This document shows, piece by piece, positions 1 through 64,000 of a DNA stretch of 64,000 nucleotides. How positions within the stretch are numbered: position 1 is the first letter of the stretch; every line of letters starts with the position of its first letter. The notes beneath the pieces are model-generated. The model did not search any database, was not told the DNA's origin, and saw only the letters and a program-made list of their open reading frames with translations. The translations under genes were made by a program, and so were the position numbers. Source of the stretch: a virus; IMG/VR virus record IMGVR_UViG_3300036766_002288, positions 123,012 to 187,011 of that record, one strand, 5' to 3'.

Positions 1-1
1 A

Positions 2-841
2 TTGGCTGGTAATAACAAACGTGTTAGCGGTATGCCTGATGCACTTGCTAGTGATATAACTGGTTGTGAAATTATTCTTCTAAACGGCAATACTAAGACT
101 GTTAGAGGTCCGCTTTTCTGCAATGTTATTTTAGCTGACGAAATCAATCGTTTCCCACCAAAGGCGCAAAACGCTTTTATTGAAGCCCTGGCAGAAGGGT
201 CAGTTACGATTAGCAACGACACTTATCGTTTGGAGCAACCATTTTTCTGTTTAGCAACGCAAAATCCAACAGAACAAAAGGGTACTAGTCGTATTCAAGA
301 AGCTCTTGCTGACCGATTTATGTTTAAGTTGGTAATGAGAGAGACTACGGAAGCGGAAAAAGTAGAGATTGCACGGAAGACCCACAATTTTGATTTGTCT
401 GCATTGAAGCAGATTGTTGATAGTGATACGGTTTGTAAGATTAGAAATGAATTATTTGAACACACGTATGTCAGTGACCCGACACGTAAGTATTGTGCAA
501 GGTTATTGCACGCTATTAATCATCCTGAACTATTTGGATTATTCACGGATGAACTTAAGACTTTGGGGACTGATCCATTGTTCAAGCAGCGTCCTGCTTT
601 GAATGACCGTGCCATGTTGCATTTAGAAGGTGCGGCGATGATGGAAGCGGTCATGAATGGTAGGGATTATGTAACACCGTATGATGTGGTATCGGTTGCA
701 CCTGATGTATTTAGAGTTAGGTTGATCGTGTTTGATTCCTCGCTCCACCTTTTGACTTCGACATATCCAGAGAGGTATTTGGCTGAGACTAAGTTGATTG
801 ACTACTTAATCAATGAGACTTTGAATAAGGTGGGAATGTGA
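2..841 (+). CDS. MoxR-family AAA+ ATPase (5' end outside window)
   Basis: MoxR ATPases act as chaperone-like partners of VWA proteins. The visible part holds the LASDITG segment typical of MoxR, a Walker B (residues about 42-48, ILADEIN), the sensor-1 region LATQNP, and the arginine-containing LADRFMF segment. The Walker A lies upstream of the window, so roughly 80-90 residues are missing. The TTG at position 2 is only the first in-frame codon, not the real start. It ends in a GTGA overlap with the next gene and heads an operon with DUF58 and Bat-type VWA genes, the usual MoxR partners. Family assignment is firm; the phage role is inferred. Confidence 0.93.
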   Translation: MAGNNKRVSGMPDALASDITGCEIILLNGNTKTVRGPLFCNVILADEINRFPPKAQNAFIEALAEGSVTISNDTYRLEQPFFCLATQNPTEQKGTSRIQEALADRFMFKLVMRETTEAEKVEIARKTHNFDLSALKQIVDSDTVCKIRNELFEHTYVSDPTRKYCARLLHAINHPELFGLFTDELKTLGTDPLFKQRPALNDRAMLHLEGAAMMEAVMNGRDYVTPYDVVSVAPDVFRVRLIVFDSSLHLLTSTYPERYLAETKLIDYLINETLNKVGM

Positions 842-1047
842 TTAAGTATGCTTGGAAATATGATGATGGTTCTTATTATGCTTGGTGTAGTTCTTGGGGA
901 TTCCATTGTCGTAGTATAGAGGCAGCACACCTTACCGACACTATTGAGGAGTGGGCTAGCTGTACAGCTGAGGGTAAGCCAGTTATGATTGATGTGTTTG
1001 GTGAACTTAAATATCCGTGGAATCCGACCCGCAGAGAAATAATATGA
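838..1047 (+). CDS. Small hypothetical protein, 69 aa
   Basis: Starts at GTG overlapping the moxR stop (GTGA) and ends in an ATGA overlap with the next gene, so it looks translationally coupled. It is rich in Tyr, Trp and Cys (YYAWCSSWGFHCRS), with no domain I recognise. It lies inside the MoxR/Bat operon. Confidence 0.6.
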   Translation: MIKYAWKYDDGSYYAWCSSWGFHCRSIEAAHLTDTIEEWASCTAEGKPVMIDVFGELKYPWNPTRREII

Positions 1048-1745
1048 CACTGAATAATGGACAAGAAGTTAGAATCGCACTGAAATCAAGACCCCCTGAC
1101 AACAAATGGGGTCTTTATGGAAGTGTTTATTGTGAAGAAGCAAAAACTTATCGCAAACGTCGTCTAATACTTCCTAAAGATTTTGTAAAAGGTCTATTCT
1201 ACATGGAAGCTGGATGTGGAATGGACGGTTGGATGGGTGCAACAAGATTTCAAATTGATGAAGTAATAGGCGATGAAGCTAAGATTTCTGTTTATTCATT
1301 AGGAAATAAAAGCAGGGGAAAAAAAGATAAAATTATTCAAGTTGCGTGGCCGCACGAATTTATAGCCGATGAACAGTCAGATGAAGTTCTGTATGAACTT
1401 TATAAAAAAGGCGTTTTTGTAAAAGGTTATGCCCACAAAGAAGTTTCTTATTTCACAGAAAAGATGAAGGAACAAGACAAAATTACTACTGACAAATATA
1501 GGCCACAAGTTGAGCAGGCTATTAAGGATGGTAAAGCCAAAATAGAATTTGAAATTTGTGAGGTTAGAGAAGGTATTGAATACTATCGTGCAAAATGTTA
1601 TGTAGATGGTTTACATGTGCCGCCTGCATTTGGGTTTACTCGTAAAGACTCCATGTATGAGTCATATTGGGATGAATGTGTTATGTTGTTAGCCAGAGAA
1701 TTAGGGTTTGTGCCAAAGAATGAGAGAGGATATTTTGTAGAATGA
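1044..1745 (+). CDS. Hypothetical protein, 233 aa
   Basis: The ATG at 1044 overlaps the previous stop (ATGA) and is preferred to an in-frame GTG at 1017. The protein is soluble and lysine-rich. The first half (LYGSVYCEEAKTYRKRRLILPKDF and the Trp/Gly-rich stretch after it is only part of it) may bind nucleic acid, but I recognise no family. It ends in ATGA with the next gene. It is an insertion between moxR and DUF58 relative to bacterial Bat operons. Confidence 0.7.
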   Translation: MTLNNGQEVRIALKSRPPDNKWGLYGSVYCEEAKTYRKRRLILPKDFVKGLFYMEAGCGMDGWMGATRFQIDEVIGDEAKISVYSLGNKSRGKKDKIIQVAWPHEFIADEQSDEVLYELYKKGVFVKGYAHKEVSYFTEKMKEQDKITTDKYRPQVEQAIKDGKAKIEFEICEVREGIEYYRAKCYVDGLHVPPAFGFTRKDSMYESYWDECVMLLARELGFVPKNERGYFVE

Positions 1746-1936
1746 ATCATGAATGGCAGTTATTCGTCACGACTGAAAATTATGACTATGGTGGGGTAGA
1801 TTTCTATCATTGGTGCAAATGGTGTGGTTCTATGAAGAAAGTGCCTGGCAGAGTGGATAAGCAAACTATATTCTATCTTCCAGGGCGTAAATCCATACCA
1901 AATTGTGAGGAATGTGTGGGGGATATAAATGAGTGA
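1742..1936 (+). CDS. Small zinc-ribbon-like protein, 64 aa
   Basis: Contains two Cys pairs, CKWC (about residues 23-26) and CEEC (about 55-58), a spacing compatible with one zinc site. ATG overlaps the upstream stop, and its own end overlaps the next start. Function unknown; position between moxR and DUF58 suggests co-transcription. Confidence 0.6.
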   Translation: MNHEWQLFVTTENYDYGGVDFYHWCKWCGSMKKVPGRVDKQTIFYLPGRKSIPNCEECVGDINE

Positions 1937-2120
1937 TTATTTAATCATTACAATGAAGGTCGTTCCTTACGATAACGTTTCCCCTGATAGTATTGAAAAG
2001 GAAATTGGAAACCAAACCACAAATTTACCCTGCAACAATCTTTTGTCTTGGGGTGGGTTGGGACCATTAGGAAAAATTTATGACGTGAAAGTTAGCCGTT
2101 CTCCTAAAGAATCATTATGA
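1929..2120 (+). CDS. Small hypothetical protein, 63 aa
   Basis: Overlaps both neighbours by a few bases. It has a beta-strand-like start (SDYLIITMKVVPYDNV) and a glycine-rich LLSWGGLGPLG segment. No recognised family. Confidence 0.55.
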   Translation: MSDYLIITMKVVPYDNVSPDSIEKEIGNQTTNLPCNNLLSWGGLGPLGKIYDVKVSRSPKESL

Positions 2121-2947
2121 AGAAGAATTTTCGTTCATTAGAACTGATAGCTAAAAAGTATTTAGATACTTTTTCTTCTGGTATTCACGGCACGCTTCTG
2201 AAGGATAGTCTCATCGAAGTAGATGTTATAAGGGAATATCAGCCTGGAGATAAAAGATTAGATTCTAAATCCAGTTTGAAAACTGGCAAAACAATGTCCA
2301 GGGTGTTCAATCCTGAACGGTCTCTTAATTTATTTATAATGTTGGATGTTAGTTCCTCCCAATATACGAAATTAGAGTCAGCGGTAATTACCGCTCTCTA
2401 CATGTCTTATTTGGGAGATATTTGTAACGAGAAGATAGGGTTATGTGTTTTTTCAGACCATGTTACTTCGGTTGTTGATGTAACAGACGATTATTCTTCG
2501 GTTGTAGGCACAATAGAAAAGTCCTTGCAATCTTTGAAGATGGACTCGGTTACAAGCGTCAATGATGCCGTAAATAAAGTATCTAATTTGTTTTTATCAA
2601 ATTCTTTGATTGTGCTTATATCTGATTTTTGTTATCCTTTGAATGATAAACTTTTGAATGATGTAAAAAAGATGGCATTATTGCCCACGAATAACTTTGT
2701 TAGTGTTGTGTTGCACAATCCTAATGATTGGATGTTATCGGTATCGGAATCTTTTAACATTACTTTGAAGGATGCTGAGAGTGGACAAGTTTCAAATTTT
2801 AATTTGAAATCAGCACAGGCTCAATATGATAAATGGCAAGCTAATTTGAAAACCAAGTTAGCTCGTTGTAATAGTGATGTTGTGTTTTTGAATGTCAAGG
2901 AAGAGAGATTTTTACTGCCATTGATAAAATATTTAATGAGGACTTGA
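2117..2947 (+). CDS. DUF58 / VWA-like protein
   Basis: DUF58 proteins are the usual partner of MoxR in bacterial operons. The diagnostic DUF58 block is present at about residues 40-65 (REYQPGDKRLDSKSSLKTGK), followed by a VWA-like core starting at MLDVSSSQ, with a DxSxS-type MIDAS. 276 residues is near the usual length for the soluble form. It overlaps the upstream gene (ATGA) and is followed after 1 nt by the BatD-like gene. Confidence 0.88.
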   Translation: MKKNFRSLELIAKKYLDTFSSGIHGTLLKDSLIEVDVIREYQPGDKRLDSKSSLKTGKTMSRVFNPERSLNLFIMLDVSSSQYTKLESAVITALYMSYLGDICNEKIGLCVFSDHVTSVVDVTDDYSSVVGTIEKSLQSLKMDSVTSVNDAVNKVSNLFLSNSLIVLISDFCYPLNDKLLNDVKKMALLPTNNFVSVVLHNPNDWMLSVSESFNITLKDAESGQVSNFNLKSAQAQYDKWQANLKTKLARCNSDVVFLNVKEERFLLPLIKYLMRT

Positions 2948-2948
2948 T

Positions 2949-4472
2949 ATGAATTTTCTTGTATTGTTTACGTTGCTGTCTTTTATACCGCCTGATGATC
3001 CAATTATCGAACCTGCGCCTCCGAATCTTATTGCAGTACCGCCTGTAAAGGTGGTGCCGCGAGCGATGTTTAGTTTGGAAGATTTCCATATTTATGATGA
3101 AAAGCACAATCTACATGGATTGCCATTGACTCAAAAGATTTATGTAAGTGCCCCAAGTGACGAAGAAAAGAGACTTTTTATCAAGTTTGGTGAGAAACTT
3201 CCAGGCTTTACGGAGTTTTCGGTTATTGCCAACGGCATGAATAAGGACTTTAAGGGTTTGGTGCTTTTGTTCGACGAGAGGGGCAATGCTCTTAAGGCTT
3301 TAAATACTTGTTTGAAAGAAGGATATAGAGCCTTTCCTGTAGTAATTTATGACGATGTTGAGATGATTGTTCCTAATCAAGTAGTGGTCAGTATTCGGCC
3401 TAGTACTAGAAAGAGTGATTATTTTAAAAGATTGAATAAGGTGGCCGAAGGCAAGTTTGAAATTACAGAAATAGACAACAAAACTTTTTCTATTACTGCT
3501 AAAGAGATTGTCAATCCATCAAATATTTTAGTGTTATCGAATTTGATTTCACAAGATACTTTCTGGGTTAGTTGGGCATTGCCTGCTTTCGTACCATTGA
3601 ATGGATATATTTGGGCTACAGCAACAATTGAAACACCGTCTTATACTAACCTTGGGCAGGAACGCATTCTGAAGGTGGATATTAGTGTATTCGATCCTAA
3701 AATTGTTGTTAAGCTCGATTTGTTGCCACAAATGGGGCCAAGTTTGTATCCGTTTCCAAATGCTGGTGAAAATTGGCTTGATGTTAAACCACCTCAAATC
3801 ACAGAGACTGTTACTGCGACCAAGCGAGTAATTAGTATTTCATATCCATTTAGATATTTGCAGTTTGGCAATTTTGTATTTCAGCCAATTGCGATATCCT
3901 ATGAGAAGAATGGCAAGTTGATGCAAATAGGAACAAATACATGTCGGTTTGTCACTAAGAGTGTGATATTTGGCACTAATATCGAAGACTTACAACCAGA
4001 GTCTTATTCTCCCAATTTAGCTATGTTGCCCGCTGTTAAGCCAGTACAGACTCAAAAAGAATATTTAGGCGTGTTGGCTGGCGATGCCAAGTTGATTGTA
4101 ACAGGCTCGTTTGGTGTGGTTGGTGGAGTGTTGGTATTATTTTGGGCAGCTAGTTTACTTCCTATGTTGACTAGTATATTTAATAATAATCCTGGTGAAC
4201 ATTTATGGGAGCAATTGGATGCATGTCTGGATTTAGACCTAGAGGAAGATTGGCATCATGCTTATACTGCGATATCTTCTAGTTTGAATGCTGTGTTGGT
4301 CCGAGACTTTGGCGTATCCCTTTATTCTTTGACTCCTGAACACTGTACAGCGAATTTTTCAGAGTTGCTCGCTGAGTTGAACAAGTTGTATATGTGCGAG
4401 GAACATGTAGAGCCAGACTTTAGTGTATTGGAACACTCATTGATAGAGTTCTGCCGAAAACGTGAAATATGA
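2949..4472 (+). CDS. BatD-like membrane protein
   Basis: 507 residues. A hydrophobic N terminus (MNFLVLFTLLSF) resembles a signal peptide. It is followed by a beta-rich periplasmic-type region, one membrane segment at about 375-397 (VVGGVLVLFWAASLLPML) and a cytoplasmic alpha-helical tail of about 110 residues. This layout and its place between DUF58 and VWA genes match BatD of aerotolerance operons, although sequence similarity is only general. It overlaps the next gene by 4 nt. Confidence 0.65.
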   Translation: MNFLVLFTLLSFIPPDDPIIEPAPPNLIAVPPVKVVPRAMFSLEDFHIYDEKHNLHGLPLTQKIYVSAPSDEEKRLFIKFGEKLPGFTEFSVIANGMNKDFKGLVLLFDERGNALKALNTCLKEGYRAFPVVIYDDVEMIVPNQVVVSIRPSTRKSDYFKRLNKVAEGKFEITEIDNKTFSITAKEIVNPSNILVLSNLISQDTFWVSWALPAFVPLNGYIWATATIETPSYTNLGQERILKVDISVFDPKIVVKLDLLPQMGPSLYPFPNAGENWLDVKPPQITETVTATKRVISISYPFRYLQFGNFVFQPIAISYEKNGKLMQIGTNTCRFVTKSVIFGTNIEDLQPESYSPNLAMLPAVKPVQTQKEYLGVLAGDAKLIVTGSFGVVGGVLVLFWAASLLPMLTSIFNNNPGEHLWEQLDACLDLDLEEDWHHAYTAISSSLNAVLVRDFGVSLYSLTPEHCTANFSELLAELNKLYMCEEHVEPDFSVLEHSLIEFCRKREI

Positions 4473-5530
4473 TTGATAATCCTTATTTCCTGCTGCTTTT
4501 CCTAGTATTTCTGGCGTATTTATACTTCTGGAAATCTAGGAAATTCTATTTCCGTCATCCTTGTATGGAAAATCTCTCAACTTATAATCCAAGATTATGG
4601 TTGAGATGGGAATTTTTCATGCTAATGGGTGCTGCGTTTCTGGTGATGGGAGCGTGTAATTTCGTCTGGAAGACCAAAGAGAGTTTTAGGGTTAGTTTAG
4701 TCCATAAGTATGTTTTGATTAATGATGGCAGTGGCTCAATGGTGGATTATAACAAGCCAAATGGCATCGGCAAAGAACTGACTTCTGTTTTATCAGGCAA
4801 TGCCAAGTTATTTGAGTTCTTAGGCAAGCGGCAAGATGGTAGTAAGGACTTGGTTGGTGCCGTCGTATTTTCTAGTGACTCGTATGTAGTTTCATTCTTA
4901 TCAGATGATCCAGAGTTTGTGCATAAGAAACTAAAAAGGGTGGATTATAGGCTTCCGCCTATGAATCAGGGGACATATGTAGGAATTGGTCTGTGGACTG
5001 GTCTAGAAATGGTTTTGTCTCACGACAAGTCGATCAGTCAAAGTGACCTTGACCACTTGCAATTGAAATTCTATGGTGCAGGACACAATATCAAAAAAGA
5101 TAGTGTTACTGAGGCTCTGGTTGCGAACAAGAATGTGTTTGCAGGAAGCTCGCTCATATTCTTCACAGATGGGATTTTCGATTATCCTGAAGGTAATCCC
5201 AGGATAATGTCCACTTACAAGATCATTAATTTTTGTAAGGATATGGGTATTAGGGTCTATTTCATATCTATATTCCAATTGGACCCACTTATCATAAGAT
5301 ACTGTAAGGATTCTGGGGGCAGAGGAGAACTTATTACGGATGGTTACAACAAGAAAAGATTAGAAGAGATTTACGAAGACATAGTAACTAGTCAGGCTAA
5401 GGAATATACAATAAAAGAAGAAAGTGTAGATAGGTCATTAGGTACTATTTTAGGTTTAATTGGTTTGGCTTTAGTATTATGTGGATTGGTTTTACACAAC
5501 ACAAAACAGTTGAATTTTACAGAGGTTTAA
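4469..5530 (+). CDS. Bat-type VWA-domain membrane protein
   Basis: 353 residues. Two N-terminal membrane segments (about 4-20 and 50-67) are followed by a VWA domain and a C-terminal membrane segment (about 330-348). The MIDAS is complete: NDGSGSM, the threonine of NQGTYVGIG, and the aspartate of FFTDGIFDYP. BatA and BatB have the same layout. ATGA overlap upstream; three nucleotides to the TPR gene. Confidence 0.88.
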   Translation: MIDNPYFLLLFLVFLAYLYFWKSRKFYFRHPCMENLSTYNPRLWLRWEFFMLMGAAFLVMGACNFVWKTKESFRVSLVHKYVLINDGSGSMVDYNKPNGIGKELTSVLSGNAKLFEFLGKRQDGSKDLVGAVVFSSDSYVVSFLSDDPEFVHKKLKRVDYRLPPMNQGTYVGIGLWTGLEMVLSHDKSISQSDLDHLQLKFYGAGHNIKKDSVTEALVANKNVFAGSSLIFFTDGIFDYPEGNPRIMSTYKIINFCKDMGIRVYFISIFQLDPLIIRYCKDSGGRGELITDGYNKKRLEEIYEDIVTSQAKEYTIKEESVDRSLGTILGLIGLALVLCGLVLHNTKQLNFTEV

Positions 5531-5532
5531 AC

Positions 5533-6333
5533 ATGAAGAAGTTATTGTTTGGTTTGGGATTTCTTGCACTAGCTTGTGCATCCTTTGTTTATTTAGGGCA
5601 CAAAGAAACTCAGTTTTCTAATGCTGATTTCAGAGTTGCAGAAGACGATTATTTTAACCAACTTAAGTTCAATAAGGTTAATGGGATGTTTAATAAGGCA
5701 AATTCAGAGAGTAGTCTTGCCATAGTTGAAGCGTTATATTTGGGGACATTGGATGAAGTTGCTGAAGCAAGAATGGGGCCTTATGTTACTTTGAAGAAGG
5801 CTTCATTGTTGTTTAATCAAGGGGAATACTATTTGCATAGGGCGGAAGAGATTGAGTTTTCTTTATCCTCGCCGCCTAAGCCAGCAGGTCCACCAGATGT
5901 TGACCCAGAGAATCCAAATGTAGAGCCAATAGCCGCCCCGAACGAACAGAGGAAATATCATCCTTTGACAATACAGATGTTGCAGAAGGCTACGGATTCT
6001 TATGAAGCTGCTAGAAAAGAAGTTGACAAATTGTCAGAAAATACTGATATTGAGTTCAATTTTGGAATGAATTATCTTAAGGGTGAGATTTACTATCGCT
6101 TTTTAGAATTCATGTCAGATAGTGATACTGCACAAGAGTTATTCAATCAGACATTGAACTATTACAAGATAGCTCTTAGGCACAAACCTGGGGATATCAA
6201 TACGGTGGTAAACATTGAAATCCTAATTAAGAACCAGAATGATTTTTTATCTAATGCTAGTAATCCACAAGTGAAGCGTAAGCAAATGTTGAATGTTCGT
6301 AAGGCTGGACTTGGTTCGTCAAAGGGGAACTAA
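5533..6333 (+). CDS. TPR-like Bat-operon protein (BatC/BatE type)
   Basis: 266 residues from ATG 5533, which starts a signal or anchor sequence (KKLLFGLGFLALACASFVYL). A Pro-rich linker (about 115-135) is followed by helical repeats. The final one, YYKIALRHKPGDINTVVNIE, resembles the last TPR of BatC/BatE proteins. An upstream in-frame start at 5479 would lie inside the VWA gene and was not used. Lies between the two VWA genes. Confidence 0.7.
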   Translation: MKKLLFGLGFLALACASFVYLGHKETQFSNADFRVAEDDYFNQLKFNKVNGMFNKANSESSLAIVEALYLGTLDEVAEARMGPYVTLKKASLLFNQGEYYLHRAEEIEFSLSSPPKPAGPPDVDPENPNVEPIAAPNEQRKYHPLTIQMLQKATDSYEAARKEVDKLSENTDIEFNFGMNYLKGEIYYRFLEFMSDSDTAQELFNQTLNYYKIALRHKPGDINTVVNIEILIKNQNDFLSNASNPQVKRKQMLNVRKAGLGSSKGN

Positions 6334-6334
6334 C

Positions 6335-7357
6335 ATGCTGTTTGATAATCCAGTCTATCTGTGGTTGCTACTTATTTCTGCACCAATAGCGATTCTTTTA
6401 TTGAACACTATTCGTTTGTTCATGAGATTTCATAACAAGATAGCGGAAGAGTTTTTCGCTTATAGTAAATTCCCTTCTTACCTTAGAAGAGGTATTAGTC
6501 ATGGCGGTTATATTGCTGCGTTGATATTTCTTATTGTAGGCTTGGCGGAACCATACATTATGGTGAACGTCAGGGATAAGGAATATAAGGATATGCGTCT
6601 TTTGTTTGTATTAGACGTTTCCAGGTCTATGGTCTATGCGGAAGATGTTTTACCAAATCGCATGGAAGCGATGAAAAATCATGTGAAGGATTTTTATCTG
6701 CATTTAGATGGCCTGTATGAGTGTGCTATTCTTCCTTTTGCTGGTGATGCTAATCCATACTTTTGTCCTTTGACCAAGAGTAGGACTTCATTTGTGGCGA
6801 TGGTGGAAGAATTGGATTGGCGTTCAGCACCAGTATTGGGCACAGATTTAACTCGGGCAATGCAGTCTGTGCAAGATGTGTATATCAAGCAGGATAAGAT
6901 TGATAAATCTGGATTTAACATTATCATATTGATATCTGATGGTGGCAAAGAAGAATCCGTGGCCACCAATAGAATTGAATTATTGAAAATTGCGCGGGAA
7001 TTGGCAAAGAAGAATTTCAAAATTTACACGGTTGGTGTTGGTGGTGAGAAACCTTGTCCGTTGGTGGTAAGGGATAGCAAAGGTGGTTTTAAATCTTACG
7101 TACTTGGCGACAACAACCAGCCTGCAACTTCGCAATTAGATGAAGAAATTTTGAGGCAACTTGCGTCGATTGGTCACGGCAAGTATTATAGCCTAAATGC
7201 TTCTACCGCTTTAGCTTCCGACTTGAAGGAAATTGTTAAGGAGAATCAAGCTCTTATTACAGAGCAGATTCGACCAGAAAAATTTCCTTTACAGGGATAC
7301 TTATTTTCTGTTACAGTCTGCCTTCTATTCGGCTGCATGTTACTGAACAAGGTATAA
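6335..7357 (+). CDS. Second Bat-type VWA-domain membrane protein
   Basis: 340 residues from ATG 6335. Two N-terminal membrane segments (about 8-28 and 55-73), then VWA with a canonical MIDAS: LDVSRSM, the threonine of LGTDLTRAM, and ISDGGKE. A C-terminal membrane segment closes it (about 318-336). This is the standard BatA/BatB architecture and closer to consensus than the first VWA gene. It is the last Bat gene; only 4 nt separate it from the replicative helicase gene, so both are probably on one transcript. Confidence 0.92.
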   Translation: MLFDNPVYLWLLLISAPIAILLLNTIRLFMRFHNKIAEEFFAYSKFPSYLRRGISHGGYIAALIFLIVGLAEPYIMVNVRDKEYKDMRLLFVLDVSRSMVYAEDVLPNRMEAMKNHVKDFYLHLDGLYECAILPFAGDANPYFCPLTKSRTSFVAMVEELDWRSAPVLGTDLTRAMQSVQDVYIKQDKIDKSGFNIIILISDGGKEESVATNRIELLKIARELAKKNFKIYTVGVGGEKPCPLVVRDSKGGFKSYVLGDNNQPATSQLDEEILRQLASIGHGKYYSLNASTALASDLKEIVKENQALITEQIRPEKFPLQGYLFSVTVCLLFGCMLLNKV

Positions 7358-7361
7358 AGAA

Positions 7362-8924
7362 ATGGATAAGCTAAATGACCAAGACCAAGTAATCATTAAT
7401 TCCTTTATTGATCCTGATAAAACTGGTGTAGAGCCAAAATACCCCTTTGATGAGGAATTTCTTAGGGTTGTTCTAGGCACACTTCTTTGCAATCGTTATT
7501 TCATTTGTCAGGGCATCAACCTGATAAAGCCGATTTATTTCAGAAGTGAAATACATCAGGTCATATGCAGGACTCTATTTACATATTTCGAGCAATATAG
7601 ACAGCAGCCTAGCAAGGTATTTCTTCGTGAGTTAGTAGATGAGTATCTTAAGAAGAGATACAATAACCAGGAAGATACTTACCGTGCTATTCGTTTGATA
7701 TATCAGACTGAAATTAACTTAGTCTACGACTATTACACAAAGGGTGGTAGTGGTAGCATTATGCTCATGGTGGATTCTCCAGAAGCTATTTTGGACAAGA
7801 TCACCAGTTTTGCTAAAACACAAGCCATTAAGATTGCATTTGCTAAATCTGTGGACTTGATTAGAAGAAATCCAGAATCAGATGAGACTTTTGATAAAGT
7901 GGATTTGTTGTATAAGGAAGCGAGATTAGTAAATCGTAATATAGATTTAGGTTTGAATTATTTTGAGACTTTGGAAGAACGATATGCGAGAACCCAAGAA
8001 AATGTAGAAAAGGCAGAAACTTTTTGTAGTGGCTTCAGGTCTATTGATAGTGGTTTGATGGGTGGTGGTTTGGTCCGTGGTGAGATGGGTGCTTGGATGG
8101 GTGCTTCAGGTACGGGTAAGAGTTTAGCGTTGACATGGGCATCTGTTTGCAATATTCAAAAAGGCAAAAAGGTTCTGTATATTTCAACAGAAATGGACCC
8201 AGACCGCATTGCCACTAGATTTGATGCCCAATTAACACATATTGGCCATCATCAATTAATGCTTAGGCAGGAGGAAGTGTGGGCAGCGTTAAGAAGGCAG
8301 GTGGATGAATATGAGGATAAGAGAAGGTTAGTCATTAAGCAATTCCCAAGTGGCAGTGCGGATATGACTACCGTAAGGGCGTATTATTCGCAAATCACTT
8401 CTATGGGCTTCAGGCCAGATTTGGTTATATTTGATTATCCTGGTGATATGAAGGATAATTCTAATCTATCTGGCTGGGATTCACGTTTTAGATTGTTGAG
8501 AGAGATTCGTGGTTTTGGTGTAGAAGAAAAACATTGTACATTTATTGCAGTTCACCCAAATAGAAGTGTTTCTGAATTGGGTCTTGAGGAGTTCATGGAT
8601 GAGAAGAATCAGGGTGATTCTTTTAAGCAATTCCAGATATTTGATGCATTTTGGACATTGAATCAGACAGCGGTGGAGAATAAAGCGAATGTTGGTAGAG
8701 GATTTGTTGCCAAGGCAAGAAATGGTAAGTCAAAGTTTTCGTTTAAGATTCGCTATCATTTTGACGATCAAACTTTGAGATTGGAAGAGATAAGTCATCA
8801 AACCTATATGGGATTCATGACGAAGACCCAGGATGCAGATACGGATCACACAGAAACAGTAATTGATAAGGTCAGTGTTGAAAAAAAGAAATTTGAACCA
8901 TCTGATGGCGAGAGAATTGGCTAG
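7362..8924 (+). CDS. DnaB/gp41-like replicative helicase
   Basis: 520 residues. The N-terminal third is helical and DnaB-like. The C-terminal RecA-fold domain begins near residue 225 with Walker A GASGTGKS (about 245-252) and the following KKVLYISTEMD. Walker B is LVIFDYPGD (about 356-364). It should unwind DNA at the fork as a hexamer. Ends at TAG; reading on would give only nine codons, so TAG is a genuine stop here. Confidence 0.88.
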   Translation: MDKLNDQDQVIINSFIDPDKTGVEPKYPFDEEFLRVVLGTLLCNRYFICQGINLIKPIYFRSEIHQVICRTLFTYFEQYRQQPSKVFLRELVDEYLKKRYNNQEDTYRAIRLIYQTEINLVYDYYTKGGSGSIMLMVDSPEAILDKITSFAKTQAIKIAFAKSVDLIRRNPESDETFDKVDLLYKEARLVNRNIDLGLNYFETLEERYARTQENVEKAETFCSGFRSIDSGLMGGGLVRGEMGAWMGASGTGKSLALTWASVCNIQKGKKVLYISTEMDPDRIATRFDAQLTHIGHHQLMLRQEEVWAALRRQVDEYEDKRRLVIKQFPSGSADMTTVRAYYSQITSMGFRPDLVIFDYPGDMKDNSNLSGWDSRFRLLREIRGFGVEEKHCTFIAVHPNRSVSELGLEEFMDEKNQGDSFKQFQIFDAFWTLNQTAVENKANVGRGFVAKARNGKSKFSFKIRYHFDDQTLRLEEISHQTYMGFMTKTQDADTDHTETVIDKVSVEKKKFEPSDGERIG

Positions 8925-8957
8925 CATTATTTGGTCTATTATGGTAAAAGGTGATAT

Positions 8958-9473
8958 ATGCTTGAAGAAAAAAGAAAAGTAAATGTGAATGGTCAAGAAG
9001 TGGTTCTTGACTCTGGTAAATTATTTTTTAGTGAAGGAACACTGGATAATTATCTAGAAGTTGAAGGCGGCTGGATTGATTATTTTGGAGCAAAACTCGC
9101 GGATGCTGAGCGACAGCTAGCAGAGTGGGAAATGAAAGTTGAGATTGAAGAAGATGAATATGAGCGGGTATATGCCAGAGTATTCAGCACGATTAAATCT
9201 ACGGAAGGCGGCTCAGATAAGTTGGTCGAAGGTCAGACTAAGATAGAAGCCACAGTCGTAGCCGCAAAAACCAAAGTTCAAGAATATAGAGAAAAGGCTA
9301 TTGCTTACAAACATGCTGTGAATATGCTTAAACAGCACTTACGCGCATGGGATAAAAATCATGAAAATGCACAAAATCGCGGTAATACGTTAAGAAAAGA
9401 AATGGAAAGGTTACATAAGGATCGTTTCTTAGATGACAAGATTGACGATATTATTAAACATGTAGATGTATAG
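8958..9473 (+). CDS. Coiled-coil protein, possible UvsY-like mediator
   Basis: 171 residues, mostly charged helix. A central block at about 45-125 is predicted coiled coil, and the C-terminal part reads LKQHLRAWDKNHENAQNRG. Its size, composition and neighbourhood recall T4 UvsY, the loader of UvsX onto gp32-coated DNA, but I cannot show homology. Ends with TAG that is also part of the Shine-Dalgarno sequence (TAGGAG) of the next gene. Confidence 0.6.
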   Translation: MLEEKRKVNVNGQEVVLDSGKLFFSEGTLDNYLEVEGGWIDYFGAKLADAERQLAEWEMKVEIEEDEYERVYARVFSTIKSTEGGSDKLVEGQTKIEATVVAAKTKVQEYREKAIAYKHAVNMLKQHLRAWDKNHENAQNRGNTLRKEMERLHKDRFLDDKIDDIIKHVDV

Positions 9474-9483
9474 GAGTTTGCAA

Positions 9484-10110
9484 ATGAATCGGCGTGAAGT
9501 TATTGCATTAGGTGCTAGTATAGTTTTTTCTTTACCTGCACAAGCGGCCAAGAAGTCTGAAAAATGTCCTTGTGTAGATCAAGACAAGAAGGCTACTAAT
9601 CCATTAGAAAGAAAGCACGCTCAGATTTGTGCTTTCCACATTGGATATGATGACTCTAAGTTGCAAATTGAAACAACTCATTATTGTACTGCTGTAGGGG
9701 ACGGAGTGTTTCAATGCATACTATATGATTCACCTGAAAAAGATGCTAAGTTAATTGGTGTTGAGTATGTTGTTACAGAGCAGGTTTTCGGTCAACTACC
9801 CCAAGAAGAAACTAAATTATGGCATCCTCATAGATTTGAAATTGAGGAAGGTTTGTTTACTATTCATAAAGTGACTAAAAACTGTGAAGAAACTTTGTTG
9901 AAGGCTTTGTATAGTTCTTGGGGCAAAACATGGCAAACTTGGCCTGACGTAACTAGCAAGGTTCCAATGGGTAAACCAATTCTTATGTGGTCTGCTAGAC
10001 AGGCGAATGAGGTCGATCCAAAGTTAATTCAAAAGCGGGATAAGAAATATAATATTAAAATAGAGGATGTGAAGAAATCCAGAGAGTTTTTAGGGGAGGG
10101 ACAAAAGTGA
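9484..10110 (+). CDS. DUF1264 (oil-body-associated-like) secreted protein
   Basis: 208 residues from ATG 9484, just after TAGGAG. The N terminus NRREVIALGASIVFSLPAQA looks like a Tat-type signal. The body matches DUF1264: TTHYCTAV, QCILYDSPEKDAKLIGVEYV, LWHPHRFEIEEG and WGKTWQTWPD. The family exists in bacteria and plants and its biochemical role is unclear. Unexpected in a phage and likely taken from a host. Ends in GTGA with the next gene. Confidence 0.82.
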   Translation: MNRREVIALGASIVFSLPAQAAKKSEKCPCVDQDKKATNPLERKHAQICAFHIGYDDSKLQIETTHYCTAVGDGVFQCILYDSPEKDAKLIGVEYVVTEQVFGQLPQEETKLWHPHRFEIEEGLFTIHKVTKNCEETLLKALYSSWGKTWQTWPDVTSKVPMGKPILMWSARQANEVDPKLIQKRDKKYNIKIEDVKKSREFLGEGQK

Positions 10111-10463
10111 AAGATTACTATTTCTTTTTCAAAGATGGTATGCCTTTAGCTGTGTTCTTAACAGAATTCATGGGCGATGCGATGGATTTATTTGGACGCC
10201 TTTATAGACAGTCTTGGTCTGAGTCCATCCGCGAAGGCGTAACGGTTATCAAGGAAAAAGATGTTGACCCTGAAGTTTGGCAAAGAGTTCATGATGAATA
10301 TAAGGCTCAAGCTGAATTAAAGAATCAGATAGAAGAAAGTAAGCATAAGCTTGAATAGGAAGCAGCACAAGCAAAATTGGCTAAGGCAAACTTAATTGCA
10401 CCAAAACCCAGAATTATTGAGCATGGTTCTACCATGTTAGAGACTGCGAAATATATGAAATGA
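10107..10463 (+). CDS. Hypothetical protein with in-frame amber codon
   Basis: GTG start overlaps the upstream stop, with Shine-Dalgarno GGGGAGGG. Frame stays open for 83 codons to TAG at 10356-10358. It then continues for 34 sense codons to TGA at 10461-10463, which forms an exact ATGA overlap with the next gene. The residues across TAG form one continuous charged helix (IEESKHKLE, then EAAQAKLAKA), and Gln at the TAG would fit. So the ancestral gene almost certainly ended at 10463. Either the amber codon is read through, or the product is cut to 83 residues. Confidence 0.6.
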
Positions 10464-10759
10464 ATATGAAAGCTCCTACCTGTAAATTAGGTAAATTTAT
10501 CATCAAGTATAAGCAAGTGCTTTATGATGATAGGTATTTTTTTGTTTCTCACGAAGATTGTAGGATGTGTGGTGCATTATCTCGCAAGCACATAATCCAA
10601 ATTCCAGGTGGCTTGGTTAAGGATACCACCATATCTTTATTTGATTGGTTAGTTCAGTCTTGTGCAAAAGAATATAGAAGGAATTATTTGGACAGAATAG
10701 AAAGATTCATGGGTAGAATAGAGCGGTATGACGAATGTTTAGACTCAGATATGAGGTAA
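10460..10759 (+). CDS. Hypothetical protein, 99 aa
   Basis: Begins in an ATGA overlap. Contains HEDCRMCGA, a possible half zinc site, and a basic C-terminal helix (RRNYLDRIERFMGRIERYDE). No family recognised. Confidence 0.6.
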   Translation: MNMKAPTCKLGKFIIKYKQVLYDDRYFFVSHEDCRMCGALSRKHIIQIPGGLVKDTTISLFDWLVQSCAKEYRRNYLDRIERFMGRIERYDECLDSDMR

Positions 10760-10764
10760 CATAA

Positions 10765-11367
10765 GTGGTTGACCCGATAAATTTTACTAATTTTAATCGT
10801 AACACTTACGAACTAGAAGAAACATTGCTTTTTGGGCTTTTGGTAGCTGGCAAGAATGCTATTACGACTTCTAGGTTATTAGACAACTTCATTAAAGACT
10901 TCAAATATGAGGATGAGACTCCATTTGAAATCTTTAGGCGATTCAATGCAGATGAAGTGCCTACGTTATCTGTAGCATTGAAAGATTATGGTTTTGGTTG
11001 TTACAACGCTAAGGCCAAGGGTATTCATCAACTCGTTAGAGCAAATCTCGATTTGAAAACCTGCACTGTCGATGACCTTGAGAAGATTCATGGCATCGGC
11101 ATGAAAACATCACGTTTGTTTGTGCTACACACCAGGCAGAATGCTAAGTGTATTCCTTTGGATGTTCATATTTTGCATTATCTAAGGGATTTAGGATATG
11201 AAGTTCCTAAAGCAACTCCAGACAAGACGAAGTATTTAGCTATTGAGAAAATTTGTATAGGACTCGCTAAGAAGGCGAAGAAGACTTGCTCAGAATGGGA
11301 TTTGGGTATTTGGCGGATGTATAGTAGCAAATCCTATGGTATGAATAAAAGTAAATTAGCAATATAA
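10765..11367 (+). CDS. HhH-GPD DNA glycosylase/AP lyase-like protein
   Basis: 200 residues; GTG start with GAGG 8 nt upstream. The helix-hairpin-helix LEKIHGIGMKT (about 110-120) carries the lysine expected of a bifunctional glycosylase. It is followed by the GPD-type segment PLDVHIL with the catalytic aspartate (about 132-138). The C-terminal iron-sulphur cysteines of endonuclease III are absent. Likely repairs damaged or unusual bases in phage DNA. Shorter than EndoIII-like enzymes with FeS loops. Confidence 0.8.
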   Translation: MVDPINFTNFNRNTYELEETLLFGLLVAGKNAITTSRLLDNFIKDFKYEDETPFEIFRRFNADEVPTLSVALKDYGFGCYNAKAKGIHQLVRANLDLKTCTVDDLEKIHGIGMKTSRLFVLHTRQNAKCIPLDVHILHYLRDLGYEVPKATPDKTKYLAIEKICIGLAKKAKKTCSEWDLGIWRMYSSKSYGMNKSKLAI

Positions 11368-11378
11368 GGTGATTAAAA

Positions 11379-12095
11379 ATGGGTGAGATAAGAGAAGTGG
11401 GTAAGTTAATAGAACTTTGGGGTCAAACAGTAGAAACAGACTTTCACGATGTTAGATTATCCAAAGAGTCTGTCAAAAAGTGGATGCGACTTGCTAAGAC
11501 TGTCAAGGAGGTTGAAAATCCTTGTTATTCTAGGCAAATTGGGGTGGTCATAGTAGACCCGAATACTAATTCCCTAGTATCATCAGGGCATAATGGGCCA
11601 CCAGAGGGTTGTCCTAAGAATGATGACCCTGATTATTTGCGGAACGTTGTATGGCCGCAATTGACGGAAAATGAGAAAGTCGGTGCTTTTGACATTACGA
11701 CGACAGGTTGGACCTTCCACCTATCGAAAGAACCGTGTGAGCCTGCTGATTATTCAGTAGACAAGTTCGTGGATAAGTTTGCTAATTGCAAGACCTGTCC
11801 ACGAAAGCCAATAGGCGCGCCAAGTGGAAAGAGACTGGAGCTATGCACTTGTATTCATGGAGAAGTTGATGCTATAACTAGGGCGAATAGGGACGTATCT
11901 GGGTGCTGGATGATGTGTTATTGTGGTGTTCCATGCATAGAATGCACCAAGGTAATAATTAATGCTGGAATAGAGACTGTTTTAGCGATAAATCATGGAC
12001 GGGAAGATTATAGTCAATATTCTTCCAGGTGGCTATTTGAGAAGTCTAAGGTGAATTTAATTCTTGTTAAAGAAGAATGGATTTGGAAGGACTAA
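11379..12095 (+). CDS. dCMP deaminase-like protein
   Basis: 238 residues; AAGGTG ribosome site. The zinc-deaminase motif is complete: CIHGEVDAI (HxE) and GVPCIECTKVIINAG (PCxxC). An extra Cys cluster (NCKTCPRK, then LCTC) adds a second possible zinc site, as in T4-type dCMP deaminases. It would convert dCMP to dUMP, feeding ThyX at 30602 and consistent with an AT-rich phage. Confidence 0.88.
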   Translation: MGEIREVGKLIELWGQTVETDFHDVRLSKESVKKWMRLAKTVKEVENPCYSRQIGVVIVDPNTNSLVSSGHNGPPEGCPKNDDPDYLRNVVWPQLTENEKVGAFDITTTGWTFHLSKEPCEPADYSVDKFVDKFANCKTCPRKPIGAPSGKRLELCTCIHGEVDAITRANRDVSGCWMMCYCGVPCIECTKVIINAGIETVLAINHGREDYSQYSSRWLFEKSKVNLILVKEEWIWKD

Positions 12096-12340
12096 TGTTT
12101 TACGCTATCAAGAATAAAGAAGGTAAGTATTTGGTGTTAGATAGTCGTTTTATCCATTGGCTTGAAATGCCTAATGCTCAATTTTTTACCACCAAAGAAG
12201 AAGCTCAAAAAGTGATTGATTATTTTTTTAAAGAACAGGAATACAATCCATTGGAATACGATATGCCTTTGGAAATTTGTGGTTTCGAGGTGAACTGGAA
12301 AGAGATTGAAAGAGAACTTTATGTTGTCACACCAAAGTAA
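12095..12340 (+). CDS. Small hypothetical protein, 81 aa
   Basis: ATG at 12095 overlaps the deaminase stop (TAATG), with GGAAGG upstream. It contains a helix-like FFTTKEEAQKVIDYFFKEQ segment, seen in small phage modulators. Function unknown. Its end overlaps the convergent gene at 12327. Confidence 0.6.
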   Translation: MFYAIKNKEGKYLVLDSRFIHWLEMPNAQFFTTKEEAQKVIDYFFKEQEYNPLEYDMPLEICGFEVNWKEIERELYVVTPK

Positions 12341-12677
12341 GGGCTGTTTTCAATATAGAGTTTAGTTGACCAGGGAAGGCTTCGCCTGCTTTGAAATATT
12401 GAAGCCAGGATTGAAGATATTTATCTAGATTTTTGTTTCCGACTTCGACTTTACTAAGGTCGCCAGTGTGTGGGTCAACTAGTTGAGAAACATACATAAA
12501 GGCATTTTGTGGCTCTTGCATTGCTTTGGCTAACTTGTCTTTTATAGTTTGCTTCAGTTGTTGTGTTGATTGTATTGATTGTGCAAATTGTGACTGACCT
12601 GTGGTAGGTTGGTATGCCCCAGGTAGGTTTTGAGGACCATTACCTTCAATACGCTCAAGGAATTCTCTGAAAGTCAT
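12327..12677 (-). CDS. CTS-type small protein (MTFREFLER), 116 aa
   Basis: N terminus MTFREFLERIEG resembles the T4 capsid-targeting sequence of internal proteins. The rest is Gln-rich, then a helical domain (about 75-110). No Shine-Dalgarno sequence precedes ATG; instead a TATATAAA box lies 2 nt upstream, so the message may be leaderless. A candidate virion-core or injected protein; function unknown. Confidence 0.65.
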   Translation of the reverse strand: MTFREFLERIEGNGPQNLPGAYQPTTGQSQFAQSIQSTQQLKQTIKDKLAKAMQEPQNAFMYVSQLVDPHTGDLSKVEVGNKNLDKYLQSWLQYFKAGEAFPGQLNSILKTALTLV

Positions 12678-12823
12678 GCTTTATATATGAATTAAAATAT
12701 GATATGTGACGTAATAATATACTCATTATTTTTCTTTCTCTCTCATAGGGCCATTTATGGAGATGGGGCTAGGGAAGTGGATAATGGTAAGATTTTATAG
12801 CAATTTATTTATAATTTAAAGTC

Positions 12824-13018
12824 ATGGATATAGATATTTCGTATGGTCTTCTGTCGAAGGATTATGGGGACTCAATCTATGACTGCCCGTGTGGACGTTG
12901 TAAAATTGACCATAATCATAAAATGAGGCTTTCACGGACGCATGATGGTTTAAGCCAATGCGGGAGCTTCAAAGGAAGGAAACCATCTTCCATAGTGATT
13001 TACAGGGTGTTCTTGTAA
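12824..13018 (+). CDS. Doubtful small ORF, 64 aa
   Basis: Contains CPCGRCKIDHNH, which could bind metal. There is no clear ribosome site, but TATAAT lies 10 nt before the ATG. Flanked by 146 nt upstream and a terminator downstream. It may be a remnant of a Cys/His metallopeptidase-like protein or a short real gene. Between 12678 and 12823 I see only AT-rich non-coding sequence. Confidence 0.3.
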   Translation: MDIDISYGLLSKDYGDSIYDCPCGRCKIDHNHKMRLSRTHDGLSQCGSFKGRKPSSIVIYRVFL

Positions 13019-13070
13019 GTCACTATTTTTTATTTGTGTCCTTCTCGGTGTGCCAACCGAGTTTATCATA

Positions 13071-13107
13071 AAGGGCCGTCACAAAAAATGTGACGGCCCT
13101 TCTTATT
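13071..13107 (+). terminator. Rho-independent terminator
   Basis: A 13-bp perfect stem (13071-13083 with 13089-13101) with an AAAAA loop, GC-rich in the middle and followed by TT-rich sequence. It sits between the ORF at 12824 and the methyltransferase gene. A smaller hairpin (CTCGGT/ACCGAG) precedes it. Confidence 0.8.
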
Positions 13108-13113
13108 TAGATT

Positions 13114-13728
13114 ATGGAAATAAAGTCTTATATTGAAGGAAAGTTGAAAAAACAACTGCCTTCTCATATCTTTTTAAATCGTATGCGTGTCATTGATGAA
13201 GACTCAAGGCAAAGCTTTGCCTATAACGATCATACATACGTGCCTTTTTATTACTGGTTAGGTACTATTTTGAAGCCCAAGACTATGATAGAGATAGGGC
13301 TAAGACTTGGGCTTCTAAGTGGCAATTTTCTTAAATCCTGTAAAACGGTAAATAAGTTTGTTGCTCTACAAGAAGATAAGTCTGGGGAATATTATTCTAG
13401 TCGGTTGGCAAAGGCTAATATAAAGGACAATTATAAGGGCGACTTATACGTTCACGTCGGCGTCATAGACGATGAAATTTTTTCTACCAAATTGAAATCT
13501 ATGGAATTTGATTTGGCGATTATTAACGAAGAAACTAGTTATGACAGACACCGTTTATATTTTGATTTATTGTGGCCACAAATGGCGGGTGATGGTCTCA
13601 TAGTGGTGGATTACGTTGAAAAGCATAAATCTTCTTCTGTGGCGGTTAAGGACTTTTGTGTAAGTATAAATTTGGAGCCTATATATATAAACACCACTTA
13701 TGGTGTGGCTTTAATTAGAAAGGTTTAA
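13114..13728 (+). CDS. Class I SAM methyltransferase-like protein
   Basis: 204 residues. The AdoMet motif I region is TMIEIGLRLGLLSGNFL (about 58-74). Later DLAIINEETSYDRH and LLWPQMAGDGLIVVDY match the Methyltransf_24 pattern. The glycine-rich loop is less perfect than usual. Substrate unknown. No strong Shine-Dalgarno sequence. Confidence 0.6.
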   Translation: MEIKSYIEGKLKKQLPSHIFLNRMRVIDEDSRQSFAYNDHTYVPFYYWLGTILKPKTMIEIGLRLGLLSGNFLKSCKTVNKFVALQEDKSGEYYSSRLAKANIKDNYKGDLYVHVGVIDDEIFSTKLKSMEFDLAIINEETSYDRHRLYFDLLWPQMAGDGLIVVDYVEKHKSSSVAVKDFCVSINLEPIYINTTYGVALIRKV

Positions 13729-13732
13729 AAAC

Positions 13733-14446
13733 ATGGGATATGAAATTATTTATTCTTTCCATCCGAGAGATGAAGAAGGAAATTACAAGAAAGATGAAAT
13801 AAAGGAACTTAAGAAAAAGTTGGGTGATCCATTTGAAGACGTTACTAAGGAGAAATTAGCCTCAATGGTTATGTCTCAATTGGCGAGACGGGATATTTGG
13901 ATATTTGATGTGAAGATTTATGAACTTGTTAAGAGAGAAATTAGTTTCCGTGAGACTAAAGGTGGTATTGTTATTGGTAACAAGAAGTTCATGTTGGACG
14001 ATGAGGCGAACATTACTGTCCAGGAGATAACAGAGATACCAGCGGTTGCAGCACCTACACATGCTTTGGTGCCACAACATAATGGTAATATGCCTTTGGT
14101 TAATCTTGTAAATCCTGCTAGACCGAATAGGGCGATTAAGTGGGTGGTGCTTGATCCCGACTTGCCGAATTTGGATAAAGTGAAAACTTCTGGATTGGCA
14201 TTTACTCCTGATAAACGGTATCCAGTTTTTTCTGAAATTGCTCATCCAAAGAAAATTGGCGTCCAAATTTACCAGATGATGGACGATAATAAGCGAGAGG
14301 TAACGCTAGAAGATACTTACTTTTTGAATGCAGACCAGATTTTGCAACAGGGATTTGTTTCGAGTATTGACAAGGAAGTTGGTGCGCCAAAGTTGAAATT
14401 CGAAGATACTTACAAAGATACCATCCCAGATATCAGGGGAAGATGA
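13733..14446 (+). CDS. Hypothetical protein, 237 aa
   Basis: Follows the methyltransferase after 4 nt. The N-terminal half is charged helix. The C-terminal half (VLDPDLPNLDKVKTSG and VQIYQMMDDNKRE) looks like a compact beta domain. Between them is a Pro/Ala/Asn linker. No family recognised; expressed just upstream of SSB. Confidence 0.65.
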   Translation: MGYEIIYSFHPRDEEGNYKKDEIKELKKKLGDPFEDVTKEKLASMVMSQLARRDIWIFDVKIYELVKREISFRETKGGIVIGNKKFMLDDEANITVQEITEIPAVAAPTHALVPQHNGNMPLVNLVNPARPNRAIKWVVLDPDLPNLDKVKTSGLAFTPDKRYPVFSEIAHPKKIGVQIYQMMDDNKREVTLEDTYFLNADQILQQGFVSSIDKEVGAPKLKFEDTYKDTIPDIRGR

Positions 14447-14480
14447 TTTTTGGAAAATTCCTGAAAAAGATTTAATATCA

Positions 14481-14509
14481 TTGACACAATTCTCGATTTA
14501 TCCTATAAC
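14481..14509 (+). promoter_or_regulatory. Strong sigma70-type promoter for SSB
   Basis: TTGACA (14481-14486), 17-nt spacer, TATAAC (14504-14509). This is nearly perfect consensus, so host RNA polymerase probably transcribes the single-strand binding protein gene early. Confidence 0.8.
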
Positions 14510-14592
14510 GGGACTCACTGAGACTAAATGTTAGTAACAGTTAGTGCTGTTAGCACGAACAAAAAACTTTGTTTTACTAAGGAGCGAGAACT
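14510..14592 (+). promoter_or_regulatory. Structured SSB leader RNA
   Basis: The 80-nt leader holds a small hairpin GTGCT-GTT-AGCAC (14544-14556) and a weak one ACAAA/TTTGT (14559-14572), then AAGGAG before the ATG. T4 gene 32 is autoregulated through a structured leader; a similar control here is an inference only. Confidence 0.35.
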
Positions 14593-15582
14593 ATGTCAGA
14601 AAACTATGAAGCAGTTAATCTAGCGGAAATCTTTGAGGAAGCCGAACGCTTTGATTCCCAGAGCGAAGGCAACGAAGATTATCTTGCTAACTTTGTTAGA
14701 ATGCCTGATAAGGAAGGTTACGTAACGGTAAGGCTCTTACCACCAGTTAAGGGTAAGAGATTCTATTGTGCGACCCGCACACACCGTCTCGGTAAAAAGA
14801 ATCTCCATTGTCCAAGAGAATTAGTGTCGATTCAGGGCAAAAAGCGTTGGGTTGATAACAATCCAAAAGACCCATGCCCAATTTGCAAGTTCTATAATGG
14901 TCTCTGGCGAGAGTCAGAAGATGCTGAGGCTGATGAAGCCAAGGTCTTGCAGGATGACGCTCGTAAGATCAAGCCTATTGAGAGATATTACTACAATTGT
15001 ATCGTTCGTCATCAAGTCAATAAGAAGGGTGAAGTTGAGAAGAATGTTGGCCCAAAGATTCTTTCAATTGGCAAGACTCTCCACGAAAGAATTGTAAGAG
15101 CAATCACTGGTGATGCTAAGAACGATGAGAAGGGTTTGGGCGACGTAAGCGATCTCAAGATCGGTCGTGACTTCAAGATCGTCAAGAAGTTAAGAGGTCA
15201 AGGTAAGGAACAATATCCTTATTACGAGGAATCCAAGTTCCAAGACCCATCTCCTCTCGCGGATAAGGATCAGATTGACATTTGGCTTGGCCAGATGCAT
15301 GACCTTAACGCATTGCGAGTTTTGAAGGACAGCGGTGAACTTGATATTCTGTTGCAGAAGTACAATGGTGTTATCCCAGATGATGATGCTGAGACTTCTT
15401 TCGACATGAGCAAATATCGTAAAAAGCCAGAGACTCTTGAGGAACAAGTTGAGCAAGCCAAGGCAGAAAGTAAGCCAAGGTTAGCACCTGTTCCAGAGGT
15501 CAAAGACACAGCAAAATCTGCTGATACTGTCTTAGAGGCAGAAGACTTTTTCGATGAGTTGAGAGCAGTAAAAGGTAAGTAA
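14593..15582 (+). CDS. gp32-like single-stranded DNA-binding protein
   Basis: 329 residues. The N-terminal part holds an OB-fold-like core with VTVRLLPPVKGKRFYC, then a His/Cys zinc site (HRLGKKNLHC and CPICKF, about residues 60-97) like T4 gp32. The C-terminal tail is acidic and ends in EDFFDEL, as expected for partner binding. It should coat ssDNA during replication and work with the UvsX-like recombinase downstream. Strong promoter upstream and terminator downstream. Confidence 0.88.
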   Translation: MSENYEAVNLAEIFEEAERFDSQSEGNEDYLANFVRMPDKEGYVTVRLLPPVKGKRFYCATRTHRLGKKNLHCPRELVSIQGKKRWVDNNPKDPCPICKFYNGLWRESEDAEADEAKVLQDDARKIKPIERYYYNCIVRHQVNKKGEVEKNVGPKILSIGKTLHERIVRAITGDAKNDEKGLGDVSDLKIGRDFKIVKKLRGQGKEQYPYYEESKFQDPSPLADKDQIDIWLGQMHDLNALRVLKDSGELDILLQKYNGVIPDDDAETSFDMSKYRKKPETLEEQVEQAKAESKPRLAPVPEVKDTAKSADTVLEAEDFFDELRAVKGK

Positions 15583-15592
15583 TCCAATCGTT

Positions 15593-15626
15593 TGGCCCAC
15601 AGTCGCAAGACTGTGGGCCATTTCTT
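15593..15626 (+). terminator. Terminator after SSB gene
   Basis: 12-bp perfect stem (15593-15604 with 15609-15620) capped by a GCAA tetraloop and followed by TTTCTT. Confidence 0.85.
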
Positions 15627-15656
15627 AAAACTATATTTTACACAAAGGAGTAACAA

Positions 15657-16865
15657 ATGGCTAAAAAGAAAGTGGCCGACGAAGATAGTATTTTCAATTT
15701 AATTGCGAAAAAACTTGATGGTGATGTTTTGGCGGATGCGGTGCCAGTTCAATACTTTTTAGATACAGGTAATCTAGCATTTAATTGGGTGTTGAGTGGT
15801 AAGTTTATGCATGGTGGAATTCCAGGTGGCAAGATCACAGAATTTTTTGGGCCTGAAGCTTCGGGCAAATCGTATTGGGGAGCCAATATAGCGCGTGGCA
15901 CGCAAGCAATTGGTGCAATTCCAGTTTATTTAGATTGCGAAAATTCTCTCAATAATGATTTCGTTGTCAAGACAAGTCACATTGATTTAAATAGGATTAT
16001 AAGATTCGATCCTTCTAAAGGTGTTGATTGTTTGGAAGGTGTTTTTAATAAAATCTATACTGTTATTAAGACAGTTAGGGATGCTAAAGATGATAGGCCA
16101 ATTGTATTTATCTATGATAGTATTGCATCTTCTCCTTGTGCAAGGGAATTAAGAGAAACTGAAATTGATATGGACAAATGCACAAAAGAAGAATATAAAG
16201 CGGTTGTTGGCGGTAAGGAGCAACCAGGGGAAAGAGCGAGAATATGCAGTCGAGAATTTAGAAAGTTAGGGTCGGTGCTGGAAAAATCTAATGCAACTTT
16301 ATTAGTACTGAATCAAACCAGAATGAAAATTGGTGTTATGTATGGTAATCCAGAGACAACAGCGGGCGGTGGAGAATCTTTGAAGTTTTATGCTTCTTGT
16401 CGTGTTAGAACTTCGATTCAGAAGAAGATCGAGAATAAGAAGTTGAAGACTTCGATTGGTATTAATTTGAAAGTAACGAATAAGAAAAACCGTTGTTGTT
16501 CGCCTTTCCGAGAAGCCGAAGGTGTCCATTTGTATTGGAATGATGGTGTTAATCCATTAAGTGGATTGCTCACATGTCTGATTCAGGATGAAAGAATTGA
16601 TAAGGTTGGAAATGGGACATATATTGTTAAGGAACCTTGGGCAGCTGGTCAAGAAATCAAATTTAGAGCTTCAAAGGCAAAGAATGAGATAGAGTCAGAT
16701 GTTCTTTGTAAATGTCCTGCTTTAATTGATGCTGCGACCGAACAAGAGGTCAGAGACTATTTTGATGTTTTTGGTGCAGCTATTAAGGCTGGTAGTAACG
16801 AAGAAAACGAAGAAACTGCTGTATCAAGTGATGATTCAAGTGATGATGATTATGGGGCAGAGTAA
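15657..16865 (+). CDS. RecA/UvsX-family recombinase
   Basis: 402 residues; AAAGGAG ribosome site. Walker A GPEASGKS (about 65-72), Walker B IVFIYDSIAS (about 155-164), and an L2-type region RMKIGVMYGNPETTAGGG that is very close to cellular RecA. C-terminal acidic tail (about 380-402). It should catalyse strand exchange in recombination-dependent replication. L2 similarity to bacterial RecA is higher than in T4 UvsX. Confidence 0.93.
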   Translation: MAKKKVADEDSIFNLIAKKLDGDVLADAVPVQYFLDTGNLAFNWVLSGKFMHGGIPGGKITEFFGPEASGKSYWGANIARGTQAIGAIPVYLDCENSLNNDFVVKTSHIDLNRIIRFDPSKGVDCLEGVFNKIYTVIKTVRDAKDDRPIVFIYDSIASSPCARELRETEIDMDKCTKEEYKAVVGGKEQPGERARICSREFRKLGSVLEKSNATLLVLNQTRMKIGVMYGNPETTAGGGESLKFYASCRVRTSIQKKIENKKLKTSIGINLKVTNKKNRCCSPFREAEGVHLYWNDGVNPLSGLLTCLIQDERIDKVGNGTYIVKEPWAAGQEIKFRASKAKNEIESDVLCKCPALIDAATEQEVRDYFDVFGAAIKAGSNEENEETAVSSDDSSDDDYGAE

Positions 16866-16920
16866 GTTTAGATGGCTAATGCCTACTGACTTAGTGACGG
16901 GCGATTCTGAGCGGTAGGTG

Positions 16921-17376
16921 TTAGTTCATTTTGTATTTACCACCACCAATTTTTGTGAAGGTGTGTCCTTGGTTTTCTAATTCTGTCCTAATTTGTTTGA
17001 AATGATTGCAAAGACATGCTGTTGTTATTTCTCTGTATTTTTTAGCTAAATCTCTTAGAGAAACAGTTTTACCCTTAATAAGGTTATTCTTAATTGTATT
17101 TTTGATGCCTTTGGCTCTTTTTAAGATCATGGTGCGGGCTTCTTTTGGTTTTAGTTTAATTTCCACAACCTCATATTCTGCTGTATTTTGTGACTTTTTC
17201 TCACATAGAGCGGGTGCCAACTCTTCTAATTCCAGAATTTCTTTTTCATTTGAGATTTGAACGATGGATATTTCTGCACTGAACGCTTTAGAATACACAA
17301 TTAATTGTGGCAGATTTTTTTCATGTGTGAAAAACTTTTTACGATCATCAGTTTGGATCATTAAGCATTGTTTCAT
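16921..17376 (-). CDS. Hypothetical wHTH-like protein, 151 aa
   Basis: ATG at 17376 has AGAGAG upstream and is preferred to the first in-frame ATG 45 nt earlier. The C-terminal 45 residues (VSLRDLAKKYREITTACLC, then a basic GGGKYKMN end) look like a winged-helix DNA-binding domain. The N-terminal half is an alpha/beta segment. Possibly a regulator; transcribed against the recombinase. Confidence 0.6.
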   Translation of the reverse strand: MKQCLMIQTDDRKKFFTHEKNLPQLIVYSKAFSAEISIVQISNEKEILELEELAPALCEKKSQNTAEYEVVEIKLKPKEARTMILKRAKGIKNTIKNNLIKGKTVSLRDLAKKYREITTACLCNHFKQIRTELENQGHTFTKIGGGKYKMN

Positions 17377-17491
17377 GATATCTCTCTTGCTAGATTCTTG
17401 ATTATTATATAGAATACGCATATACAGGTCAATAGATTAACTGTCAATATAGCAAAATTTGTTCGACTTAACTAAATAAGTATGGGGCAAT

Positions 17492-17953
17492 ATGTTGTTT
17501 AAAAATAAGAGTTTACCGCAGAATATAAAAGAAGTTAAGGCTTTTGGGGCATATTTAATGCCTTTTAATTTCCCTAAAGTCAGCATGGAAAATGAAGATG
17601 AAATAGGTTATATTAAAAGTCGTGAGATTGTTGTGGATGGGTATGATGTTGCGGTTTATTACAATAAGGCTGATTGGACTGACCATTATTTAGAGATTTT
17701 GCAGGTTATTGGTAAATATGTACCATTTCTGCCATTTTCTTTAGTTTGCAAAATTGGTAAAAGTTTTCTTGGGGATAAAGAGCTTTCATACGTGGACTTT
17801 ATCAAGGACAGTCGAAAGGTTTATTGTTGGACATGCGCGTTAAATTTGAATAATGAGCCGATTGTTAATCCTTATAAAGCTGACGTTTTAGACTGTTCTT
17901 ACGAAGGTTTATGCTATAGATGTTTAAATCCAGCCAATGTGAACTTCTACTAA
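17492..17953 (+). CDS. Hypothetical protein with C-terminal Cys pairs
   Basis: 153 residues. The C-terminal part has CWTC (about 112-115) and CYRC (about 141-144), a possible zinc ribbon. The rest is unrecognised. Stand-alone gene between non-coding gaps of 70 and 70 nt. Confidence 0.6.
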   Translation: MLFKNKSLPQNIKEVKAFGAYLMPFNFPKVSMENEDEIGYIKSREIVVDGYDVAVYYNKADWTDHYLEILQVIGKYVPFLPFSLVCKIGKSFLGDKELSYVDFIKDSRKVYCWTCALNLNNEPIVNPYKADVLDCSYEGLCYRCLNPANVNFY

Positions 17954-18023
17954 AAATTTAGAATTACCATGTTTATTAAAACTATATACCTTGCAGTTCA
18001 ATTCAATTTGTGAGGAAATAGTC

Positions 18024-18323
18024 ATGTTAAACAACAAGATTCAGGCATTGTTAATAAATCATTTGCAGAGATACGGTAATCTCAAATTACTGTTACCAGA
18101 TGGAATTATATTAGAAATAGGGACAAATCAGATTGGTGTGCATGGTGAATTGGTGAACGTAAATGACTACTGTTGGATTACCGCAGCCAAAGAGGACAAG
18201 ATGACTATTCTTGATTCCTACAATCTCGGACTTCGTTTCAATGACAATACAAAATTACTAGTTTTTGAAGATACCGTCATCAATGAAGAAGGTGAAAAGG
18301 TAAGAAGGCTGGACGTAGTGTAA
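18024..18323 (+). CDS. Hypothetical protein, 99 aa
   Basis: ATG 18024 is preceded by GAGGA, so upstream in-frame TTG at 17991 was not used. Beta-rich sequence (LKLLLPDGIILEIGTN, LLVFEDTVINEEGEKVRRLD). No family recognised. Confidence 0.6.
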   Translation: MLNNKIQALLINHLQRYGNLKLLLPDGIILEIGTNQIGVHGELVNVNDYCWITAAKEDKMTILDSYNLGLRFNDNTKLLVFEDTVINEEGEKVRRLDVV

Positions 18324-18338
18324 TATTTGTGTTATACT
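18310..18338 (+). promoter_or_regulatory. Possible sigma70-type promoter
   Basis: TGGACG, 17-nt spacer, TATACT (18333-18338). It would drive the pair of genes at 18408 and 18652. The -35 is only a partial match. Confidence 0.4.
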
Positions 18339-18407
18339 GTACTAGTACCTTCTGGTGCATCAGATGTTATGATGTGCTGTTATTTTCCAATTATTAAGGA
18401 GCGAGTG

Positions 18408-18668
18408 ATGAAGAAGGTTGATACATCAGTCAAGGACTATGTTTCCAAATTGTCCTTTGATAATCTTAAGTATTTAGGAGAACGGTTCAATAACCGAATC
18501 GGTTCTGATCTTTCAGAATGTGTGGAGTTAATATCTAAGAGTTCTGACATAGACAGACTCCTTGGTGCAGCAAAGAACGGCGAAGAGTTTTTCGCCGTAG
18601 TTGATGCTGTTGCAGCAGCGGTGGATAGAGAGTTTTCAAGGCGGGTTCCAGATGCAATCCATGCATAA
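18408..18668 (+). CDS. Small helical protein, 86 aa
   Basis: ATG 18408 follows AAGGAG. All-helical, with an Ala-rich segment (FFAVVDAVAAAVDREFSRR). Function unknown; its end overlaps the next gene. Confidence 0.6.
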   Translation: MKKVDTSVKDYVSKLSFDNLKYLGERFNNRIGSDLSECVELISKSSDIDRLLGAAKNGEEFFAVVDAVAAAVDREFSRRVPDAIHA

Positions 18669-19071
18669 AATTAAATATTCTTTCACTTATGAAGTGACCT
18701 TCTGCATTGGGAGTAGAGAAGGTTATAATGGCAGAGCATTTACTAGGGAAGAAGTCCTAGATCAGATTAATCTTTTTCAAAAAGGATTTACTGGTTCAAT
18801 GCCTGTAAAGGTTAGTGACACTGTTACTTTTACGATGAAGGATTATCGTGAAAATGGATGGGAAGTATCTGCTATTACATATCCTAATAGCTCGGCAAGT
18901 ATTGATGAAGTTAAAAATTTCATGCGTAATTTGGCTGAGCATTTGTTATATCATTTTAAGCAAAATCGTATTACAATAAGAGAGACTTTCAATGGGCCAA
19001 CGCTCGTGGGAAGTGAGCCAAATACTATAATGTTAGAAATGAACGATGCAGAGAAAACCCATCATAAGTAA
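18652..19071 (+). CDS. Hypothetical protein, 139 aa
   Basis: Start at 18652 (or ATG 18661) within the end of the previous gene, after AAGGCGGG. Beta-rich first half and a helical segment (about 85-115). No family recognised. Followed by a terminator. Confidence 0.6.
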   Translation: MQSMHKIKYSFTYEVTFCIGSREGYNGRAFTREEVLDQINLFQKGFTGSMPVKVSDTVTFTMKDYRENGWEVSAITYPNSSASIDEVKNFMRNLAEHLLYHFKQNRITIRETFNGPTLVGSEPNTIMLEMNDAEKTHHK

Positions 19072-19077
19072 GAATCA

Positions 19078-19117
19078 GGTCAGGCACTGCTAAATACAGT
19101 GCCTGACCATATTTATT
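19078..19117 (+). terminator. Rho-independent terminator
   Basis: 12-bp perfect stem (19078-19089 with 19097-19108), loop CTAAATA, then ATATTTATT. Confidence 0.8.
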
Positions 19118-19129
19118 AGGAGCATGGAT

Positions 19130-21163
19130 ATGCCGCCAGTAATTAAAGTAGGAGACCGTGGAGAATTAACTGAATCAAGTAAATTCCCGCTCGCCAAATT
19201 CCCTTTTGCACAATTCAATCCTGTTCAAAGCCGCATTATAGACTATTATGACCAAGATAATAATCTCTTAATCGCATCTAATACATCGTCTGGTAAGACG
19301 GTAGTGGCAGAAATGGTGTTAGCCCATGAAGTGCGTATAAGAAAAGGTAAAGGTCTATATCTAGTGCCATTAAAAGCGTTGGCACAAGAAAAACTAGATG
19401 ATTGGCAAGATGAGGGTCATCATTTTGGTGATTTGAAAATTTCAGTTTGTACAGGTGATTATCGCCTTACAGCCGAAAGGAAGAAAGAGTTGGAGGCGGC
19501 TGATATCATCGTAATGAGTTACGAGATGTTTAATTCTAGGGTGCGCAACCTTGGGTCGGAACGTAGTGAATTCTTAAAAAAGGTGGGCACCCTTGTAGCT
19601 GATGAAGTTCATTTGTTGACTGTTCCTAATCGTGGCGACCATCTCGAAGCTGGTTTAATGCGGTTTAGTGAGATTAATAAAGATTGTAGATTGGTATTCT
19701 TATCCGCAACGATGCCTAATGTAGATGAACTTGCTGATTGGGTTAGTTTTATCCTAAACAATAAGCAAACCATATTATTGAAATCTACTTTTAGGCCATG
19801 CCCACTTAACCTTCATTATGAAAAGTATTGGGACGGAGAACGTTCTTATGAAGATAATGAGAAACAAAAAGTGAACATGGCTTTGGAAATAGTGGAATAC
19901 TATCCAGATGATAAGTTCCTTATATTCTCCCATACTAAAAAGACCTGTGCTTTAATGAAAGAAGCGTTAGTAGGTGCGGGTATTAAATGCGAAGTGCATA
20001 ATGCTGATTTGGATAAAGCAAAAAGGAACAAAGTTGAGAAAGAATTTAAAACAAATAAGAACCTGCGAATTATTGTAGCCACTAGTACTTTGGCGTGGGG
20101 GTTAAATCTACCAGCTAGGAGGGTGATTATTCTTGGTGTCCATCGTGGGTTAGATGAAGTAGCCACGTATGATATATGGCAGATGGTAGGTCGTGCTGGT
20201 CGTCCAGCATTTGATCCCGTAGGCGATGCGTATGTACTTCTCCCTGAAAAGACTTATGATATGCATAAGGAAAGGATCAGGAAGCCGCAATTGATTCAAT
20301 CCCAAATGCTTACAGCAATGGGGGAGCATCATAAAGTTCTAGCTTTTCATTTAGTCAGTGAGATTCATCAAGAAACAATCAAGAATAGGGAAGATGTGCA
20401 TCATTGGTATAAGAGAAGCTTGGCTTGTTTCCAATCTCATGAATTAGACGAACATATTGTTGACCATACGATGGAATTATTGAAGAAGTGTGGGGCGGTT
20501 TGGGAGGAAGATGGTCAATATACGGTGACTTCAATTGGCAAGATAGCCAGTTTGTTTTATTTTTCACCATTTGATGTTTCTGATTTGAAGAAAAACTTTA
20601 CGCAATTGTTTGATAACAATAAGCAAGAGGATGATTTATCATTGGCTATAGCTTTGGCCAATATAGATACCCATAGATTTGGCATTGTCAGCAAAACGGA
20701 ACGCGAAGAGATGAGTATGTTTGCTGGCCAGGTGCGACAAGCTATTGGCAAGGATGCCGTAATGGAACCTGTTGTTAAAGTTGCATATGCTTATCATCAG
20801 ATGATGAATGGTATTTCTAATCCCATTTTTGTATCTCTCACAAGGGGTTTACATTTTGATTTTCCTAGACTAAATCAAGTTCTTCAAGCTATAGACGGAT
20901 TTACTGGCAAGTGGCAGAAGACCAATTGGTTTAGGCAAATGCAATTAAGGGTTACTTATGGTGTCAAGGGGCCAATGGTTACACTGTGTCAACTTCCACA
21001 CATTGGCAAGGTTAGAGCTACTAAACTATGGAAAGCTGGCATACGTGATATGCTTGCCGTTATAGGCAGTCCAGAAATGGTAAGGAAGATTACTGGCCTA
21101 AAAGGTACGGAAGTTGATGAAATCTTGGCGAAGGCTAAGGACTTATTTTCTTCTTCTTCTTGA
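19130..21163 (+). CDS. Ski2/Hel308-like superfamily 2 DNA helicase
   Basis: 677 residues. ATG 19130 lies 7 nt after AGGAG; ATG 19124 is too close to it. Motif I ASNTSSGKT (about 50-58), motif II ADEVH, motif III LSATMPN, motif VI QMVGRAGRP; the order and the LNLPARRVI segment are typical of Hel308/Ski2 helicases. The C-terminal part contains an HhH-like region (LPHIGKVRATKLW, about 614-626). Likely unwinds branched DNA at stalled forks or in recombination. Its last 21 nt overlap the convergent gene at 21143. Confidence 0.9.
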   Translation: MPPVIKVGDRGELTESSKFPLAKFPFAQFNPVQSRIIDYYDQDNNLLIASNTSSGKTVVAEMVLAHEVRIRKGKGLYLVPLKALAQEKLDDWQDEGHHFGDLKISVCTGDYRLTAERKKELEAADIIVMSYEMFNSRVRNLGSERSEFLKKVGTLVADEVHLLTVPNRGDHLEAGLMRFSEINKDCRLVFLSATMPNVDELADWVSFILNNKQTILLKSTFRPCPLNLHYEKYWDGERSYEDNEKQKVNMALEIVEYYPDDKFLIFSHTKKTCALMKEALVGAGIKCEVHNADLDKAKRNKVEKEFKTNKNLRIIVATSTLAWGLNLPARRVIILGVHRGLDEVATYDIWQMVGRAGRPAFDPVGDAYVLLPEKTYDMHKERIRKPQLIQSQMLTAMGEHHKVLAFHLVSEIHQETIKNREDVHHWYKRSLACFQSHELDEHIVDHTMELLKKCGAVWEEDGQYTVTSIGKIASLFYFSPFDVSDLKKNFTQLFDNNKQEDDLSLAIALANIDTHRFGIVSKTEREEMSMFAGQVRQAIGKDAVMEPVVKVAYAYHQMMNGISNPIFVSLTRGLHFDFPRLNQVLQAIDGFTGKWQKTNWFRQMQLRVTYGVKGPMVTLCQLPHIGKVRATKLWKAGIRDMLAVIGSPEMVRKITGLKGTEVDEILAKAKDLFSSSS

Positions 21164-21904
21164 TTTTCTTAGTCGTTCTTGTATTCTTCGCAAAAGTTCT
21201 GCTTTATTCCAGACTACTAATGGTCTGCCAGTTTTAGGATTGATTTTAACTTTACCAGTCCTACTATCGGTTTTCCTTTTCCACAATGGGACTCGTTTAA
21301 CTGCAAATCCCATTGATACTGGACAGGGAGCGCAAAGAACGTTATTTTGAACACATTGACAGCATTCAGTTTCTTCTGGTGTAAGTGTAACTACGATTTC
21401 TTGTCCGTCATTAATGAATATTGGTGGTGGCATACCATTTAAAAAGACTGTGGCTGATACGCATTCGCTGTCAATCATAACACTTGTCGGAGCAGTTACA
21501 TAACCATTGCCGACTGCTATTATTTTACCATTTACTACTTGTAGACAGCAGCATGGAGTATCACCACCACCGCACCTTAATTCCACACAAATGTTTGAGC
21601 AAGGTACAGAGCATGGCACGGAACCAGTTCCAAGTGTGAATTTACCATCTTTGGATTGGATTAATTCAGTGCTGAATCCTGGTATATCGGGTACTGGTGT
21701 TGAAAATTCAGCCCATAATGGATTTTCTACAGGGGCTAGGGACATAGGGAACATGCACCCTGACGGATTATCGACTGAATATGGGGCACCACATTCAAAA
21801 TAAACCGCTACAACAGGGCAGCACGTTGGCGGGCAACATTTACAGTTACACCCGCAAAAGCCGCCTGTTCCATTAACAAATGGACCTTGGCAACCAGTCT
21901 GCAT
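21143..21904 (-). CDS. Cysteine-rich protein with basic tail, 253 aa
   Basis: 23 cysteines in the first 215 residues, many in clusters such as CGCNCKCCPPTCC (about 17-29) and CCC, with no signal peptide. The C-terminal 40 residues are strongly basic and end in RKSRRRRK. A beta-rich middle holds the VVTLTPEETECCQC segment. It could be a disulphide- or metal-stabilised virion protein, but no family is recognised. Confidence 0.7.
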   Translation of the reverse strand: MQTGCQGPFVNGTGGFCGCNCKCCPPTCCPVVAVYFECGAPYSVDNPSGCMFPMSLAPVENPLWAEFSTPVPDIPGFSTELIQSKDGKFTLGTGSVPCSVPCSNICVELRCGGGDTPCCCLQVVNGKIIAVGNGYVTAPTSVMIDSECVSATVFLNGMPPPIFINDGQEIVVTLTPEETECCQCVQNNVLCAPCPVSMGFAVKRVPLWKRKTDSRTGKVKINPKTGRPLVVWNKAELLRRIQERLRKSRRRRK

Positions 21905-22173
21905 TACTTTTTATTATTCTCCCCAAAGAATTTTTCTGGATATTCAATTTTAACAATACCTTTTCCATCAGTGGGTTTGCCTGTTTTAGGGTCTTCAACC
22001 CACCAACGAACTTGTTCAACTGGAATACCTAATTCATCCATGTGACAGTTATCTTCGGGAGAAACAGGGAGATGTATCTGTTCCCCGTTTATTAGAATTG
22101 CGACTTTGCACTGTTCTTTTCTACGGTCGTATAAAAGACAGTTTTTGCATTTCTTTTCTATTTCTTTTTTCAT
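21904..22173 (-). CDS. Small Cys-containing protein, 89 aa
   Basis: KKCKNCLLYDRRKEQCK plus a later CH gives four potential zinc ligands near the N terminus. The rest contains VRWWVEDPKTGKPTDGKG. Stop overlaps the start of the Cys-rich gene by 1 nt, so they are probably co-transcribed. Function unknown. Confidence 0.6.
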   Translation of the reverse strand: MKKEIEKKCKNCLLYDRRKEQCKVAILINGEQIHLPVSPEDNCHMDELGIPVEQVRWWVEDPKTGKPTDGKGIVKIEYPEKFFGENNKK

Positions 22174-22195
22174 TCATTCATCCCTACCTTTCATT

Positions 22196-22414
22196 CTATC
22201 TTTTTTCATTCGTATATTGTATCATAAAGTCTCTGATTACTTGTGAGATAGATTTGTAGTCATTGGTGCATTTATTTTGGAATTTTTTAAAAAGTGAAGG
22301 CTGCACCCTGACAATCAAATCTTTTTGCAATTTCTCTTTTTTATTCTGCATATACATCATATTAGTGTTGTCCAGACAAAATTTTGAAAAAAAGTGATAT
22401 TGATTTTTAGGCAT
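22196..22414 (-). CDS. Ribbon-helix-helix DNA-binding protein
   Basis: The last 45 residues form a RHH domain: strand LIVRVQPSLFKKF, helix, then ISQVIRDFMIQY. A start at one of the internal methionines (about residue 19) is possible. RHH proteins are usually dimeric repressors. It is divergently transcribed from the endonuclease/kinase locus, with 20 nt between starts, and may regulate that or its own operon. Confidence 0.65.
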   Translation of the reverse strand: MPKNQYHFFSKFCLDNTNMMYMQNKKEKLQKDLIVRVQPSLFKKFQNKCTNDYKSISQVIRDFMIQYTNEKR

Positions 22415-22433
22415 AATTGGATATCATAAACCC

Positions 22434-22472
22434 ATGACTAATAAAATTTGCATATTCGCACAGTCTTATTAA
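22434..22472 (+). pseudogene. 5' fragment of dNMP kinase gene
   Basis: ATG ACT then codons for NKICIFAQ, followed by SY and stop. The same NKICxFAQ residues begin the intact kinase gene at 23257, but 7 of 8 codons differ in spelling and 6 are synonymous. It is therefore the left remnant of the kinase gene, separated by the homing endonuclease insertion. Confidence 0.75.
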
Positions 22473-22495
22473 GGCATGGACACTATATTAATTGT

Positions 22496-23260
22496 ATGGA
22501 ATACGATCATAAGCAAATTTTAGAATTATATGGATTAGGGTTCACATGTCGAGAGATAGCGGACGCTATAGGGTGCAATCATAGAAGTGCTGCCTACGTA
22601 GTGCAGAAGCATGGCAAGAGTAGATATAAAGGTCCGAGGCCAGGTATTGTTTTTAAGGATGTTTTAAAATGCCAAAAATTCAATCAAAAATTTATAGAGT
22701 ATCTTGATGGATTAGTAATATCTGATGGTAGTTTGACATGTAAAGCTACATCTCCAACTGCTTGTTATAGGCAATCATGCGTTAATTTGGATTGGCTTAA
22801 GTATATTGGTGTGGAGTTTAATGGGAGAGAAATTAAGACTATATTTTCCATAGATGGTAGGAAAAAGAGAATATCCCATGTGTTAAGGACTCCAGTTTAC
22901 GAGGAGTTTTTCAGTCAGTATTCTAGATGGTACATTAATGACAAGAAAATAGTTCCGAGGGACTTAAATTTTTTAAGTAAGACATTTTTAATAAATTGGG
23001 TATATGGGGACGGCACGCTCGTAAACAATAGTACTCTTAGGTTATGCACAGATGATTTTACTGAAAAAGAAGTAGATTGGCTGATATTTTATTTGAATAA
23101 AAATCTTGACTTAAGATTCAAAAAAGTTTATATGGGAATGAGTAAAAAAGGCAATCCTAAATTTAGACCCGCATTATGTTTGCGTGATGGTTTGCTGGAT
23201 TTTTATAAATATATAGGAAATCCCATTAGTTGTTTTAACTATAAGTGGAGATATAAGTGA
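22496..23260 (+). CDS. LAGLIDADG homing endonuclease with HTH
   Basis: 254 residues. N-terminal HTH (HKQILELYGLGFTCREIADA). Two LAGLIDADG helices: YLDGLVISDGSL (about 70-81) and LINWVYGDGTL (about 164-174). The gene fills the space between a kinase 5' fragment and the intact kinase gene; there is no room for a group I intron. The stop overlaps the GTG start of the kinase. In-frame TTG at 22448 is another possible start. Confidence 0.85.
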   Translation: MEYDHKQILELYGLGFTCREIADAIGCNHRSAAYVVQKHGKSRYKGPRPGIVFKDVLKCQKFNQKFIEYLDGLVISDGSLTCKATSPTACYRQSCVNLDWLKYIGVEFNGREIKTIFSIDGRKKRISHVLRTPVYEEFFSQYSRWYINDKKIVPRDLNFLSKTFLINWVYGDGTLVNNSTLRLCTDDFTEKEVDWLIFYLNKNLDLRFKKVYMGMSKKGNPKFRPALCLRDGLLDFYKYIGNPISCFNYKWRYK

Positions 23261-23886
23261 ATAAGATATGTGTGTTCGCGCAATTGTCTAATGGAAAGGA
23301 TGTTGTTGCTAATTACCTTGTCAAACAACTGAATATTCTCGCTCTTTATCATGAAGATAAATGGAGACGCATTGGTTTTGCTGATGCGTTGAAAAAGGTT
23401 TTCATGGAGTCTTTCAACGTAAGTTGGGAGTTTATTGAGGAATGGAAACGCAAAGACGAGCCACCACCAGAATTCGATTTAAATATTCGAAAAAGTTTGC
23501 AGCAGATTGGCGACGGTTTCAGACAGATACAATCTGACGTATGGATCAGAACTGCCTTGCGAAATAATTTCAATATGGTTATATCTGATGGGCGGTATCT
23601 CAATGAAGCCAAGATGGTGAAACAGCAAGGCGGTGTTACGGTTCTTCTTTGGCGTCCTGGTTTTGAAAATACTGACCCGAATCCATCTGAGTCTCAGATT
23701 AAACCTTATATTGAATATTGCTCAAAACATTATAGTGGAGGTCCAATATTTTTCGACCCTAATTGGATAAACGCATGTGTTCCAGAATTGAGATATTTTG
23801 ATTATTTCTTAATAAACAACGGTAATTTGGACGATTTATATGGGAAGATTGACAGTCAGTTAATACCTTTTATATGGGAAGATTGA
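23257..23886 (+). CDS. Deoxynucleoside monophosphate kinase (T4 gp1-like)
   Basis: 209 residues; GTG start in a GTGA overlap, GGAG 6 nt upstream. P-loop-like FAQLSNGKDVVANYL near residues 8-22, DVWIRTALRN and the diagnostic SDGRYLNEAKMVKQQGG (about 108-124). It would phosphorylate dNMPs for replication. The GxxxxGK motif is degenerate (QLSNGKD) but typical of phage dNMP kinases. The 3' end carries a 32-bp tandem repeat that sets the C-terminal residues. Confidence 0.82.
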   Translation: MNKICVFAQLSNGKDVVANYLVKQLNILALYHEDKWRRIGFADALKKVFMESFNVSWEFIEEWKRKDEPPPEFDLNIRKSLQQIGDGFRQIQSDVWIRTALRNNFNMVISDGRYLNEAKMVKQQGGVTVLLWRPGFENTDPNPSESQIKPYIEYCSKHYSGGPIFFDPNWINACVPELRYFDYFLINNGNLDDLYGKIDSQLIPFIWED

Positions 23887-23900
23887 CAGTCAGTTAATAC
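23835..23900 (+). repeat. Tandem 32-bp direct repeat
   Basis: The 32-bp sequence at 23835-23866 recurs at 23869-23900 (period 34, not a multiple of three). The second copy lies across and beyond the kinase stop and looks like a recent slippage duplication. Confidence 0.85.
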
Positions 23901-23928
23901 TTTGTTTTAAATGTAAAGGGGTTATTTC

Positions 23929-24231
23929 GTGGATGCAATGCTTTTTAGAAATATGTGCGCTGAGGACGGGTTTGAACTCACGCCCGCAGAGGCTAAGGAA
24001 ACAATTACTTGTTATGAAAATTTCTTATCGTCTATAAAAGAAGCTTGCGAAGACTGCCCAGATTTTTATAATGATCTCTGTAACAGAACAACTGAAGAAA
24101 AATTAGCTGATATTAAAAGATTAGAAAAGAAGGGTTGTAAGATGACCCTTAAACAATATAACGAACTTCAAAAGACAATTATTAAAGTTTGCGAATTAGA
24201 AGGCTATGATAATGGAAATCAAGGTTTCTGA
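23929..24231 (+). CDS. Small helical protein, 100 aa
   Basis: GTG start 8 nt after AAAGGGG. Charged helices with scattered cysteines (CEDCPDFYNDLC). No family recognised. Confidence 0.6.
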   Translation: MDAMLFRNMCAEDGFELTPAEAKETITCYENFLSSIKEACEDCPDFYNDLCNRTTEEKLADIKRLEKKGCKMTLKQYNELQKTIIKVCELEGYDNGNQGF

Positions 24232-24356
24232 AATTCGAGAGCTTGAATATTTTTTTCTTTTAAGAAGGAATTGCAGGTATAGTTACCATCTCTTCCATCA
24301 TTTTAAATGTGGTTGGCATAGTAACATTCCTGTTTGTTGCACGATTTTCTTTGTAA
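24212..24356 (+). pseudogene. Possible frameshifted small membrane protein
   Basis: ATG 24212 opens a frame (EIKVSEIRELEYFFLL). One base further on, in the +1 frame from 24264 to the TAA at 24354, the sequence encodes a clear membrane helix (EGIAGIVTISSIILNVVG...). The two would join if one A were absent near 24262. The stretch from 24357 to 24583 shows nothing else convincing. Confidence 0.3.
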
Positions 24357-24583
24357 CTGTATGGCAATTATGTTGGGTTTTAGGACATTTTCCTCTTGTT
24401 AGAAAGTTTCTTTCCTGTTATCCTCCTAGAAAGCACAGGAATTACAGATATGTTCCTTGCTTTTTTTGTTTTCTTATGCGACGGTGTAATCGAGTTTTAG
24501 TGTGTGACAAATCGAAATGTCACTGTTATCATTAGCTGTAGCGTTTATGGCTAAGGTTGTTTACTTGTTTAAGGAGTAGAAGT

Positions 24584-25099
24584 ATGAGTAAGTTTGGTAT
24601 CGTTTTAATGGGTTTGGCAGTGTATTGCCTTACCTTTGGCAGCACAGCGTTTGCTGGTGCGCCGTGTGTAAGTAAGTGCAGACCAGTATGCAATAGCAAG
24701 CCTGCGTGCCATACTGGTCATGGCAGTCAGTGTAAGCCTAAACCTGTGTGTAATACTGGTCATGGCAAGGATTGCGGCAATGGTCATGGCAAGGATTGCG
24801 GCAATGGTCATGGCAAGGATTGCGGCAATGGTCATGGCAAGGATTGCGGCAATGGCAATAGCGGGCATAGTTGCAAGCCCGTCTGCAAGCCGACCACAGG
24901 TCATGGCAAGGATTGTGGGAACGGTGCTGGTTCTGGCAAGCCAAGTGGTCCTGGCGTAGCAAACGGTAACGGCAATAGTAATGCCAATAATAACGCCAAT
25001 ACCAACACGAATACTAACACCAACACCAATACCAATACCAATAACAACAATATTAGCAACAACATCAGCAATACCATTAACAATGGTTTTAGCAATTAA
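24584..25099 (+). CDS. Secreted His/Gly/Cys- and Asn/Thr-repeat protein
   Basis: 171 residues, AAGGAG upstream. Signal peptide (SKFGIVLMGLAVYCLTFGSTAFA). The mature part has a Cys-rich segment, four copies of HGKDCGNG and a long Asn/Thr-rich tail (NTNTNTNTN). Low-complexity, exported; similar in style to the next gene, and unusual for a phage. Function unknown. Confidence 0.7.
   Translation: MSKFGIVLMGLAVYCLTFGSTAFAGAPCVSKCRPVCNSKPACHTGHGSQCKPKPVCNTGHGKDCGNGHGKDCGNGHGKDCGNGHGKDCGNGNSGHSCKPVCKPTTGHGKDCGNGAGSGKPSGPGVANGNGNSNANNNANTNTNTNTNTNTNTNNNNISNNISNTINNGFSN
24758..24853 (+). repeat. Four tandem 24-bp repeats
   Basis: Four exact 24-bp units encoding GHGKDCGN, at 24758, 24782, 24806 and 24830. 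A diverged copy follows near 24899. Confidence 0.9.
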
Positions 25100-25106
25100 G
25101 TTGTGT

Positions 25107-25139
25107 AAGGGCAGAGCAAAAATTGCTCTGCCCTTTTTT
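25107..25139 (+). terminator. Rho-independent terminator
   Basis: 13-bp stem (25107-25119 with 25123-25135), AAA loop, then TTTTTT. Confidence 0.88.
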
Positions 25140-25163
25140 CTCATTTTTTAGAGGTGAGTTACC

Positions 25164-26168
25164 ATGAGTAAGATTTTCAAGTTATTCCTGTTTGTAGCAG
25201 TGGCGTCTATGTTCAGTGCGGCGGCGGTTGCTGATGATGGTTCTTCGTGCTAGCCTCAACAACTGCAACAGCAAATAGTTGTCCCTTATAAGCAACCAAT
25301 CTGTCCTATGCCAAATAACGGCAGTGGTAGTGCTAACGGTAATGGTAATACGAACAAGAACGGTAATGGTAATGCTAATGCTAATAAAAACGGCAATACT
25401 AACACCAATAAGAACGTTAATAATGTGACGGTTAATGTTAATACTGGTGCTGGACACACTAAGAACAAAAACAACAACAGCAATACCAATAACAATGTCA
25501 ATGGAAGTAGTTTGTTGGGCTTGAGCGGTGGGTTTAATGGACTTGGTGGAAATGGAAGTAGCGGATTTGGCAGTGGGACTTATAGTCCAAGTAGCAGCCC
25601 AACCAACACTTATAGTCCTTCATACTCGTTTTCGTATGGCAACACTCCTGGCTATGGTGTAGCTGGTATTGCAGGGGCGGTAGGTGTGGTTCCACCACCC
25701 AATGCGGCTTTTAATGAAGAAGACCCAAACACTGCTTGGCTGACAGTTGAAGTGCCTAATGAACAAGCTGAAGTTTGGTTGAATGGCACTAAGATGCCGC
25801 ATCAAGGTGCGGTGAGAAAGTATGTAAGCCCGCCATTGGACCCTAAGTTGTTGTATAATTATGATGTTAAAGTTCAGTGGTTTGATAAGGGTATCAAGCA
25901 GAACCATAACACGAAGATTGTCTTGAAAGCTGGAGATGAAATCTATCATATCGTCCCAAAGGAAGGGGCGAACGCTGTTCCAGCACCGAATGCATTACAG
26001 AGTGAAGAAGATGACGAAAAGGCTGCTGCTAGTAAGTTAGGTTTGGCCAAACAGTTAATGGATGAGAAGAAGATGGCATCCATTAAGGGTAGGTTAGAGG
26101 ATATCATCAAGAAGTATCCAAAGACCAAGGCAGCAGAGGAAGCAAAGGCATTGCTATCGAAGATTTAG
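25164..26168 (+). CDS. Secreted Asn-rich TIGR03000-domain protein with in-frame amber
   Basis: ATG 25164 (GAGG upstream) starts a signal peptide (SKIFKLFLFVAVASMFSAAA). TAG at 25251-25253 interrupts the frame at codon 30. The frame then continues for 304 codons: PQQLQQQIVV, Asn/Gly-rich repeats, a Ser/Tyr-rich part, then a domain with VEVPNEQAEVWLNG and RKYVSPPLDPKLLYNYDV that matches TIGR03000, and a final TPR-like helix pair (LEDIIKKYPKTKAAEEAKAL). CAG (Gln) at the amber would fit the surrounding SSC-PQQLQQQ. If TAG is not read through, only a 29-residue peptide is made. Confidence 0.7.
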
Positions 26169-26185
26169 GTTAGCAGCGGGTTAGG

Positions 26186-26223
26186 ACAACAGAGAGTGTG
26201 AAATATCACTCTCTGTTGTTTTT
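26186..26223 (+). terminator. Rho-independent terminator
   Basis: 13-bp stem (26186-26198 with 26207-26219), loop of 8, then TTTTT. It lies between convergent genes and overlaps the 3' end of the minus-strand nuclease gene. Confidence 0.85.
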
Positions 26224-26871
26224 TACACGATGTTTTAGTTTTCCTATCCCGACTTCGGTTATGACGATGAATTCCCAGCCTCTAGTTTGACAATAAAGGG
26301 TTGCAGCGTGCCATTTAGCTTCGTTGAGTGGCAGCATAGTCTGGTTTGCTGGTTTGATTTCCCACACTTCTACATGTCCGTCGTTGAATTTGAGTAGTAT
26401 ATCTGGGAAGTAATGGTGTGCTTCACCTTTGTACAAATAAGGAATTCCTTGCTTGAATGGTTGGGCTTCATAGGCTATGACTTCTGGGATTACTTCAATA
26501 CATTCCAGCACTTCACATTCATAGCTAGATTCATATTCAAATTCTTTACCACCGTTTTTCAAGCTGACAAAGTGACCTTTTCTAAAAGTTGGTTTTCTTG
26601 ATTTCTTACCACCTTTTTTACCAATGTCTTTCCAAACTATTGCTCTGTTGGGGCCTTTTTGCATTGGCATTGAGTCTTGTGGGTGTTTGGCTTTGAAATG
26701 TAGCATTACATCTCTTACAGGTGCGCCGCAACGGGCCAATGGGCAGACAACATACTCTCTTCCTTCTTCGTGTTTTTCCAATATATGGGCGCGAAATGTT
26801 TCAAAATCTCCATATTCGTGGCCACAAACAAAACATTGCCATTTTCTTTTGCCGTCGTCTTTTCCGAACAT
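26206..26871 (-). CDS. C2H2 zinc-finger plus TnsA-like nuclease
   Basis: 221 residues. N-terminal C2H2 finger (CFVCGHEYGDFETFRAHILE, about 13-32) and another Cys pair (CPLARC). The C-terminal part is PD-(D/E)XK-like: YESSYECEVLE, YFPDILLKF and VEVWEIKPAN, as in TnsA and phage head-completion nucleases. It should cut DNA; a role in packaging or in degrading host DNA is inferred. Confidence 0.75.
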   Translation of the reverse strand: MFGKDDGKRKWQCFVCGHEYGDFETFRAHILEKHEEGREYVVCPLARCGAPVRDVMLHFKAKHPQDSMPMQKGPNRAIVWKDIGKKGGKKSRKPTFRKGHFVSLKNGGKEFEYESSYECEVLECIEVIPEVIAYEAQPFKQGIPYLYKGEAHHYFPDILLKFNDGHVEVWEIKPANQTMLPLNEAKWHAATLYCQTRGWEFIVITEVGIGKLKHRVKNNRE

Positions 26872-26873
26872 TT

Positions 26874-27221
26874 TTATCCTTTGGACATAAGTTGTTTTTC
26901 TATCTGATTTCTGTCTAAAACTTTAATTAAAGGCAAATCTTTTGCCGTGAATATATTCTCCGTAGTTTGTCCAGTAAGGGCATTCATAAGGTCATGTGCC
27001 ATGAAGTTGGCTTCATCTTCCCAATTATCTGGCATGTCTTCATCGCCTTCTGGATTCTTCATTTTGGCAAAAACAATCCTACTTTCTTCAGGGGCACCAA
27101 ATAGCTTATTGTTTTTGGTGAAAAACATTATTAAATTTTGGTTGTCTAGAAGATTTTTTATCTTATTTTTCTTCTGAGCATCCTTATTTTCTTGGAAGAT
27201 TTTAAAGTTGTAATTCTTCAT
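26874..27221 (-). CDS. Hypothetical CTS-like protein, 115 aa
   Basis: N terminus KNYNFKIFQENKDAQ resembles the capsid-targeting motif loosely. The middle holds FAKMKNPEGDEDMPDNWE. Divergent from the gene at 27254, sharing a 32-bp intergenic with TATATAAT on this strand. GAGG precedes the ATG. Confidence 0.55.
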   Translation of the reverse strand: MKNYNFKIFQENKDAQKKNKIKNLLDNQNLIMFFTKNNKLFGAPEESRIVFAKMKNPEGDEDMPDNWEDEANFMAHDLMNALTGQTTENIFTAKDLPLIKVLDRNQIEKQLMSKG

Positions 27222-27253
27222 GTTTTTCCTCTATCATTCATTATATACTGTGT

Positions 27254-27673
27254 ATGGTTTTTAGTTTTAAAAGATTTGTGGAAGAAAAAAAGCCTGACAA
27301 GCCATTAAACCACATAGATGCGATGGATCAGGAGCTAGGTATAGACCGAGCTTCTTTACCTAAAGATTTTTCGACTGGTTGGTTGGAATTACCAGAAGAA
27401 GGCTTATATTTCAATCAGGCAATTTGGCAATTATTACCTGTTGGTGAACATGATATGTTTGCTAGGATTAAGTATTTCAGGGCTAATAACTCTAATCCTA
27501 ATTTTGTCAGGTGTTATACTAAAGGACAGGATGGTAAGCTTCAGCCTTATATGGGTGAAATAGATGGCTCAGTACACTTAATAAGTATTGGAAGATTAGC
27601 AAAGGCATTGGGAATGCCTTTCCAGGCATCAGCAGCGGCAGCCACAGGTGGCGGCGCAGGAGGAATAACATGA
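27254..27673 (+). CDS. CTS-type protein, 139 aa
   Basis: Begins VFSFKRFVEEKKPDKP, a capsid-targeting-like N terminus. The body has a globular alpha/beta segment (QAIWQLLPVGEHDMFARIKY) and ends in a Gly/Ala-rich tail. No Shine-Dalgarno sequence; TATATA lies about 6 nt before the ATG. Candidate virion-internal protein. Confidence 0.6.
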   Translation: MVFSFKRFVEEKKPDKPLNHIDAMDQELGIDRASLPKDFSTGWLELPEEGLYFNQAIWQLLPVGEHDMFARIKYFRANNSNPNFVRCYTKGQDGKLQPYMGEIDGSVHLISIGRLAKALGMPFQASAAAATGGGAGGIT

Positions 27674-27837
27674 AATTTAAGGATTGGTATATTAAAGAAG
27701 TAGGGACTTGTACGGGCAGTATTGCTCATTTTTCTTTGCCTTTATTTGGGGGTTCAGTAGATCGTACTTGGCCACCACTTATTGGATATGATGGCAAAGA
27801 TAAAAAACACAAGAAAAAGAAGAAAAAGAAGGAGTAA
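27670..27837 (+). CDS. Small CTS-like basic protein, 55 aa
   Basis: Overlaps the previous stop (ATGA). Starts KFKDWYIKEVGTCTGS and ends in a strongly basic lysine tail (KDKKHKKKKKKKE). Too short to place, but the coupling and basic tail support a real gene with possible DNA binding. Confidence 0.6.
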   Translation: MKFKDWYIKEVGTCTGSIAHFSLPLFGGSVDRTWPPLIGYDGKDKKHKKKKKKKE

Positions 27838-27845
27838 ATAGACTT

Positions 27846-28118
27846 ATGAAGACATTGAAAGAATTCCTTGATGATGCAAGGCAAAGTTTTGCTTCTCCAC
27901 AGGCAGAGAAGTATTCTCCTCAAACTCTAAGCCCGATCCATTTTTCCGCACAATTCCCAGGTGAAGCTGCGGCATACAAAGCCGCATTTGAAGAATTTTT
28001 AAAATATTACGGGAAGGATAGCCGAAGGGCAGACCATTTTGGCAGTATGTTGCATGATGCCCTTGTCAAAAGAAACACAGCAATGTTGCATATGTGGTAT
28101 AATATTCACAAGAATTAA
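27846..28118 (+). CDS. CTS-type protein (MKTLKEFLDDAR), 90 aa
   Basis: MKTLKEFLDDARQSF closely matches the T4 internal-protein targeting sequence (MKTYQEFIAEA, from memory). The rest is short and helical (GEAAAYKAAFEEFLKYYGKD). Best single candidate for an internal, packaged protein. Preceded by GGAG. Confidence 0.72.
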   Translation: MKTLKEFLDDARQSFASPQAEKYSPQTLSPIHFSAQFPGEAAAYKAAFEEFLKYYGKDSRRADHFGSMLHDALVKRNTAMLHMWYNIHKN

Positions 28119-28138
28119 CTTGTTTTAATCTTGTGAAT
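28104..28138 (+). terminator. Hairpin over stop codon, possible terminator
   Basis: ATTCACAAG pairs with CTTGTGAAT, and ATTAA pairs with TTAAT, with a 6-nt loop. It overlaps the 3' end of the gene at 27846. There is no good T-tract. Confidence 0.4.
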
Positions 28139-28181
28139 TTGCTATTGTTCATGAACTTTCCATTCAATTCAAGAGGGTCAA

Positions 28182-28796
28182 ATGCGTAAACTTTTTGCTG
28201 CACTTTTTGTGCTAGTATTGTTCTCTGCGCCTGCATATTCACAAATACAACTAAAATTAGAAGACTGTGTTTCAAATGAAACACATGACGGCGGTGGCTA
28301 TTGTGCTTGGTGTTGCATTGAAACATTAGGCAGGCATCATAAAATCAAATCACTTTATGGGCTAAAAGATAAACGTTCATATGAATCAGATTTCAAAACT
28401 TGGGATGCGAAGAACAAGAAGTGGATTATTGAACCATATGTTTGGGTGGATCATGGCAATTATAAAGAGAAAGTGCATCGCGGTCCAGGTGATTATACAG
28501 CCATGAAACAAAAATTAGATGCGGCGAATGTAAAATACCGAATTCAAGAAACTGGCATTTTCAAAACCGACATTATCAAGTATGCTGTCAAAGACAAGTT
28601 CGGCTGCATGATTGTTGTCAACAACTGGTCTGGCAATAGTCCTACCGTCCCACATGCAGTCTGTATTCAGGATTATGATGATGATAAATTGGTGATTTTT
28701 GACCCCAATGATCTTGAACATAATTACCATATTACATGGAATTGGTTTAGGTCACATTGGACTGGCTACGTTCTAGTTGTAGAAGGAAGTAAATGA
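28182..28796 (+). CDS. Secreted papain-like (C39-type) peptidase
   Basis: 204 residues. Signal peptide (RKLFAALFVLVLFSAPAYS). Catalytic Cys in GGGYCAWCCIETLGRHH and the His/Asp pair in VPHAVCIQDYDDDKLVIFDPND match the C39-like fold (Cys, His, Asp/Asn). AGAGGG upstream. Exported, so it may act on host surface or virion proteins. Catalytic assignment is moderate. Confidence 0.68.
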   Translation: MRKLFAALFVLVLFSAPAYSQIQLKLEDCVSNETHDGGGYCAWCCIETLGRHHKIKSLYGLKDKRSYESDFKTWDAKNKKWIIEPYVWVDHGNYKEKVHRGPGDYTAMKQKLDAANVKYRIQETGIFKTDIIKYAVKDKFGCMIVVNNWSGNSPTVPHAVCIQDYDDDKLVIFDPNDLEHNYHITWNWFRSHWTGYVLVVEGSK

Positions 28797-29941
28797 TGAA
28801 CGCATTGCTTATTTTGTCTTTAGCATTATCTGCAACCCCACAAGATGTTGTTTCATTGGCAGAGAAGGACGGTCAGACCATAGCAGGGACTAGATATCTA
28901 TCTCTGCATGATATTGATGAGGAAAACCGCGAAGATTACAAATCGGTAGTGTCTTTCATTCTTAATTCCTTGAGTAAAGAAGAAGTCATAACAGTCCCAG
29001 ACTTTGTAGATGATGAAAAACTATTAATTAGATTCAATATTGAAAATTATAAAATAGCCAAATCAGGCTATGATTCTTTAGGTGTTGATAAACAACTAGT
29101 ATCCAATAAATTGAATAAAATTCTTCAATGTGAGAACCCTATACTAAGGGTCGAGCATTTCATTGTTAAGGCTTTATCTGCACAATCTTATTATAAGTTG
29201 TTAGGAGTTAAGACTTTAGAGGAATTCAGACGTAGAGCAGGATTTAATCCGAAGGTTCTTGGGGAGCATGGGGTTGTGCTTGATAGTATGGTGTGTGTTA
29301 ATAGCCAGCAGATAAGACGGTCTCCGACTTTAACGGGATATATCTGGGAGGCAAGAGTGACTAAGCAAGATTATTTAAAGAATTTGCTTAGTGAAGAATT
29401 TGATTCTATTCAAGTTTTGGCATCTGGTAATAATGGGTTATTGTTGTATTTTGCAGCGGATTCTAAAGGTGAACTACAAGAATCCCTAGATTGCAAATTA
29501 ACTATGGACAATAGTGGAATCAATAGAGACTCTATTGTTCGTATTTCCAGTAGTTGTGTTGCATGTCATGCGAGTAAAGGCATATTGCCATTTAAAGACG
29601 TAATTAGGGATTCACGTATTGGCGTAGTGGGAGATGCCAAATTGATGGAAAAATTGGCACAATTTTACGGTGCGGACTTTCCTTTCAAAAAGGACATGGC
29701 TCGCTATCAAAAGTCTCTTGCTAAAGCAACTGACATGGAGCCAGAGAAATTCCAAAAGGCGCTTATTAAAGTTTTCCAGAATTACCACAGTGATTTGACA
29801 TTTAAACAAGTGGCGAAGTATCTTGGTAAATCAGAGCAGGAACTTACGAGATTGTGCAAGGATAACACGGACATATACTGGATTAAGTTGTTGTTGGATG
29901 GTAAGATAAGTAGGTCTAGATTCAACGAAATATTAGAATAA
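28793..29941 (+). CDS. Exported CxxCH haem-binding-motif protein
   Basis: 382 residues. Overlaps the previous stop (ATGATGA). Short signal-like start (NALLILSLALSATPQ). Near residue 250 is SSSCVACHASKGILPF, a c-type haem-attachment CxxCH motif. Flanking regions are helical and not recognised. Similar cytochrome-like proteins are common in Planctomycetes. Could bind haem if the host matures it. Confidence 0.6.
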   Translation: MMNALLILSLALSATPQDVVSLAEKDGQTIAGTRYLSLHDIDEENREDYKSVVSFILNSLSKEEVITVPDFVDDEKLLIRFNIENYKIAKSGYDSLGVDKQLVSNKLNKILQCENPILRVEHFIVKALSAQSYYKLLGVKTLEEFRRRAGFNPKVLGEHGVVLDSMVCVNSQQIRRSPTLTGYIWEARVTKQDYLKNLLSEEFDSIQVLASGNNGLLLYFAADSKGELQESLDCKLTMDNSGINRDSIVRISSSCVACHASKGILPFKDVIRDSRIGVVGDAKLMEKLAQFYGADFPFKKDMARYQKSLAKATDMEPEKFQKALIKVFQNYHSDLTFKQVAKYLGKSEQELTRLCKDNTDIYWIKLLLDGKISRSRFNEILE

Positions 29942-29996
29942 CTCCATTATATTAGCATTACTTCACTACTATATAGTGATGCTAATATAATGGAGT
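29941..29996 (+). promoter_or_regulatory. Stem-loop sequestering the HNH-gene ribosome site
   Basis: Perfect 18-bp stem: 29941-29958 pairs with 29979-29996. Inside it, CACTA pairs with TAGTG. The right arm contains GGAG, 5 nt before ATG 30001. In T4, several homing-endonuclease genes are translationally silenced by such stems. Confidence 0.75.
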
Positions 29997-30000
29997 AATG

Positions 30001-30657
30001 ATGTTAATTAGTGATAGGTCTGTAGATGGTAAACTTATAGAGGATTTGACGCCTTCTAGTGAAAGAAGAGTATTGGCAAAGTGCGACAAATGTGGGATTG
30101 TAAAGGAGTTAATATATGCTAATTACTCTCGGTCACAGGTTAAGAATGGATATAATGGACTGACATATTGCAGGAAGTGTGTAACTCAATTCAATGGTAT
30201 AAAACGTCGTGGTAAAGTGCCCCATAATAAAGGCAAGAAACTAAAAGCCGAACAAAAAGGTGTAAATCATCCAAGTTGGAAAGGTGGAAAGTATGTTGAT
30301 GGCAACGGATATGTAATGGTTTACATTGGTGATAATAGTTCAGAAATTGGGTGGAACTCCTACAGGAAAGAGCATACAATTGTTGTTGAAGACTTTTTGA
30401 ATAGGAAGTTGGCCGTAGATGAGGTGATTCACCATATTGATGGTGATAAAACAGAAAACCAAATAGAAAATTTATGGCTGACAGATGGGGTTGGGCATAG
30501 AAAAGCACATAATTCTTTGCAGAATATTGGGTATGTTCTTTACAAAAAAGGCATAATAGGTTTTGATAAAACTCAAGGTTTTTATTTTTTGAAGGATAAT
30601 CATGAGAATTTTGAAAGCTCCGAAGGTTTACTTGGTTGCTCGTCCTCAGATTGTTGA
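30001..30657 (+). CDS. HNH homing endonuclease
   Basis: 218 residues from ATG 30001 (29998 is too close to GGAG). An N-terminal Cys pair (CDKCG) and CRKC may form a zinc finger. The catalytic HNH is DEVIHHIDGDKTENQIENLW (about 140-160) with a following HRKAHN. A WKGGKYVDGNGYVMV linker precedes it, typical of phage HNH endonucleases. It overlaps thyX by 56 nt. Ribosome site is hidden in a hairpin. Confidence 0.85.
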   Translation: MLISDRSVDGKLIEDLTPSSERRVLAKCDKCGIVKELIYANYSRSQVKNGYNGLTYCRKCVTQFNGIKRRGKVPHNKGKKLKAEQKGVNHPSWKGGKYVDGNGYVMVYIGDNSSEIGWNSYRKEHTIVVEDFLNRKLAVDEVIHHIDGDKTENQIENLWLTDGVGHRKAHNSLQNIGYVLYKKGIIGFDKTQGFYFLKDNHENFESSEGLLGCSSSDC

Positions 30658-31477
30658 AGAAGGTCTAAACGATTTTCTGAAAGATCAAAAACTTGATTGG
30701 CCTACTCCCACCGAAGGTGTGAAGGGTGCAGAGCGTTTGGTGGAGTTATCTGGCCGCTGTTGTTATATGTCTTTTGGAAAAAAGGCAGGCAGTAAGACCA
30801 ATAGGAAGTATATCCAAAATCTACTTGGCAGAGAAGAAGATGGAAGTTTTAAGCCAGGCCCTGCACATGGCTCTGTTTGTGAACATCCTTGTTGGAGTTT
30901 CTTAATTGTAGGTGCAGGACGTGGATTTACTCATGAGCAAGTAAGGCATCGGACGGGGTGGGCATATTCACAGCTTAGTACACGTTACTGTGATTTTGAA
31001 AGAGAAGAGGAAGAAGGAACTTGGGAGCCTGGTTTCTGTGTGCCACCTCTTGCTCAATTAAGCGAAGAAGCGACAATCGCATTTAATGAAAAAATCAAAA
31101 AGAGCCAACAGGCTTATTGCGAATTATTAGCTTTAATTGAGAATGATTTAAAAAATAGCAAACTCTTTATGGATACTCTTTCTGGATATGAGGAAAGGGA
31201 GCGTAAGAGGATGTTAAGGAAAGCTGCCCGTGGTGCAGCGAGAGATATCTTACCGATTGCCACTGAAGCAATCATGGTCATGAGTGCTAATGCTAGGGCT
31301 ATATGGAACTGCATTTATCTTCGTGCTAATGAACATGCGGAAGCGGTGATAAGAGATATATATGTTCAGATAGCAAAGATAATGGAAGCCGAGATGCCAG
31401 CATTATTCAACAATATCAAGTATGAGAAGTGTTGGGACGGTAGTGAAGTTGTTATCATGCCTAGAGATAAATTATAG
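30602..31477 (+). CDS. thyX: Flavin-dependent thymidylate synthase
   Basis: 291 residues. ThyX signature RHRTGWAYSQLSTRY (about 117-131) with the Ser-x-Arg ending. The C-terminal half has ILPIATEAIMVMSANARAIWN (about 210-230) and HAEAVIRDIYVQIAKIMEAEMP as in other ThyX. The usual motif is RHR with seven residues to Ser; here eight. Ends at TAG, part of TAGGAG for the next gene. Makes dTMP from dUMP. Confidence 0.88.
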   Translation: MRILKAPKVYLVARPQIVEEGLNDFLKDQKLDWPTPTEGVKGAERLVELSGRCCYMSFGKKAGSKTNRKYIQNLLGREEDGSFKPGPAHGSVCEHPCWSFLIVGAGRGFTHEQVRHRTGWAYSQLSTRYCDFEREEEEGTWEPGFCVPPLAQLSEEATIAFNEKIKKSQQAYCELLALIENDLKNSKLFMDTLSGYEERERKRMLRKAARGAARDILPIATEAIMVMSANARAIWNCIYLRANEHAEAVIRDIYVQIAKIMEAEMPALFNNIKYEKCWDGSEVVIMPRDKL

Positions 31478-31487
31478 GAGTCAAAAC

Positions 31488-31664
31488 ATGGAAAGAGAAA
31501 CTTTTAGCAGACTTGAAGAAGAAATTGATTATTATGCCTACAATTCTAGAGAGAAGACCATAGCAAAGGCTATAAGAAGAGGCATGTATTCTGGGATACT
31601 TATAGGTTTCATTGCTGGTATGACTGTTGCTATTTACATGATGCTTTATGCTTGGAGAATTTGA
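31488..31664 (+). CDS. Small single-span membrane protein, 58 aa
   Basis: ATG 31488 with TAGGAG upstream. A charged N-terminal half is followed by a membrane helix (GMYSGILIGFIAGMTVAIYM). Function unknown. Confidence 0.6.
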   Translation: MERETFSRLEEEIDYYAYNSREKTIAKAIRRGMYSGILIGFIAGMTVAIYMMLYAWRI

Positions 31665-31666
31665 TT

Positions 31667-32122
31667 ATGAGTTGGCTTAAACAACAAAAGAAAAAATTTG
31701 ATGAACGAGATGCCGAAATAGAGGAAGAAAGAAAGAAAGAAAAAACTAATAGCATTGCGAGGCAAGTGGCAGCGATTTCAGAGTTAAAATCGTTTGTTAA
31801 TAATAATTTGAAAGAATTGGTCGGTAAAAAAACCAAGGATGGCAACAAGATCAGTATCAAATGGGATGAAAACCTAGTAACATTAATGGCTGGCAAAGAG
31901 CCATTAATGGAACTGTATTTTACTTCAAGGGAGGAAGAGGATACTGATAGGGATGGTTATTCATGTGGTAATGGTAAATATTATACTAGTAAACAAGTGA
32001 AGTATCATCGTGAATGGCCGTGTAAAGGTTATGCAATGTGCAAGGGTGGATCATATTCTGGAATGGAATCATTTAATGAAGATAGAGTAGCAGAGTATTT
32101 GCTTAAATTTATCAATGTATAA
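31667..32122 (+). CDS. Hypothetical protein, 151 aa
   Basis: ATG 31667, 2 nt after the upstream stop. N-terminal coiled coil (KKKFDERDAEIEEERKKEK). The C-terminal half has CGNGKYY, CKGYAMC and Gly-rich segments. No family recognised. Confidence 0.6.
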   Translation: MSWLKQQKKKFDERDAEIEEERKKEKTNSIARQVAAISELKSFVNNNLKELVGKKTKDGNKISIKWDENLVTLMAGKEPLMELYFTSREEEDTDRDGYSCGNGKYYTSKQVKYHREWPCKGYAMCKGGSYSGMESFNEDRVAEYLLKFINV

Positions 32123-32134
32123 CTATTTTAGGGG

Positions 32135-32608
32135 ATGAATACATTATTATTTTGTTTACTATTACAGAATCCTATGATTGACCTAGTGAAAGAAGGAAAA
32201 GTAGCCACCTTGTCAACAACTTATGACAAGGTGGCTTTTGGTTCGTTATCACCATACGTTTTAGACAGTAAGGGCAATCCAGTTATTTTTGTAAGTGACA
32301 TGGCACTTCATACGAAGAACCTTAAAAAAGACCCAAAATGTAGTTTGATGATTGCCAAGTTAAGTAAAGACGACATTTTTAACAGTGCTAGGATTACTTT
32401 TGTTGGTAAGATGGTCAAGGTGCCAGATAAGGAATTAGACGTAATTAGAAAGATTTATCTGGAAAAATACCCTGCTGCTAAGAACTTTGTTGAACTTGAA
32501 GACTTCGCTTTTTATAGATTAGAAATAGACAAGATTTATTGGGTCGGCGGGTTTGGTGATATAGAATGGATTGATGTTAAGGAGTACTTAGAGAATTTCA
32601 ATGAATAA
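32135..32608 (+). CDS. Pyridoxamine-phosphate-oxidase/HugZ-like protein
   Basis: 157 residues. GKVATLSTTYD and IFVSDMALHTKNLKKDPKC match the PNPOx-like split-barrel FMN proteins; FYRLEIDKIYWVGGFG near the C terminus resembles HugZ-type haem-utilisation proteins. The start is uncertain: AGGGG lies directly before ATG 32135, and an in-frame ATG at 32174 is also possible. Near the CxxCH gene, which might suggest haem handling. Confidence 0.6.
   Translation: MNTLLFCLLLQNPMIDLVKEGKVATLSTTYDKVAFGSLSPYVLDSKGNPVIFVSDMALHTKNLKKDPKCSLMIAKLSKDDIFNSARITFVGKMVKVPDKELDVIRKIYLEKYPAAKNFVELEDFAFYRLEIDKIYWVGGFGDIEWIDVKEYLENFNE
32203..32240 (+). other. Terminator-like hairpin inside a gene
   Basis: 12-bp perfect stem (32203-32214 with 32225-32236), 10-nt loop, then TTTT. 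It lies near the start of the HugZ-like gene, in its coding sequence. Confidence 0.6.
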
Positions 32609-32852
32609 AGATGCCGAAGAAATATTGCGTTTATACGAAACGTGCTATGCATACAATGAGTCTTTTAATTTTTACTATAAGCAAACGATGCCAAGATGTG
32701 AGTGTGAGGAATTTATAACAAGAAGAAATGTATGTAAAGGCGGTCATTGGGTTGTGCGACGTAAAATAGTCTATCAAGAGCATTTCGAGTTATTAAAAGA
32801 TAAAATTTGTGCGGGGGATGGGAGTGAATTGTATACATATGGACCTGATTAA
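32601..32852 (+). CDS. Hypothetical protein, 83 aa
   Basis: Overlaps the upstream gene. Cys-rich centre (CECEEFITRRNVCKGGHW) may bind zinc. Its 3' end overlaps the start region of the HldE gene. Confidence 0.55.
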   Translation: MNKDAEEILRLYETCYAYNESFNFYYKQTMPRCECEEFITRRNVCKGGHWVVRRKIVYQEHFELLKDKICAGDGSELYTYGPD

Positions 32853-34224
32853 TGAATTTTCTAACCGTTTGCAAGAAAATAAAAGGTCTATATTTATTCA
32901 TGTGATTGGCGACTCGATGTTGGATCAGGATTATAGAGTTAATACTAATCGTATCTCCCCAGAATGTCCTAATGTAAATGTCCTCCAATCACCAGATGAT
33001 AAGCCATTTAGACAATTCCCAGGTGGTGCGGCTAATGTCTGCTATCAGCTAAGCAATTTCAATGTAATTTGTCGTTTATTCTCCTTCATAGATGAAGAAG
33101 CCTACCAAATCATCAGGGATAAGGGTGTTAAATATTGGGGGTTAGTGGGACTTCCACATGGTTATTTTGTGCCAAGGAAGAAGCGTTTCTATGCTCAAGG
33201 ATTTCAAGTAGTCTCTAGGTGGGATATAGAAAGGACTAATTATGGTATCGAATTTTTGGGAAACTTACAGAGTGAATTGCTCGATACTTGGCAAGTGTTC
33301 CAGGCAGAGCCAGATGTTATCATATTTTCCGATTATGATAAAGGTGTATTCAATAATTTTAGCATTAGCAGGATTAAGACTAATGCAATCACGATTGTAG
33401 ACCCTAAAGCCGCTCCATTAGAGCGGTGGAAAGGTTGCACGGTTTTCAAACCAAACAGTAAGGAAGCACGCGACCTGAGCGGTAAACAAGATTGGAAATC
33501 TCAGTGCGAATATTTCCAGCAAGTATTAGGCTGTAAGGTTGTAATTATAACCCAAGCAGGGGACGGCATTGTTGGTAAGACCGATGATTATTTCGAGTAT
33601 AGACCTAAGCTTAATATTACTCCAGTTGATATCGTAGGGGCGGGGGACTGTTTTGCTGGCATTCTAGCATTAGCGATGGCAATGGGGTTTAACGCTGAAC
33701 AATCTGCCATGATTGCTTTTCATGGTGGCATATTGTGTGTTCAGCAGAAAGAACGTGGTAGTTTTGGTCCCTGGTCATTTGGTAATAAGATCGTTAAGAA
33801 TGTTGATTTCCTGAAGGATAGAAACTACAAGCTGATATTCACCAATGGAGTTTTTGATTTACTACACACTTCTCACATTAATATGCTCAAATTTGCCAAG
33901 GCTCAAGGGGATAAGTTAATTGTTGCTTTGAACAGTGATGCTAGTGTTAAAAGGCTTAAAGGAGAGTCTAGACCTATTATCCCCTTAAAAAATAGGATGG
34001 AAGTTATTGCAGCTTTGGAATGCGTTGATTATGTAACCAGTTTTGAAGAGGATACGCCGCTTGAATTAGTCAAGCGGCTTAATCCAATTATGGTCAAAGG
34101 CGGCGATTACAGGAAGGAAGATATTGCTGGTTACGAAGTAGTAGGCCAAGACAACATTATTCTGTACCCGTATGAGCAGGGCAATTCCACTAGTCGTATC
34201 ATTCAGCAAATGAATTCAGAGTAA
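32839..34224 (+). CDS. hldE: Bifunctional heptose kinase/adenylyltransferase
   Basis: 461 residues from ATG 32839; GTG at 32824 is also possible. The N-terminal PfkB-type kinase has FPGGAANVCYQL and GAGDCFAGILALAMA (about 268-282). The C-terminal cytidylyltransferase-fold domain has TNGVFDLLHTSHINML (about 335-350) and SDASVKRLKG. HldE makes ADP-heptose from heptose-7-phosphate for LPS or other heptosylated glycans. Length close to E. coli HldE (477). Unusual in a phage; it fits with the glycan genes that follow. Confidence 0.9.
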   Translation: MDLINEFSNRLQENKRSIFIHVIGDSMLDQDYRVNTNRISPECPNVNVLQSPDDKPFRQFPGGAANVCYQLSNFNVICRLFSFIDEEAYQIIRDKGVKYWGLVGLPHGYFVPRKKRFYAQGFQVVSRWDIERTNYGIEFLGNLQSELLDTWQVFQAEPDVIIFSDYDKGVFNNFSISRIKTNAITIVDPKAAPLERWKGCTVFKPNSKEARDLSGKQDWKSQCEYFQQVLGCKVVIITQAGDGIVGKTDDYFEYRPKLNITPVDIVGAGDCFAGILALAMAMGFNAEQSAMIAFHGGILCVQQKERGSFGPWSFGNKIVKNVDFLKDRNYKLIFTNGVFDLLHTSHINMLKFAKAQGDKLIVALNSDASVKRLKGESRPIIPLKNRMEVIAALECVDYVTSFEEDTPLELVKRLNPIMVKGGDYRKEDIAGYEVVGQDNIILYPYEQGNSTSRIIQQMNSE

Positions 34225-34436
34225 TACTCACGTTTCGCGTCTGGACTCATGTTTTCTATTCTGGCATTTTCTTCCAATGTAGATTTAATGGAATTGTTTA
34301 AGGCATCCGCAAGTTTATCAGTCATGTTTAACCAATAATTTTGATTTTTGCCTTTTGAATCCATAATGGTAAAACAAATCCTTTTACCTTTTACTTCAAA
34401 TGAAACGCCAGACAGGTTTGAAGTGTAAATTTTCAT
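34203..34436 (-). CDS. Hypothetical protein, 77 aa
   Basis: Converges on hldE, overlapping its 3' end by 22 nt. Short beta/alpha sequence; no family recognised. Confidence 0.5.
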   Translation of the reverse strand: MKIYTSNLSGVSFEVKGKRICFTIMDSKGKNQNYWLNMTDKLADALNNSIKSTLEENARIENMSPDAKREYYSEFIC

Positions 34437-34445
34437 GTTTTAATC

Positions 34446-34715
34446 TCACTTTTTGTCAGGTGGATGTTGTTGTCTTTTGCCTTGATCTGGTTGACAACAA
34501 TCCTTGCAACAGTCTCCCGCACAATCCTTTGGACAATTTTCGCACTTGCATTCCTTGCAACAGCACTTTTTGTGATGTGGGGCTAATTTGCCATGATGCC
34601 AAACCATTGGTGCTTTGCCCGTAATTACATCCCAATGCAAATAGGTCTCCCAGCCCGCCCAAGCTAAAACAACTAAAGCGGCAAGGAACGTAACTAAATT
34701 ATAGATTGCTTTCAT
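34446..34715 (-). CDS. Membrane-anchored Cys-rich protein (metallothionein-like)
   Basis: 89 residues; AGGAG upstream. One N-terminal membrane helix (YNLVTFLAALVVLAWAG). The C-terminal half has 11 cysteines in a short stretch (CCCKECKCENCPKDC, then CCKDCC), like a metallothionein. It may bind metal outside or at the membrane; function unknown. Confidence 0.6.
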   Translation of the reverse strand: MKAIYNLVTFLAALVVLAWAGWETYLHWDVITGKAPMVWHHGKLAPHHKKCCCKECKCENCPKDCAGDCCKDCCQPDQGKRQQHPPDKK

Positions 34716-34760
34716 AAATTGACTCCTGTATAATAGGTTAATATTATTATACGGTGGTCG

Positions 34761-35042
34761 GTGAGAAAATCAAGGAAATACTCAAAACAACAATGCATTA
34801 AGCTGATAGACAAAGAGTGTCTTTTCTGTGGCGAAAAAGAATATAAGTTGTTAGACTGTCATAGGATATATCCAGGTGAAAAAGGCGGAACTTATGTTCA
34901 ACGTAACACAATTACAAGCTGTGCAAACTGTCACAGAAAGATGCATGGTGGGCTAATCAGGGTTGTTGGGAAATATCTAGGCTCTGATGGCAGGTGGGTA
35001 GTTATCTATTTTGACGAGAATAATGTTGAACATTTGAAATAG
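34761..35042 (+). CDS. HNH-type nuclease-like protein
   Basis: 93 residues, GTG start. Two Cys pairs (CLFCG, CANCH) around LLDCHRIYPGEKGG give an HNH/zinc fold. No other domain. Could be a small homing or restriction-type nuclease. Ends at TAG. Confidence 0.55.
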   Translation: MRKSRKYSKQQCIKLIDKECLFCGEKEYKLLDCHRIYPGEKGGTYVQRNTITSCANCHRKMHGGLIRVVGKYLGSDGRWVVIYFDENNVEHLK

Positions 35043-35050
35043 ATAGTTTG

Positions 35051-35260
35051 ATGAATTTCCGTGAATTTGCTATGAATGAGTTTTCAATTAGGGGTATCCA
35101 ATACCGTCCTAATTATGTTCCTTGCGGGATTCCTAAAAAGGGGAAGAAGGGTGGCCCTGGTAGCATGAATTTAGCGGCAGTAATTAACCCTTCTAGACCT
35201 TACCAACCTACATTCAGAATGGGTAAGTCGCATGTCAAGAGTCAGATTGCGATGAAGTAG
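35051..35260 (+). CDS. CTS-like small basic protein, 69 aa
   Basis: Starts MNFREFAMNEFSIRG, similar to the capsid-targeting N terminus. The rest is basic and Gly/Pro-rich (IPKKGKKGGPGSMNL). Ends at TAG. Converges on the minus-strand block. Confidence 0.5.
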   Translation: MNFREFAMNEFSIRGIQYRPNYVPCGIPKKGKKGGPGSMNLAAVINPSRPYQPTFRMGKSHVKSQIAMK

Positions 35261-35450
35261 GTTCTTCTATGTAGTAGCAATATTGTATCCCTATGATTTT
35301 CGCAATATCATCATCCAAGGATGAACCGTTGCATACTGTTGGTGGGGCACCATGAGCTAAAAGGTCATTAATGATTTCTTTTGGGTCGATTCCCATAGCT
35401 TCAGCTATTGTCTTTATCATCCAAGGTTTTTTGACTTTTAGCGTTATCAT
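35235..35450 (-). CDS. Hypothetical protein, 71 aa
   Basis: Start chosen at ATG 35450, 5 nt after AAAGGAG. Carries IAEAMGIDPKEIINDLL and two cysteines. Overlaps the upstream minus gene by 50 nt. Confidence 0.5.
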   Translation of the reverse strand: MITLKVKKPWMIKTIAEAMGIDPKEIINDLLAHGAPPTVCNGSSLDDDIAKIIGIQYCYYIEEPTSSQSDS

Positions 35451-35640
35451 CTTCTCTCCTTTGAAAAAAGCTTTTGCCATCTCCACCTCTAGGTGTATGT
35501 AAGTCATTATTGGAGTCTTTTACACACCAATCAATAAATTTGATTACATCCGCATTGCTTTCATTACCATCAAATAACCAATGACAGTATTTGGTTGTTA
35601 AGTGTTCTACAAAATCTTCGATAAAATCAGCTTGATTCAT
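35401..35640 (-). CDS. Hypothetical protein, 79 aa
   Basis: Helical start (NQADFIEDFVEHLTTKYCHW), charged tail. Overlaps both neighbours. Unknown. Confidence 0.45.
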   Translation of the reverse strand: MNQADFIEDFVEHLTTKYCHWLFDGNESNADVIKFIDWCVKDSNNDLHTPRGGDGKSFFQRREDDNAKSQKTLDDKDNS

Positions 35641-35908
35641 TTTTGTGTAACTTTTTATAAGATTTCATTGCTTTGGCAAATGGTACGTTTCTAACTTTGC
35701 GACCTTTTCTATCATACCAACCTACGTGTTCAGGCCATTCACTATCATCTAACTCGCTCGATTGTATTTCCCACCAAGACCAAGTATCTACCGCAGAGTC
35801 TTTAATAAGCTCAACAGCTTTTTCTACACTTGATGTTAAGTAAAAAACCATTTCGTCTATATGGTTTTCCGAAAATATTTCATGATGTAGGACAATGTAA
35901 ATTTTCAT
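35627..35908 (-). CDS. Hypothetical protein, 93 aa
   Basis: Starts KIYIVLHHE; Trp-rich centre (TWSWWEIQ); basic end. Overlaps the upstream gene by 4 nt. No family recognised. Confidence 0.55.
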   Translation of the reverse strand: MKIYIVLHHEIFSENHIDEMVFYLTSSVEKAVELIKDSAVDTWSWWEIQSSELDDSEWPEHVGWYDRKGRKVRNVPFAKAMKSYKKLHKNESS

Positions 35909-36156
35909 TGCATGTGTGGTTTGGAGATTTCCCAGGCTTTGCTAATATTTTCTTTTGCAACACGTAATGCATTAGATGCAGCTAATAAGGAAGAGGCAAG
36001 TAAATACCTTTCTCTAACATAATCCGCAATTGAGTCAGCGTAAAGCTCATTGGCTAATTTATCTAGAAATTCTTCTAGTGCATCGTAACGAAGATGGGCA
36101 AGATCAGTGGCGAGTTTTTCTAAACCACCTTCATAATTAATTTCTGTATTGTGCAT
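35905..36156 (-). CDS. Small helical protein, 83 aa
   Basis: All-helical (LATDLAHLRYDALEEFLDKL). Coupled by overlap to both neighbours. Confidence 0.55.
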   Translation of the reverse strand: MHNTEINYEGGLEKLATDLAHLRYDALEEFLDKLANELYADSIADYVRERYLLASSLLAASNALRVAKENISKAWEISKPHMQ

Positions 36157-36617
36157 TATTGTTCCTTTGATTGCATATAAATGCTATTTTTGCCCGCTGT
36201 AACTGACTCCTGGTATCTTCGACACGTTAAATTAAGTCTATATTTGCCGATGAAGCGATTGTATATGTAATTCCTGTTTACAACAAGCCAATCGCTATCT
36301 TCAACCAGTAGTAGTGTACCTATTGGGGGGATTAAACCCAACTTACTATATGCAACTTTGGCATTTACTTGAATCCCTATTTCATCAGGCTCATCAATAC
36401 CAAACGTATTAAGTTGCTGTTGTTTCGGATAATCATAGAACGCATAAATTAGCACGGGAGGTATTGCTACAAAGACAGTTCCTTCGAGATAAAGTTTTTC
36501 AACAGTTTTATCTCGCTTGCAATAACCTTTGATTGTAACTGGATGCCCTGCACTTTCGATCCAATAACCATCTACTTTTCTTAATACATTTTTTATAAAA
36601 TCAAATATAATTCTCAT
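36156..36617 (-). CDS. Hypothetical beta-rich protein, 153 aa
   Basis: Contains repeated short strands (GYCKRDKTVEKLYLEGTVF, IPPVLIYAFYDYP). Might be a virion or sugar-processing protein; unrecognised. Overlaps the GNAT gene by 17 nt. Confidence 0.55.
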   Translation of the reverse strand: MRIIFDFIKNVLRKVDGYWIESAGHPVTIKGYCKRDKTVEKLYLEGTVFVAIPPVLIYAFYDYPKQQQLNTFGIDEPDEIGIQVNAKVAYSKLGLIPPIGTLLLVEDSDWLVVNRNYIYNRFIGKYRLNLTCRRYQESVTAGKNSIYMQSKEQ

Positions 36618-37140
36618 TTAATACTCCTAAGACTAAGTTAGCTACGTATTCATTGTTTTTGAATATTGCTTTTCGTTGGGTGCCTTCTACTTTAAACCCA
36701 GCGGCCTCGGCACATTTCACTGATACTTCATTAGTTATCAATATCTGAGCGTCAAGTCTGTGTAAATTCATTAATTTAAAGGCAAAAGCAACACCAGCAA
36801 TAACTAGCTTCTTACCATAGCCTTTTCCTCGCCAGCCCTGAAAGATATCCCAGCCCACATCCGCCTTCCTGTTTTGCCAATCAATATTGAAAAATTTAAA
36901 TACGCCACAATCGTAACCGCTAGTGTTTAATGAAACATTGGCAATGAGTATCAGAGTTCTGGGACATTGTGTTTCTTGACTGATGGATTCAAGCCATTTT
37001 TCCTGACTAGTAAGGTTGGCATAGGTGACAGTATGCGTGCCGAAATGACTTTCATTCTTTAAATCAAGTAATTTAGCAGCATCACACTTATCTGCTTTAC
37101 GAAAGGCTATAGTGTTTGTATGTGTGTACAAATAACTCAT
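36601..37140 (-). CDS. GNAT-family N-acetyltransferase (RimJ/RimL type)
   Basis: 179 residues. Acetyl-CoA-binding core near FQGWRGKGYGKKLVIAG (about 96-112), and LHRLDAQILITNEVSVKCAEAAGFKVEG matches the family. Followed by the DegT aminotransferase. Such a pair (aminotransferase plus acetyltransferase) makes N-acetylated amino sugars. Confidence 0.8.
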   Translation of the reverse strand: MSYLYTHTNTIAFRKADKCDAAKLLDLKNESHFGTHTVTYANLTSQEKWLESISQETQCPRTLILIANVSLNTSGYDCGVFKFFNIDWQNRKADVGWDIFQGWRGKGYGKKLVIAGVAFAFKLMNLHRLDAQILITNEVSVKCAEAAGFKVEGTQRKAIFKNNEYVANLVLGVLNENYI

Positions 37141-38262
37141 TTACCAGCCCTCTTTAATGCAGTCTACGATGTAAGCTCGGTCTTTTTCAGTTACCCACCA
37201 GCCACAAGGGATTGCTATCATTTCTTTTGCGATTAGTTCCAGTCCAGGTAGTTGCGCCCTGAATTCTTTCAAGCAATCATGTTTGTCATTACGATCATGT
37301 ACTTGACTCACCATGATGCCTTTTTCTTTCATCTTTGTTATAAAGTTCTCTCTATTCCTAACCATTATTGTGTAAATCCAATAACTTGATTCATGATTAG
37401 TTTCATTCTCAGGTAGTGTTACACCAGGCATGTCCCATAGATTATTGTTATAGAACTTAGCGTTTTCTTTGTTTTTTTCAACTAAGCCCGATATATGTGG
37501 ATAATTTTCTATGCCGATAGTGGCATTAATATCATTCATATGGAATTTGAATCCAAAGTTCTTTATGTTTTGTGCGCATCTAAAATCTTGATTACTTGTT
37601 CTGTCTAGTCCATACCATCTTAATAATTTGGCATCATCGTGCCATAGTGCATTAGGGCTTATAATTAGTCCACCATCGCCAGTAGTAAAGTGCTTAATTG
37701 CCTGGAAACTGAATACCGAGAAATTGCCATGTGTGCCGATTAGTTTATTTTTGTATTTAGCACCCCATGCATGGGCACAGTCTTCGATTATATGTGGGGT
37801 GAATCCATATAGGTTGTTGCATTTTTCCTGTATTGTTTTTAATTTGTCAAGGTCTACTGGATAGCCACCCCAATGGACTACCATAACTGCTTTAGTTTTT
37901 GGGCTTATTTTTCTTGCAACATCATCTAAGTCAATATTGTAATTTCTTGGGTCAACATCAGCCCATCGCAGTTTCACTCCTCTTGAAAGTATGGCAAAGT
38001 TGGTTGCCGTGCAGGTCAATGGGGTCGTTATGATTTCATCATCTTTTTCAAAAGCTAATGTTCTTTTAATCATCTCTACGACAAGTTCTAATCCTGACGT
38101 GCAGCTATTTACTGTATTGACATAGGGGTTATCAAAATGATTGGATAACATCCTTTCAAATTCATCAACTTTTTTACCTTGCCCAATAAAGCCGCTCATT
38201 AATACTTTTCCTACTTCTATTGGTGCAGTAGGGGACATAAACACTTTAAATAAATCTATCAT
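37141..38262 (-). CDS. DegT/DnrJ/EryC1-type sugar aminotransferase
   Basis: 373 residues. PLP-lysine region FSFQAIKHFTTGDGG (about 180-194), plus the VHWGGYPVDLDKL and EDCAHAWGA segments of the family. It transfers an amino group to a nucleotide-linked keto-sugar. Next to GNAT and glycosyltransferases; overlaps the next gene by 4 nt. Confidence 0.9.
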   Translation of the reverse strand: MIDLFKVFMSPTAPIEVGKVLMSGFIGQGKKVDEFERMLSNHFDNPYVNTVNSCTSGLELVVEMIKRTLAFEKDDEIITTPLTCTATNFAILSRGVKLRWADVDPRNYNIDLDDVARKISPKTKAVMVVHWGGYPVDLDKLKTIQEKCNNLYGFTPHIIEDCAHAWGAKYKNKLIGTHGNFSVFSFQAIKHFTTGDGGLIISPNALWHDDAKLLRWYGLDRTSNQDFRCAQNIKNFGFKFHMNDINATIGIENYPHISGLVEKNKENAKFYNNNLWDMPGVTLPENETNHESSYWIYTIMVRNRENFITKMKEKGIMVSQVHDRNDKHDCLKEFRAQLPGLELIAKEMIAIPCGWWVTEKDRAYIVDCIKEGW

Positions 38263-39041
38263 TTTGACTCCAGTGCCGTTTTGTATTCGGCAAATGCTGT
38301 ATCTGAGACTGACACCGATTGATGATATAATAGTTTTGTAATTGGTAAGTTTTTAATTTTAGGGCTTGAAGCGTGATACTTTGTAGAATAATTGTGTAAA
38401 TCTATTGTTTGGAACGATAGCCAGTTCATATTGTTTTGAATGGCCCAAGGATATAATAAGCAACCAGTGTCGTAATGTCCATTAGGTTTCAAAAATAATT
38501 CCTTGAAATTTTCTGGGGGACTATCACGCCACTCAAGTTTGAATCCAAGAAAATGATTTACGCCGAATTGTTGGGCAAACTTTTGGGTTGGCAATTTGGA
38601 TTTCCTTACCATCATGTTTACAACAGTAGGGAAGTATCCATGTACATACCAATTGGGATTATTTCTAGAAACACCAATCATATCAAGATTAAACTTTAGC
38701 ATTAGGTCATAATATAATTTGTCTACGTTGGTATAGAAAAATACATCTACGTCCGAGATAAGTATCAAGTCATTAGATGAGCAATCTATGGATTGGTGAA
38801 GTGCATGGAGGTGATCTTGACTTACATCCAATTTGTTAAATTTTCTGTACTCACTAAATGGGGAGCCTATTTCGCGGAAAGCGATACCATTTTCAATCCA
38901 CGTATTTGAATAAGTGTAATGTTGATCGGCTTTGCAGATTACGACTTCAGTTATTAATTTTGAGTGTTCAATTATTGATTTTTTGAAATGCTCAAAATAT
39001 CTTTCTACTTCTGGTATTGTGGTGGTTACTAATGTAATCAT
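38259..39041 (-). CDS. Glycosyltransferase-like protein, family A member 6
   Basis: 260 residues. Shares the D-x-D core (ISDVDVFFY, about 95-103) and the WLSFQTIDLHNYST end with the five tandem genes at 43412-47632. Shorter C terminus. Separated from the others by the HEG/MerR block. Confidence 0.72.
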   Translation of the reverse strand: MITLVTTTIPEVERYFEHFKKSIIEHSKLITEVVICKADQHYTYSNTWIENGIAFREIGSPFSEYRKFNKLDVSQDHLHALHQSIDCSSNDLILISDVDVFFYTNVDKLYYDLMLKFNLDMIGVSRNNPNWYVHGYFPTVVNMMVRKSKLPTQKFAQQFGVNHFLGFKLEWRDSPPENFKELFLKPNGHYDTGCLLYPWAIQNNMNWLSFQTIDLHNYSTKYHASSPKIKNLPITKLLYHQSVSVSDTAFAEYKTALESK

Positions 39042-40024
39042 TTGTATTTGTTGGGTAAATATTTGGAATATAGTGGTCCATAATCAGGATGAGCATATAT
39101 TTCTTCTTCTAGCTCACGAACAACTGGTAGCCACTGTTTCAGTTTTTGTTCTTTACCAGTATCTATCTCCCAACTCATCGCCCCAAAATGAGTTATTAAG
39201 TGTGGGTCTAATTGCACAAATTTCAAGCCTTGTTGGACAGCATTATAGTAATGCCACGCACCCATTTCCATGCTTATATAATGATAATCAGCAGCTGTTT
39301 GTGGTGGATTGTCAAGTAACCCTAAATTCCTATAATATTTGAAAAACTCTTCAACGTTTCCAACCTTATCAGTCAATCTAAAAGGCGGCGTTTCTATGTG
39401 ATAACCACACCATGAAGACCCTAGTTTTCTAATCCATTTCTTTCGGCACACTAGAAAAGCACATAGTAGGTGCGGGAATCTTAATAATGGTTTATTTTGG
39501 TGTATCGCTGAGTCGCATTGACAACAGTGTAGGATTGGCGAATAAGCGATTACTACATTGGGGTCAGTGTAGAATTTGTCTTTAACCTCTTGTAGCCAAT
39601 TATGCTTGTTGATGATGATATCATCATGCATGATTAAATAGGCATCAGTATGTACCCAAGGAAGTGCCATCTCTACAGATTCAGGATGGCCTATTCGACT
39701 CCAAACTCTTATAACACTGACTGGCATATCGCGTTTGATTTTAGGCTCATCAATATGCCACCATTTTAGGCGTCTTAATTCTTCCAGAAAAGCCTGTTTC
39801 TGATCTTGGTTAGTCGGATCACCAGTTCTTTTATCTGGCCCATTAATAACCACCATGAAATGCTCAAGTAAGTCTTTAACTTTAGCTCTAAGTAAGAGCG
39901 AGAAGGTAGACCAGAGTAAACATTCTATCGGGGCCTGATATGTGGGGTATATGGCGGTTATTTTCTCTGGTACATGAGTTAATTCCACCGCGTCATCAAT
40001 ATCACAAATCATGTGGTTATGCAT
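39038..40024 (-). CDS. Glycosyltransferase-like protein, family B copy 1
   Basis: 328 residues. Core LIMHDDIIINKHNW (D-x-D type, about 132-145). A paralog of the gene at 42415: both start MHxx and share ECLLWxxFSLLLR. The start overlaps the HEG stop by 8 nt. Confidence 0.75.
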   Translation of the reverse strand: MHNHMICDIDDAVELTHVPEKITAIYPTYQAPIECLLWSTFSLLLRAKVKDLLEHFMVVINGPDKRTGDPTNQDQKQAFLEELRRLKWWHIDEPKIKRDMPVSVIRVWSRIGHPESVEMALPWVHTDAYLIMHDDIIINKHNWLQEVKDKFYTDPNVVIAYSPILHCCQCDSAIHQNKPLLRFPHLLCAFLVCRKKWIRKLGSSWCGYHIETPPFRLTDKVGNVEEFFKYYRNLGLLDNPPQTAADYHYISMEMGAWHYYNAVQQGLKFVQLDPHLITHFGAMSWEIDTGKEQKLKQWLPVVRELEEEIYAHPDYGPLYSKYLPNKYK

Positions 40025-41744
40025 ATATGTTCTCTATATTTTTTTTAGGAATAAATTCATTATAATCTTTGTTTGGGAAGTTTAAATAACAATTATCCTG
40101 TCCGTAAAATTTTATTGCATAATAATCGTAGTTTTCAGCGGCTTCTTGTGCCGTGGCGAATAAGCCAAGGTGTATAGGTCTTTTATTTATTACTAATTTA
40201 CTTATCCAGTGCTTGTTTTTTTGCAAAGTAATGCCCTTGAAGCCTGATTCTGATCTTGGAACTCTTAACCTTAGTATTTTTTGTATTTTTATTTTCTGTT
40301 GCTGAGTTCTTGGAATTTTTTTACAAATTTCTTTGTTTTGCTCACGCAATATAGCGTAATGTTCTAAATTTTTATTTCCATTTTTATATAACTCAAAAGC
40401 AGCTGACCGTATAGATACGGCTTTATTTTCAGTATTATAATTACCAAGGCGAATACATTGTCCGTTGATATAGATGAACGCAGACCAGCGGTTTCTTATG
40501 CGTTTGACTCCAGCATGTCCAGATGTATTAGATTTCATCAACAGAGAATGTCTGTCGATTTTTTGGCGGCTAATGCATTTATATTGAAAGCACTTCCAAG
40601 GTATGAAAGGTTTGATATTTTCAATAAAGTTAAACCAATTATCGCCGCCTATCCTGATGGTTGGTTTATCACGATGTTTATTTAATGTGCTAATTATTCC
40701 TAAATCTTTATATAATTTATCTCTCAAAAGGTTTACGTCATCATAAGTAAAAGATTCCGTATGCAGCATCAGGTTCCTACTACGGCTACAGTGATTGGAC
40801 CCATCATCGCACATCCATATTGCAGCAGTCTGCCAAGTTAATTTTAAATCCAATGGTACTATTTTTTGACTGTTTTTAACATAGGGGTCTTTATACCATT
40901 TTTTTCGGTACTCAGTGAACAGAGGATGGCAAACTGTATACAAGAAGGATGATGCAAGATATTTGCCGTTCCAGTGTTTTATATCATGGCAAATCATGCC
41001 ATTCATTGTGGAAGGTTTTCTAGTTTCTTTCTTACCATATGCTGACGAAAATGGTTCATATATTTGTTGTAAACCTTGTACGTATTCAGATGAATCTAAT
41101 TTTTGACATATTCTGAAACAGCTGTTTCCATTAGTTCCAGGTTTTAAATAACTTAACGACCCATCTCCTAGCATATTGCCAATAAAAATTTCTTCTTGTC
41201 TTTGTGAAAGTTTATCTGGGCATTGAAGTCTGTGAACGGTTGCTTTACCAAATACGCTATATTTACTTAAAAAGTTTTGCATACTGCTACAAGAAAGTCC
41301 ATATTCAATTGCTGTTTCTGCGACTGAATGAGTCTGTCTATATTGCGTTATTTCTGGGATTAATTTCGTATTTTTATTATTAGTTTCTGATTTGTAATAT
41401 GCATACCAACATTTACGTGAACAAAATCTAGCATTTTTTTCCATACGGTGTCGCTTAATTATAAATTTATTGTTACACCACTGACAGGATAATTCAACTT
41501 TTTTGCTGGTGTACGCTCCTACGCAGGCACGAGAACAAAATTTAAGTCTGTTGATGTCGTGTGGCATTACTAGGAATTGCTTGCTACATTGTTTGCAAAT
41601 TTTTTCAACTCTTTTTACACGTTGAACATGTTGAGAATCACTTGAACATTTACGAGAGCAAAATTTGCGTCTATTGGTGTCGTGTGGCATTACTAGGAAT
41701 TGTTTGTCACATTGCTTGCAAGTTTTTGTAAGTTTGTTGTTCAT
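40017..41744 (-). CDS. Composite LAGLIDADG homing endonuclease with zinc fingers and AP2 domains
   Basis: 575 residues. N terminus: three near-identical zinc fingers of form CxxC-x14-16-CSxxC (KTCKQCDKQF, KICKQCSKQF, LSCQWCNNKF). Then a helix-turn-helix-like segment and a LAGLIDADG core (EEIFIGNMLGDGSLSY about 186-201; TAAIWMCDDGSNHC about 304-317). C terminus: two AP2-like DNA-binding domains (GHAGVKRIRNRWSAFIYING and SGFKGITLQKNKHWISKL). Much larger than usual homing endonucleases. Inserted between a MerR-like gene and a glycosyltransferase gene; no intron evident. Confidence 0.85.
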   Translation of the reverse strand: MNNKLTKTCKQCDKQFLVMPHDTNRRKFCSRKCSSDSQHVQRVKRVEKICKQCSKQFLVMPHDINRLKFCSRACVGAYTSKKVELSCQWCNNKFIIKRHRMEKNARFCSRKCWYAYYKSETNNKNTKLIPEITQYRQTHSVAETAIEYGLSCSSMQNFLSKYSVFGKATVHRLQCPDKLSQRQEEIFIGNMLGDGSLSYLKPGTNGNSCFRICQKLDSSEYVQGLQQIYEPFSSAYGKKETRKPSTMNGMICHDIKHWNGKYLASSFLYTVCHPLFTEYRKKWYKDPYVKNSQKIVPLDLKLTWQTAAIWMCDDGSNHCSRSRNLMLHTESFTYDDVNLLRDKLYKDLGIISTLNKHRDKPTIRIGGDNWFNFIENIKPFIPWKCFQYKCISRQKIDRHSLLMKSNTSGHAGVKRIRNRWSAFIYINGQCIRLGNYNTENKAVSIRSAAFELYKNGNKNLEHYAILREQNKEICKKIPRTQQQKIKIQKILRLRVPRSESGFKGITLQKNKHWISKLVINKRPIHLGLFATAQEAAENYDYYAIKFYGQDNCYLNFPNKDYNEFIPKKNIENIYA

Positions 41745-41747
41745 ATT

Positions 41748-42359
41748 TTAATCTCTTTTATAGTAAATTCTTTGTATTACAATCCCATTTTCATTATTGT
41801 CAGCTAATTCTAAGCCCCATACAAATGCTGGGGACATAGAACGTCTGTTATCTGGATATGGCATGTTTTGCCAAATATCAAAAGTGCTTAAATATAAAAC
41901 ATCTTTTTCAATTTTTGGGTCCATGTATAGTCCGTTAGTACTTGTTAAGGTTATTCCAGTGTTTTTTAAATCATCTTTCAGGATAATTTCTTTTTCCCAA
42001 AAATAACGAGAAGTAGGTATGTTGTGTGTTATTTTTTGGTATGTTCCGATTTCAAGTCCTGCATAACCTTGCGGTTCTGGCTCGCTACCTACTAACCAAC
42101 CACGATAATCACCGATATTAAAATCGCCAAGAATTTTTAAGACTGATGGTAGTTTTCTAAAAGTTTCATATTGAATATGATATACAAAAGGATTTTTCAT
42201 GACTTCTTTTAGAGACTCAATTTGCCAGCGATAATAGCGCCGATGACCACCTGCTGTTCTTTGTGGGATCAAATAACCCCGACTTTCGCAAAGTCGGATA
42301 GTTTCTGCACTAGTACCCCATATTTCAGCGGCCTCGCCTATCGAAATTAATTCATTCAT
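41748..42359 (-). CDS. MerR-type HTH protein, 203 aa
   Basis: N-terminal MerR-type HTH: LISIGEAAEIWGTSAETIRL, then RGYLIPQRTAGGHRRYY. C-terminal part is unrecognised (GLEIGTYQKITHN, GIVIQRIYY). ATG 42359 is preferred; ATG 42392 lies within a perfect inverted repeat that may be its operator. TATATAAG is just upstream of this ATG. Confidence 0.7.
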   Translation of the reverse strand: MNELISIGEAAEIWGTSAETIRLCESRGYLIPQRTAGGHRRYYRWQIESLKEVMKNPFVYHIQYETFRKLPSVLKILGDFNIGDYRGWLVGSEPEPQGYAGLEIGTYQKITHNIPTSRYFWEKEIILKDDLKNTGITLTSTNGLYMDPKIEKDVLYLSTFDIWQNMPYPDNRRSMSPAFVWGLELADNNENGIVIQRIYYKRD

Positions 42360-42381
42360 AATCTTATATAGTGTGGATTCG

Positions 42382-42418
42382 ATAATTCTCAAAAATTATT
42401 TCGATTTTTGAGAATTAT
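42382..42418. promoter_or_regulatory. 15-bp perfect inverted repeat, possible operator
   Basis: Arms 42382-42396 and 42404-42418, 7-nt spacer. It lies between the family B gene and the MerR-like gene. Possible autoregulatory site of the MerR-like protein; a terminator function is less likely because there is no T-tract. Confidence 0.5.
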
Positions 42419-43410
42419 GCATATCTTGGTCCTCCAGGCATATATTTCACGTATAATTCAGAATAAGCTGGGTGTGCCATTATTTCATTTTCTAGATCAA
42501 TAATTTGGGTCTTGTAAGTTTCCATCTTCTTATTTGCAGTTTCTGCATTGGTATTGCTCATCTGTTCAAAGTGAATGATGTTGTCTTCCTTTAGCTTTGT
42601 GAATTTTGCACCTAATTGACAAAGTTTGTAGTAAAGCCATGCACCTATTTCTTGCCTGACAAAATTATACAATTCTACGGTTTGGATTTTCTCTGGCATT
42701 AAGTCACGATCTTCATAATATTTGAAAAATTCATTTTGGTCTGGTAACTCACTAATTTCAAACTGTAAAAAATTATCGTCTGATGGAATGTGGTAGCCAG
42801 TCCAACTTGCTCCCGCTTTCATAGTCCATCTTTTCTTAGCTACAAGGAAGGTCGTGTCTATTTGTGGCAGTCTTAGCAAATACATGCCACGGTGTATGGC
42901 ATAATCACAGTTACAGCCAAGTAGTTTAGGTGTATAGGCAATGGCTACATCTGGGTCATCATAGAAATTAGTTTTAAGTTCTGTAAGCCATTCTGGGTTT
43001 ATGAGGATTACATCGTCATGCATACACAAATAACTATCTGTATGCACCCAGCTTAGTGCCATTTCTAACGCTTCTGCATAGCCAACTCTGCTCCATGCAC
43101 GGATGACGGTAAGTGGCATTTGGCGACCAATTTCACCTGTATGAAACCAATCTAGGTCTCTTAATTCTTCAAGAAATTTTTGCTTAACGTCTTGCGGTTT
43201 AGGATCGCCAGTTCTTTCGTCTGGTCCATTAATATTGACGCAGATATGCTCTAACATTCCATGTGGTTTATTTCGGAGTAGTAGTGAAAATACTGCCCAA
43301 AGTAGACATTCTATGCCAGCATTCGAAGTGGGAATGATTGCAGTGATTTTATCTTTAAGATGTGTCAAATCGACGCATTCTTCTATGTTCATCGCCATTT
43401 GTGGGTGCAT
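42415..43410 (-). CDS. Glycosyltransferase-like protein, family B copy 2
   Basis: 331 residues. Core LCMHDDVILINPEW. Paralog of 39038-40024. One nt separates it from the family A array. Function inferred from the D-x-D motif and neighbours. Confidence 0.75.
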   Translation of the reverse strand: MHPQMAMNIEECVDLTHLKDKITAIIPTSNAGIECLLWAVFSLLLRNKPHGMLEHICVNINGPDERTGDPKPQDVKQKFLEELRDLDWFHTGEIGRQMPLTVIRAWSRVGYAEALEMALSWVHTDSYLCMHDDVILINPEWLTELKTNFYDDPDVAIAYTPKLLGCNCDYAIHRGMYLLRLPQIDTTFLVAKKRWTMKAGASWTGYHIPSDDNFLQFEISELPDQNEFFKYYEDRDLMPEKIQTVELYNFVRQEIGAWLYYKLCQLGAKFTKLKEDNIIHFEQMSNTNAETANKKMETYKTQIIDLENEIMAHPAYSELYVKYMPGGPRYA

Positions 43411-43411
43411 A

Positions 43412-44284
43412 TCATTCCTCTAATTTCGACAACTCATACTCTTTTTTAAATTTAGCATAACGTTCCTCCACCATCATACCACTTGGTTTGCTTCCATGCA
43501 ATATAATTTGGTCTAATTCCAGGCCAATTGTTGTACCATGATTGCAATGATAGAGTAACTTTTGTTTTTGTGGTCTTGGTATTTTTAAGTTACATTTGTG
43601 ATATAAAGTTGAGTAAGTGTTGCAATCTAGGGTTTGAAAGGCTAACCATTTCCAATTTCTTTCTTTATTAAATATCCATAAATTACAACCCGTTTCAAAT
43701 AAACCGTTTTTATTAGGGAAAAGGTCAACATATTCAGGGATTGCCCCAGGTATAAGATATTTGCCAGGGAAATTAGTCTTTAGGTTAACTTGATTTTCTT
43801 CCGATTTGTACCCTCTTATTTTTAATTTATTTTCTAAGAATTTTGGGGTGGGTAGATCATTTTTTCGTACAAGAAGACTGATTTGATTTGGAAAGAAAGT
43901 TGCTGAATGTTCTACTGAATGATGATGTGAACAGCCTATAATGTTTAGGTTATGTTCTTTCATTAAATCAAAATAGATTTCATCTGCTGCATTGTAGAAG
44001 AATAAATCTGGGTCAGATAAAAATATATAGTCGTTTTTTGCTCTATCAATACATTCATGCAAACCAATTGCGTGTTGAATTCCATGTATTTGGTAGTTAG
44101 GACAACCAAACTTAATGAATTTAATCGAACCCACTTGCCATTCTTTATAGAAAGATTTTTCTGCGTCTACTTTTGCCAATAGAACTTCGGAGATAAGTTT
44201 TGTTTTTCTTAGTATTGAGTCCAGAAAGATTTTTTCAAAATATTTTTCTAGGCAGTCTAAGGTCACTGTACACAAACTAATCAT
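43412..44284 (-). CDS. Glycosyltransferase-like protein, family A member 5
   Basis: 290 residues. D-x-D core LSDPDLFFY, then IIGCSHHHSVEHSATFFP, and a GNLI/LYHC-type end. Start overlaps the previous gene by 8 nt. Closest relatives are the four adjacent genes. Confidence 0.75.
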   Translation of the reverse strand: MISLCTVTLDCLEKYFEKIFLDSILRKTKLISEVLLAKVDAEKSFYKEWQVGSIKFIKFGCPNYQIHGIQHAIGLHECIDRAKNDYIFLSDPDLFFYNAADEIYFDLMKEHNLNIIGCSHHHSVEHSATFFPNQISLLVRKNDLPTPKFLENKLKIRGYKSEENQVNLKTNFPGKYLIPGAIPEYVDLFPNKNGLFETGCNLWIFNKERNWKWLAFQTLDCNTYSTLYHKCNLKIPRPQKQKLLYHCNHGTTIGLELDQIILHGSKPSGMMVEERYAKFKKEYELSKLEE

Positions 44285-45152
44285 TTTTCATTTCCTCAAA
44301 TTTCTGGAAGAAGGCTTCTTTTGCTGTGCTTTCTTGCTCTGCGTCGCCTCTTGAACCACTGATTAGATGGTATAGTAACTTGCGATTTTTGATTTTGTCT
44401 ATTCTAATATTACCCCTATTATAGGCAGTATTGTAAAGGTGGCAATCCGTTGTCTGAAATGCTAGCCATCTCCAATTTTTTTCGAGACTCCATAACCATA
44501 GGTTGCAGCCCACGTCAAACAGTCCATAGTCCTTAGATAAATTTTTGTTTGGAAACTTATCATATAAGCCTTCTATTGGGCCTTGTAGCAACCAGTAGCC
44601 ATCCATAGGTTCTGCGGTTTGGTTTTCCACTGTTTCTAAATTGTTTATATGGAGGGCATTTATTAATTTGATTTTACCTTTCAAGAAGGTGTTGGTCGGT
44701 AATGACCGTTTTTTAACCATGCTGTTCGTTATGCAGGGAAACCAAGTGAAGGCTTGTGTCATTGCTGCATGGTGAGAAATACCTATGTAGTCAATATCAT
44801 ATTCGTTGATTAAGTCTAAATATAAGGTTTCAACTGGATGATAGAAAAATACGTCAGGATCGCAGAACATGACGTATTCACTGTTTGCACGTTCAAGACA
44901 TGCGTGCATCCCTAGAGCATGACCATTTGCTAAGCAGTTCCATGTTTTATCTTTCCAAATGTCAAGTAAAGGGTGGCCAAACTGTTTGAATTGTATATTT
45001 CCCTTAGTCCAGACTCTATCGTAGTAGTTTTTTGCATCTATATGGGCAATGATGACTTCTGAGACGTTTTTACAGTGCATGGCTATGGATTCAAATAATG
45101 CTTCTATGAATACATCACACCCAGCGTAAAGAACAGTGCATATACTAACCAT
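44277..45152 (-). CDS. Glycosyltransferase-like protein, family A member 4
   Basis: 291 residues. D-x-D core FCDPDVFFY, then IGISHHAAMTQAFTWFP. Shares RGNIRIDKIKNRKLLYH with the others. 8-nt overlaps at both ends of the operon. Confidence 0.75.
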   Translation of the reverse strand: MVSICTVLYAGCDVFIEALFESIAMHCKNVSEVIIAHIDAKNYYDRVWTKGNIQFKQFGHPLLDIWKDKTWNCLANGHALGMHACLERANSEYVMFCDPDVFFYHPVETLYLDLINEYDIDYIGISHHAAMTQAFTWFPCITNSMVKKRSLPTNTFLKGKIKLINALHINNLETVENQTAEPMDGYWLLQGPIEGLYDKFPNKNLSKDYGLFDVGCNLWLWSLEKNWRWLAFQTTDCHLYNTAYNRGNIRIDKIKNRKLLYHLISGSRGDAEQESTAKEAFFQKFEEMKND

Positions 45153-45990
45153 CTTCGTATGCCTTTTTAAAAGTGTCTAATTCTTCTGTATTTCCCCTTG
45201 AGCCACTCCCTAGATGGTAGAGCAATCTTTCTTTTTTGAATCGTTCTTTCAGCCCAAAGTTGTTTTTGGAGAAACCTACTAAGTGATAAAATAACTTCAT
45301 TTTGTCCAGTCTATAATTTAACTTAATATTGCCCCGACAAAAATTAGTTGTATAATTATGACAATCTGGCGTTTGGAATGCTAGCCATTTACCATTCTTA
45401 AACTTATTCCATAGAGTTAGGTTACTTCCAGTGTCAAAATGACCTTTGGGATTGGGAAATAGATCAGCAAATTTTTCTATTTTGTTTGGGATTAAAAATT
45501 TGCCATCCAATGGTTGGTCGCCGTCTTTTAGATAACCTTTCAGGAAGTCATCCCCAGGTAGTTCTGATTTTTTAATAAGGCAGTTTCCAATCCAGGGGAA
45601 AAATGAGTATGCCATGATTGTGGCACTGTGATGAGAAGCTCCTACTATGCTTAAATCATGTTTATTCATTAAATTAAGATATAGTTCTTCTACAGGATTG
45701 TAGTAGATTATGTCTGGGTCTGAAAGTAATATATAGTCGTTTTTAGCCTTAGCTATACAGGCATGTAGGCCCAGAGCATGTTCAACGCCTTGTTGAGTTC
45801 GTTTGAGTGGATGACCAAATCTGACTATTTTTACATTACCTTTAGTATCTTCGTTTTTATAGTTGTCTATAGCATCGACTTTTGCGATTAATACTTCTGA
45901 AATTAGTTTTGTGTGTCTGACTATAGACTTTAGGAACAATTCCATGAATGGTTCCATTCCATTGAGTTCAACTGTACATAAGGAAATCAT
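45145..45990 (-). CDS. Glycosyltransferase-like protein, family A member 3
   Basis: 281 residues. D-x-D core LSDPDIIYY, then IVGASHHSATIMAYSFFP. RGNIKLNYRLDKMKLFYH. Contains an internal near-repeat of KxxLLYHLGSGSRG at the C terminus. Overlaps neighbours by 4 and 8 nt. Confidence 0.75.
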   Translation of the reverse strand: MISLCTVELNGMEPFMELFLKSIVRHTKLISEVLIAKVDAIDNYKNEDTKGNVKIVRFGHPLKRTQQGVEHALGLHACIAKAKNDYILLSDPDIIYYNPVEELYLNLMNKHDLSIVGASHHSATIMAYSFFPWIGNCLIKKSELPGDDFLKGYLKDGDQPLDGKFLIPNKIEKFADLFPNPKGHFDTGSNLTLWNKFKNGKWLAFQTPDCHNYTTNFCRGNIKLNYRLDKMKLFYHLVGFSKNNFGLKERFKKERLLYHLGSGSRGNTEELDTFKKAYEDG

Positions 45991-46817
45991 TCTGCCTCCT
46001 TGGACTGGTCATAAGCATTTATAAAAGTATCCCAATCCCTGCCATTTGAGCCGCCGACTACATGATAGATGAGTTTTTGTTTAGGTAACTTGTCTATTTT
46101 TATATTGCCCCTATTACAGGTAGTTGAATAGGTGTGGCAGTCTGTCGTTTGAAATGACAGATATTTCCAATTTTTTTCTTGTGCCCATAGCCAGAGATTA
46201 CAGGAAGTGTCGAAATAACATGGTGCATATCTTGGATTTTTATTTGGAAATTTGTCATGATGTTCTGGCAAAGGGCTTTCAATCAAATACTTACCATCGG
46301 CCAGTTTATAATCATCATCAGGTCTTAAATCCTTGACGTGTAGAACCCCGAGTCGATATTTTAGTTGTCCTTTCATCCAATTTGGGTCGGGTAGGTCTGA
46401 TTTTTTCACCATTGAACAGACGACATATGGGAAGAAGGTATAAGCTTGGATTACTGATGCATGGTGAGAACAACCTATGTAGTTTATCCCGTATTTGTGC
46501 ATTAAATCCAGATACAACTTTTCTACTGGAGAGTAAAAGAAAATGTCTGGATCGCAAAACAGAAGGTAGTCGTTAGTGGCCCTATCTATGCAGGCGTGCA
46601 GACCCAACGGATGACCATACCACATATGCTGTGCCATGTGCCCAAACATGTGGAATTTTATTCCTCTTTCTGTCCAGGTTTTATCTAAGCTAGAGTCAGA
46701 ATCAACTTTGGCTATTAGCACTTCAGACACTAGTTCTGTTTTACGAAGGACAGAATCTAGCATTATTTTGATATGTTCTTGCAGTGAATCTATTAGAACA
46801 ACGCAAATTGTAATCAT
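45987..46817 (-). CDS. Glycosyltransferase-like protein, family A member 2
   Basis: 276 residues. D-x-D core FCDPDIFFY, then YIGCSHHASVIQAYTFFP and RGNIKIDKLPKQKLIYH. ATGA-type overlaps with both neighbours. Confidence 0.75.
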   Translation of the reverse strand: MITICVVLIDSLQEHIKIMLDSVLRKTELVSEVLIAKVDSDSSLDKTWTERGIKFHMFGHMAQHMWYGHPLGLHACIDRATNDYLLFCDPDIFFYSPVEKLYLDLMHKYGINYIGCSHHASVIQAYTFFPYVVCSMVKKSDLPDPNWMKGQLKYRLGVLHVKDLRPDDDYKLADGKYLIESPLPEHHDKFPNKNPRYAPCYFDTSCNLWLWAQEKNWKYLSFQTTDCHTYSTTCNRGNIKIDKLPKQKLIYHVVGGSNGRDWDTFINAYDQSKEAE

Positions 46818-47632
46818 GAATTTTCATATTCCTTTTTAAATTCTTCGAATTCATCGTCTCTCATGTTTGAGCCACCAACGTTATGGTATGCAAGTTTTTG
46901 AAAGGGTAATTTCCCAGGTTTTATATTGCCCCTAATATATTTTGTTGTGTAGATGTGGCAATCGTCCGTTTGGAATGATAGCCATTTCCAGTTGTTTAAT
47001 TTAGCCCAAGCCCAGACTTTACATCCAGTATCGAATACTCCGTCTTTATTTGGATATAATTCAGTACACACCCTAATTAAGCCTGGAGCAAGGAATTTAC
47101 CATCGTAACTAGTATATGAAGTTTCATCTTCATGCATTTCTTTAATCCTGAACATGCCATAGAATTTGAATTGGCCCTTTAACCAATCTTCACCTGGCAA
47201 ATCTTTTTTGTTCATTAAAGTGGCATATACACATGGGAAGAAGGTCATTGCATGGTTTACTGCTGAATTATGCGATAACCCAATGTAATTTAGTTCATAT
47301 TTATTTATCAAATTTATGTAAAGTTCGTCTATGGCTGAATACCAGAAGGTATCTACATCACCTATCATCACGTATTCATTTTGGCTTCTATCAATGCAAT
47401 GATGCAGATTTATGGCATGTTCTAGAGATTGTTGGTGCCTTACACCAGTAAATGTGCCGAATTTAGTGAATTTTATCCCGTTTTTTGTCCAAGTTTCATT
47501 AAGACTCGGTGGGCTATCTGTCTTGGCAATAAGCACCTCGGAGATCAGTTTACTCCTGTTCACTAGAGATTCCAGGAGGTAGGGCAGGTATCTTTCTGTC
47601 TGGTCTAGGGTTACAGTGCAATAAGAAATCAT
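46814..47632 (-). CDS. Glycosyltransferase-like protein, family A member 1
   Basis: 272 residues. First gene of the tandem array. D-x-D core IGDVDTFWY, then YIGLSHNSAVNHAMTFFP and RGNIKPGKLPFQKLAYH. Divergent from the gene at 47667 with only 34 nt between starts. Confidence 0.75.
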   Translation of the reverse strand: MISYCTVTLDQTERYLPYLLESLVNRSKLISEVLIAKTDSPPSLNETWTKNGIKFTKFGTFTGVRHQQSLEHAINLHHCIDRSQNEYVMIGDVDTFWYSAIDELYINLINKYELNYIGLSHNSAVNHAMTFFPCVYATLMNKKDLPGEDWLKGQFKFYGMFRIKEMHEDETSYTSYDGKFLAPGLIRVCTELYPNKDGVFDTGCKVWAWAKLNNWKWLSFQTDDCHIYTTKYIRGNIKPGKLPFQKLAYHNVGGSNMRDDEFEEFKKEYENS

Positions 47633-47666
47633 GATAAAATTTTTTCAATGCCGCTAATTTAAGTTA

Positions 47667-48167
47667 ATGGTTACGAGCGGCTTAGGCATAAATGTTTTGG
47701 TGAACTCAACTTACAATATTCCAGGGGACTGGATGGCGTTTAGTTTATGTTATTCCATACATAAATTTTTACCAGACGCCAGTATTTTCATTAAATATAC
47801 CAAAAAATCTCAAGTTAGCAAGCAATTATTCAGGTGGATAACCAGCTTGAACATCAAGAATATCAGTAAATTATCTGAGCCATTTCTTAACTTGGAATCA
47901 ACCTTCATCATGATTAGACCTATGGAAACAGTTGTTTTTGACCTAGCGGAAGTGTGTTCAGAGGTCAAGGAAGATAAATTTACACCATTTGTATCTTACC
48001 AAAAAGGATGTGGTAAGTTTGTTGTGGAGGAGTGGATAAATAAAGAGGAGTATCCATTTGCTCAAGCTGATAGTTTTATGACAGAGGATGTGTGTGCCAA
48101 TGAAATTCAAGTATTAAAGCTTTGGAGACAAATGAATACTTTATATCCCTTGCTTACACGAGGTTAA
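47667..48167 (+). CDS. Hypothetical protein, 166 aa
   Basis: Starts VTSGLGINVLVNSTYNI. Alpha/beta sequence with IFIKYTKKSQVSKQLFRWI. Adjacent to the glycosyltransferase array and perhaps related to it; no family recognised. Confidence 0.55.
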   Translation: MVTSGLGINVLVNSTYNIPGDWMAFSLCYSIHKFLPDASIFIKYTKKSQVSKQLFRWITSLNIKNISKLSEPFLNLESTFIMIRPMETVVFDLAEVCSEVKEDKFTPFVSYQKGCGKFVVEEWINKEEYPFAQADSFMTEDVCANEIQVLKLWRQMNTLYPLLTRG

Positions 48168-48169
48168 TT

Positions 48170-48496
48170 ATGAAAAGATTTGACTACGATGAAAACGAAG
48201 ATGATGACCTATTCCCAGATACTGATGGCATGGGTGATGAAGAAATTTTGAACGCCGAATATATTAAAGTCCTTGAGAAAAGAGAATTAGTTGAAGCAAT
48301 TAAACTTCAATTAATGCAAAGGGAGTTAAATTCTTTCGTTTTAACCGAGGCACTAAAGTATTTGGAAAAAAATTGGTTTTGGAGATTTAAATCTAAAAAA
48401 AAGAAACTAGAGTTAATAGTAGAGACATATCAACTTTTTAAGGCATTAGTGGATATGGAGTCTCAAGGAGAAACAGAAGTTGAGGAACAAGAGTAA
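48170..48496 (+). CDS. Small acidic coiled-coil protein, 108 aa
   Basis: ATG 48170, 2 nt after the previous stop. Acidic N terminus (YDENEDDDLFPDTDG), helical middle, acidic end. Unknown. Confidence 0.6.
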   Translation: MKRFDYDENEDDDLFPDTDGMGDEEILNAEYIKVLEKRELVEAIKLQLMQRELNSFVLTEALKYLEKNWFWRFKSKKKKLELIVETYQLFKALVDMESQGETEVEEQE

Positions 48497-48507
48497 GGAG
48501 GTGTATC

Positions 48508-48801
48508 ATGCCGCAATACACCTTTAAATGTTTGAAGTGTTCACGTTGCTATACAGAATTAGCTGAATGGGACGAAACAAATAAATACAAGGGCGTTAAA
48601 TGTCCACATTGTAAGTCAAAGAAAAAAGAAAGAACCTTTGATTATAATGTTAATTGCACTTTTGGTAATCCTAAAGAGAGTAGTAAGTGGGATAATTTTG
48701 GTTATAGGGCTGGCTATAACATGGAAGGTGCCAAAAATGACCGTCGCAAAGCTGCGGCTAAATCACATATGGGCATTGATCCTTATCCTAATATGTCTTA
48801 A
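48508..48801 (+). CDS. FmdB-type zinc-ribbon protein
   Basis: 97 residues. Starts PQYTFKCLKCSRCYTE and has CPHCKS, the FmdB-like single zinc ribbon. AAGGAGG upstream. Role unknown. Confidence 0.75.
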   Translation: MPQYTFKCLKCSRCYTELAEWDETNKYKGVKCPHCKSKKKERTFDYNVNCTFGNPKESSKWDNFGYRAGYNMEGAKNDRRKAAAKSHMGIDPYPNMS

Positions 48802-48816
48802 ATTTTTAAAATTAGA

Positions 48817-48845
48817 TTGTTTTGATATAAAGCATACTGTATAGT
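48817..48845 (+). promoter_or_regulatory. Possible sigma70-type promoter for prkA
   Basis: TTGTTT, 17-nt spacer, TATAGT (48840-48845), about 30 nt before the prkA start. Confidence 0.5.
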
Positions 48846-48875
48846 TATAAATTACAGACCCTATGGAGTTAAAGT

Positions 48876-50957
48876 ATGGAGAAATCCCTTAATTTAGACC
48901 GCATTGCTGCTAAGTTTAACGTTGAAGAATTCAACACCCTTAATGAGGAAATGAGTTTTTCTGAGTATTTGGACAAAGTATATGCCAACCCATTGCTGAT
49001 TAGAACTGCGTATCAAAGACTTTATGATATGGTTGTCAGTGAAGGCATGGAAGAAATATATGAGAACAAAGAGAAGTTGTTTAGATATAAGTTCTTCGAT
49101 AACCCAGAAATCCCTATTTTTGGCTTGCACAAGCCTTTGAACGAGCTAGTTAAGTTCTTCAGGGGTGCTGCTGGTGGCTATGGTACCGAAAAGAGAATTC
49201 TTCTTCTTCATGGTCCAGTAGGTTCTTCCAAATCGACCATTCTTAGATTAATCAAACATGGCCTTGAGAAATATACGGCAAAGCCTGAAGGGGCATGGTA
49301 TTCCTTTAAGTGGATTAATCTGCCAACAGGTAAAGATGGCATTTATACCCATTGCGAAAATGATTGCCCAATGCACGAAGAACCTATCAAACTTATCCCT
49401 AAGCAATTGAGAAAGAAAGTCATTGCTGAATTGAATGAGATTCATCAGGAAAACTTGGCTGATAAGGACAAAAATGCTGCTTATACCCTAACCTGCATCG
49501 GTGAACTTGATCCACGTTGCCGTAAGTTTATGAAGGAATTGATGATAAAGGAGAAGGGGAATTGGAAAGTAGTCCTTGATAAGTATATCAGAGTTGTGAG
49601 AAAGGTTCACTCTGAAAGTGACCGTTGTGGCATTGCTACCTTCCAGCCAAAGGACGAAAAGAACCAGGATGCTACAGAACTAACTGGTGATATTGATTTT
49701 GGTAAGATCGGTCAATTTGGTGCAGATTCTGATTCCAGAGCATTCAGTTTTGATGGTGAATTGTGTGTGGGTAATCGTGGTGTCGTTGAATTCATCGAAA
49801 TGCTCAAACTTGCACAAGAATTCCTATATGACCTATTAGGCGCAAGCCAAGAACGTCAAATCAAACCCAAGAAGTTCTCGCAGATTTCAATTGATGAAGC
49901 AATCATAGGTCATACTAACAATCCAGAATATGAGAGACTTAAGAGCAATCAATATATGGAAGCTCTTAAGGATAGAACTGTAAAGATTGATATTCCTTAC
50001 TTGCTGAGTTGGGCAGATGAGACAAGAGTATTAGAACAGGATTATGGAACTGGCAAAGTAAAACAGCATGTCGCACCTCATACGTTAGAAATCGCAAGTT
50101 TGTGGTGTATTTTGACACGTTTGGAAGATGACAAGGATGGCAAACTTACTCTTGTACAAAAGGCAAAGCTTTATAATGGAGAAATACTTCCTGGCTATAC
50201 AGAAGATACCATTAAAGAACTACATGACAAACACCCAAATGAAGGGCTAAAGTTTGGTGTCAGTGCCCGTTATTCACAGGACAAGATCAGTAATTGCTTG
50301 AGCAACAATCACGATTACATCAGTCCTTTCATGGTCCTACATGAGATTAAGGAAGGTCTAGGCAACAACACATTAATCAACAAGAAGGAAGAGTTGGCCC
50401 ACTATTATAATTGTGTGGATTTAACGATCAAGGAGTTTAATAAAATCCTCATGGACGAGGTAAGAAAGGCATTAGTGGGCGATGAGAAGGTAATTGAAAG
50501 ACTGTGTGCGAATTATATTGAGAATATCTTGGCGTATATCAGAAAGTCCAAGGTTAAGAATAAGTTTACGGGTAGGGATGAACCGCCAAATGAACGTTTG
50601 ATGCGTTCTATCGAAGAAAAGATTGGTATCCCAGATCAAGGTGTTGACGATTTTCGTCGCACAATTGCTGCTTTCATTGGTGATATGGCTAATAGCGACA
50701 AGAAATTCCGTTGGGACAGCAATCCTGAGTTAAAACAGGCTTTGCAAGACAAGTTGTTCGAAGATACACAAGATCATATTAAGCTATCAACGCTTAATGT
50801 ATCAGAGGCAACTGTAGTACAACCAGATATCCAAGAAAAAATCGACCAGATCAAGAAGAGACTTATCGACCAATATGGATATAACGAAAGGTCTGCTTCG
50901 GATGTTTTGGATTATGTTGGAAGTTTGTTCGCTCAGAATAAGACTGAGGAGAAGTAA
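48876..50957 (+). CDS. prkA: PrkA-type serine kinase with AAA domain
   Basis: 693 residues. PrkA family: Walker A LLHGPVGSSKST (about 106-117) in an AAA-like domain, followed by the C-terminal kinase-like half. Length close to PrkA/YeaG (about 640-680). It phosphorylates partners under stress in bacteria; YeaG acts with YeaH in E. coli. Here followed by a macro-domain gene, DUF444 and SpoVR. GGAG upstream; terminator downstream. Confidence 0.92.
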   Translation: MEKSLNLDRIAAKFNVEEFNTLNEEMSFSEYLDKVYANPLLIRTAYQRLYDMVVSEGMEEIYENKEKLFRYKFFDNPEIPIFGLHKPLNELVKFFRGAAGGYGTEKRILLLHGPVGSSKSTILRLIKHGLEKYTAKPEGAWYSFKWINLPTGKDGIYTHCENDCPMHEEPIKLIPKQLRKKVIAELNEIHQENLADKDKNAAYTLTCIGELDPRCRKFMKELMIKEKGNWKVVLDKYIRVVRKVHSESDRCGIATFQPKDEKNQDATELTGDIDFGKIGQFGADSDSRAFSFDGELCVGNRGVVEFIEMLKLAQEFLYDLLGASQERQIKPKKFSQISIDEAIIGHTNNPEYERLKSNQYMEALKDRTVKIDIPYLLSWADETRVLEQDYGTGKVKQHVAPHTLEIASLWCILTRLEDDKDGKLTLVQKAKLYNGEILPGYTEDTIKELHDKHPNEGLKFGVSARYSQDKISNCLSNNHDYISPFMVLHEIKEGLGNNTLINKKEELAHYYNCVDLTIKEFNKILMDEVRKALVGDEKVIERLCANYIENILAYIRKSKVKNKFTGRDEPPNERLMRSIEEKIGIPDQGVDDFRRTIAAFIGDMANSDKKFRWDSNPELKQALQDKLFEDTQDHIKLSTLNVSEATVVQPDIQEKIDQIKKRLIDQYGYNERSASDVLDYVGSLFAQNKTEEK

Positions 50958-50960
50958 TTT

Positions 50961-51001
50961 AACGGACCTTCTGCCTAATTACGCAGAAGGTCCGTTTTTC
51001 T
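50961..51001 (+). terminator. Terminator after prkA
   Basis: 14-bp stem (50961-50974 with 50983-50996), loop of 8, then TTTTCTT. Confidence 0.85.
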
Positions 51002-51013
51002 TAGGAGACTAAT

Positions 51014-51244
51014 ATGTTTAATCCTTGGTTATTTAGGCATCAGTTTCCAGTAGGTAGTCAAGTTGAAATATTAAGGGAAGGGACGCTTGATGTTTATCAA
51101 GAGAAAATGGTTGGTAAAATAGGCACTGTTACGAATGTTGACTTTTTTAACGAATGGGTAGGTGTGCATATTGATGGTGGTCCTAAATGGATTTGTAACG
51201 TAAGGAGTTCAGATGAAATTTTATTTAAGAGATCGCAACCCTAA
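51014..51244 (+). CDS. Small KOW/SH3-like protein, 76 aa
   Basis: FPVGSQVEILREG and MVGKIGTVTNVDFFNEW form a KOW/SH3-type barrel, then VRSSDEILFK. Overlaps the next gene by 32 nt. Unknown partner. Confidence 0.5.
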   Translation: MFNPWLFRHQFPVGSQVEILREGTLDVYQEKMVGKIGTVTNVDFFNEWVGVHIDGGPKWICNVRSSDEILFKRSQP

Positions 51245-51803
51245 AATCACGGAAGCATGGCAGATGTTCTTTAAAGACAATCCTGACTTTGATGTGTCTA
51301 CAGGGAATATATTCGAAGGGCCAAAAACTGATGCAATCATAAGTCCTGCAAATAGTTTTGGGTTCATGTGCGGTGGTATTGATGCAGTTTACACTGCTTT
51401 ATTCGGTGTCCAACTACAAAATAGACTGCAAGCTTTGATTAAAGAACAGTTTTTTGGTGAGATACCAGTAGGTCAAGCCGCAATTATTGAGACCAATCAT
51501 ACAAGACATAAGTGGCTTATTTGTGCCCCAACTATGCGAGTACCAGATGTTGTCAAAGGTACCGTGAACGCTTTTCTAGCTTTTAGGGCATCATTACTGG
51601 TGGTCAAACATTTCAACGAATATTCAGACACTCCTATTGAATCAATTCTGTGTCCAGGTCTTGGCACTGCTGTAGGAGAATTAACTTCATGGAGTTGTGC
51701 CAGACAGATGTATGAAGCATATAAGGCAATTTGGCTAGGACAGCCTAAAGACCCAACTGATATTGCCGATATATTTTGCCAAAACAGGGAGTTAGCTCAG
51801 TGA
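51213..51803 (+). CDS. Macro-domain protein
   Basis: 196 residues. DAIISPANSFGFMCGGIDAVY is the ADP-ribose-binding macro motif (Asn, Gly-rich loop), later ILCPGLGTAVGELT. It would bind or hydrolyse ADP-ribose adducts. TGA at 51801 is followed in frame by 18 codons with coding-like composition. AAGGAG upstream. Confidence 0.78.
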   Translation: MKFYLRDRNPKITEAWQMFFKDNPDFDVSTGNIFEGPKTDAIISPANSFGFMCGGIDAVYTALFGVQLQNRLQALIKEQFFGEIPVGQAAIIETNHTRHKWLICAPTMRVPDVVKGTVNAFLAFRASLLVVKHFNEYSDTPIESILCPGLGTAVGELTSWSCARQMYEAYKAIWLGQPKDPTDIADIFCQNRELAQ

Positions 51804-51908
51804 GAAAAATATGTCAAGCATGATAAGAAGCCTGATGACACTGAATTCATTGAACATTAAGATTGATTTGGCATTAAGACATGTATATAATAATGGAGGA
51901 GGTGTCAT

Positions 51909-53090
51909 ATCCCTAAGACAATCGACGAAGACCACAAACATTTTATTGATGTTATTGATGGCAAGCTAAGAAAAGAGCTTAAAAAATATATTAAAACAAA
52001 CCGTTTCGTTCGGCTCAGGGGCAAAAACGGTCATGCAGTAGTGTCACTTCCAACGATTGATATTCCACATTTCACTTGTGGTGAAGGTAATACAGGCGTA
52101 GGTCGCGGTCCAGGTAAGCCTGGTGATGTTTTCAAGAAAGATAAAGAAAAAGGCAATGGAAATGAAGCTGGTGAAGATGAAGGCGAAGGAATGCTTGTTA
52201 ACGTTCCTATTGAATATTTTATAGACGAATTTGGTAATGAATTGAAATTACCACCGTTGCTGCCAAAGCCGACAGAGACTTTCGAAGATGTTAAAATCAA
52301 GTATAATGACATTTCTAAATCAGGTCCAGAATCATTGCGACATAATCGCAGAACAATTCTTCAAGCCTTGAGGAGACAAGCTTCTCAAGGTGAATTAGAG
52401 AAGTTCTTAGAGGTTCCTGGCAGTACTGACCCGATTAGGGTTATCCAACCTATTAATAGTGACCGTCGTTATCGTCAATATAAGCAAATCAGGATTCCTA
52501 GTACACAAGCGGTTGTCATGTTTGGGCGGGATGGTTCTGGGTCGATCAATGATGAAAAGTGTGAAATAATAAGTGACATGGCATATTGGATTGATAAGTG
52601 GGTAAGGCGGTTCTATGAAAAAGTAGAAGTTTGTTACTATTGGCATGATGTTGTGGCCAAGGAAGTGGATGAAGATACTTTCTATAAGTTGCGACATGGT
52701 GGTGGTACGATGTGTAGTTCTTGTACTAAAATGATGGCTAGTGAGTTCGAGAATAGATTTCCGCCTAATAAGTGGAATATATACTGTTTTTATTTCACTG
52801 ATGGTGATAATTGGAGTGGCGACACTCCTAAGTTTATAGAAGATTTAAAGGTTAAGTTCGCACCGAATATATGTAATCTATTCGGTGTTACACAGGTTTT
52901 GCCTGATGGCAGTGTGACTGTAAAAGATGCCGTTGATGAAGCTGACTTGCCTAATGTTCGTACCACCGCTATAGGAAGTGAAGGTGGGCATGATTCTTGG
53001 TCAAGTGAGGCAAGAATGACAGAAGACGAAAGAAACGAAGCTATTAAGCAAGCACTTAAGAAATTATTAAGTGTCGAAGAGGGTGCATAA
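51909..53090 (+). CDS. DUF444 (YeaH-like) VWA protein, apparent AUC start
   Basis: 393 residues if initiated at ATC 51909. GGAGGAGG lies 6 nt upstream, the frame is open from the stop at 51891, and codons before 52041 encode a conserved DUF444 N-terminal region (DEDHKHFIDVIDGKLRKE). The first ordinary start is GTG 52041, which would remove this region. VWA core: VVMFGRDGSGSINDEK (MIDAS), YWHDVVAKEVDEDTFYK and ITDGDNW-like FTDGDNWSGD. YeaH is the partner of PrkA/YeaG. SpoVR starts immediately after. Confidence 0.85.
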   Translation: MPKTIDEDHKHFIDVIDGKLRKELKKYIKTNRFVRLRGKNGHAVVSLPTIDIPHFTCGEGNTGVGRGPGKPGDVFKKDKEKGNGNEAGEDEGEGMLVNVPIEYFIDEFGNELKLPPLLPKPTETFEDVKIKYNDISKSGPESLRHNRRTILQALRRQASQGELEKFLEVPGSTDPIRVIQPINSDRRYRQYKQIRIPSTQAVVMFGRDGSGSINDEKCEIISDMAYWIDKWVRRFYEKVEVCYYWHDVVAKEVDEDTFYKLRHGGGTMCSSCTKMMASEFENRFPPNKWNIYCFYFTDGDNWSGDTPKFIEDLKVKFAPNICNLFGVTQVLPDGSVTVKDAVDEADLPNVRTTAIGSEGGHDSWSSEARMTEDERNEAIKQALKKLLSVEEGA

Positions 53091-54698
53091 ATGAGTTCTA
53101 AATTCATGCGGGGTTCACCACTGTTAGATTGTGGTCAAACAACTCCAGGCTGTCATCTTACAATCGAAGAAAAGAAAGTGTTTAACCAAGTTCTCAGGAT
53201 ATCCAAGGACTATGGTTTAGATTTTTATCCAACCATAATTCAAAAAGTAAAATACGATGAGATGAGTGAGATTGCTGCTTATGGTGGCTTCCCACATCGT
53301 TATCCACATTGGTATTGGGGAATGCAGTATGAAGAACTTCAGAGAGGATATGAGTATAACCAACACAGAATCTATGAGTTAGTTGTCAATACGAATCCTT
53401 GTGTCATGTATTTGTTGGCATCTAACACCATGACCGACAATATTTGTGTTGTGTTCCACGCGACTGGACATAATGACTTTTTTAAGAATAACATATTCTT
53501 CACGCCAACTGATGAAAATATGATGAATAAGTTGGCTAATAATGGGGATAGGATTAGAAAGTATTCGGCTAGGTGGGGCAGGGAAAAGGTTACTGAGTTT
53601 ATTGACCACGTTCTTAGAATTCAGAATTTAATTGACCCATCTAAAGCATGGTTAAACAGAGAGATCAAAGAACCTGTTATAAGGGATAGTAGAGAATATG
53701 AATTCCCAAGAAGATTAAAGACCAAGAGTGATAGGACACATATGGATTCTTGGCTTAATCCACAGAGATATATTGACGAAGAATACAAAAGAATTCAGGA
53801 TTTAGAATTGGCTAAAGAGCTAGATTTATTCCAAAACCCAGATAAGGATATCTTGGGATTTATCAAGGATTATGCAAGGTTTAAGCCTTGGCAGGCAGAT
53901 ATTATTGCAATGTTGTATGAGGAAGCAATGTATTTTGCCCCGCAGAGACAAACCAAGACGTTGAATGAAGGTTGGGCGTCCTTGATGGACTATGAGTTCC
54001 TTGCAAGACAAGGTTATGTTTCACTAGGACTGAAAAGCCATGATATGGGCATTTTTGAATATGCCGAACATAAAATGGGCGTCTTGGGCGGTAAGTATTC
54101 AATGAATCCATATAAAACTGGTTTCTATCTGTTGCTTGATATAGAAGAACGTTGGAACAAAGGCCGATTTGGTGAAGCTTGGGAAGATTGTAAAACCCTA
54201 AAAGAAAAAGAAAATTGGGACTTAAAACTCAACCTTGGTAAGGAAAAGGTCTTCGAAGTTAGAAGAAATTATAATGACGTAACTTTTATTAATGAATTCT
54301 TTACCCAAGAGTTTTGTGATAAGTATGAATATTTTGATTGGAGACATTATCCAGGGGGTGAGTGGAAGATCGAAAGTAGGGATGCAAAGGTAATCAAGAG
54401 AAAATTATTACAACGACATGTTAATGGCGGCTCACCAGATATTAGATTGGTTGATCCTAATCACCGTAATAAAGATTATTTGCTATTACAGCATTATTCG
54501 GATAGCCTGGACGACCGTGCTTTGTTTGAACCTTATGCTAGAGCAGTGATGACTTCTCTTTATTATTTCTGGGGTAAAGAAGTTATGCTGGTTTCAGCTA
54601 ATTCAAATAAAGAGGAAATAGTCTACGTTTGCATGGGTAAAGACCCAGAAAAAGATGTGGCTGTCATGAGCAGAGAAGAATACGAAAAGACATGGTAG
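53091..54698 (+). CDS. spoVR: SpoVR-family protein
   Basis: 535 residues. SpoVR/YcgB signature: HRYPHWYWGMQYEEL, LNEGWASLMDYEFLARQGY, KTGFYLLLDIEERW. Length near the family's 470-510. In many bacteria it is encoded with PrkA and YeaH. Starts directly after the DUF444 stop. Ends with TAG inside the next gene's start. Confidence 0.94.
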   Translation: MSSKFMRGSPLLDCGQTTPGCHLTIEEKKVFNQVLRISKDYGLDFYPTIIQKVKYDEMSEIAAYGGFPHRYPHWYWGMQYEELQRGYEYNQHRIYELVVNTNPCVMYLLASNTMTDNICVVFHATGHNDFFKNNIFFTPTDENMMNKLANNGDRIRKYSARWGREKVTEFIDHVLRIQNLIDPSKAWLNREIKEPVIRDSREYEFPRRLKTKSDRTHMDSWLNPQRYIDEEYKRIQDLELAKELDLFQNPDKDILGFIKDYARFKPWQADIIAMLYEEAMYFAPQRQTKTLNEGWASLMDYEFLARQGYVSLGLKSHDMGIFEYAEHKMGVLGGKYSMNPYKTGFYLLLDIEERWNKGRFGEAWEDCKTLKEKENWDLKLNLGKEKVFEVRRNYNDVTFINEFFTQEFCDKYEYFDWRHYPGGEWKIESRDAKVIKRKLLQRHVNGGSPDIRLVDPNHRNKDYLLLQHYSDSLDDRALFEPYARAVMTSLYYFWGKEVMLVSANSNKEEIVYVCMGKDPEKDVAVMSREEYEKTW

Positions 54699-54919
54699 AA
54701 AAATTTCTCGCTTTCCTGATTTTTTATTTTACGTTCGTAATTCTACCATTTATTGGCGGTATAAGTGGCATTTTAGAGTGTTATCAAGAGTTTAAAAACA
54801 AGAAGATAGTTCAAGGTTGTTTTACACTCTCCTTGGCTATCTTTTTGTTAATTTTTGAAGTGGCTTTTTTCTGGCTGTTTCTTTTCAAGATAATGCTTGA
54901 GTTACTCCATAGTGCGTAG
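54692..54919 (+). CDS. Small two-span membrane protein, 75 aa
   Basis: Overlaps the spoVR stop (start ATG within the last codons). Two hydrophobic segments (LAFLIFYFTFVILPFIGGIS and LSLAIFLLIFEVAFFWLFLF). Possibly a partner of the SpoVR/DUF444 module; unknown. Confidence 0.6.
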   Translation: MVEKFLAFLIFYFTFVILPFIGGISGILECYQEFKNKKIVQGCFTLSLAIFLLIFEVAFFWLFLFKIMLELLHSA

Positions 54920-54994
54920 TTTACCAGCTTGCACTCCACTATTGGCCATATCCATTGGCTCACCTTGTATAGACTTGGTTTTTCTCGTTGGCAT
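54902..54994 (-). CDS. Tiny translationally coupled ORF, 30 aa
   Basis: Begins in a TAATG overlap with the gene at 54994-55752. PTRKTKSIQGEPMDMANSGV. Supported only by coupling; convergent with the membrane gene. Confidence 0.4.
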   Translation of the reverse strand: MPTRKTKSIQGEPMDMANSGVQAGKLRTME

Positions 54995-55752
54995 TACCTT
55001 ACTTTTTTTTTTGTATCTTCCAAATTGTCTATTTCAGGTGGTGCCGTAGTTTCTCTCATAATCTTGTTAAGCCTATTTAGGTTGGTCTCAACTTGAAGTG
55101 CTTTCGCAATTTCTAAGTATGCTTCTGGCTGACTTAATACTGCCTGCATAAGTTCTTCAAAGCCACCTTTTCTCTTAATCTCCCTTACTAAGGTCTCGAT
55201 TAAGTTCTTGTTGTGAGTGACGAGTGTACTAGCTTGCATAACTTGATTGATTTCTGTGCCACTATTCTTTTTCAATATAAAATCAGCAAACTGTTCATAA
55301 TTCAAATCCTTGGTTTCACTTAGGAAGGATTCAGTTTTGCTAGCTTTTACCATTTTTGGTGGGATTGGTTCTTTTGTAGTGGTATCGACTTTTTTATTAA
55401 CACGCACATCCAATTTCTGGCTTGCGGTCTTAGGGTTATAAATTAGGCCAGCGTCACCTTTATCACCAAGGGATTCCTTTTCAGGGCCACCATCGGCAGT
55501 TTCTAGTCCAGGGTCTTTGCCTGGAGCGCTGTAGGGCACTGGATCGGCTCCATTTGGAGTGTCATTTATCTGGGCTGCTTCGGTTGCAGCAGCAGCACCA
55601 CTTTTGCCTACAAGGTGCCAACCTTTGCCTTTAGTCGCCGCTTTTGGTGGTTTTGGTGTAGGAGTTGGTCCTGTATCTGCCAAAGGGTCAACTATCGGTT
55701 TCTCGATTTTCTTGTTTTTATCCAAATATTCTTGAAAACTGGTAAATGCCAT
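54994..55752 (-). CDS. CTS-type protein with Pro/Ala-rich and helical parts, 252 aa
   Basis: N terminus AFTSFQEYLDKNKKIEKP is capsid-targeting-like. Residues about 20-120 are Pro/Ala/Lys-rich and disordered; the C-terminal 110 residues are helical. GAGAGG and TATATAT are upstream. Candidate internal or structural protein. Confidence 0.6.
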   Translation of the reverse strand: MAFTSFQEYLDKNKKIEKPIVDPLADTGPTPTPKPPKAATKGKGWHLVGKSGAAAATEAAQINDTPNGADPVPYSAPGKDPGLETADGGPEKESLGDKGDAGLIYNPKTASQKLDVRVNKKVDTTTKEPIPPKMVKASKTESFLSETKDLNYEQFADFILKKNSGTEINQVMQASTLVTHNKNLIETLVREIKRKGGFEELMQAVLSQPEAYLEIAKALQVETNLNRLNKIMRETTAPPEIDNLEDTKKKVR

Positions 55753-55796
55753 AATTTTTTCCTCTCAAATATATATTAAGTCTTGAGAAATTTGTT

Positions 55797-55824
55797 TTGA
55801 CTTATTATTATTTTCGGGTATATA
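55797..55824 (+). promoter_or_regulatory. Possible sigma70-type promoter for tmRNA
   Basis: TTGACT, 16-nt spacer, TATATA (55819-55824), about 10 nt before the tmRNA 5' end. Confidence 0.5.
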
Positions 55825-55833
55825 TGGATGTTC

Positions 55834-56182
55834 GGGGGTGAAATGGTATCGACAGTTTTGTTGAAAAACAACTCTGCAAGCCGCAGTTGAACGAAGGGCT
55901 GCGATAAAAATCGTTCAATTTTCAGATGCAGAAAATACTTATGCATTGGCTGCTTAATTAAATAAGCAGGAACCTTCTACGGGATATCTGCGACTGTAGC
56001 GGGTTAATTAGCAGGTTGGGTTATTCAAATGTAGATTTTGAATAATCGAGATTTTTCTACTGGTTATCTTCGGGATTTGCTGGTTGTTCCTTGAGATAGC
56101 GAGATTAAACAATTAGAAAAGCTTGTAACGAAGATTGTTTATTAGACCAAGCTGGACCAGAGTTCGACTCTCTGCACCTCCA
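55834..56182 (+). ncRNA. ssrA: tmRNA (ssrA), about 349 nt
   Basis: The 5' end GGGGGTG pairs with CACCTCC (56175-56181), discriminator A; pair 3 is G-U, the alanine identity element. GAAATGGTATCGACAG near the 5' end and GAGTTCGACTCTC (T-arm) match tmRNA. Tag ORF: GCA GAA AAT ACT TAT GCA TTG GCT GCT TAA (55928-55957) gives AENTYALAA, ending in the ALAA degradation signal; the resume codon could be one or two codons earlier. It rescues stalled ribosomes; rare in phages. Confidence 0.95.
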
Positions 56183-56185
56183 ATA

Positions 56186-56216
56186 AAAACCTCCCCAAAA
56201 GGGAGGTTTTTATTTT
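56186..56216 (+). terminator. tmRNA terminator
   Basis: 10-bp stem (56186-56195 with 56201-56210), CAAAA loop, then TATTTT. Confidence 0.88.
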
Positions 56217-56221
56217 GTCTA

Positions 56222-56250
56222 TTGCTTTATTCTGGATAAATTACTATCAT
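56222..56250 (+). promoter_or_regulatory. Possible promoter for AAA gene
   Basis: TTGCTT, 17-nt spacer, TATCAT (56245-56250), about 40 nt before the gene start. Confidence 0.4.
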
Positions 56251-56287
56251 GAAATGAGTTCTAAATCACACTATCGGAGTTTGAATA

Positions 56288-57301
56288 ATGGACCGAGACA
56301 GCTTAGCATTAAACGAAAAAATGAAATCATTTTATCCAAGGAAGAGTGCAAATAGAAATGATGATCCATGTATTGCGGAATGTGGGTCTCCTTGTCCTCC
56401 TTATGGTGAGGAAAAACCACTTGGCAAGTTGAGTCAATGGACTACAGGGGATGGTAAGCGTTTTCTCCCATCTGGCTACACTAAAGAAGTTTTACCCCCT
56501 GGTCTCTATGAAATTAGTCATTCCAGTGATATTGGTTTGTATTTTGAAAAAGTACCAATAAGAACTGAAGGCTTAATTCGTTTTCCTCAAACCAATTCTG
56601 AAAAAGTTTTAAAAGAAATTGATATTTTCTGGAATAGAGAAGCTGTATTCAAAGAGTATGGTTTAAACTATAAACGTGGTATCATGTTGTGGGGACCGCC
56701 AGGTGGTGGTAAAACTTGCACTGTTAATTTAATAATGAAAGATGTAGTTATAGATCGCGCTGGCATAGTGATAAAATTCACTTCACCTGGGTTGTTTATT
56801 GCTGGAATGCGAGTTCTAAGAGAAATTCAGCCCACGACACCAGTTGTAATTTTAATGGAAGATATAGATGCTATTATAGAGCATTATCAAGAATCACCAG
56901 TTTTGAATATATTGGATGGTGTTGAAAGCGTTCAGAAGGTTGTTTTCTTAGCAACCACCAATTATCCAGAAATGCTTGGACCGCGTATCATTAACAGACC
57001 TTCTAGATTTGATAAGAGATTTCATATTGGGTATCCTAATCCTGCATCTAGAAGGTTATATTTCGAGCATCTACGTGGTAATAGGGACTTGAATATTAAT
57101 TTGGATACTTGGGTCAGGGATACTGAAGAATTTTCCATTGCACATCTTAAAGAACTTTTTGTTGCAGTTATTATTCTTGGAGATGAATATGAGGAAGCTT
57201 TAGAGAATCTGAAGTTGATGAAGGAAGATATATCTTCGGATAAGGATAATTGTAAGAGTTTCAACCTATTTAAGCGTAAGCAAAACGATGAAGAATATTA
57301 A
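56288..57301 (+). CDS. AAA+ ATPase (CDC48/Bcs1-like)
   Basis: 337 residues. Walker A GPPGGGKT (about 137-144), Walker B VVILMEDIDA, sensor LATTN and arginine residues in NRPSRFDKRF. N-terminal part carries Cys (CIAECGSPCPP). May remodel proteins; possible third ATPase of the window. Overlaps the next gene by 14 nt. Confidence 0.85.
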   Translation: MDRDSLALNEKMKSFYPRKSANRNDDPCIAECGSPCPPYGEEKPLGKLSQWTTGDGKRFLPSGYTKEVLPPGLYEISHSSDIGLYFEKVPIRTEGLIRFPQTNSEKVLKEIDIFWNREAVFKEYGLNYKRGIMLWGPPGGGKTCTVNLIMKDVVIDRAGIVIKFTSPGLFIAGMRVLREIQPTTPVVILMEDIDAIIEHYQESPVLNILDGVESVQKVVFLATTNYPEMLGPRIINRPSRFDKRFHIGYPNPASRRLYFEHLRGNRDLNINLDTWVRDTEEFSIAHLKELFVAVIILGDEYEEALENLKLMKEDISSDKDNCKSFNLFKRKQNDEEY

Positions 57302-57596
57302 AGAATTCTTTGGTATATTTTGGTCTTTTATATTTCTATTTTTATTGTCTGTAACGCTTGAAGGTTTAGTCTTCTCTTACTTATGGTTGTGGTTTGTCAC
57401 ACCATTTGGCGTTAAAGCAATATCAATATTACATGCTTTTGGCATATGTGTAATGATAGATTTTGTATCTTATCGCTATTACGACTATGTGAGAAACGAT
57501 GTGGGCTTAGCCACGTCAATTAATTATCTCTTAATAAGGCCATTGATGGCACTCACTACAGGATTTTTGTTAAAGCTTTTGATGGGCGTGTTATGA
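57288..57596 (+). CDS. Membrane protein, 102 aa
   Basis: At least three hydrophobic segments (FFGIFWSFIFLFLLSVTLEG, VKAISILHAFGICVMIDFV, RPLMALTTGFLLKLLMG). Small hydrophobic protein; holin-like roles are possible but unproven. Confidence 0.55.
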   Translation: MKNIKEFFGIFWSFIFLFLLSVTLEGLVFSYLWLWFVTPFGVKAISILHAFGICVMIDFVSYRYYDYVRNDVGLATSINYLLIRPLMALTTGFLLKLLMGVL

Positions 57597-58003
57597 AAGT
57601 TGGTATTGTAGGAAGTCGTTCTTATAATAATTCAGGTCGTATACGGGCGGTCATTGAGAAATATGTTGGGAAGTATGGTGCGGAAAATTTATCTATCGTT
57701 AGTGGTGGTTGTCCTGATGGGGCCGACGCTTTAGCTAAGAATTTGGCTCTTGAGATGGGGCTGGATTACCAGGAATTTCCACCAGCACATTCAAAACATA
57801 ATTCTTATTGTGTTCTTCCACCAGAAAACTATAATAAGCCTTACCAAGTTGGAAATTTCTTTAAAAGAAATGGTCAAATTGCTGAATATGTTGACCATTT
57901 AATTGCATTTGTTGTTCATGGTATCAAAGCAAACGGAACGATGGATACTGTTAGGAGAGCTAATAAATTTGACAAGCAAGTATTGGTGCTGGAGGATAAA
58001 TGA
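57593..58003 (+). CDS. SLOG/DUF2493-type nucleotide-binding protein
   Basis: 136 residues. GIVGSRSY at the start and SIVSGGCPDGADALAKNLA (about 37-55) match DUF2493 (YspA-like, SLOG superfamily), with IANGTMDT-like NGTMDTVRRA at the end. It may sense or hydrolyse a nucleotide ligand. ATGA-type overlaps with both neighbours. Confidence 0.8.
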   Translation: MKVGIVGSRSYNNSGRIRAVIEKYVGKYGAENLSIVSGGCPDGADALAKNLALEMGLDYQEFPPAHSKHNSYCVLPPENYNKPYQVGNFFKRNGQIAEYVDHLIAFVVHGIKANGTMDTVRRANKFDKQVLVLEDK

Positions 58004-58416
58004 GTGATAAAATGGGTATAAGTGGAGAGTTTCTTCTGTGGCCTAAGAAAAAATTTCGTTGGATGGTTCAATTCTTTAAGGATGGAGTTGCCGTAAGGGA
58101 CGCTGAATTTGTGAAAATGGGCAACAAGCCGCCGCCATCAGTTCTTTATCCTGAAAACACAAGATTTGAATTGATAATTTTTAATTTATGGCGTAAAAAA
58201 GGTTGGGAGCCAGAAGAATTTAATCAAGTTGAAATAAAATTGTTTGATGGAATGGGTAATCTGTTTGAGAGATGGTTACTTAAGGATGCTAAATTTTATA
58301 GTTTGGACCGCGATTTTATTAATGAGGATGAGTCTGATGAAGAAGAGTTGTTTACGGGGATTGTTACATTTGGGCCAGATATAGAATATAAAAGTGAGTT
58401 TCAGATGGGTGAATGA
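58000..58416 (+). CDS. Hypothetical protein, 138 aa
   Basis: Overlaps the previous stop. Starts DKMGISGEFLLWPKKKF; beta-rich; acidic end (EDESDEEELF). No family recognised. Next gene starts 1 nt later. Confidence 0.55.
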   Translation: MSDKMGISGEFLLWPKKKFRWMVQFFKDGVAVRDAEFVKMGNKPPPSVLYPENTRFELIIFNLWRKKGWEPEEFNQVEIKLFDGMGNLFERWLLKDAKFYSLDRDFINEDESDEEELFTGIVTFGPDIEYKSEFQMGE

Positions 58417-58417
58417 A

Positions 58418-61400
58418 ATGCATCACGAAGTATGTGGATTAGAATTGACGCATTTGCATACGACCGAAGGCAGTCTATTAGACGGTTTTGGGTTCGTGAG
58501 TGAGTATGCAGAGAGGTGGAAGTCACATGGAAAGTATCTCTGCATAACCGATCACGGCATGATGGCGGCAATCCCAAGTCAGGTTAGAGAATGTAAGAAA
58601 AATGACCTTACTCCTATTTACGGTTGTGAGTTATATGTCAATTCTTTGCAGATTCAATATCATAGTGAGAAGGAATTTAAGGATTATCAAAAGACATTAG
58701 ACCCAGACAGCCTCAAATTACTTCGCAAAAGTTATCACTTATTAGCTATTGCACATAACGAAGTTGGTTATAGTAATTTAGTTACACTCAGTTCTTTGGC
58801 ATGGATTCATGGCCATTATTACCGTCCAAGAGTCAATCATGAACTCTTAATGCAATACAAAGAAGGAATTACATTCACTTCCTGTTGTTATGCTGGAGAG
58901 ATTGGCCAGGCTTTTGACAAGGGTGGTGAAGATGCTGGATTTGCCATGATTGAGAAATATATGGCAATGTTTGGCGAACATTTCTACTTGGAATTCATGT
59001 TATTGGATTTTGCAAAACAGAGACCATATAATCAATTCATTCTTAAGGCTAAAGATAAGTATGGATTGCCAATTATAGTGACGACAGACACACATTATTG
59101 TAATAAGGAAGATAGCCACAATCAGCGTTTGATGTTGATGGTTCAGACAAAAAATACAATTCAGGATATTCAAAAGAAAATAGAAGATGCGGGCGCTCAA
59201 GATTTGTTTGAGCTACAGGATACAAATCTATGGCAAAAAACCGAGGACGAACTGAATGAGAAATGGGAGAAAGACTTTCAGGACATAGATTACGATATCT
59301 TCAAGGAAGCGAAGCGGACGACTGTAGAAATCTGCCGTAAGGCTGGTAATGTCCAGCTTGATAGGTCTATGAAGTTTCCACAGATTCCTGATGCGAACGA
59401 TAAACTAAGAGAGGCGGTATTTGAAGGCTTTAAGAGCCGTGACTTGCCCAAGAATAAGACATACTCGAATAGGCTTAAAGAAGAGTTTGAGTTGGTTTTT
59501 GATAAGGGTTTTTCGAGTTATTTCTTGATTTTGAAGGCTACTGTTGATGAAGCTCGTCGTTATTCTATGGAGGTTTTTGGACACCCTAATGTTATTGGAC
59601 CTGGGAGAGGTTCATGTGTTGGCTCATTAATTTGCTATTGTTTAAGGGCTACTAATGTTGACCCGATTCAGCATGATTTGCTGTTTAGTAGATTTTTGAG
59701 TAAGGCCCGTAATGACTTGCCTGATGCTGACGTAGACTTTTTGAAGAGTGCAAGGGATTATTTAAAGACTGATTGGGCACCGAAATATTTTGGTGTAGAT
59801 TATGTTGCTAATATTGGGAGCTACAACACTTTTGGTATTAAAAGTAGCTTTATTGATATGGCAAAAGTTCATGGTAAAGATAGGCATGAAATCCTTAATT
59901 TGACTACCAAGCTAGGGTTGAAAGATGATGATGGCGACGTTTTGACATGGGACAAGGCATTAGAAATTTATCCCGAACTTAATAAGTATTGCGAAGCTAA
60001 TCAAGACATAGCACATGCATCCAAGAAATTAATTAATCGTAGCCGTAGTATGGGCAAACATGCTGGCGGTATCATTATTTCCAGTGAACCAATCAACAAA
60101 TACGTACCACTTGTTCGCGGTAAGGAAGGCGAGATTGTAACTGCTTGGACAGAAGGTTTGCATAGTCAAGACCTTGGGCCAATGGGATTTGTTAAGTATG
60201 ATTGGCTGGTAATTACAAACCTTGAGCAGATAAACTATGCTTGCAAGATCATTAAAGAGCGTCATGGTTTGACTGGCATCTGTAATAAGCCAGGGCAAGA
60301 GGATTGGAGCGATTCTGCATTCATTAATGATCCAGCTTCTATTGCTATGGCGAATGAAGCAGATTTGAAAGGTATATTCCAATTTGATTCAGATGGCATT
60401 AGGAACTTGGTTAGGAAGGGTGGAGTCAATACTTTCAACGATCTAGTCGCATACGCAAGCCTGTATCGTCCTGGGCCTATGTCTGAAGGTATGCATGAAG
60501 AATATTGTGCCAGAAAGAAGGGCACCAAGGAATATGTTATCCATGAGTTATTAAAGCCTGTTCTAGAAACCACTTATGGAGTTATTTGTTACCAAGAGCA
60601 GTGCATGAAGATTCTCCATATTGTTGGAGATATTCCGCTAGAAGACTGCGAAATCCTAAGAAAAGCTATTAGCAAGAAAAAAGAAGAATACTTTGCCAAA
60701 TATAAGGTTATGTTCATTCAGAATGGAATGAAAAACCTTGGCTGGACAGAAGAAGAGGTAATCACTCTATGGAAGTTACTTGAAGCGTTTGCAGGCTATG
60801 CTTTCAACCTAAGTCATGCCTGTGCATACACTTACATCTCGTCAATGCTATTATGGTTGAAGTCACATTATCCATTAGAGTTTTATACAGCTATTTTGCA
60901 TTTTGAGAATGATGCTGACAAGATTAAGGAATACAGGTTGGATGCGAAGAGGCATGATATCGTTATTCAGCCATTGGATTTAAATAAATCTAAGTGTAAG
61001 TTTGACATTACAGATGACCAGATTTATTTTGGATTTGCCAATATTAGTGGTATTGGGGAGGTTGCTGCACAACGTATAGTAGATAATCAGCCTTATGCAG
61101 GGTTTCATGAATTCTTGGTTCGTTTTGGTACTGATGAGAGTGTTATTAAGCCTTTGATTGGGTTGAAGATGTTTGAGAAGGATGGGGAGCCAACTCAGCT
61201 TTATTCTCATTATAAATGGTTCAAGGATATCAAAGATAAGCTTAAGGCAAGGGACTCACGGTTCAAGGATAGTTGTAAGCGTAATATTGAAACTGCTAAA
61301 ACGTTTGGTCTGGAAGTAAATGAGCATACGGATATATTGAATTTGAATGATTCCAGGGAGGAGGTCCAGGCTTTAGTCAAAAAACATGAAACAATGGTGG

Positions 61401-61951
61401 GTAAGTATAATGAAAAGCTGAATACAGTAATTAACGAACATACTTATAAATTGGCATTAATGGAAGGGGCTGTAAAGCCTGTTGAGATGGATGAGAAGTT
61501 GGTAGCGTTGTTTGCGTCTCCTGAAGAGTGTGAGACTAAGTTTTATGGATTTTTGTGGAATCACCCAATTTGTAAGAGTCCAGATTGGGAAGGCAAGCGG
61601 ACTTTTGATGTGTTTAAGGAAAAGGGGTTACAGATTGGTTATGTGGAGATTGTGGTTAATGCTGTAGTTAAGCAGGTTTCCAAGAAAAACACTAATTATT
61701 GGTTGGTAAAAGCGGAAGATGAGAATGGTGAAGATGCTCAAATACAGGTTTGGGAAGATGATTGGGAGCGTTTCAAGGATGATTTAAAAACTGGTCAATT
61801 TATAAAAATGGAGGTAAAAGCTCCTGATAAGGGGTTCTATCGTTACACATTGTATAGTCCGCCGAAGTGGATGCGTAATAAGTTAGTTCCTAAGACAAGG
61901 GCTGCTGATATGCGTGTATGGGTATTAAGAAAGCCAGAATTGTCTGATTAA
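58418..61951 (+). CDS. dnaE: DNA polymerase III alpha subunit (DnaE-like)
   Basis: 1177 residues from ATG 58418 (ATG 58394 lies in the previous gene). N-terminal PHP domain: HLHTTEGSLLDGFG and DHGMM. Polymerase core: GPGRGSCVGSLICYCLRA and the catalytic NDLPDADVDF (about 425-434), then RSMGKHAGGIIIS. Fingers and HhH parts follow (FNLSHACAYTYISSMLLW). C terminus has an OB-fold-like segment (SKKNTNYWLVKAEDENGE). Close to bacterial DnaE length (1160). The main replicative polymerase of the phage, probably working with the DnaB-like helicase. Confidence 0.94.
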   Translation: MHHEVCGLELTHLHTTEGSLLDGFGFVSEYAERWKSHGKYLCITDHGMMAAIPSQVRECKKNDLTPIYGCELYVNSLQIQYHSEKEFKDYQKTLDPDSLKLLRKSYHLLAIAHNEVGYSNLVTLSSLAWIHGHYYRPRVNHELLMQYKEGITFTSCCYAGEIGQAFDKGGEDAGFAMIEKYMAMFGEHFYLEFMLLDFAKQRPYNQFILKAKDKYGLPIIVTTDTHYCNKEDSHNQRLMLMVQTKNTIQDIQKKIEDAGAQDLFELQDTNLWQKTEDELNEKWEKDFQDIDYDIFKEAKRTTVEICRKAGNVQLDRSMKFPQIPDANDKLREAVFEGFKSRDLPKNKTYSNRLKEEFELVFDKGFSSYFLILKATVDEARRYSMEVFGHPNVIGPGRGSCVGSLICYCLRATNVDPIQHDLLFSRFLSKARNDLPDADVDFLKSARDYLKTDWAPKYFGVDYVANIGSYNTFGIKSSFIDMAKVHGKDRHEILNLTTKLGLKDDDGDVLTWDKALEIYPELNKYCEANQDIAHASKKLINRSRSMGKHAGGIIISSEPINKYVPLVRGKEGEIVTAWTEGLHSQDLGPMGFVKYDWLVITNLEQINYACKIIKERHGLTGICNKPGQEDWSDSAFINDPASIAMANEADLKGIFQFDSDGIRNLVRKGGVNTFNDLVAYASLYRPGPMSEGMHEEYCARKKGTKEYVIHELLKPVLETTYGVICYQEQCMKILHIVGDIPLEDCEILRKAISKKKEEYFAKYKVMFIQNGMKNLGWTEEEVITLWKLLEAFAGYAFNLSHACAYTYISSMLLWLKSHYPLEFYTAILHFENDADKIKEYRLDAKRHDIVIQPLDLNKSKCKFDITDDQIYFGFANISGIGEVAAQRIVDNQPYAGFHEFLVRFGTDESVIKPLIGLKMFEKDGEPTQLYSHYKWFKDIKDKLKARDSRFKDSCKRNIETAKTFGLEVNEHTDILNLNDSREEVQALVKKHETMVGKYNEKLNTVINEHTYKLALMEGAVKPVEMDEKLVALFASPEECETKFYGFLWNHPICKSPDWEGKRTFDVFKEKGLQIGYVEIVVNAVVKQVSKKNTNYWLVKAEDENGEDAQIQVWEDDWERFKDDLKTGQFIKMEVKAPDKGFYRYTLYSPPKWMRNKLVPKTRAADMRVWVLRKPELSD

Positions 61952-61981
61952 TATTTATGAATTAGTAATATATAATTCATT

Positions 61982-62617
61982 ATGGGACACGATGCAAAAT
62001 TTGATAAGTGGCTTGAACAGTGGGATAAAGCCAAGGATACGAAAGCTTTTCAGTCAGAACCTAAACCTAAAGCTGAAGCAAAGACACCAGATTTTTTTGG
62101 TATTGGTGAGACAAAACCACGTCAAGAAAAGTTCAGTTTAAATGAAGTAGACTCCAAATATTGGAAAAAGCTTTACAAGTTATCTAAGGGTGAAACAGAG
62201 CTATTTCAGGAGTTAACGGGGATTCCAAGTATAGATGATGATCCTCTCCAATCTAAGACTGCGGAAGATGATGATGGTGGTGAGCGTGAGACTCCTGATA
62301 GGGATGAATTAGGTAAGAAGACGAAGAAGATGGCGAATACCGCCAATCCTACGATTCCTTCAACTATAGGAAAAGATCAAAGACCAGTAGTCACTGGTGA
62401 GTGGGAAGATGGTAAGGGGCTTAGGGAAATTAATGATATGAAGCTAAGTCTCTATAAATTAGAGAGTAAGCTTAATGCTGATCCTAAGTTTGGCGCATAT
62501 GGGCCAGAAGCACCTTCCATTAAGAATATTCAGGGGCAAATCAACGATTTAAAAGATAAGATCGACAAGTTAAGCAATTCACTTTCTCCAGATTTTGTAG
62601 CAGACGAAGAATCTTAA
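61982..62617 (+). CDS. CTS-type acidic protein, 211 aa
   Basis: Starts GHDAKFDKWLEQWDKAKD, similar to the capsid-targeting motif. A charged and disordered middle is followed by a C-terminal coiled coil (KLSLYKLESKLNADP, IQGQINDLKDKIDKL). No ribosome site; TATATAAT (61969-61976) lies 5 nt before ATG. Confidence 0.6.
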   Translation: MGHDAKFDKWLEQWDKAKDTKAFQSEPKPKAEAKTPDFFGIGETKPRQEKFSLNEVDSKYWKKLYKLSKGETELFQELTGIPSIDDDPLQSKTAEDDDGGERETPDRDELGKKTKKMANTANPTIPSTIGKDQRPVVTGEWEDGKGLREINDMKLSLYKLESKLNADPKFGAYGPEAPSIKNIQGQINDLKDKIDKLSNSLSPDFVADEES

Positions 62618-62624
62618 TATATTT

Positions 62625-62666
62625 AAATAAGCCTTACTATTTTAAAGCAATAGTAAGGCTTATTTT
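62625..62666 (+). terminator. Rho-independent terminator
   Basis: 16-bp stem (62625-62640 with 62650-62665) followed by TTATT. The next start, 62668, lies just after it, and its AAGG ribosome site is in the stem, so it could also control that gene. Confidence 0.75.
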
Positions 62667-62667
62667 T

Positions 62668-62874
62668 ATGAGTACAGTTTATTTTTTACTAAAATGCAAT
62701 AAATGTGGTTGGTGGAGGCGTTCAACTGGTCTCAGCGAAGACTTGAAGGACTTGTCCGAGGTGAAGGCTTGCAACAACTGTGGTGGCGCTAGGAAGTTCA
62801 AATGTCCTAAGTGTGGGCAATTAGTGAAGATGATAAGGGTAAAAAATGACATTGATAAAGAAAAAACAATCTGA
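62668..62874 (+). CDS. Zinc-ribbon protein, 68 aa
   Basis: Three Cys pairs (CNKC, CNNCG, CPKCG) give one or two zinc ribbons. Overlaps the next gene by 29 nt. Unknown role. Confidence 0.6.
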   Translation: MSTVYFLLKCNKCGWWRRSTGLSEDLKDLSEVKACNNCGGARKFKCPKCGQLVKMIRVKNDIDKEKTI

Positions 62875-64000
62875 AGAACCCATTTGTGATGTTCAATTTA
62901 ATATACATAAGTTCACAAAACGTATAAAGCCACAGGACAAGGATAAGATTCTGGTAATATCTTGTTTCAGTGAATTTGGTTGTGAAGTTATGGGTGCGAT
63001 GTATTGTGTTCCCAGGCTTATACGTGATAATCCAGGGGTATATATCATAGTGATGGGTTGGTATGGTAGGTCTTATTTATACAAGCATTTAGCTGATGAG
63101 TTCTGGGAAATGAAAGAAGAATTCCAATTTCTAAGAGATAAGGCGATGGCTTTTCACCATGTCAGTAAGAACTTGGCCAAGATAGAAAAGTATGCTGAAA
63201 ATTTTGGTAGGGTTGTAAGTTCTTATAAACTTGGCAGTATGGCTGTGGGCAGTACTTGTAAGCAGTGCGAGCATGTTTGGGGTGAAATGGGGGACAACAA
63301 TCGTTGCCCGAAATGTTCAAGTTTGGATATAGTTAAGTCCTTGTTTTCCAATGTTCCTTATTGGAAACCTACAAGAACACCGATTCCTTTACCTAGTGCT
63401 GAAAAAATGGCAGAAGCTGATAAGTTTCTGACCAGGAATAATGAGTGGCGTCCCGTTGCTGTTATAGCTAGAAATCGCACTACTTATGGTCGTAATTTAC
63501 AGCCAGAGTTTTATGTTAAGCTTATAGAATTATTAGAGAGGATGCGATATAAGCCAATTTGGTTGGGAGAAAAGCAGAGTACTTTGGCATGTCCAGTGCC
63601 GCACATCATTGATTTTTCAAGGATGCCAGAATCAAGAGATTTGGAATTAACGTTGGCTATAGTTGCAAAGTGTGAATTTACGGTGCAGTTTTGGACTGCC
63701 TCCACAAGGTTATCGGCTATGGTTGAAACTCCTTATTTGATATTTGAAAGTCCAGATCAGCTTTTTGGTCAAGGTCAAGAAGCTTATAGGATGGCATTGA
63801 CTACTAATAGCAAAAAGAAGTTGGCATTATGTCATTTCTTGAAGGTTTACAACGATAACGACTCTGCAATTAATTTAGTTGAAAGTTGTATTAAAGAAAT
63901 GCAGCATGGTAATTGGGAAGATGTGATAGGCATGGTGGATGAGCCAGATGTTGTTAAAGTTATAAGACAACAAAATCTTCATCGACTTGCGGGGATATAA
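62846..64000 (+). CDS. GT-B glycosyltransferase-like protein with zinc ribbon
   Basis: 384 residues, complete: its TAA is the last three bases of the window. N-terminal half has SCFSEFGCEVMGAMYCVPRL. A zinc ribbon lies in the middle (CKQCEHVWGEMGDNNRCPKC, about 138-157). The C-terminal half (RPVAVIARNRTTYGRNLQPE, FSRMPESRDLELTLAIVAKC) resembles a GT-B fold heptosyltransferase or fucosyltransferase. Substrate unknown; HldE at 32839 could supply ADP-heptose. Confidence 0.55.
   Translation: MTLIKKKQSEEPICDVQFNIHKFTKRIKPQDKDKILVISCFSEFGCEVMGAMYCVPRLIRDNPGVYIIVMGWYGRSYLYKHLADEFWEMKEEFQFLRDKAMAFHHVSKNLAKIEKYAENFGRVVSSYKLGSMAVGSTCKQCEHVWGEMGDNNRCPKCSSLDIVKSLFSNVPYWKPTRTPIPLPSAEKMAEADKFLTRNNEWRPVAVIARNRTTYGRNLQPEFYVKLIELLERMRYKPIWLGEKQSTLACPVPHIIDFSRMPESRDLELTLAIVAKCEFTVQFWTASTRLSAMVETPYLIFESPDQLFGQGQEAYRMALTTNSKKKLALCHFLKVYNDNDSAINLVESCIKEMQHGNWEDVIGMVDEPDVVKVIRQQNLHRLAGI

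Follow-up and report, generated by a model that had tools for sequence, protein, structure and literature searches.

A phage-borne MoxR-DUF58-BatA/BatB-type membrane module conserved with the replication genes of huge phages

Immediately upstream of a DnaB-like helicase gene, the window (the whole 64,000-nt stretch analysed, record positions 123,012–187,011, i.e. the 3'-most 64 kb of a 187,011-bp IMG/VR virus record) carries a block of six genes encoding a MoxR-type ATPase, a DUF58 protein, an exported protein, two VWA membrane proteins and a TPR-like protein. We interpret the block as a version of the bacterial MoxR-DUF58-BatA/BatB membrane system that phages acquired long ago and have since made their own, and that would remodel the host envelope during replication, with a probability of roughly 45%; such remodelling is the best reading of its function that we can infer. 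Many bacteria have Bat systems, and the phage version offers a simple setting for finding what these do.

Layout of the module and its proteins

Judged by its sequence, the window's record is a piece of a huge-phage genome and not a bacterial one. The window codes for a UvsX-like recombinase, a phage-type SSB, a branch-migration helicase, a bacterial-type PolIII alpha and a tmRNA, and the genes around the module are collinear with those of LR756511.1, an uncultured phage record whose large terminase is 80% identical to that of record 3300014202_001521. Three terminase queries gave no match in the 187-kb record or in the 436-kb relative 17388_000001; either these two records are fragments or their terminase is divergent. 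Bacteroidota homologues score higher than others against the phage profiles, which had first hinted at a Bacteroidota origin and a Bacteroidota host. Bacteroidota normally lack Shine-Dalgarno motifs, and because the window uses them (18 of 39 starts versus 5.3 expected) the host half of this reading was dropped.

All genes of the module lie on the + strand, in the order MoxR, a 69-aa gene, three small ORFs, DUF58, the 507-aa exported protein, VWA1, the TPR-like protein, VWA2 and DnaB (Table 1). The successive junctions from MoxR through DnaB measure −4, −4, −4, −8, −4, +1, −4, +2, +1 and +4 nt, bearing out the tight packing and the 4-nt gap to the helicase gene described in the initial annotation. 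The 5' side is occupied by polA-like, 197-aa and NUDIX genes, where polA and NUDIX are family names that we assigned by eye from the sequences rather than by profile search.

Table 1 Genes of the module and the adjoining helicase gene, in window coordinates
Feature	Coordinates	Strand	Evidence
MoxR-type AAA+ ATPase, 3' part	1..841	+	PF07726/PF17863; PDB profile match 2r44 at 8e-51
69-aa protein, function unassigned, GTG start	838..1047	+	4-nt overlap with moxR; tblastn in two related phages
233-aa protein, window-specific insertion	1044..1745	+	Pfam: no match; missing from every relative's module
64-aa ORF, window-specific insertion	1742..1936	+	relatives' modules compared
63-aa ORF, window-specific insertion	1929..2120	+	relatives' modules compared
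DUF58 soluble VWA-like protein, 276 aa	2117..2947	+	PF01882 6.5e-16; hydropathy: no TM
Exported protein, 507 aa, DUF4381/BatD position	2949..4472	+	AF2 model, TM 382-400; no sequence family
VWA membrane protein 1, 353 aa, BatA position	4469..5530	+	PF13519 1e-3; six-phage alignment; topology
TPR-like all-helical protein, 266 aa, N-terminal membrane anchor, BatC-like	5533..6333	+	AF2; weak local BatC match
VWA membrane protein 2 (BatB), 340 aa	6335..7357	+	NCBIfam BatB_Lepto 1.2e-23; PDB BatB 3ibs
DnaB-like replicative helicase, 4 nt past VWA2	7362..8924	+	PHROG_19 2e-54; synteny

The window edge cuts the moxR gene, whose full length encodes 356 aa; its start, at record position 122,782, precedes the window by 230 nt. 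MoxR has the features expected of the family: the truncated part matches the AAA_3 domain (PF07726, 2e-31) and AAA_lid_2, and both Walker motifs of the protein, GGTGTGKT (A) and LADE (B), are unbroken. The four small genes described as inserted between MoxR and DUF58 are so only in part: two related phages have the 69-aa protein at the corresponding position with 63–65% identity (tblastn; rows L011 and L014 of our comparison), with a dN/dS of 0.057 between them, and it is the 233-, 64- and 63-aa genes (1044–2120) that are absent from every relative examined. A PF01882 protein directly following moxR is the expected pairing, and nothing separates the two genes in LR756511.1 and the 9537 and 17388 records; the window has the four small ORFs in between. 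The DUF58 protein keeps D, the second S of DxSxS and SDF invariant in six phages, and a hydropathy scan detects no TM segment in it.

The exported protein has a signal peptide, a single TM segment and a helical cytosolic tail of ~105 aa, and its AF2 model (pLDDT 66, moderate) consists of tandem ferredoxin-like (RRM-like) N-terminal domains and an Ig-like domain; the top Foldseek matches include a TRAP-beta-type Ig fold. The protein matches nothing in Pfam, PHROG or NCBIfam, and when its profile is compared by hhalign with those of bacterial BatD and of the protein that bacteria have in the same position, the probabilities are 1–5%. The earlier description of this protein as BatD-like thus holds for its architecture but not for homology, and a BatD identity failed the sequence-homology tests. 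The TPR-like protein is modelled entirely as helical hairpins (AF2 pLDDT 78); its TPR matches are marginal, Foldseek returns general helical-repeat and 14-3-3 matches only, at E 0.1 or worse, and the protein is not a provable homologue of BatC.

VWA1 has weak family scores (NCBIfam BatA_Lepto 7e-3 in addition to PF13519), yet the six-phage alignment reveals invariant D86, SGS, T169, TDG and C-terminal TEV, and its MIDAS is complete. VWA2, also with a complete MIDAS, scores strongly (PF13519 7e-12; 1e-16 for the PDB BatB structure). Both have the BatA/BatB hallmarks, TM-TM-VWA-TM with a DxSxS...T...D MIDAS, and share a plan of TM1, positively charged loop, TM2, VWA domain, TM3 and short tail. 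Hydropathy and the positive-inside rule, applied to the six aligned phages, predict a periplasmic location for the VWA domains; experiments have demonstrated this orientation for BB0173, the Borrelia homologue (PMC5700661). MoxR and DUF58 are predicted to be cytosolic, and the large domains of both VWA proteins, the exported protein and the anchored TPR-like protein are predicted to be periplasmic. Profile searches with the module proteins turned up no peptidase family.

Conservation, selection and descent

The block is present in nine phages: the window, LR756511.1 (595 kb) and IMG/VR records 3300014202_001521 (341 kb), 37264_005791, 37264_004563, 47160_015280, 9537_004351, 17388_000001 (436 kb) and 20193_001248. 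Five of the eight further phages carry it complete (the 341-kb and the 20193 phage each have one duplicate contig, not included in these numbers), while the other three end at a contig edge with all genes present up to the cut; no relative with a visible upstream region is without it. The search of phage genomes that the initial annotation called for therefore located the module in eight other phages of one clade, and its worry that no other phage would have the set, or that close relatives would carry pseudogenes, is answered by these eight phages and by genes that show no pseudogenisation. Single-sequence viral scans with DUF58 or VWA2 returned nothing, and two- and six-sequence alignments were required; among the 50,697 INPHARED records, LR756511.1 alone has a convincing copy.

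The NUDIX-MoxR overlap and the VWA2-DnaB contact are preserved among the phages, and in eight of the nine VWA2 lies directly upstream of DnaB, the two genes overlapping or standing at most 4 nt apart. The exception is 17388_000001, a member of the same wider clade (PrkA 66% and DnaB 45% identical), in which the module lies ~150 kb from DnaB; because the six genes are still together there, they form a unit of their own. Identity to the window ranges from 70–79% (MoxR rows without intein) down to 24–39% (exported protein). In 20193_001248 a gene that we read as TnpB-like from its zinc-ribbon motifs is inserted between VWA1 and TPR, both of which are unbroken.

The module is under purifying selection, near the level of DnaB. 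Between the two closest relatives, dN/dS is 0.04–0.09 for MoxR, DUF58, VWA1, TPR and VWA2 versus 0.034 for DnaB (rough values, as dS mostly exceeds 1); for the exported protein dS is saturated, and pN is 0.20 versus a pS of 0.75. The P-loop, Walker B, the MIDAS residues of both VWA proteins and the DxS(x)S core of DUF58 are all unbroken. Moreover, MoxR in two phages carries an in-frame intein of 336–347 aa (Hom_end_hint, Hom_end) between K67 and T68 in the P-loop, and a third phage has an intein 46% identical to it at the equivalent position in DnaB. Since homologous inteins occupy the same spot in both proteins, MoxR appears to be handled by inteins as a core ATPase; P-loop inteins would typically persist in indispensable genes.

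In trees with bacterial homologues, phage MoxR forms one clade in 100% and phage DUF58 in 98% of bootstrap trees, and each of the two phage families in the joint VWA tree is one clade with 100/100 support. The phage clades sit on very long branches in the MoxR, DUF58 and VWA trees. A single ancient acquisition followed by vertical descent probably fits these trees best. The per-protein trees that had been suggested as a check for a common source thus unite each phage set but do not place the donor. Among Bacteroidota genomes and plasmid records, a sample too uneven for the purpose, no donor could be named, and a profile scan of genome contigs yielded two Arcicella MoxR loci only.

Bat operons are bacterial, and several unverified INPHARED 'phage' records with Bat genes look bacterial (for example the 5.2-kb MT838533), so an assembly artefact, a provirus edge or a bacterial piece taken for phage has to be considered; a bacterial chromosome fragment had also been named at the outset as the outcome that would overturn the phage assignment. 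Against this stand the collinearity of the block in nine phages, among them the terminase-bearing LR756511.1, the phage recombinase and SSB encoded in the window, and the bootstrap support for the phage clades. We put the chance of such an error close to nil: it is already refuted unless all nine records have one artefact in common.

Proposed mechanism and competing functions

In the mechanism that we favour for host-envelope remodelling, a MoxR hexamer would grip DUF58 in a finger-in-pore manner, as in NorQ-NorD, where the MoxR ring holds a finger of its VWA partner and twists (PMC13036017, PMC9976466). MoxR-DUF58 is the presumed motor because DUF58 is the sole soluble VWA-like partner in the module. 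The exported protein, through its cytosolic tail, and the VWA proteins would relay ATP hydrolysis to the periplasmic MIDAS domains, which would then remodel envelope proteins of the host. Expression together with the replication genes, a timing suggested by gene position alone, would allow the host envelope to be kept or reshaped during the copying of a genome that measures several hundred kb. An action in replication rather than in virion assembly is suggested by the placement of the module with polA, NUDIX and DnaB. PrkA and SpoVR are kept in all the same phages, with DUF444 between them in the window; as these belong to a bacterial stress AAA+ module, their retention lends support to a role in managing stress or the envelope.

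MoxR-type ATPases generally act as chaperones of assembly, and the machine could instead mature or insert phage structural proteins. Such a function has been proposed for the tail of Acidianus two-tailed virus and, by Iyer et al. 2021, for the MoxR-vWA pairs of group 2.2 jumbo phages, which are of a different, two-gene MoxR plus peptidase-vWA kind (PMC7824862). However, most module genes code for membrane or exported proteins, the neighbours are polA, NUDIX, DnaB and other replication or nucleotide genes rather than structural ones, and the terminase of LR756511.1 lies ~145 kb from the module, all of which makes a role in virion assembly unlikely. Adjacency to DnaB in eight of the nine phages would suit a membrane anchor or organiser of the replication compartment, tethering the replisome or the genome to the inner membrane; we think this improbable given the ~150 kb that separate module and DnaB in the 436-kb relative, and given that the VWA, TPR-like and Ig parts are predicted to be periplasmic, away from the DNA. 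Genes for exclusion tend to be small and variable, and phages can usually do without them, whereas the module is a six-gene block of low dN/dS found in every relative examined, and its PADLOC matches are marginal for MoxR and zero for the other five core proteins. It is accordingly improbable that the periplasmic VWA domains serve superinfection exclusion or an anti-injection barrier, in which they would block or take apart the transfer machinery of an incoming phage or plasmid once it reaches the inner membrane, for all that the predicted topology faces the membrane and membrane VWA systems have been invoked in conflict and Ter-type exclusion (PMC7824862).

Host-envelope remodelling, if correct, suggests that huge phages actively manage the membrane of the infected cell, and that at their size such management may be needed during infection. 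More tentatively, these phages may own a trans-envelope, ATP-driven machine in which a cytosolic MoxR-DUF58 motor acts on periplasmic VWA domains. It would be a core function of the replication phase, retained no less firmly than the helicase, envelope management then being basic to infection beside a second AAA+/stress module, PrkA-DUF444-SpoVR. The rearranged, pared-down and long-kept phage version also marks the important parts of a Bat system: MoxR, DUF58, two VWA proteins, one TPR-like protein and one exported protein.

Comparison with Bat operons and other MoxR systems

Bacterial Bat (Bacteroides aerotolerance) operons share with the phage block MoxR, DUF58, an exported Ig/TM or DUF4381 protein in third place, a TPR protein (TPR-like in the phages), TM-TM-VWA-TM proteins and short or overlapping junctions. 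In Legionella, Agrobacterium, Persicobacter, Prevotella and other Bacteroidota the order is MoxR, DUF58, DUF4381 or Ig/TM, VWA, VWA or VWA/TPR, (TPR), BatD. The phage block does not follow the full Bat order MoxR-DUF58-X-BatA-BatB-BatC-BatD. The initial annotation of a whole operon in bacterial order is consequently sustained for the first four positions and for MoxR, DUF58 and both VWA proteins, but the TPR-like gene stands between the two VWA genes, terminal BatD/BatE are missing and homologues of these are not demonstrated. Furthermore, phage MoxR is ~40% identical to its bacterial counterparts, the block lies inside a replication operon, and the exported protein, with its predicted tandem ferredoxin-like and Ig domains, has no detectable BatD homology; the Bacteroidota third gene has the same plan, in which a signal peptide and a beta domain are followed by a TM segment and a helical tail in the cytosol, with no detectable sequence kinship. 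The bacterial role itself is disputed, as Leptospira bat deletions had no phenotype in growth, morphology or oxidative stress (PMC3557215).

The jumbo-phage pair likewise is a phage-encoded MoxR-VWA chaperone couple, but it comprises two genes with a metallopeptidase fusion, and no DUF58, exported, TPR or membrane VWA protein is reported with it (PMC7824862); our module has no vWA-metallopeptidase fusion beside MoxR, and tblastn with the window MoxR (1e-5; 50,697 phage records) found no annotated record of that type. Bacillus phage 0305phi8-36 is described as having a MoxR-type pair (PMC2147016), and a Staphylococcus jumbo phage as having a MoxR-like ATPase (PMC10638138). Stenotrophomonas phage TS-12 also bears a MoxR-DUF58 pair (L093), but its third gene encodes a TgpA-type transglutaminase and BatA/BatB are absent, so that the cluster looks like a separate acquisition. 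The NorQ-NorD and CbbQ-CbbO couples join a MoxR hexamer to a VWA partner, probably with the same finger-in-pore mechanics, yet they have one enzyme-specific partner on the cytosolic side, whereas the phage set spans the membrane with three VWA-fold proteins. The literature searched, with subscription papers outside its scope, reports two-gene pairs only and no membrane-type Bat set in phages; to our knowledge, the module would be the first membrane-type MoxR-VWA system in phages.

Inteins and other insertions in related phages

A single intein family uses two different P-loop proteins, MoxR and DnaB. The inteins are homologous to one another and carry Hint and homing-endonuclease domains. They split the P-loop after its K, ahead of the T/S; the protein hit is MoxR in two phages and DnaB in a third. 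A TnpB-like gene is inserted in the module of a related phage.

Features of the window and of related or other phage loci
Feature	Location	Strand	Remarks
DUF1264 protein	window 9466-10110	+	5e-54; downstream of DnaB
HNH/LAGLIDADG composite endonuclease	window 40017-41744	-	within the minus-strand run
PrkA, DUF444, SpoVR	window 48876-54698	+	consecutive; domain matches
Macro domain protein	window 51213-51803	+	5e-8; adjoins PrkA cluster
tmRNA gene	window 55834-56182	+	Rfam RF00023, 125 bits
Loci with inteins in MoxR (two phages) and DnaB (third)	L011:2581-4656, L021:8774-10879, L013:3-2570		related phages
TnpB-like gene	L091:4068-5843		591 aa; zinc-ribbon C-terminus; between first VWA and TPR genes
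MoxR, DUF58, TgpA-like transglutaminase	L093:34863-45627		consecutive; Stenotrophomonas phage TS-12

MoxR and Bat genes in other phage records

The three TS-12 genes are all annotated as hypothetical in a complete 79.8-kb genome. Bat/MoxR genes also occur in unannotated INPHARED ‘phage’ records, namely MT838533, MT835720 and short contigs of Listeria LM 4-11-1 and 4-14-1, which look like bacterial DNA; MT838533 clusters with Prevotella in the trees.

Further genes of the window

The DUF1264 protein, whose gene is kept in several but not all relatives, has a twin-arginine-like N-terminus (MNRRE) and is possibly an exported client. Genes lie mostly on the plus strand outside an extended minus-strand run (36156-47632), and the tmRNA encodes the tag AENTYALAA.

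The PrkA cluster matches AAA_PrkA (6e-77), the PrkA C-terminal domain (2e-66), DUF444 (7e-52) and SpoVR (1.6e-99). Four large related records were searched for PrkA and SpoVR; each has both, with PrkA identities of 66-79%. The row is a phage-borne bacterial stress operon of the yeaG-yeaH-ycgB type.

Follow-up and report, generated by a model that had tools for sequence, protein, structure and literature searches.

The PrkA, DUF444 and SpoVR genes located between positions 48876 and 54698 of the viral DNA studied here may represent an old phage-owned copy of a bacterial operon, which many huge and jumbo tailed phages keep as a unit. Taken jointly with the mechanism proposed below, this reading has in our judgement slightly under an even chance of being right. 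The DNA, designated further as the window, is a stretch of 64,000 nucleotides that closes an IMG/VR virus contig of 187,011 bases and makes up its right-hand third. Identity of the triad genes is firm, and their mechanism we infer. In the window they follow each other in the order prkA, DUF444 and spoVR on one strand, with all expected domains in place (AAA_PrkA, PrkA C-terminal, DUF444 and SpoVR). A preliminary description of this DNA had placed here genes for PrkA, a macro-domain protein, DUF444 and SpoVR; all four were registered by Pfam at exactly these positions (Table 1), and the start of DUF444 needs correction. It had also counted two ATPase-plus-VWA systems in one window, and a set with MoxR-type AAA, DUF58 and VWA genes was indeed found at 2–7357. 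The genes themselves, their phage-borne nature and the second AAA+/VWA set thus stood, while membership of the macro and SH3-like genes in the module and the kinase role of PrkA were not supported.

Table 1. Features of the window considered in the analysis
Feature	Position	Strand	Size and evidence
PrkA/YeaG-family AAA+ ATPase	48876..50957	+	693 aa; Pfam AAA_PrkA 5.8e-77, PrkA C-terminal 2e-66
Orphan ORF ("SH3-like" in the preliminary description)	51014..51244	+	76 aa; absent from all other triad loci
Macro-domain protein	51213..51803	+	196 aa; Pfam Macro 5.4e-8 (above cut-off), PHROG 2613 1.7e-52
Shine-Dalgarno stretch GGAGGAGGTG ahead of the DUF444 ATC start	51895..51904	+	
DUF444/YeaH VWA-domain protein	51909..53090	+	393 codons; Pfam DUF444 6.6e-52
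SpoVR/YcgB protein	53091..54698	+	535 aa; Pfam SpoVR 1.6e-99
MoxR-type AAA (second AAA+/VWA set)	2-841		
DUF58 (second AAA+/VWA set)	2117-2947		
VWA (second AAA+/VWA set)	6293-7357		

Elsewhere in the record homologues of tail sheath, baseplate hub, UvsX, gp32-type SSB, UvsW-type helicase, SbcCD and ribonucleotide reductase are encoded. Based on these homologues, the record can be assigned to a tailed phage whose replication genes are of the T4 type. Since syntenic homologous regions are present in a 595-kb phage (LR756511, locus L018) and in a 340-kb contig (L017), it probably represents part of a huge phage genome. The record also encodes NAD synthetase and a SLOG-type protein. Upstream of prkA close relatives have an element resembling TTGTAT-17-TATAAT and the window has its weaker version, which is not significant against shuffles: the search for a sigma70-like element 5' of prkA scored no better than in shuffled sequences.

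Comparison of gene order in huge phage contigs revealed a fixed arrangement of the triad. With profiles built for this analysis, PrkA, DUF444 and SpoVR were found in this order and on one strand in 80 of the 88 distinct viral loci; the order DUF444-SpoVR-PrkA was registered in two, both belonging to Thermus phages, and the remaining exceptions are mostly cut contigs. An independent search seeded with SpoVR gave 80 loci, all with DUF444 no more than 4 kb away (80/80) and 74 with a PrkA sequence. The same order was observed in 59 of 80 bacterial loci; in the other 21 the set is incomplete within the sequence examined. Huge-phage sequences form one group beside bacterial ones in each of the gene trees of PrkA, DUF444 and SpoVR, with low support for this group in the PrkA tree (49) and with a bacterial sample composed of the best bacterial matches only. 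The dN/dS values of 0.026–0.05 between close relatives indicate strong purifying selection; they refer to loci L009, L010 and L017, since dS reaches saturation when the window is compared with its relatives. In mahaphage LR756502 SpoVR is ~243 kb distant from PrkA-DUF444, so adjacency of the triad is not always needed.

According to the preliminary description, its reading would fall if the set were absent from other phages and a host insert or an assembly join were evident at this place; the opposite was found. Foreign origin of this kind could agree with the bacterial ancestry of the triad genes, but in numerous independent viral contigs, those of 340 and 595 kb included, the triad is flanked by phage genes on either side, and the gene trees contain phage-specific branches. 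An insert or a join is refuted by synteny in other viral contigs and retains a probability close to nil.

Conserved neighbours of the huge-phage triad are genes connected with replication, nucleotides and sugars (DNA polymerase III alpha, ThyX, an HldE-like protein and a zinc ribbon); structural genes are not among them. This composition is important for the assumption that the triad participates in virion assembly as a late complex acting as a chaperone and processing proteins of the head or tail. In phage Lalka8 the triad does lie between the portal/minor head protein and TerL, in phiYS40 TerL is three genes from it, and a virion-assembly-type role was proposed by Iyer et al. for the MoxR-vWA pair of a jumbo phage, which is fused to a metallopeptidase (PMC7824862). 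The non-structural surroundings in huge phages and the existence of the same triad as a chromosomal operon in bacteria argue, however, against such a function, which we consider unlikely.

The gap between prkA and DUF444 is a variable cargo slot, and the macro and SH3-like genes residing there are passengers. They had been taken for parts of the module, but other triad loci have neither of them, with the exception of one truncated macro gene. Among all triad loci searched an intact macro gene beside the triad was found only in the window, and the 80 loci of the SpoVR-seeded search contain none (0/80). The nearest relative, sister phage L018, has at the same site a remnant that lost residues 47–120 including the first binding loop, and in L009, L010 and L017 the place of the macro gene is taken by an unrelated ORF of ~80 aa. 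The ORF labelled SH3-like gave no Pfam, PHROG or phage match and has no counterpart in other triad loci. One can nevertheless imagine an ADP-ribose-linked module, in which the macro protein would sense or remove ADP-ribose and control the PrkA set. Its gene is co-directional with the triad and overlaps the SH3-like ORF, both ligand-binding loops are kept in the alignment with phage homologues (PANSFGFMCGG and CPGLGTAVG), and the NAD synthetase and SLOG-type protein of the record would fit this scheme. Yet all other triad loci either lack the gene or have it in truncated form, and its homologues in other phages are located elsewhere, often by tail-fibre genes, which leaves ADP-ribose control very improbable.

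PrkA contains the Walker A motif GPVGSSKST (residues 113–121), where G113, K119, S120 and T121 are invariant in 36 sequences. In Pfam it matches AAA_PrkA only and not the MoxR-type AAA_3/AAA_5, the MoxR of the window being a separate gene, so the analogy with systems employing VWA adaptors rests on architecture. The C-terminal 313 residues were modelled as all-helical (AF2, mean pLDDT 83.9), and the first ~115 residues of this region resemble, with low Z, AAA+ lid domains of ClpB, clamp loader, Orc1 and FtsH. No zincin appeared among the matches listed for this model in the same search as for SpoVR, nor did any kinase, although absence from the list is not proof. Bacterial PrkA structures have been solved (9xip, 9xiq and 9xir) and were not among the fold-library results for the PrkA model.

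These data bear on the earlier view of PrkA as a kinase, according to which the phage protein would phosphorylate DUF444, SpoVR or host proteins. Such a cascade is suggested by the family annotation and by the kinase activity of recombinant E. coli YeaG, reported in work cited by PMC4664914. The proposed catalytic lysine of YeaG, K426, is required in E. coli (PMC4664914), but it corresponds to Asp469 in PrkA of the window, and the rest of the PrkA proteins compared have either Asp or Asn at this place. In PrkA of B. anthracis kinase activity was undetectable and protease activity negligible (PMC13001217). Given also an all-helical C-terminal model that in part resembles AAA+ lid domains, the kinase cascade seems hardly probable.

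DUF444 begins at position 51909 with the codon ATC, and GTG at 52041, called as the start earlier, lies inside the gene. The N-terminal 44 residues (PKTIDEDHKHF...) are encoded upstream of this GTG and are conserved across phages, while the search for ATG, GTG or TTG from the in-frame stop up to this N-terminus revealed none. It is the conserved N-terminus preceding 52041 and the lack of an available canonical start that assign initiation to ATC, which sits four bases past the Shine-Dalgarno stretch. The core GAGGTG recurs 5' of ATC or ATT starts in most other loci having them. Either codon occupies the aligned start position in 13 of 84 viral DUF444 genes with readable start, belonging to several lineages, and 11 of these 13 have no canonical in-frame start upstream. 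Within the window DUF444 is the only genuine gene with a start offset this large. It is well known that AUC and AUU starts are rare and that in E. coli infC they serve autoregulation; by this analogy it is possible that DUF444 is under translational control via its AUC start.

The metal-binding motif (MIDAS) of the DUF444 VWA domain, composed of DGSGS with Thr and Asp, is represented by D208, S210, S212, T267 and D298, all invariant in the alignment. Based on this invariance the VWA fold should bind Mg, and from known VWA-AAA+ pairs (PMC7159879) it could serve as an adaptor of an AAA+ protein. Both signatures of an AAA+/VWA pair are intact here, Walker A in PrkA and MIDAS in DUF444.

In SpoVR residues H123, H127 and E293 show no variation among 38 sequences from phages and bacteria. 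Both histidines lie on one helix and E293 on another in the AF2 model (mean pLDDT 83.8). Structural matches of this model are putative lipoprotein 3o0y (Z 10.6), LTA4H (7.9), IRAP (7.7 and 7.2), T. cruzi carboxypeptidase 1 (TcMCP1, 7.2), Pz peptidase A (7.2) and an M61 peptidase (5.9), with ACE2 and BlaR1, among others, ranked lower. Apart from 3o0y the top matches are zincins, and zincin peptidases prevail among the best ones (families M1, M32, M3, M61, M2 and M56). The Z values lie mostly between 5 and 8 and those below 8 can arise by chance, so the argument consists in consistency across zincin families. Foldseek alone gave no significant match for the model (E > 0.1), sequence profiles provided no link to zincins at E up to 10, and no solved relative of SpoVR was found by sequence. 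The C-terminal 87 residues are similar to a portion of DHH-family proteins (GdpP, Z 5.5 over 80 residues). We infer that SpoVR is a zincin-fold metal-binding protein predicted to use H123, H127 and E293. Its motif HAxGH, represented by HA[TLI]GH in viral SpoVR and by HACYGH in YcgB, does not contain the catalytic Glu of HEXXH, and for this reason the protein may bind metal without peptidase activity or bind none.

The equivalents of H123, H127 and E293 in E. coli YcgB are H122, H127 and E283; thus H127 of the bacterial protein is the same residue as H127 of phage SpoVR. Substitution H127Y in ycgB rose to 64% (0.637) in a population of E. coli selected with iron(III), and yeaG E414K became fixed in one T7-resistant population; other mutations rose alongside both of them, and hitch-hiking is possible (PMC10044975).

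Reading frames of spoVR are interrupted in 20 of 89 viral loci, many of which are near copies, by 26 in-frame inserts in total. They have the attributes of inteins, i.e. preserved frame, Cys1, C-terminal HN and a nucleophile at +1, and contain LAGLIDADG domains and, in part, intein-splicing domains; the mini-insert of mahaphage L021 has intein motifs and no Pfam match. Insertion took place between residues 100 and 101 (VIN^T), 296 and 297 (NEGxA^S) and, independently, at NEG^C in L021. These sites lie in or beside the motifs of SpoVR that are conserved best, flanking E293 and the strand with invariant E96. No inteins were found in PrkA of the loci that have them in SpoVR. Inteins are known to tend toward active sites of indispensable proteins.

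One can propose that PrkA forms an ATP-driven ring, for which the DUF444 VWA protein would be a metal-dependent adaptor capturing a protein, while SpoVR would be the effector, serving the ring either as the object of its action or as the means. In the infected cell the triad would then act on a target in the host envelope or in its stress state and keep the cell productive. To this scheme, an AAA+ ring with a VWA adaptor serving the metal-dependent enzyme SpoVR and acting on the host, we give nearly, but not quite, equal chances of being true and false. With more reserve we suggest that SpoVR and YcgB may be zincin-fold metalloenzymes without the usual catalytic Glu, that the triad may be an AAA+/VWA/metalloenzyme machine needed by huge phages, and that repeated inteins may mark its active site; this bolder proposal is rather doubtful.

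PrkA, YeaH and SpoVR occur widely among bacteria and have long been linked to stress, resistance to antimicrobial peptides and sporulation, with no agreed biochemical role, and in PHROGs each of the three is a family of unknown function. Since huge phages keep the triad as one unit under strong selection, it should be useful by itself in many hosts. Invariant H/H/E residues of SpoVR, inteins surrounding them and the substitution of the same His in E. coli under selection offer a residue-level hypothesis for this old question, and the resemblance of SpoVR to metal-dependent enzymes makes the function of the operon testable.

A phage-borne triad as such is already known: the deposited sequences of phiYS40 and TMA, which contain it, are several years old, and phiLo, MN1 and Lalka8 have it as well. 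These Thermus phages, like the window, have all three genes adjacent in a tailed phage, annotated as SpoVR, serine kinase and conserved bacterial protein. They differ in gene order (DUF444-SpoVR-PrkA), share 22–34% identity with the window and form a separate branch; in phiYS40 and Lalka8 the triads are near TerL, unlike that of the window. Ralstonia jumbo phage RsoM2USA, for which PrkA and SpoVR two ORFs apart were reported in 2021 as closest to gammaproteobacterial proteins, apparently has the triad, judging from that paper (PMC8504454). Enterobacter phage LAU1 has YeaG and YeaH, with YeaG-type genes at the extreme end of its record. In marine oxygen-minimum-zone viromes spoVR of viral contigs was regarded as an auxiliary gene and read as a sporulation gene, the passages on it leaving operon context undescribed (PMC8940887). 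The spread of the triad as a fixed operon in huge phages, the inteins of SpoVR, initiation at a non-AUG codon and the zincin-like fold appear to be undescribed in open-access literature, where no paper with both "intein" and "SpoVR" was found; no priority is claimed.

Bacterial prkA-DUF444-spoVR operons of Planctomycetota, Chloroflexota, Myxococcota and others have the same families, order and motifs as the window, but their PrkA is at most ~54% identical and SpoVR ~42%, and in the trees, for which only the best bacterial matches were taken, the phage group contains no bacterial sequences. E. coli has the same families in yeaGH and ycgB, the latter being unlinked, unlike spoVR of the window; its yeaG and yeaH mutants share a common phenotype (PMC4664914), and sensitivity to antimicrobial peptides is a property of mutants in ycgB and yeaH (PMC2375023). 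The jumbo-phage pair of MoxR-vWA and metallopeptidase (PMC7824862) is comparable in composition, although PrkA of the window belongs to another AAA+ family and SpoVR is a separate protein without the HEXXH Glu. The triad can also be likened to MoxR-VWA ternary systems, where an AAA+ ring operates with a VWA adaptor (PMC7159879), the window adding a predicted zincin-type partner.

In many huge-phage loci the triad of PrkA, DUF444 and SpoVR genes is preceded by HldE-like and ThyX genes and followed, a few kb downstream, by a gene for a ClpP-like protease with homologues in about 32 loci. The tmRNA gene of the window was registered at the equivalent position in two related phage loci, the 340-kb contig L017 and LR756511 (L018), with differing tag peptides. 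Together with the macro gene located between prkA and DUF444, the NAD synthetase and the SLOG-family protein compose a possible NAD theme. The yeaG and yeaH genes of Enterobacter phage LAU1 may be host DNA at a prophage boundary.

Coordinates of the features described here (window, unless a locus is indicated)
Feature	Position	Remark
Second AAA+/VWA set	2-7357	MoxR-type AAA (truncated at window edge), DUF58 and VWA genes
Glycosyltransferase-like gene array	42415-47632	minus strand; tandem, mutually similar
DUF444 start region	51895-51911	ATC start codon downstream of strong Shine-Dalgarno
SpoVR residues 449-535	54435-54695	
tmRNA gene	55834-56182	between SpoVR and AAA ATPase genes
SLOG-family (YspA-like) protein	57593-58003	
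tRNA cluster	L005:6741-12862	10 phage tRNA genes, one stretch of the record
NAD synthetase	L007:15257-16957	another stretch of the record
ClpP-like protease gene	L011:12944-13651	example
LAU1 yeaG and yeaH	L184:1-3308	very start of record, ahead of tail genes
SpoVR intein loci	L010, L015, L021, L123-L126, L129, L132-L134, L136-L138, L144, L150, L166, L172, L174, L176	

ATC or ATT occupies the aligned DUF444 start position in 13 of the 84 viral homologues, and such a start is possibly regulated. Expansion of the glycosyltransferase-like array differs among the related loci L009, L010 and L018. All 10 tRNA genes of the cluster correspond to Leu or Ser, and no others were found in the stretches that were scanned.

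Inteins interrupt SpoVR in frame at three insertion sites, with at most two per gene; in the related contigs L139 and L180 this gene is intein-free. According to structural comparison of the predicted model, the C-terminal part of SpoVR resembles, at a Z of about 5.5, a portion of phosphoesterase structures from the DHH family.
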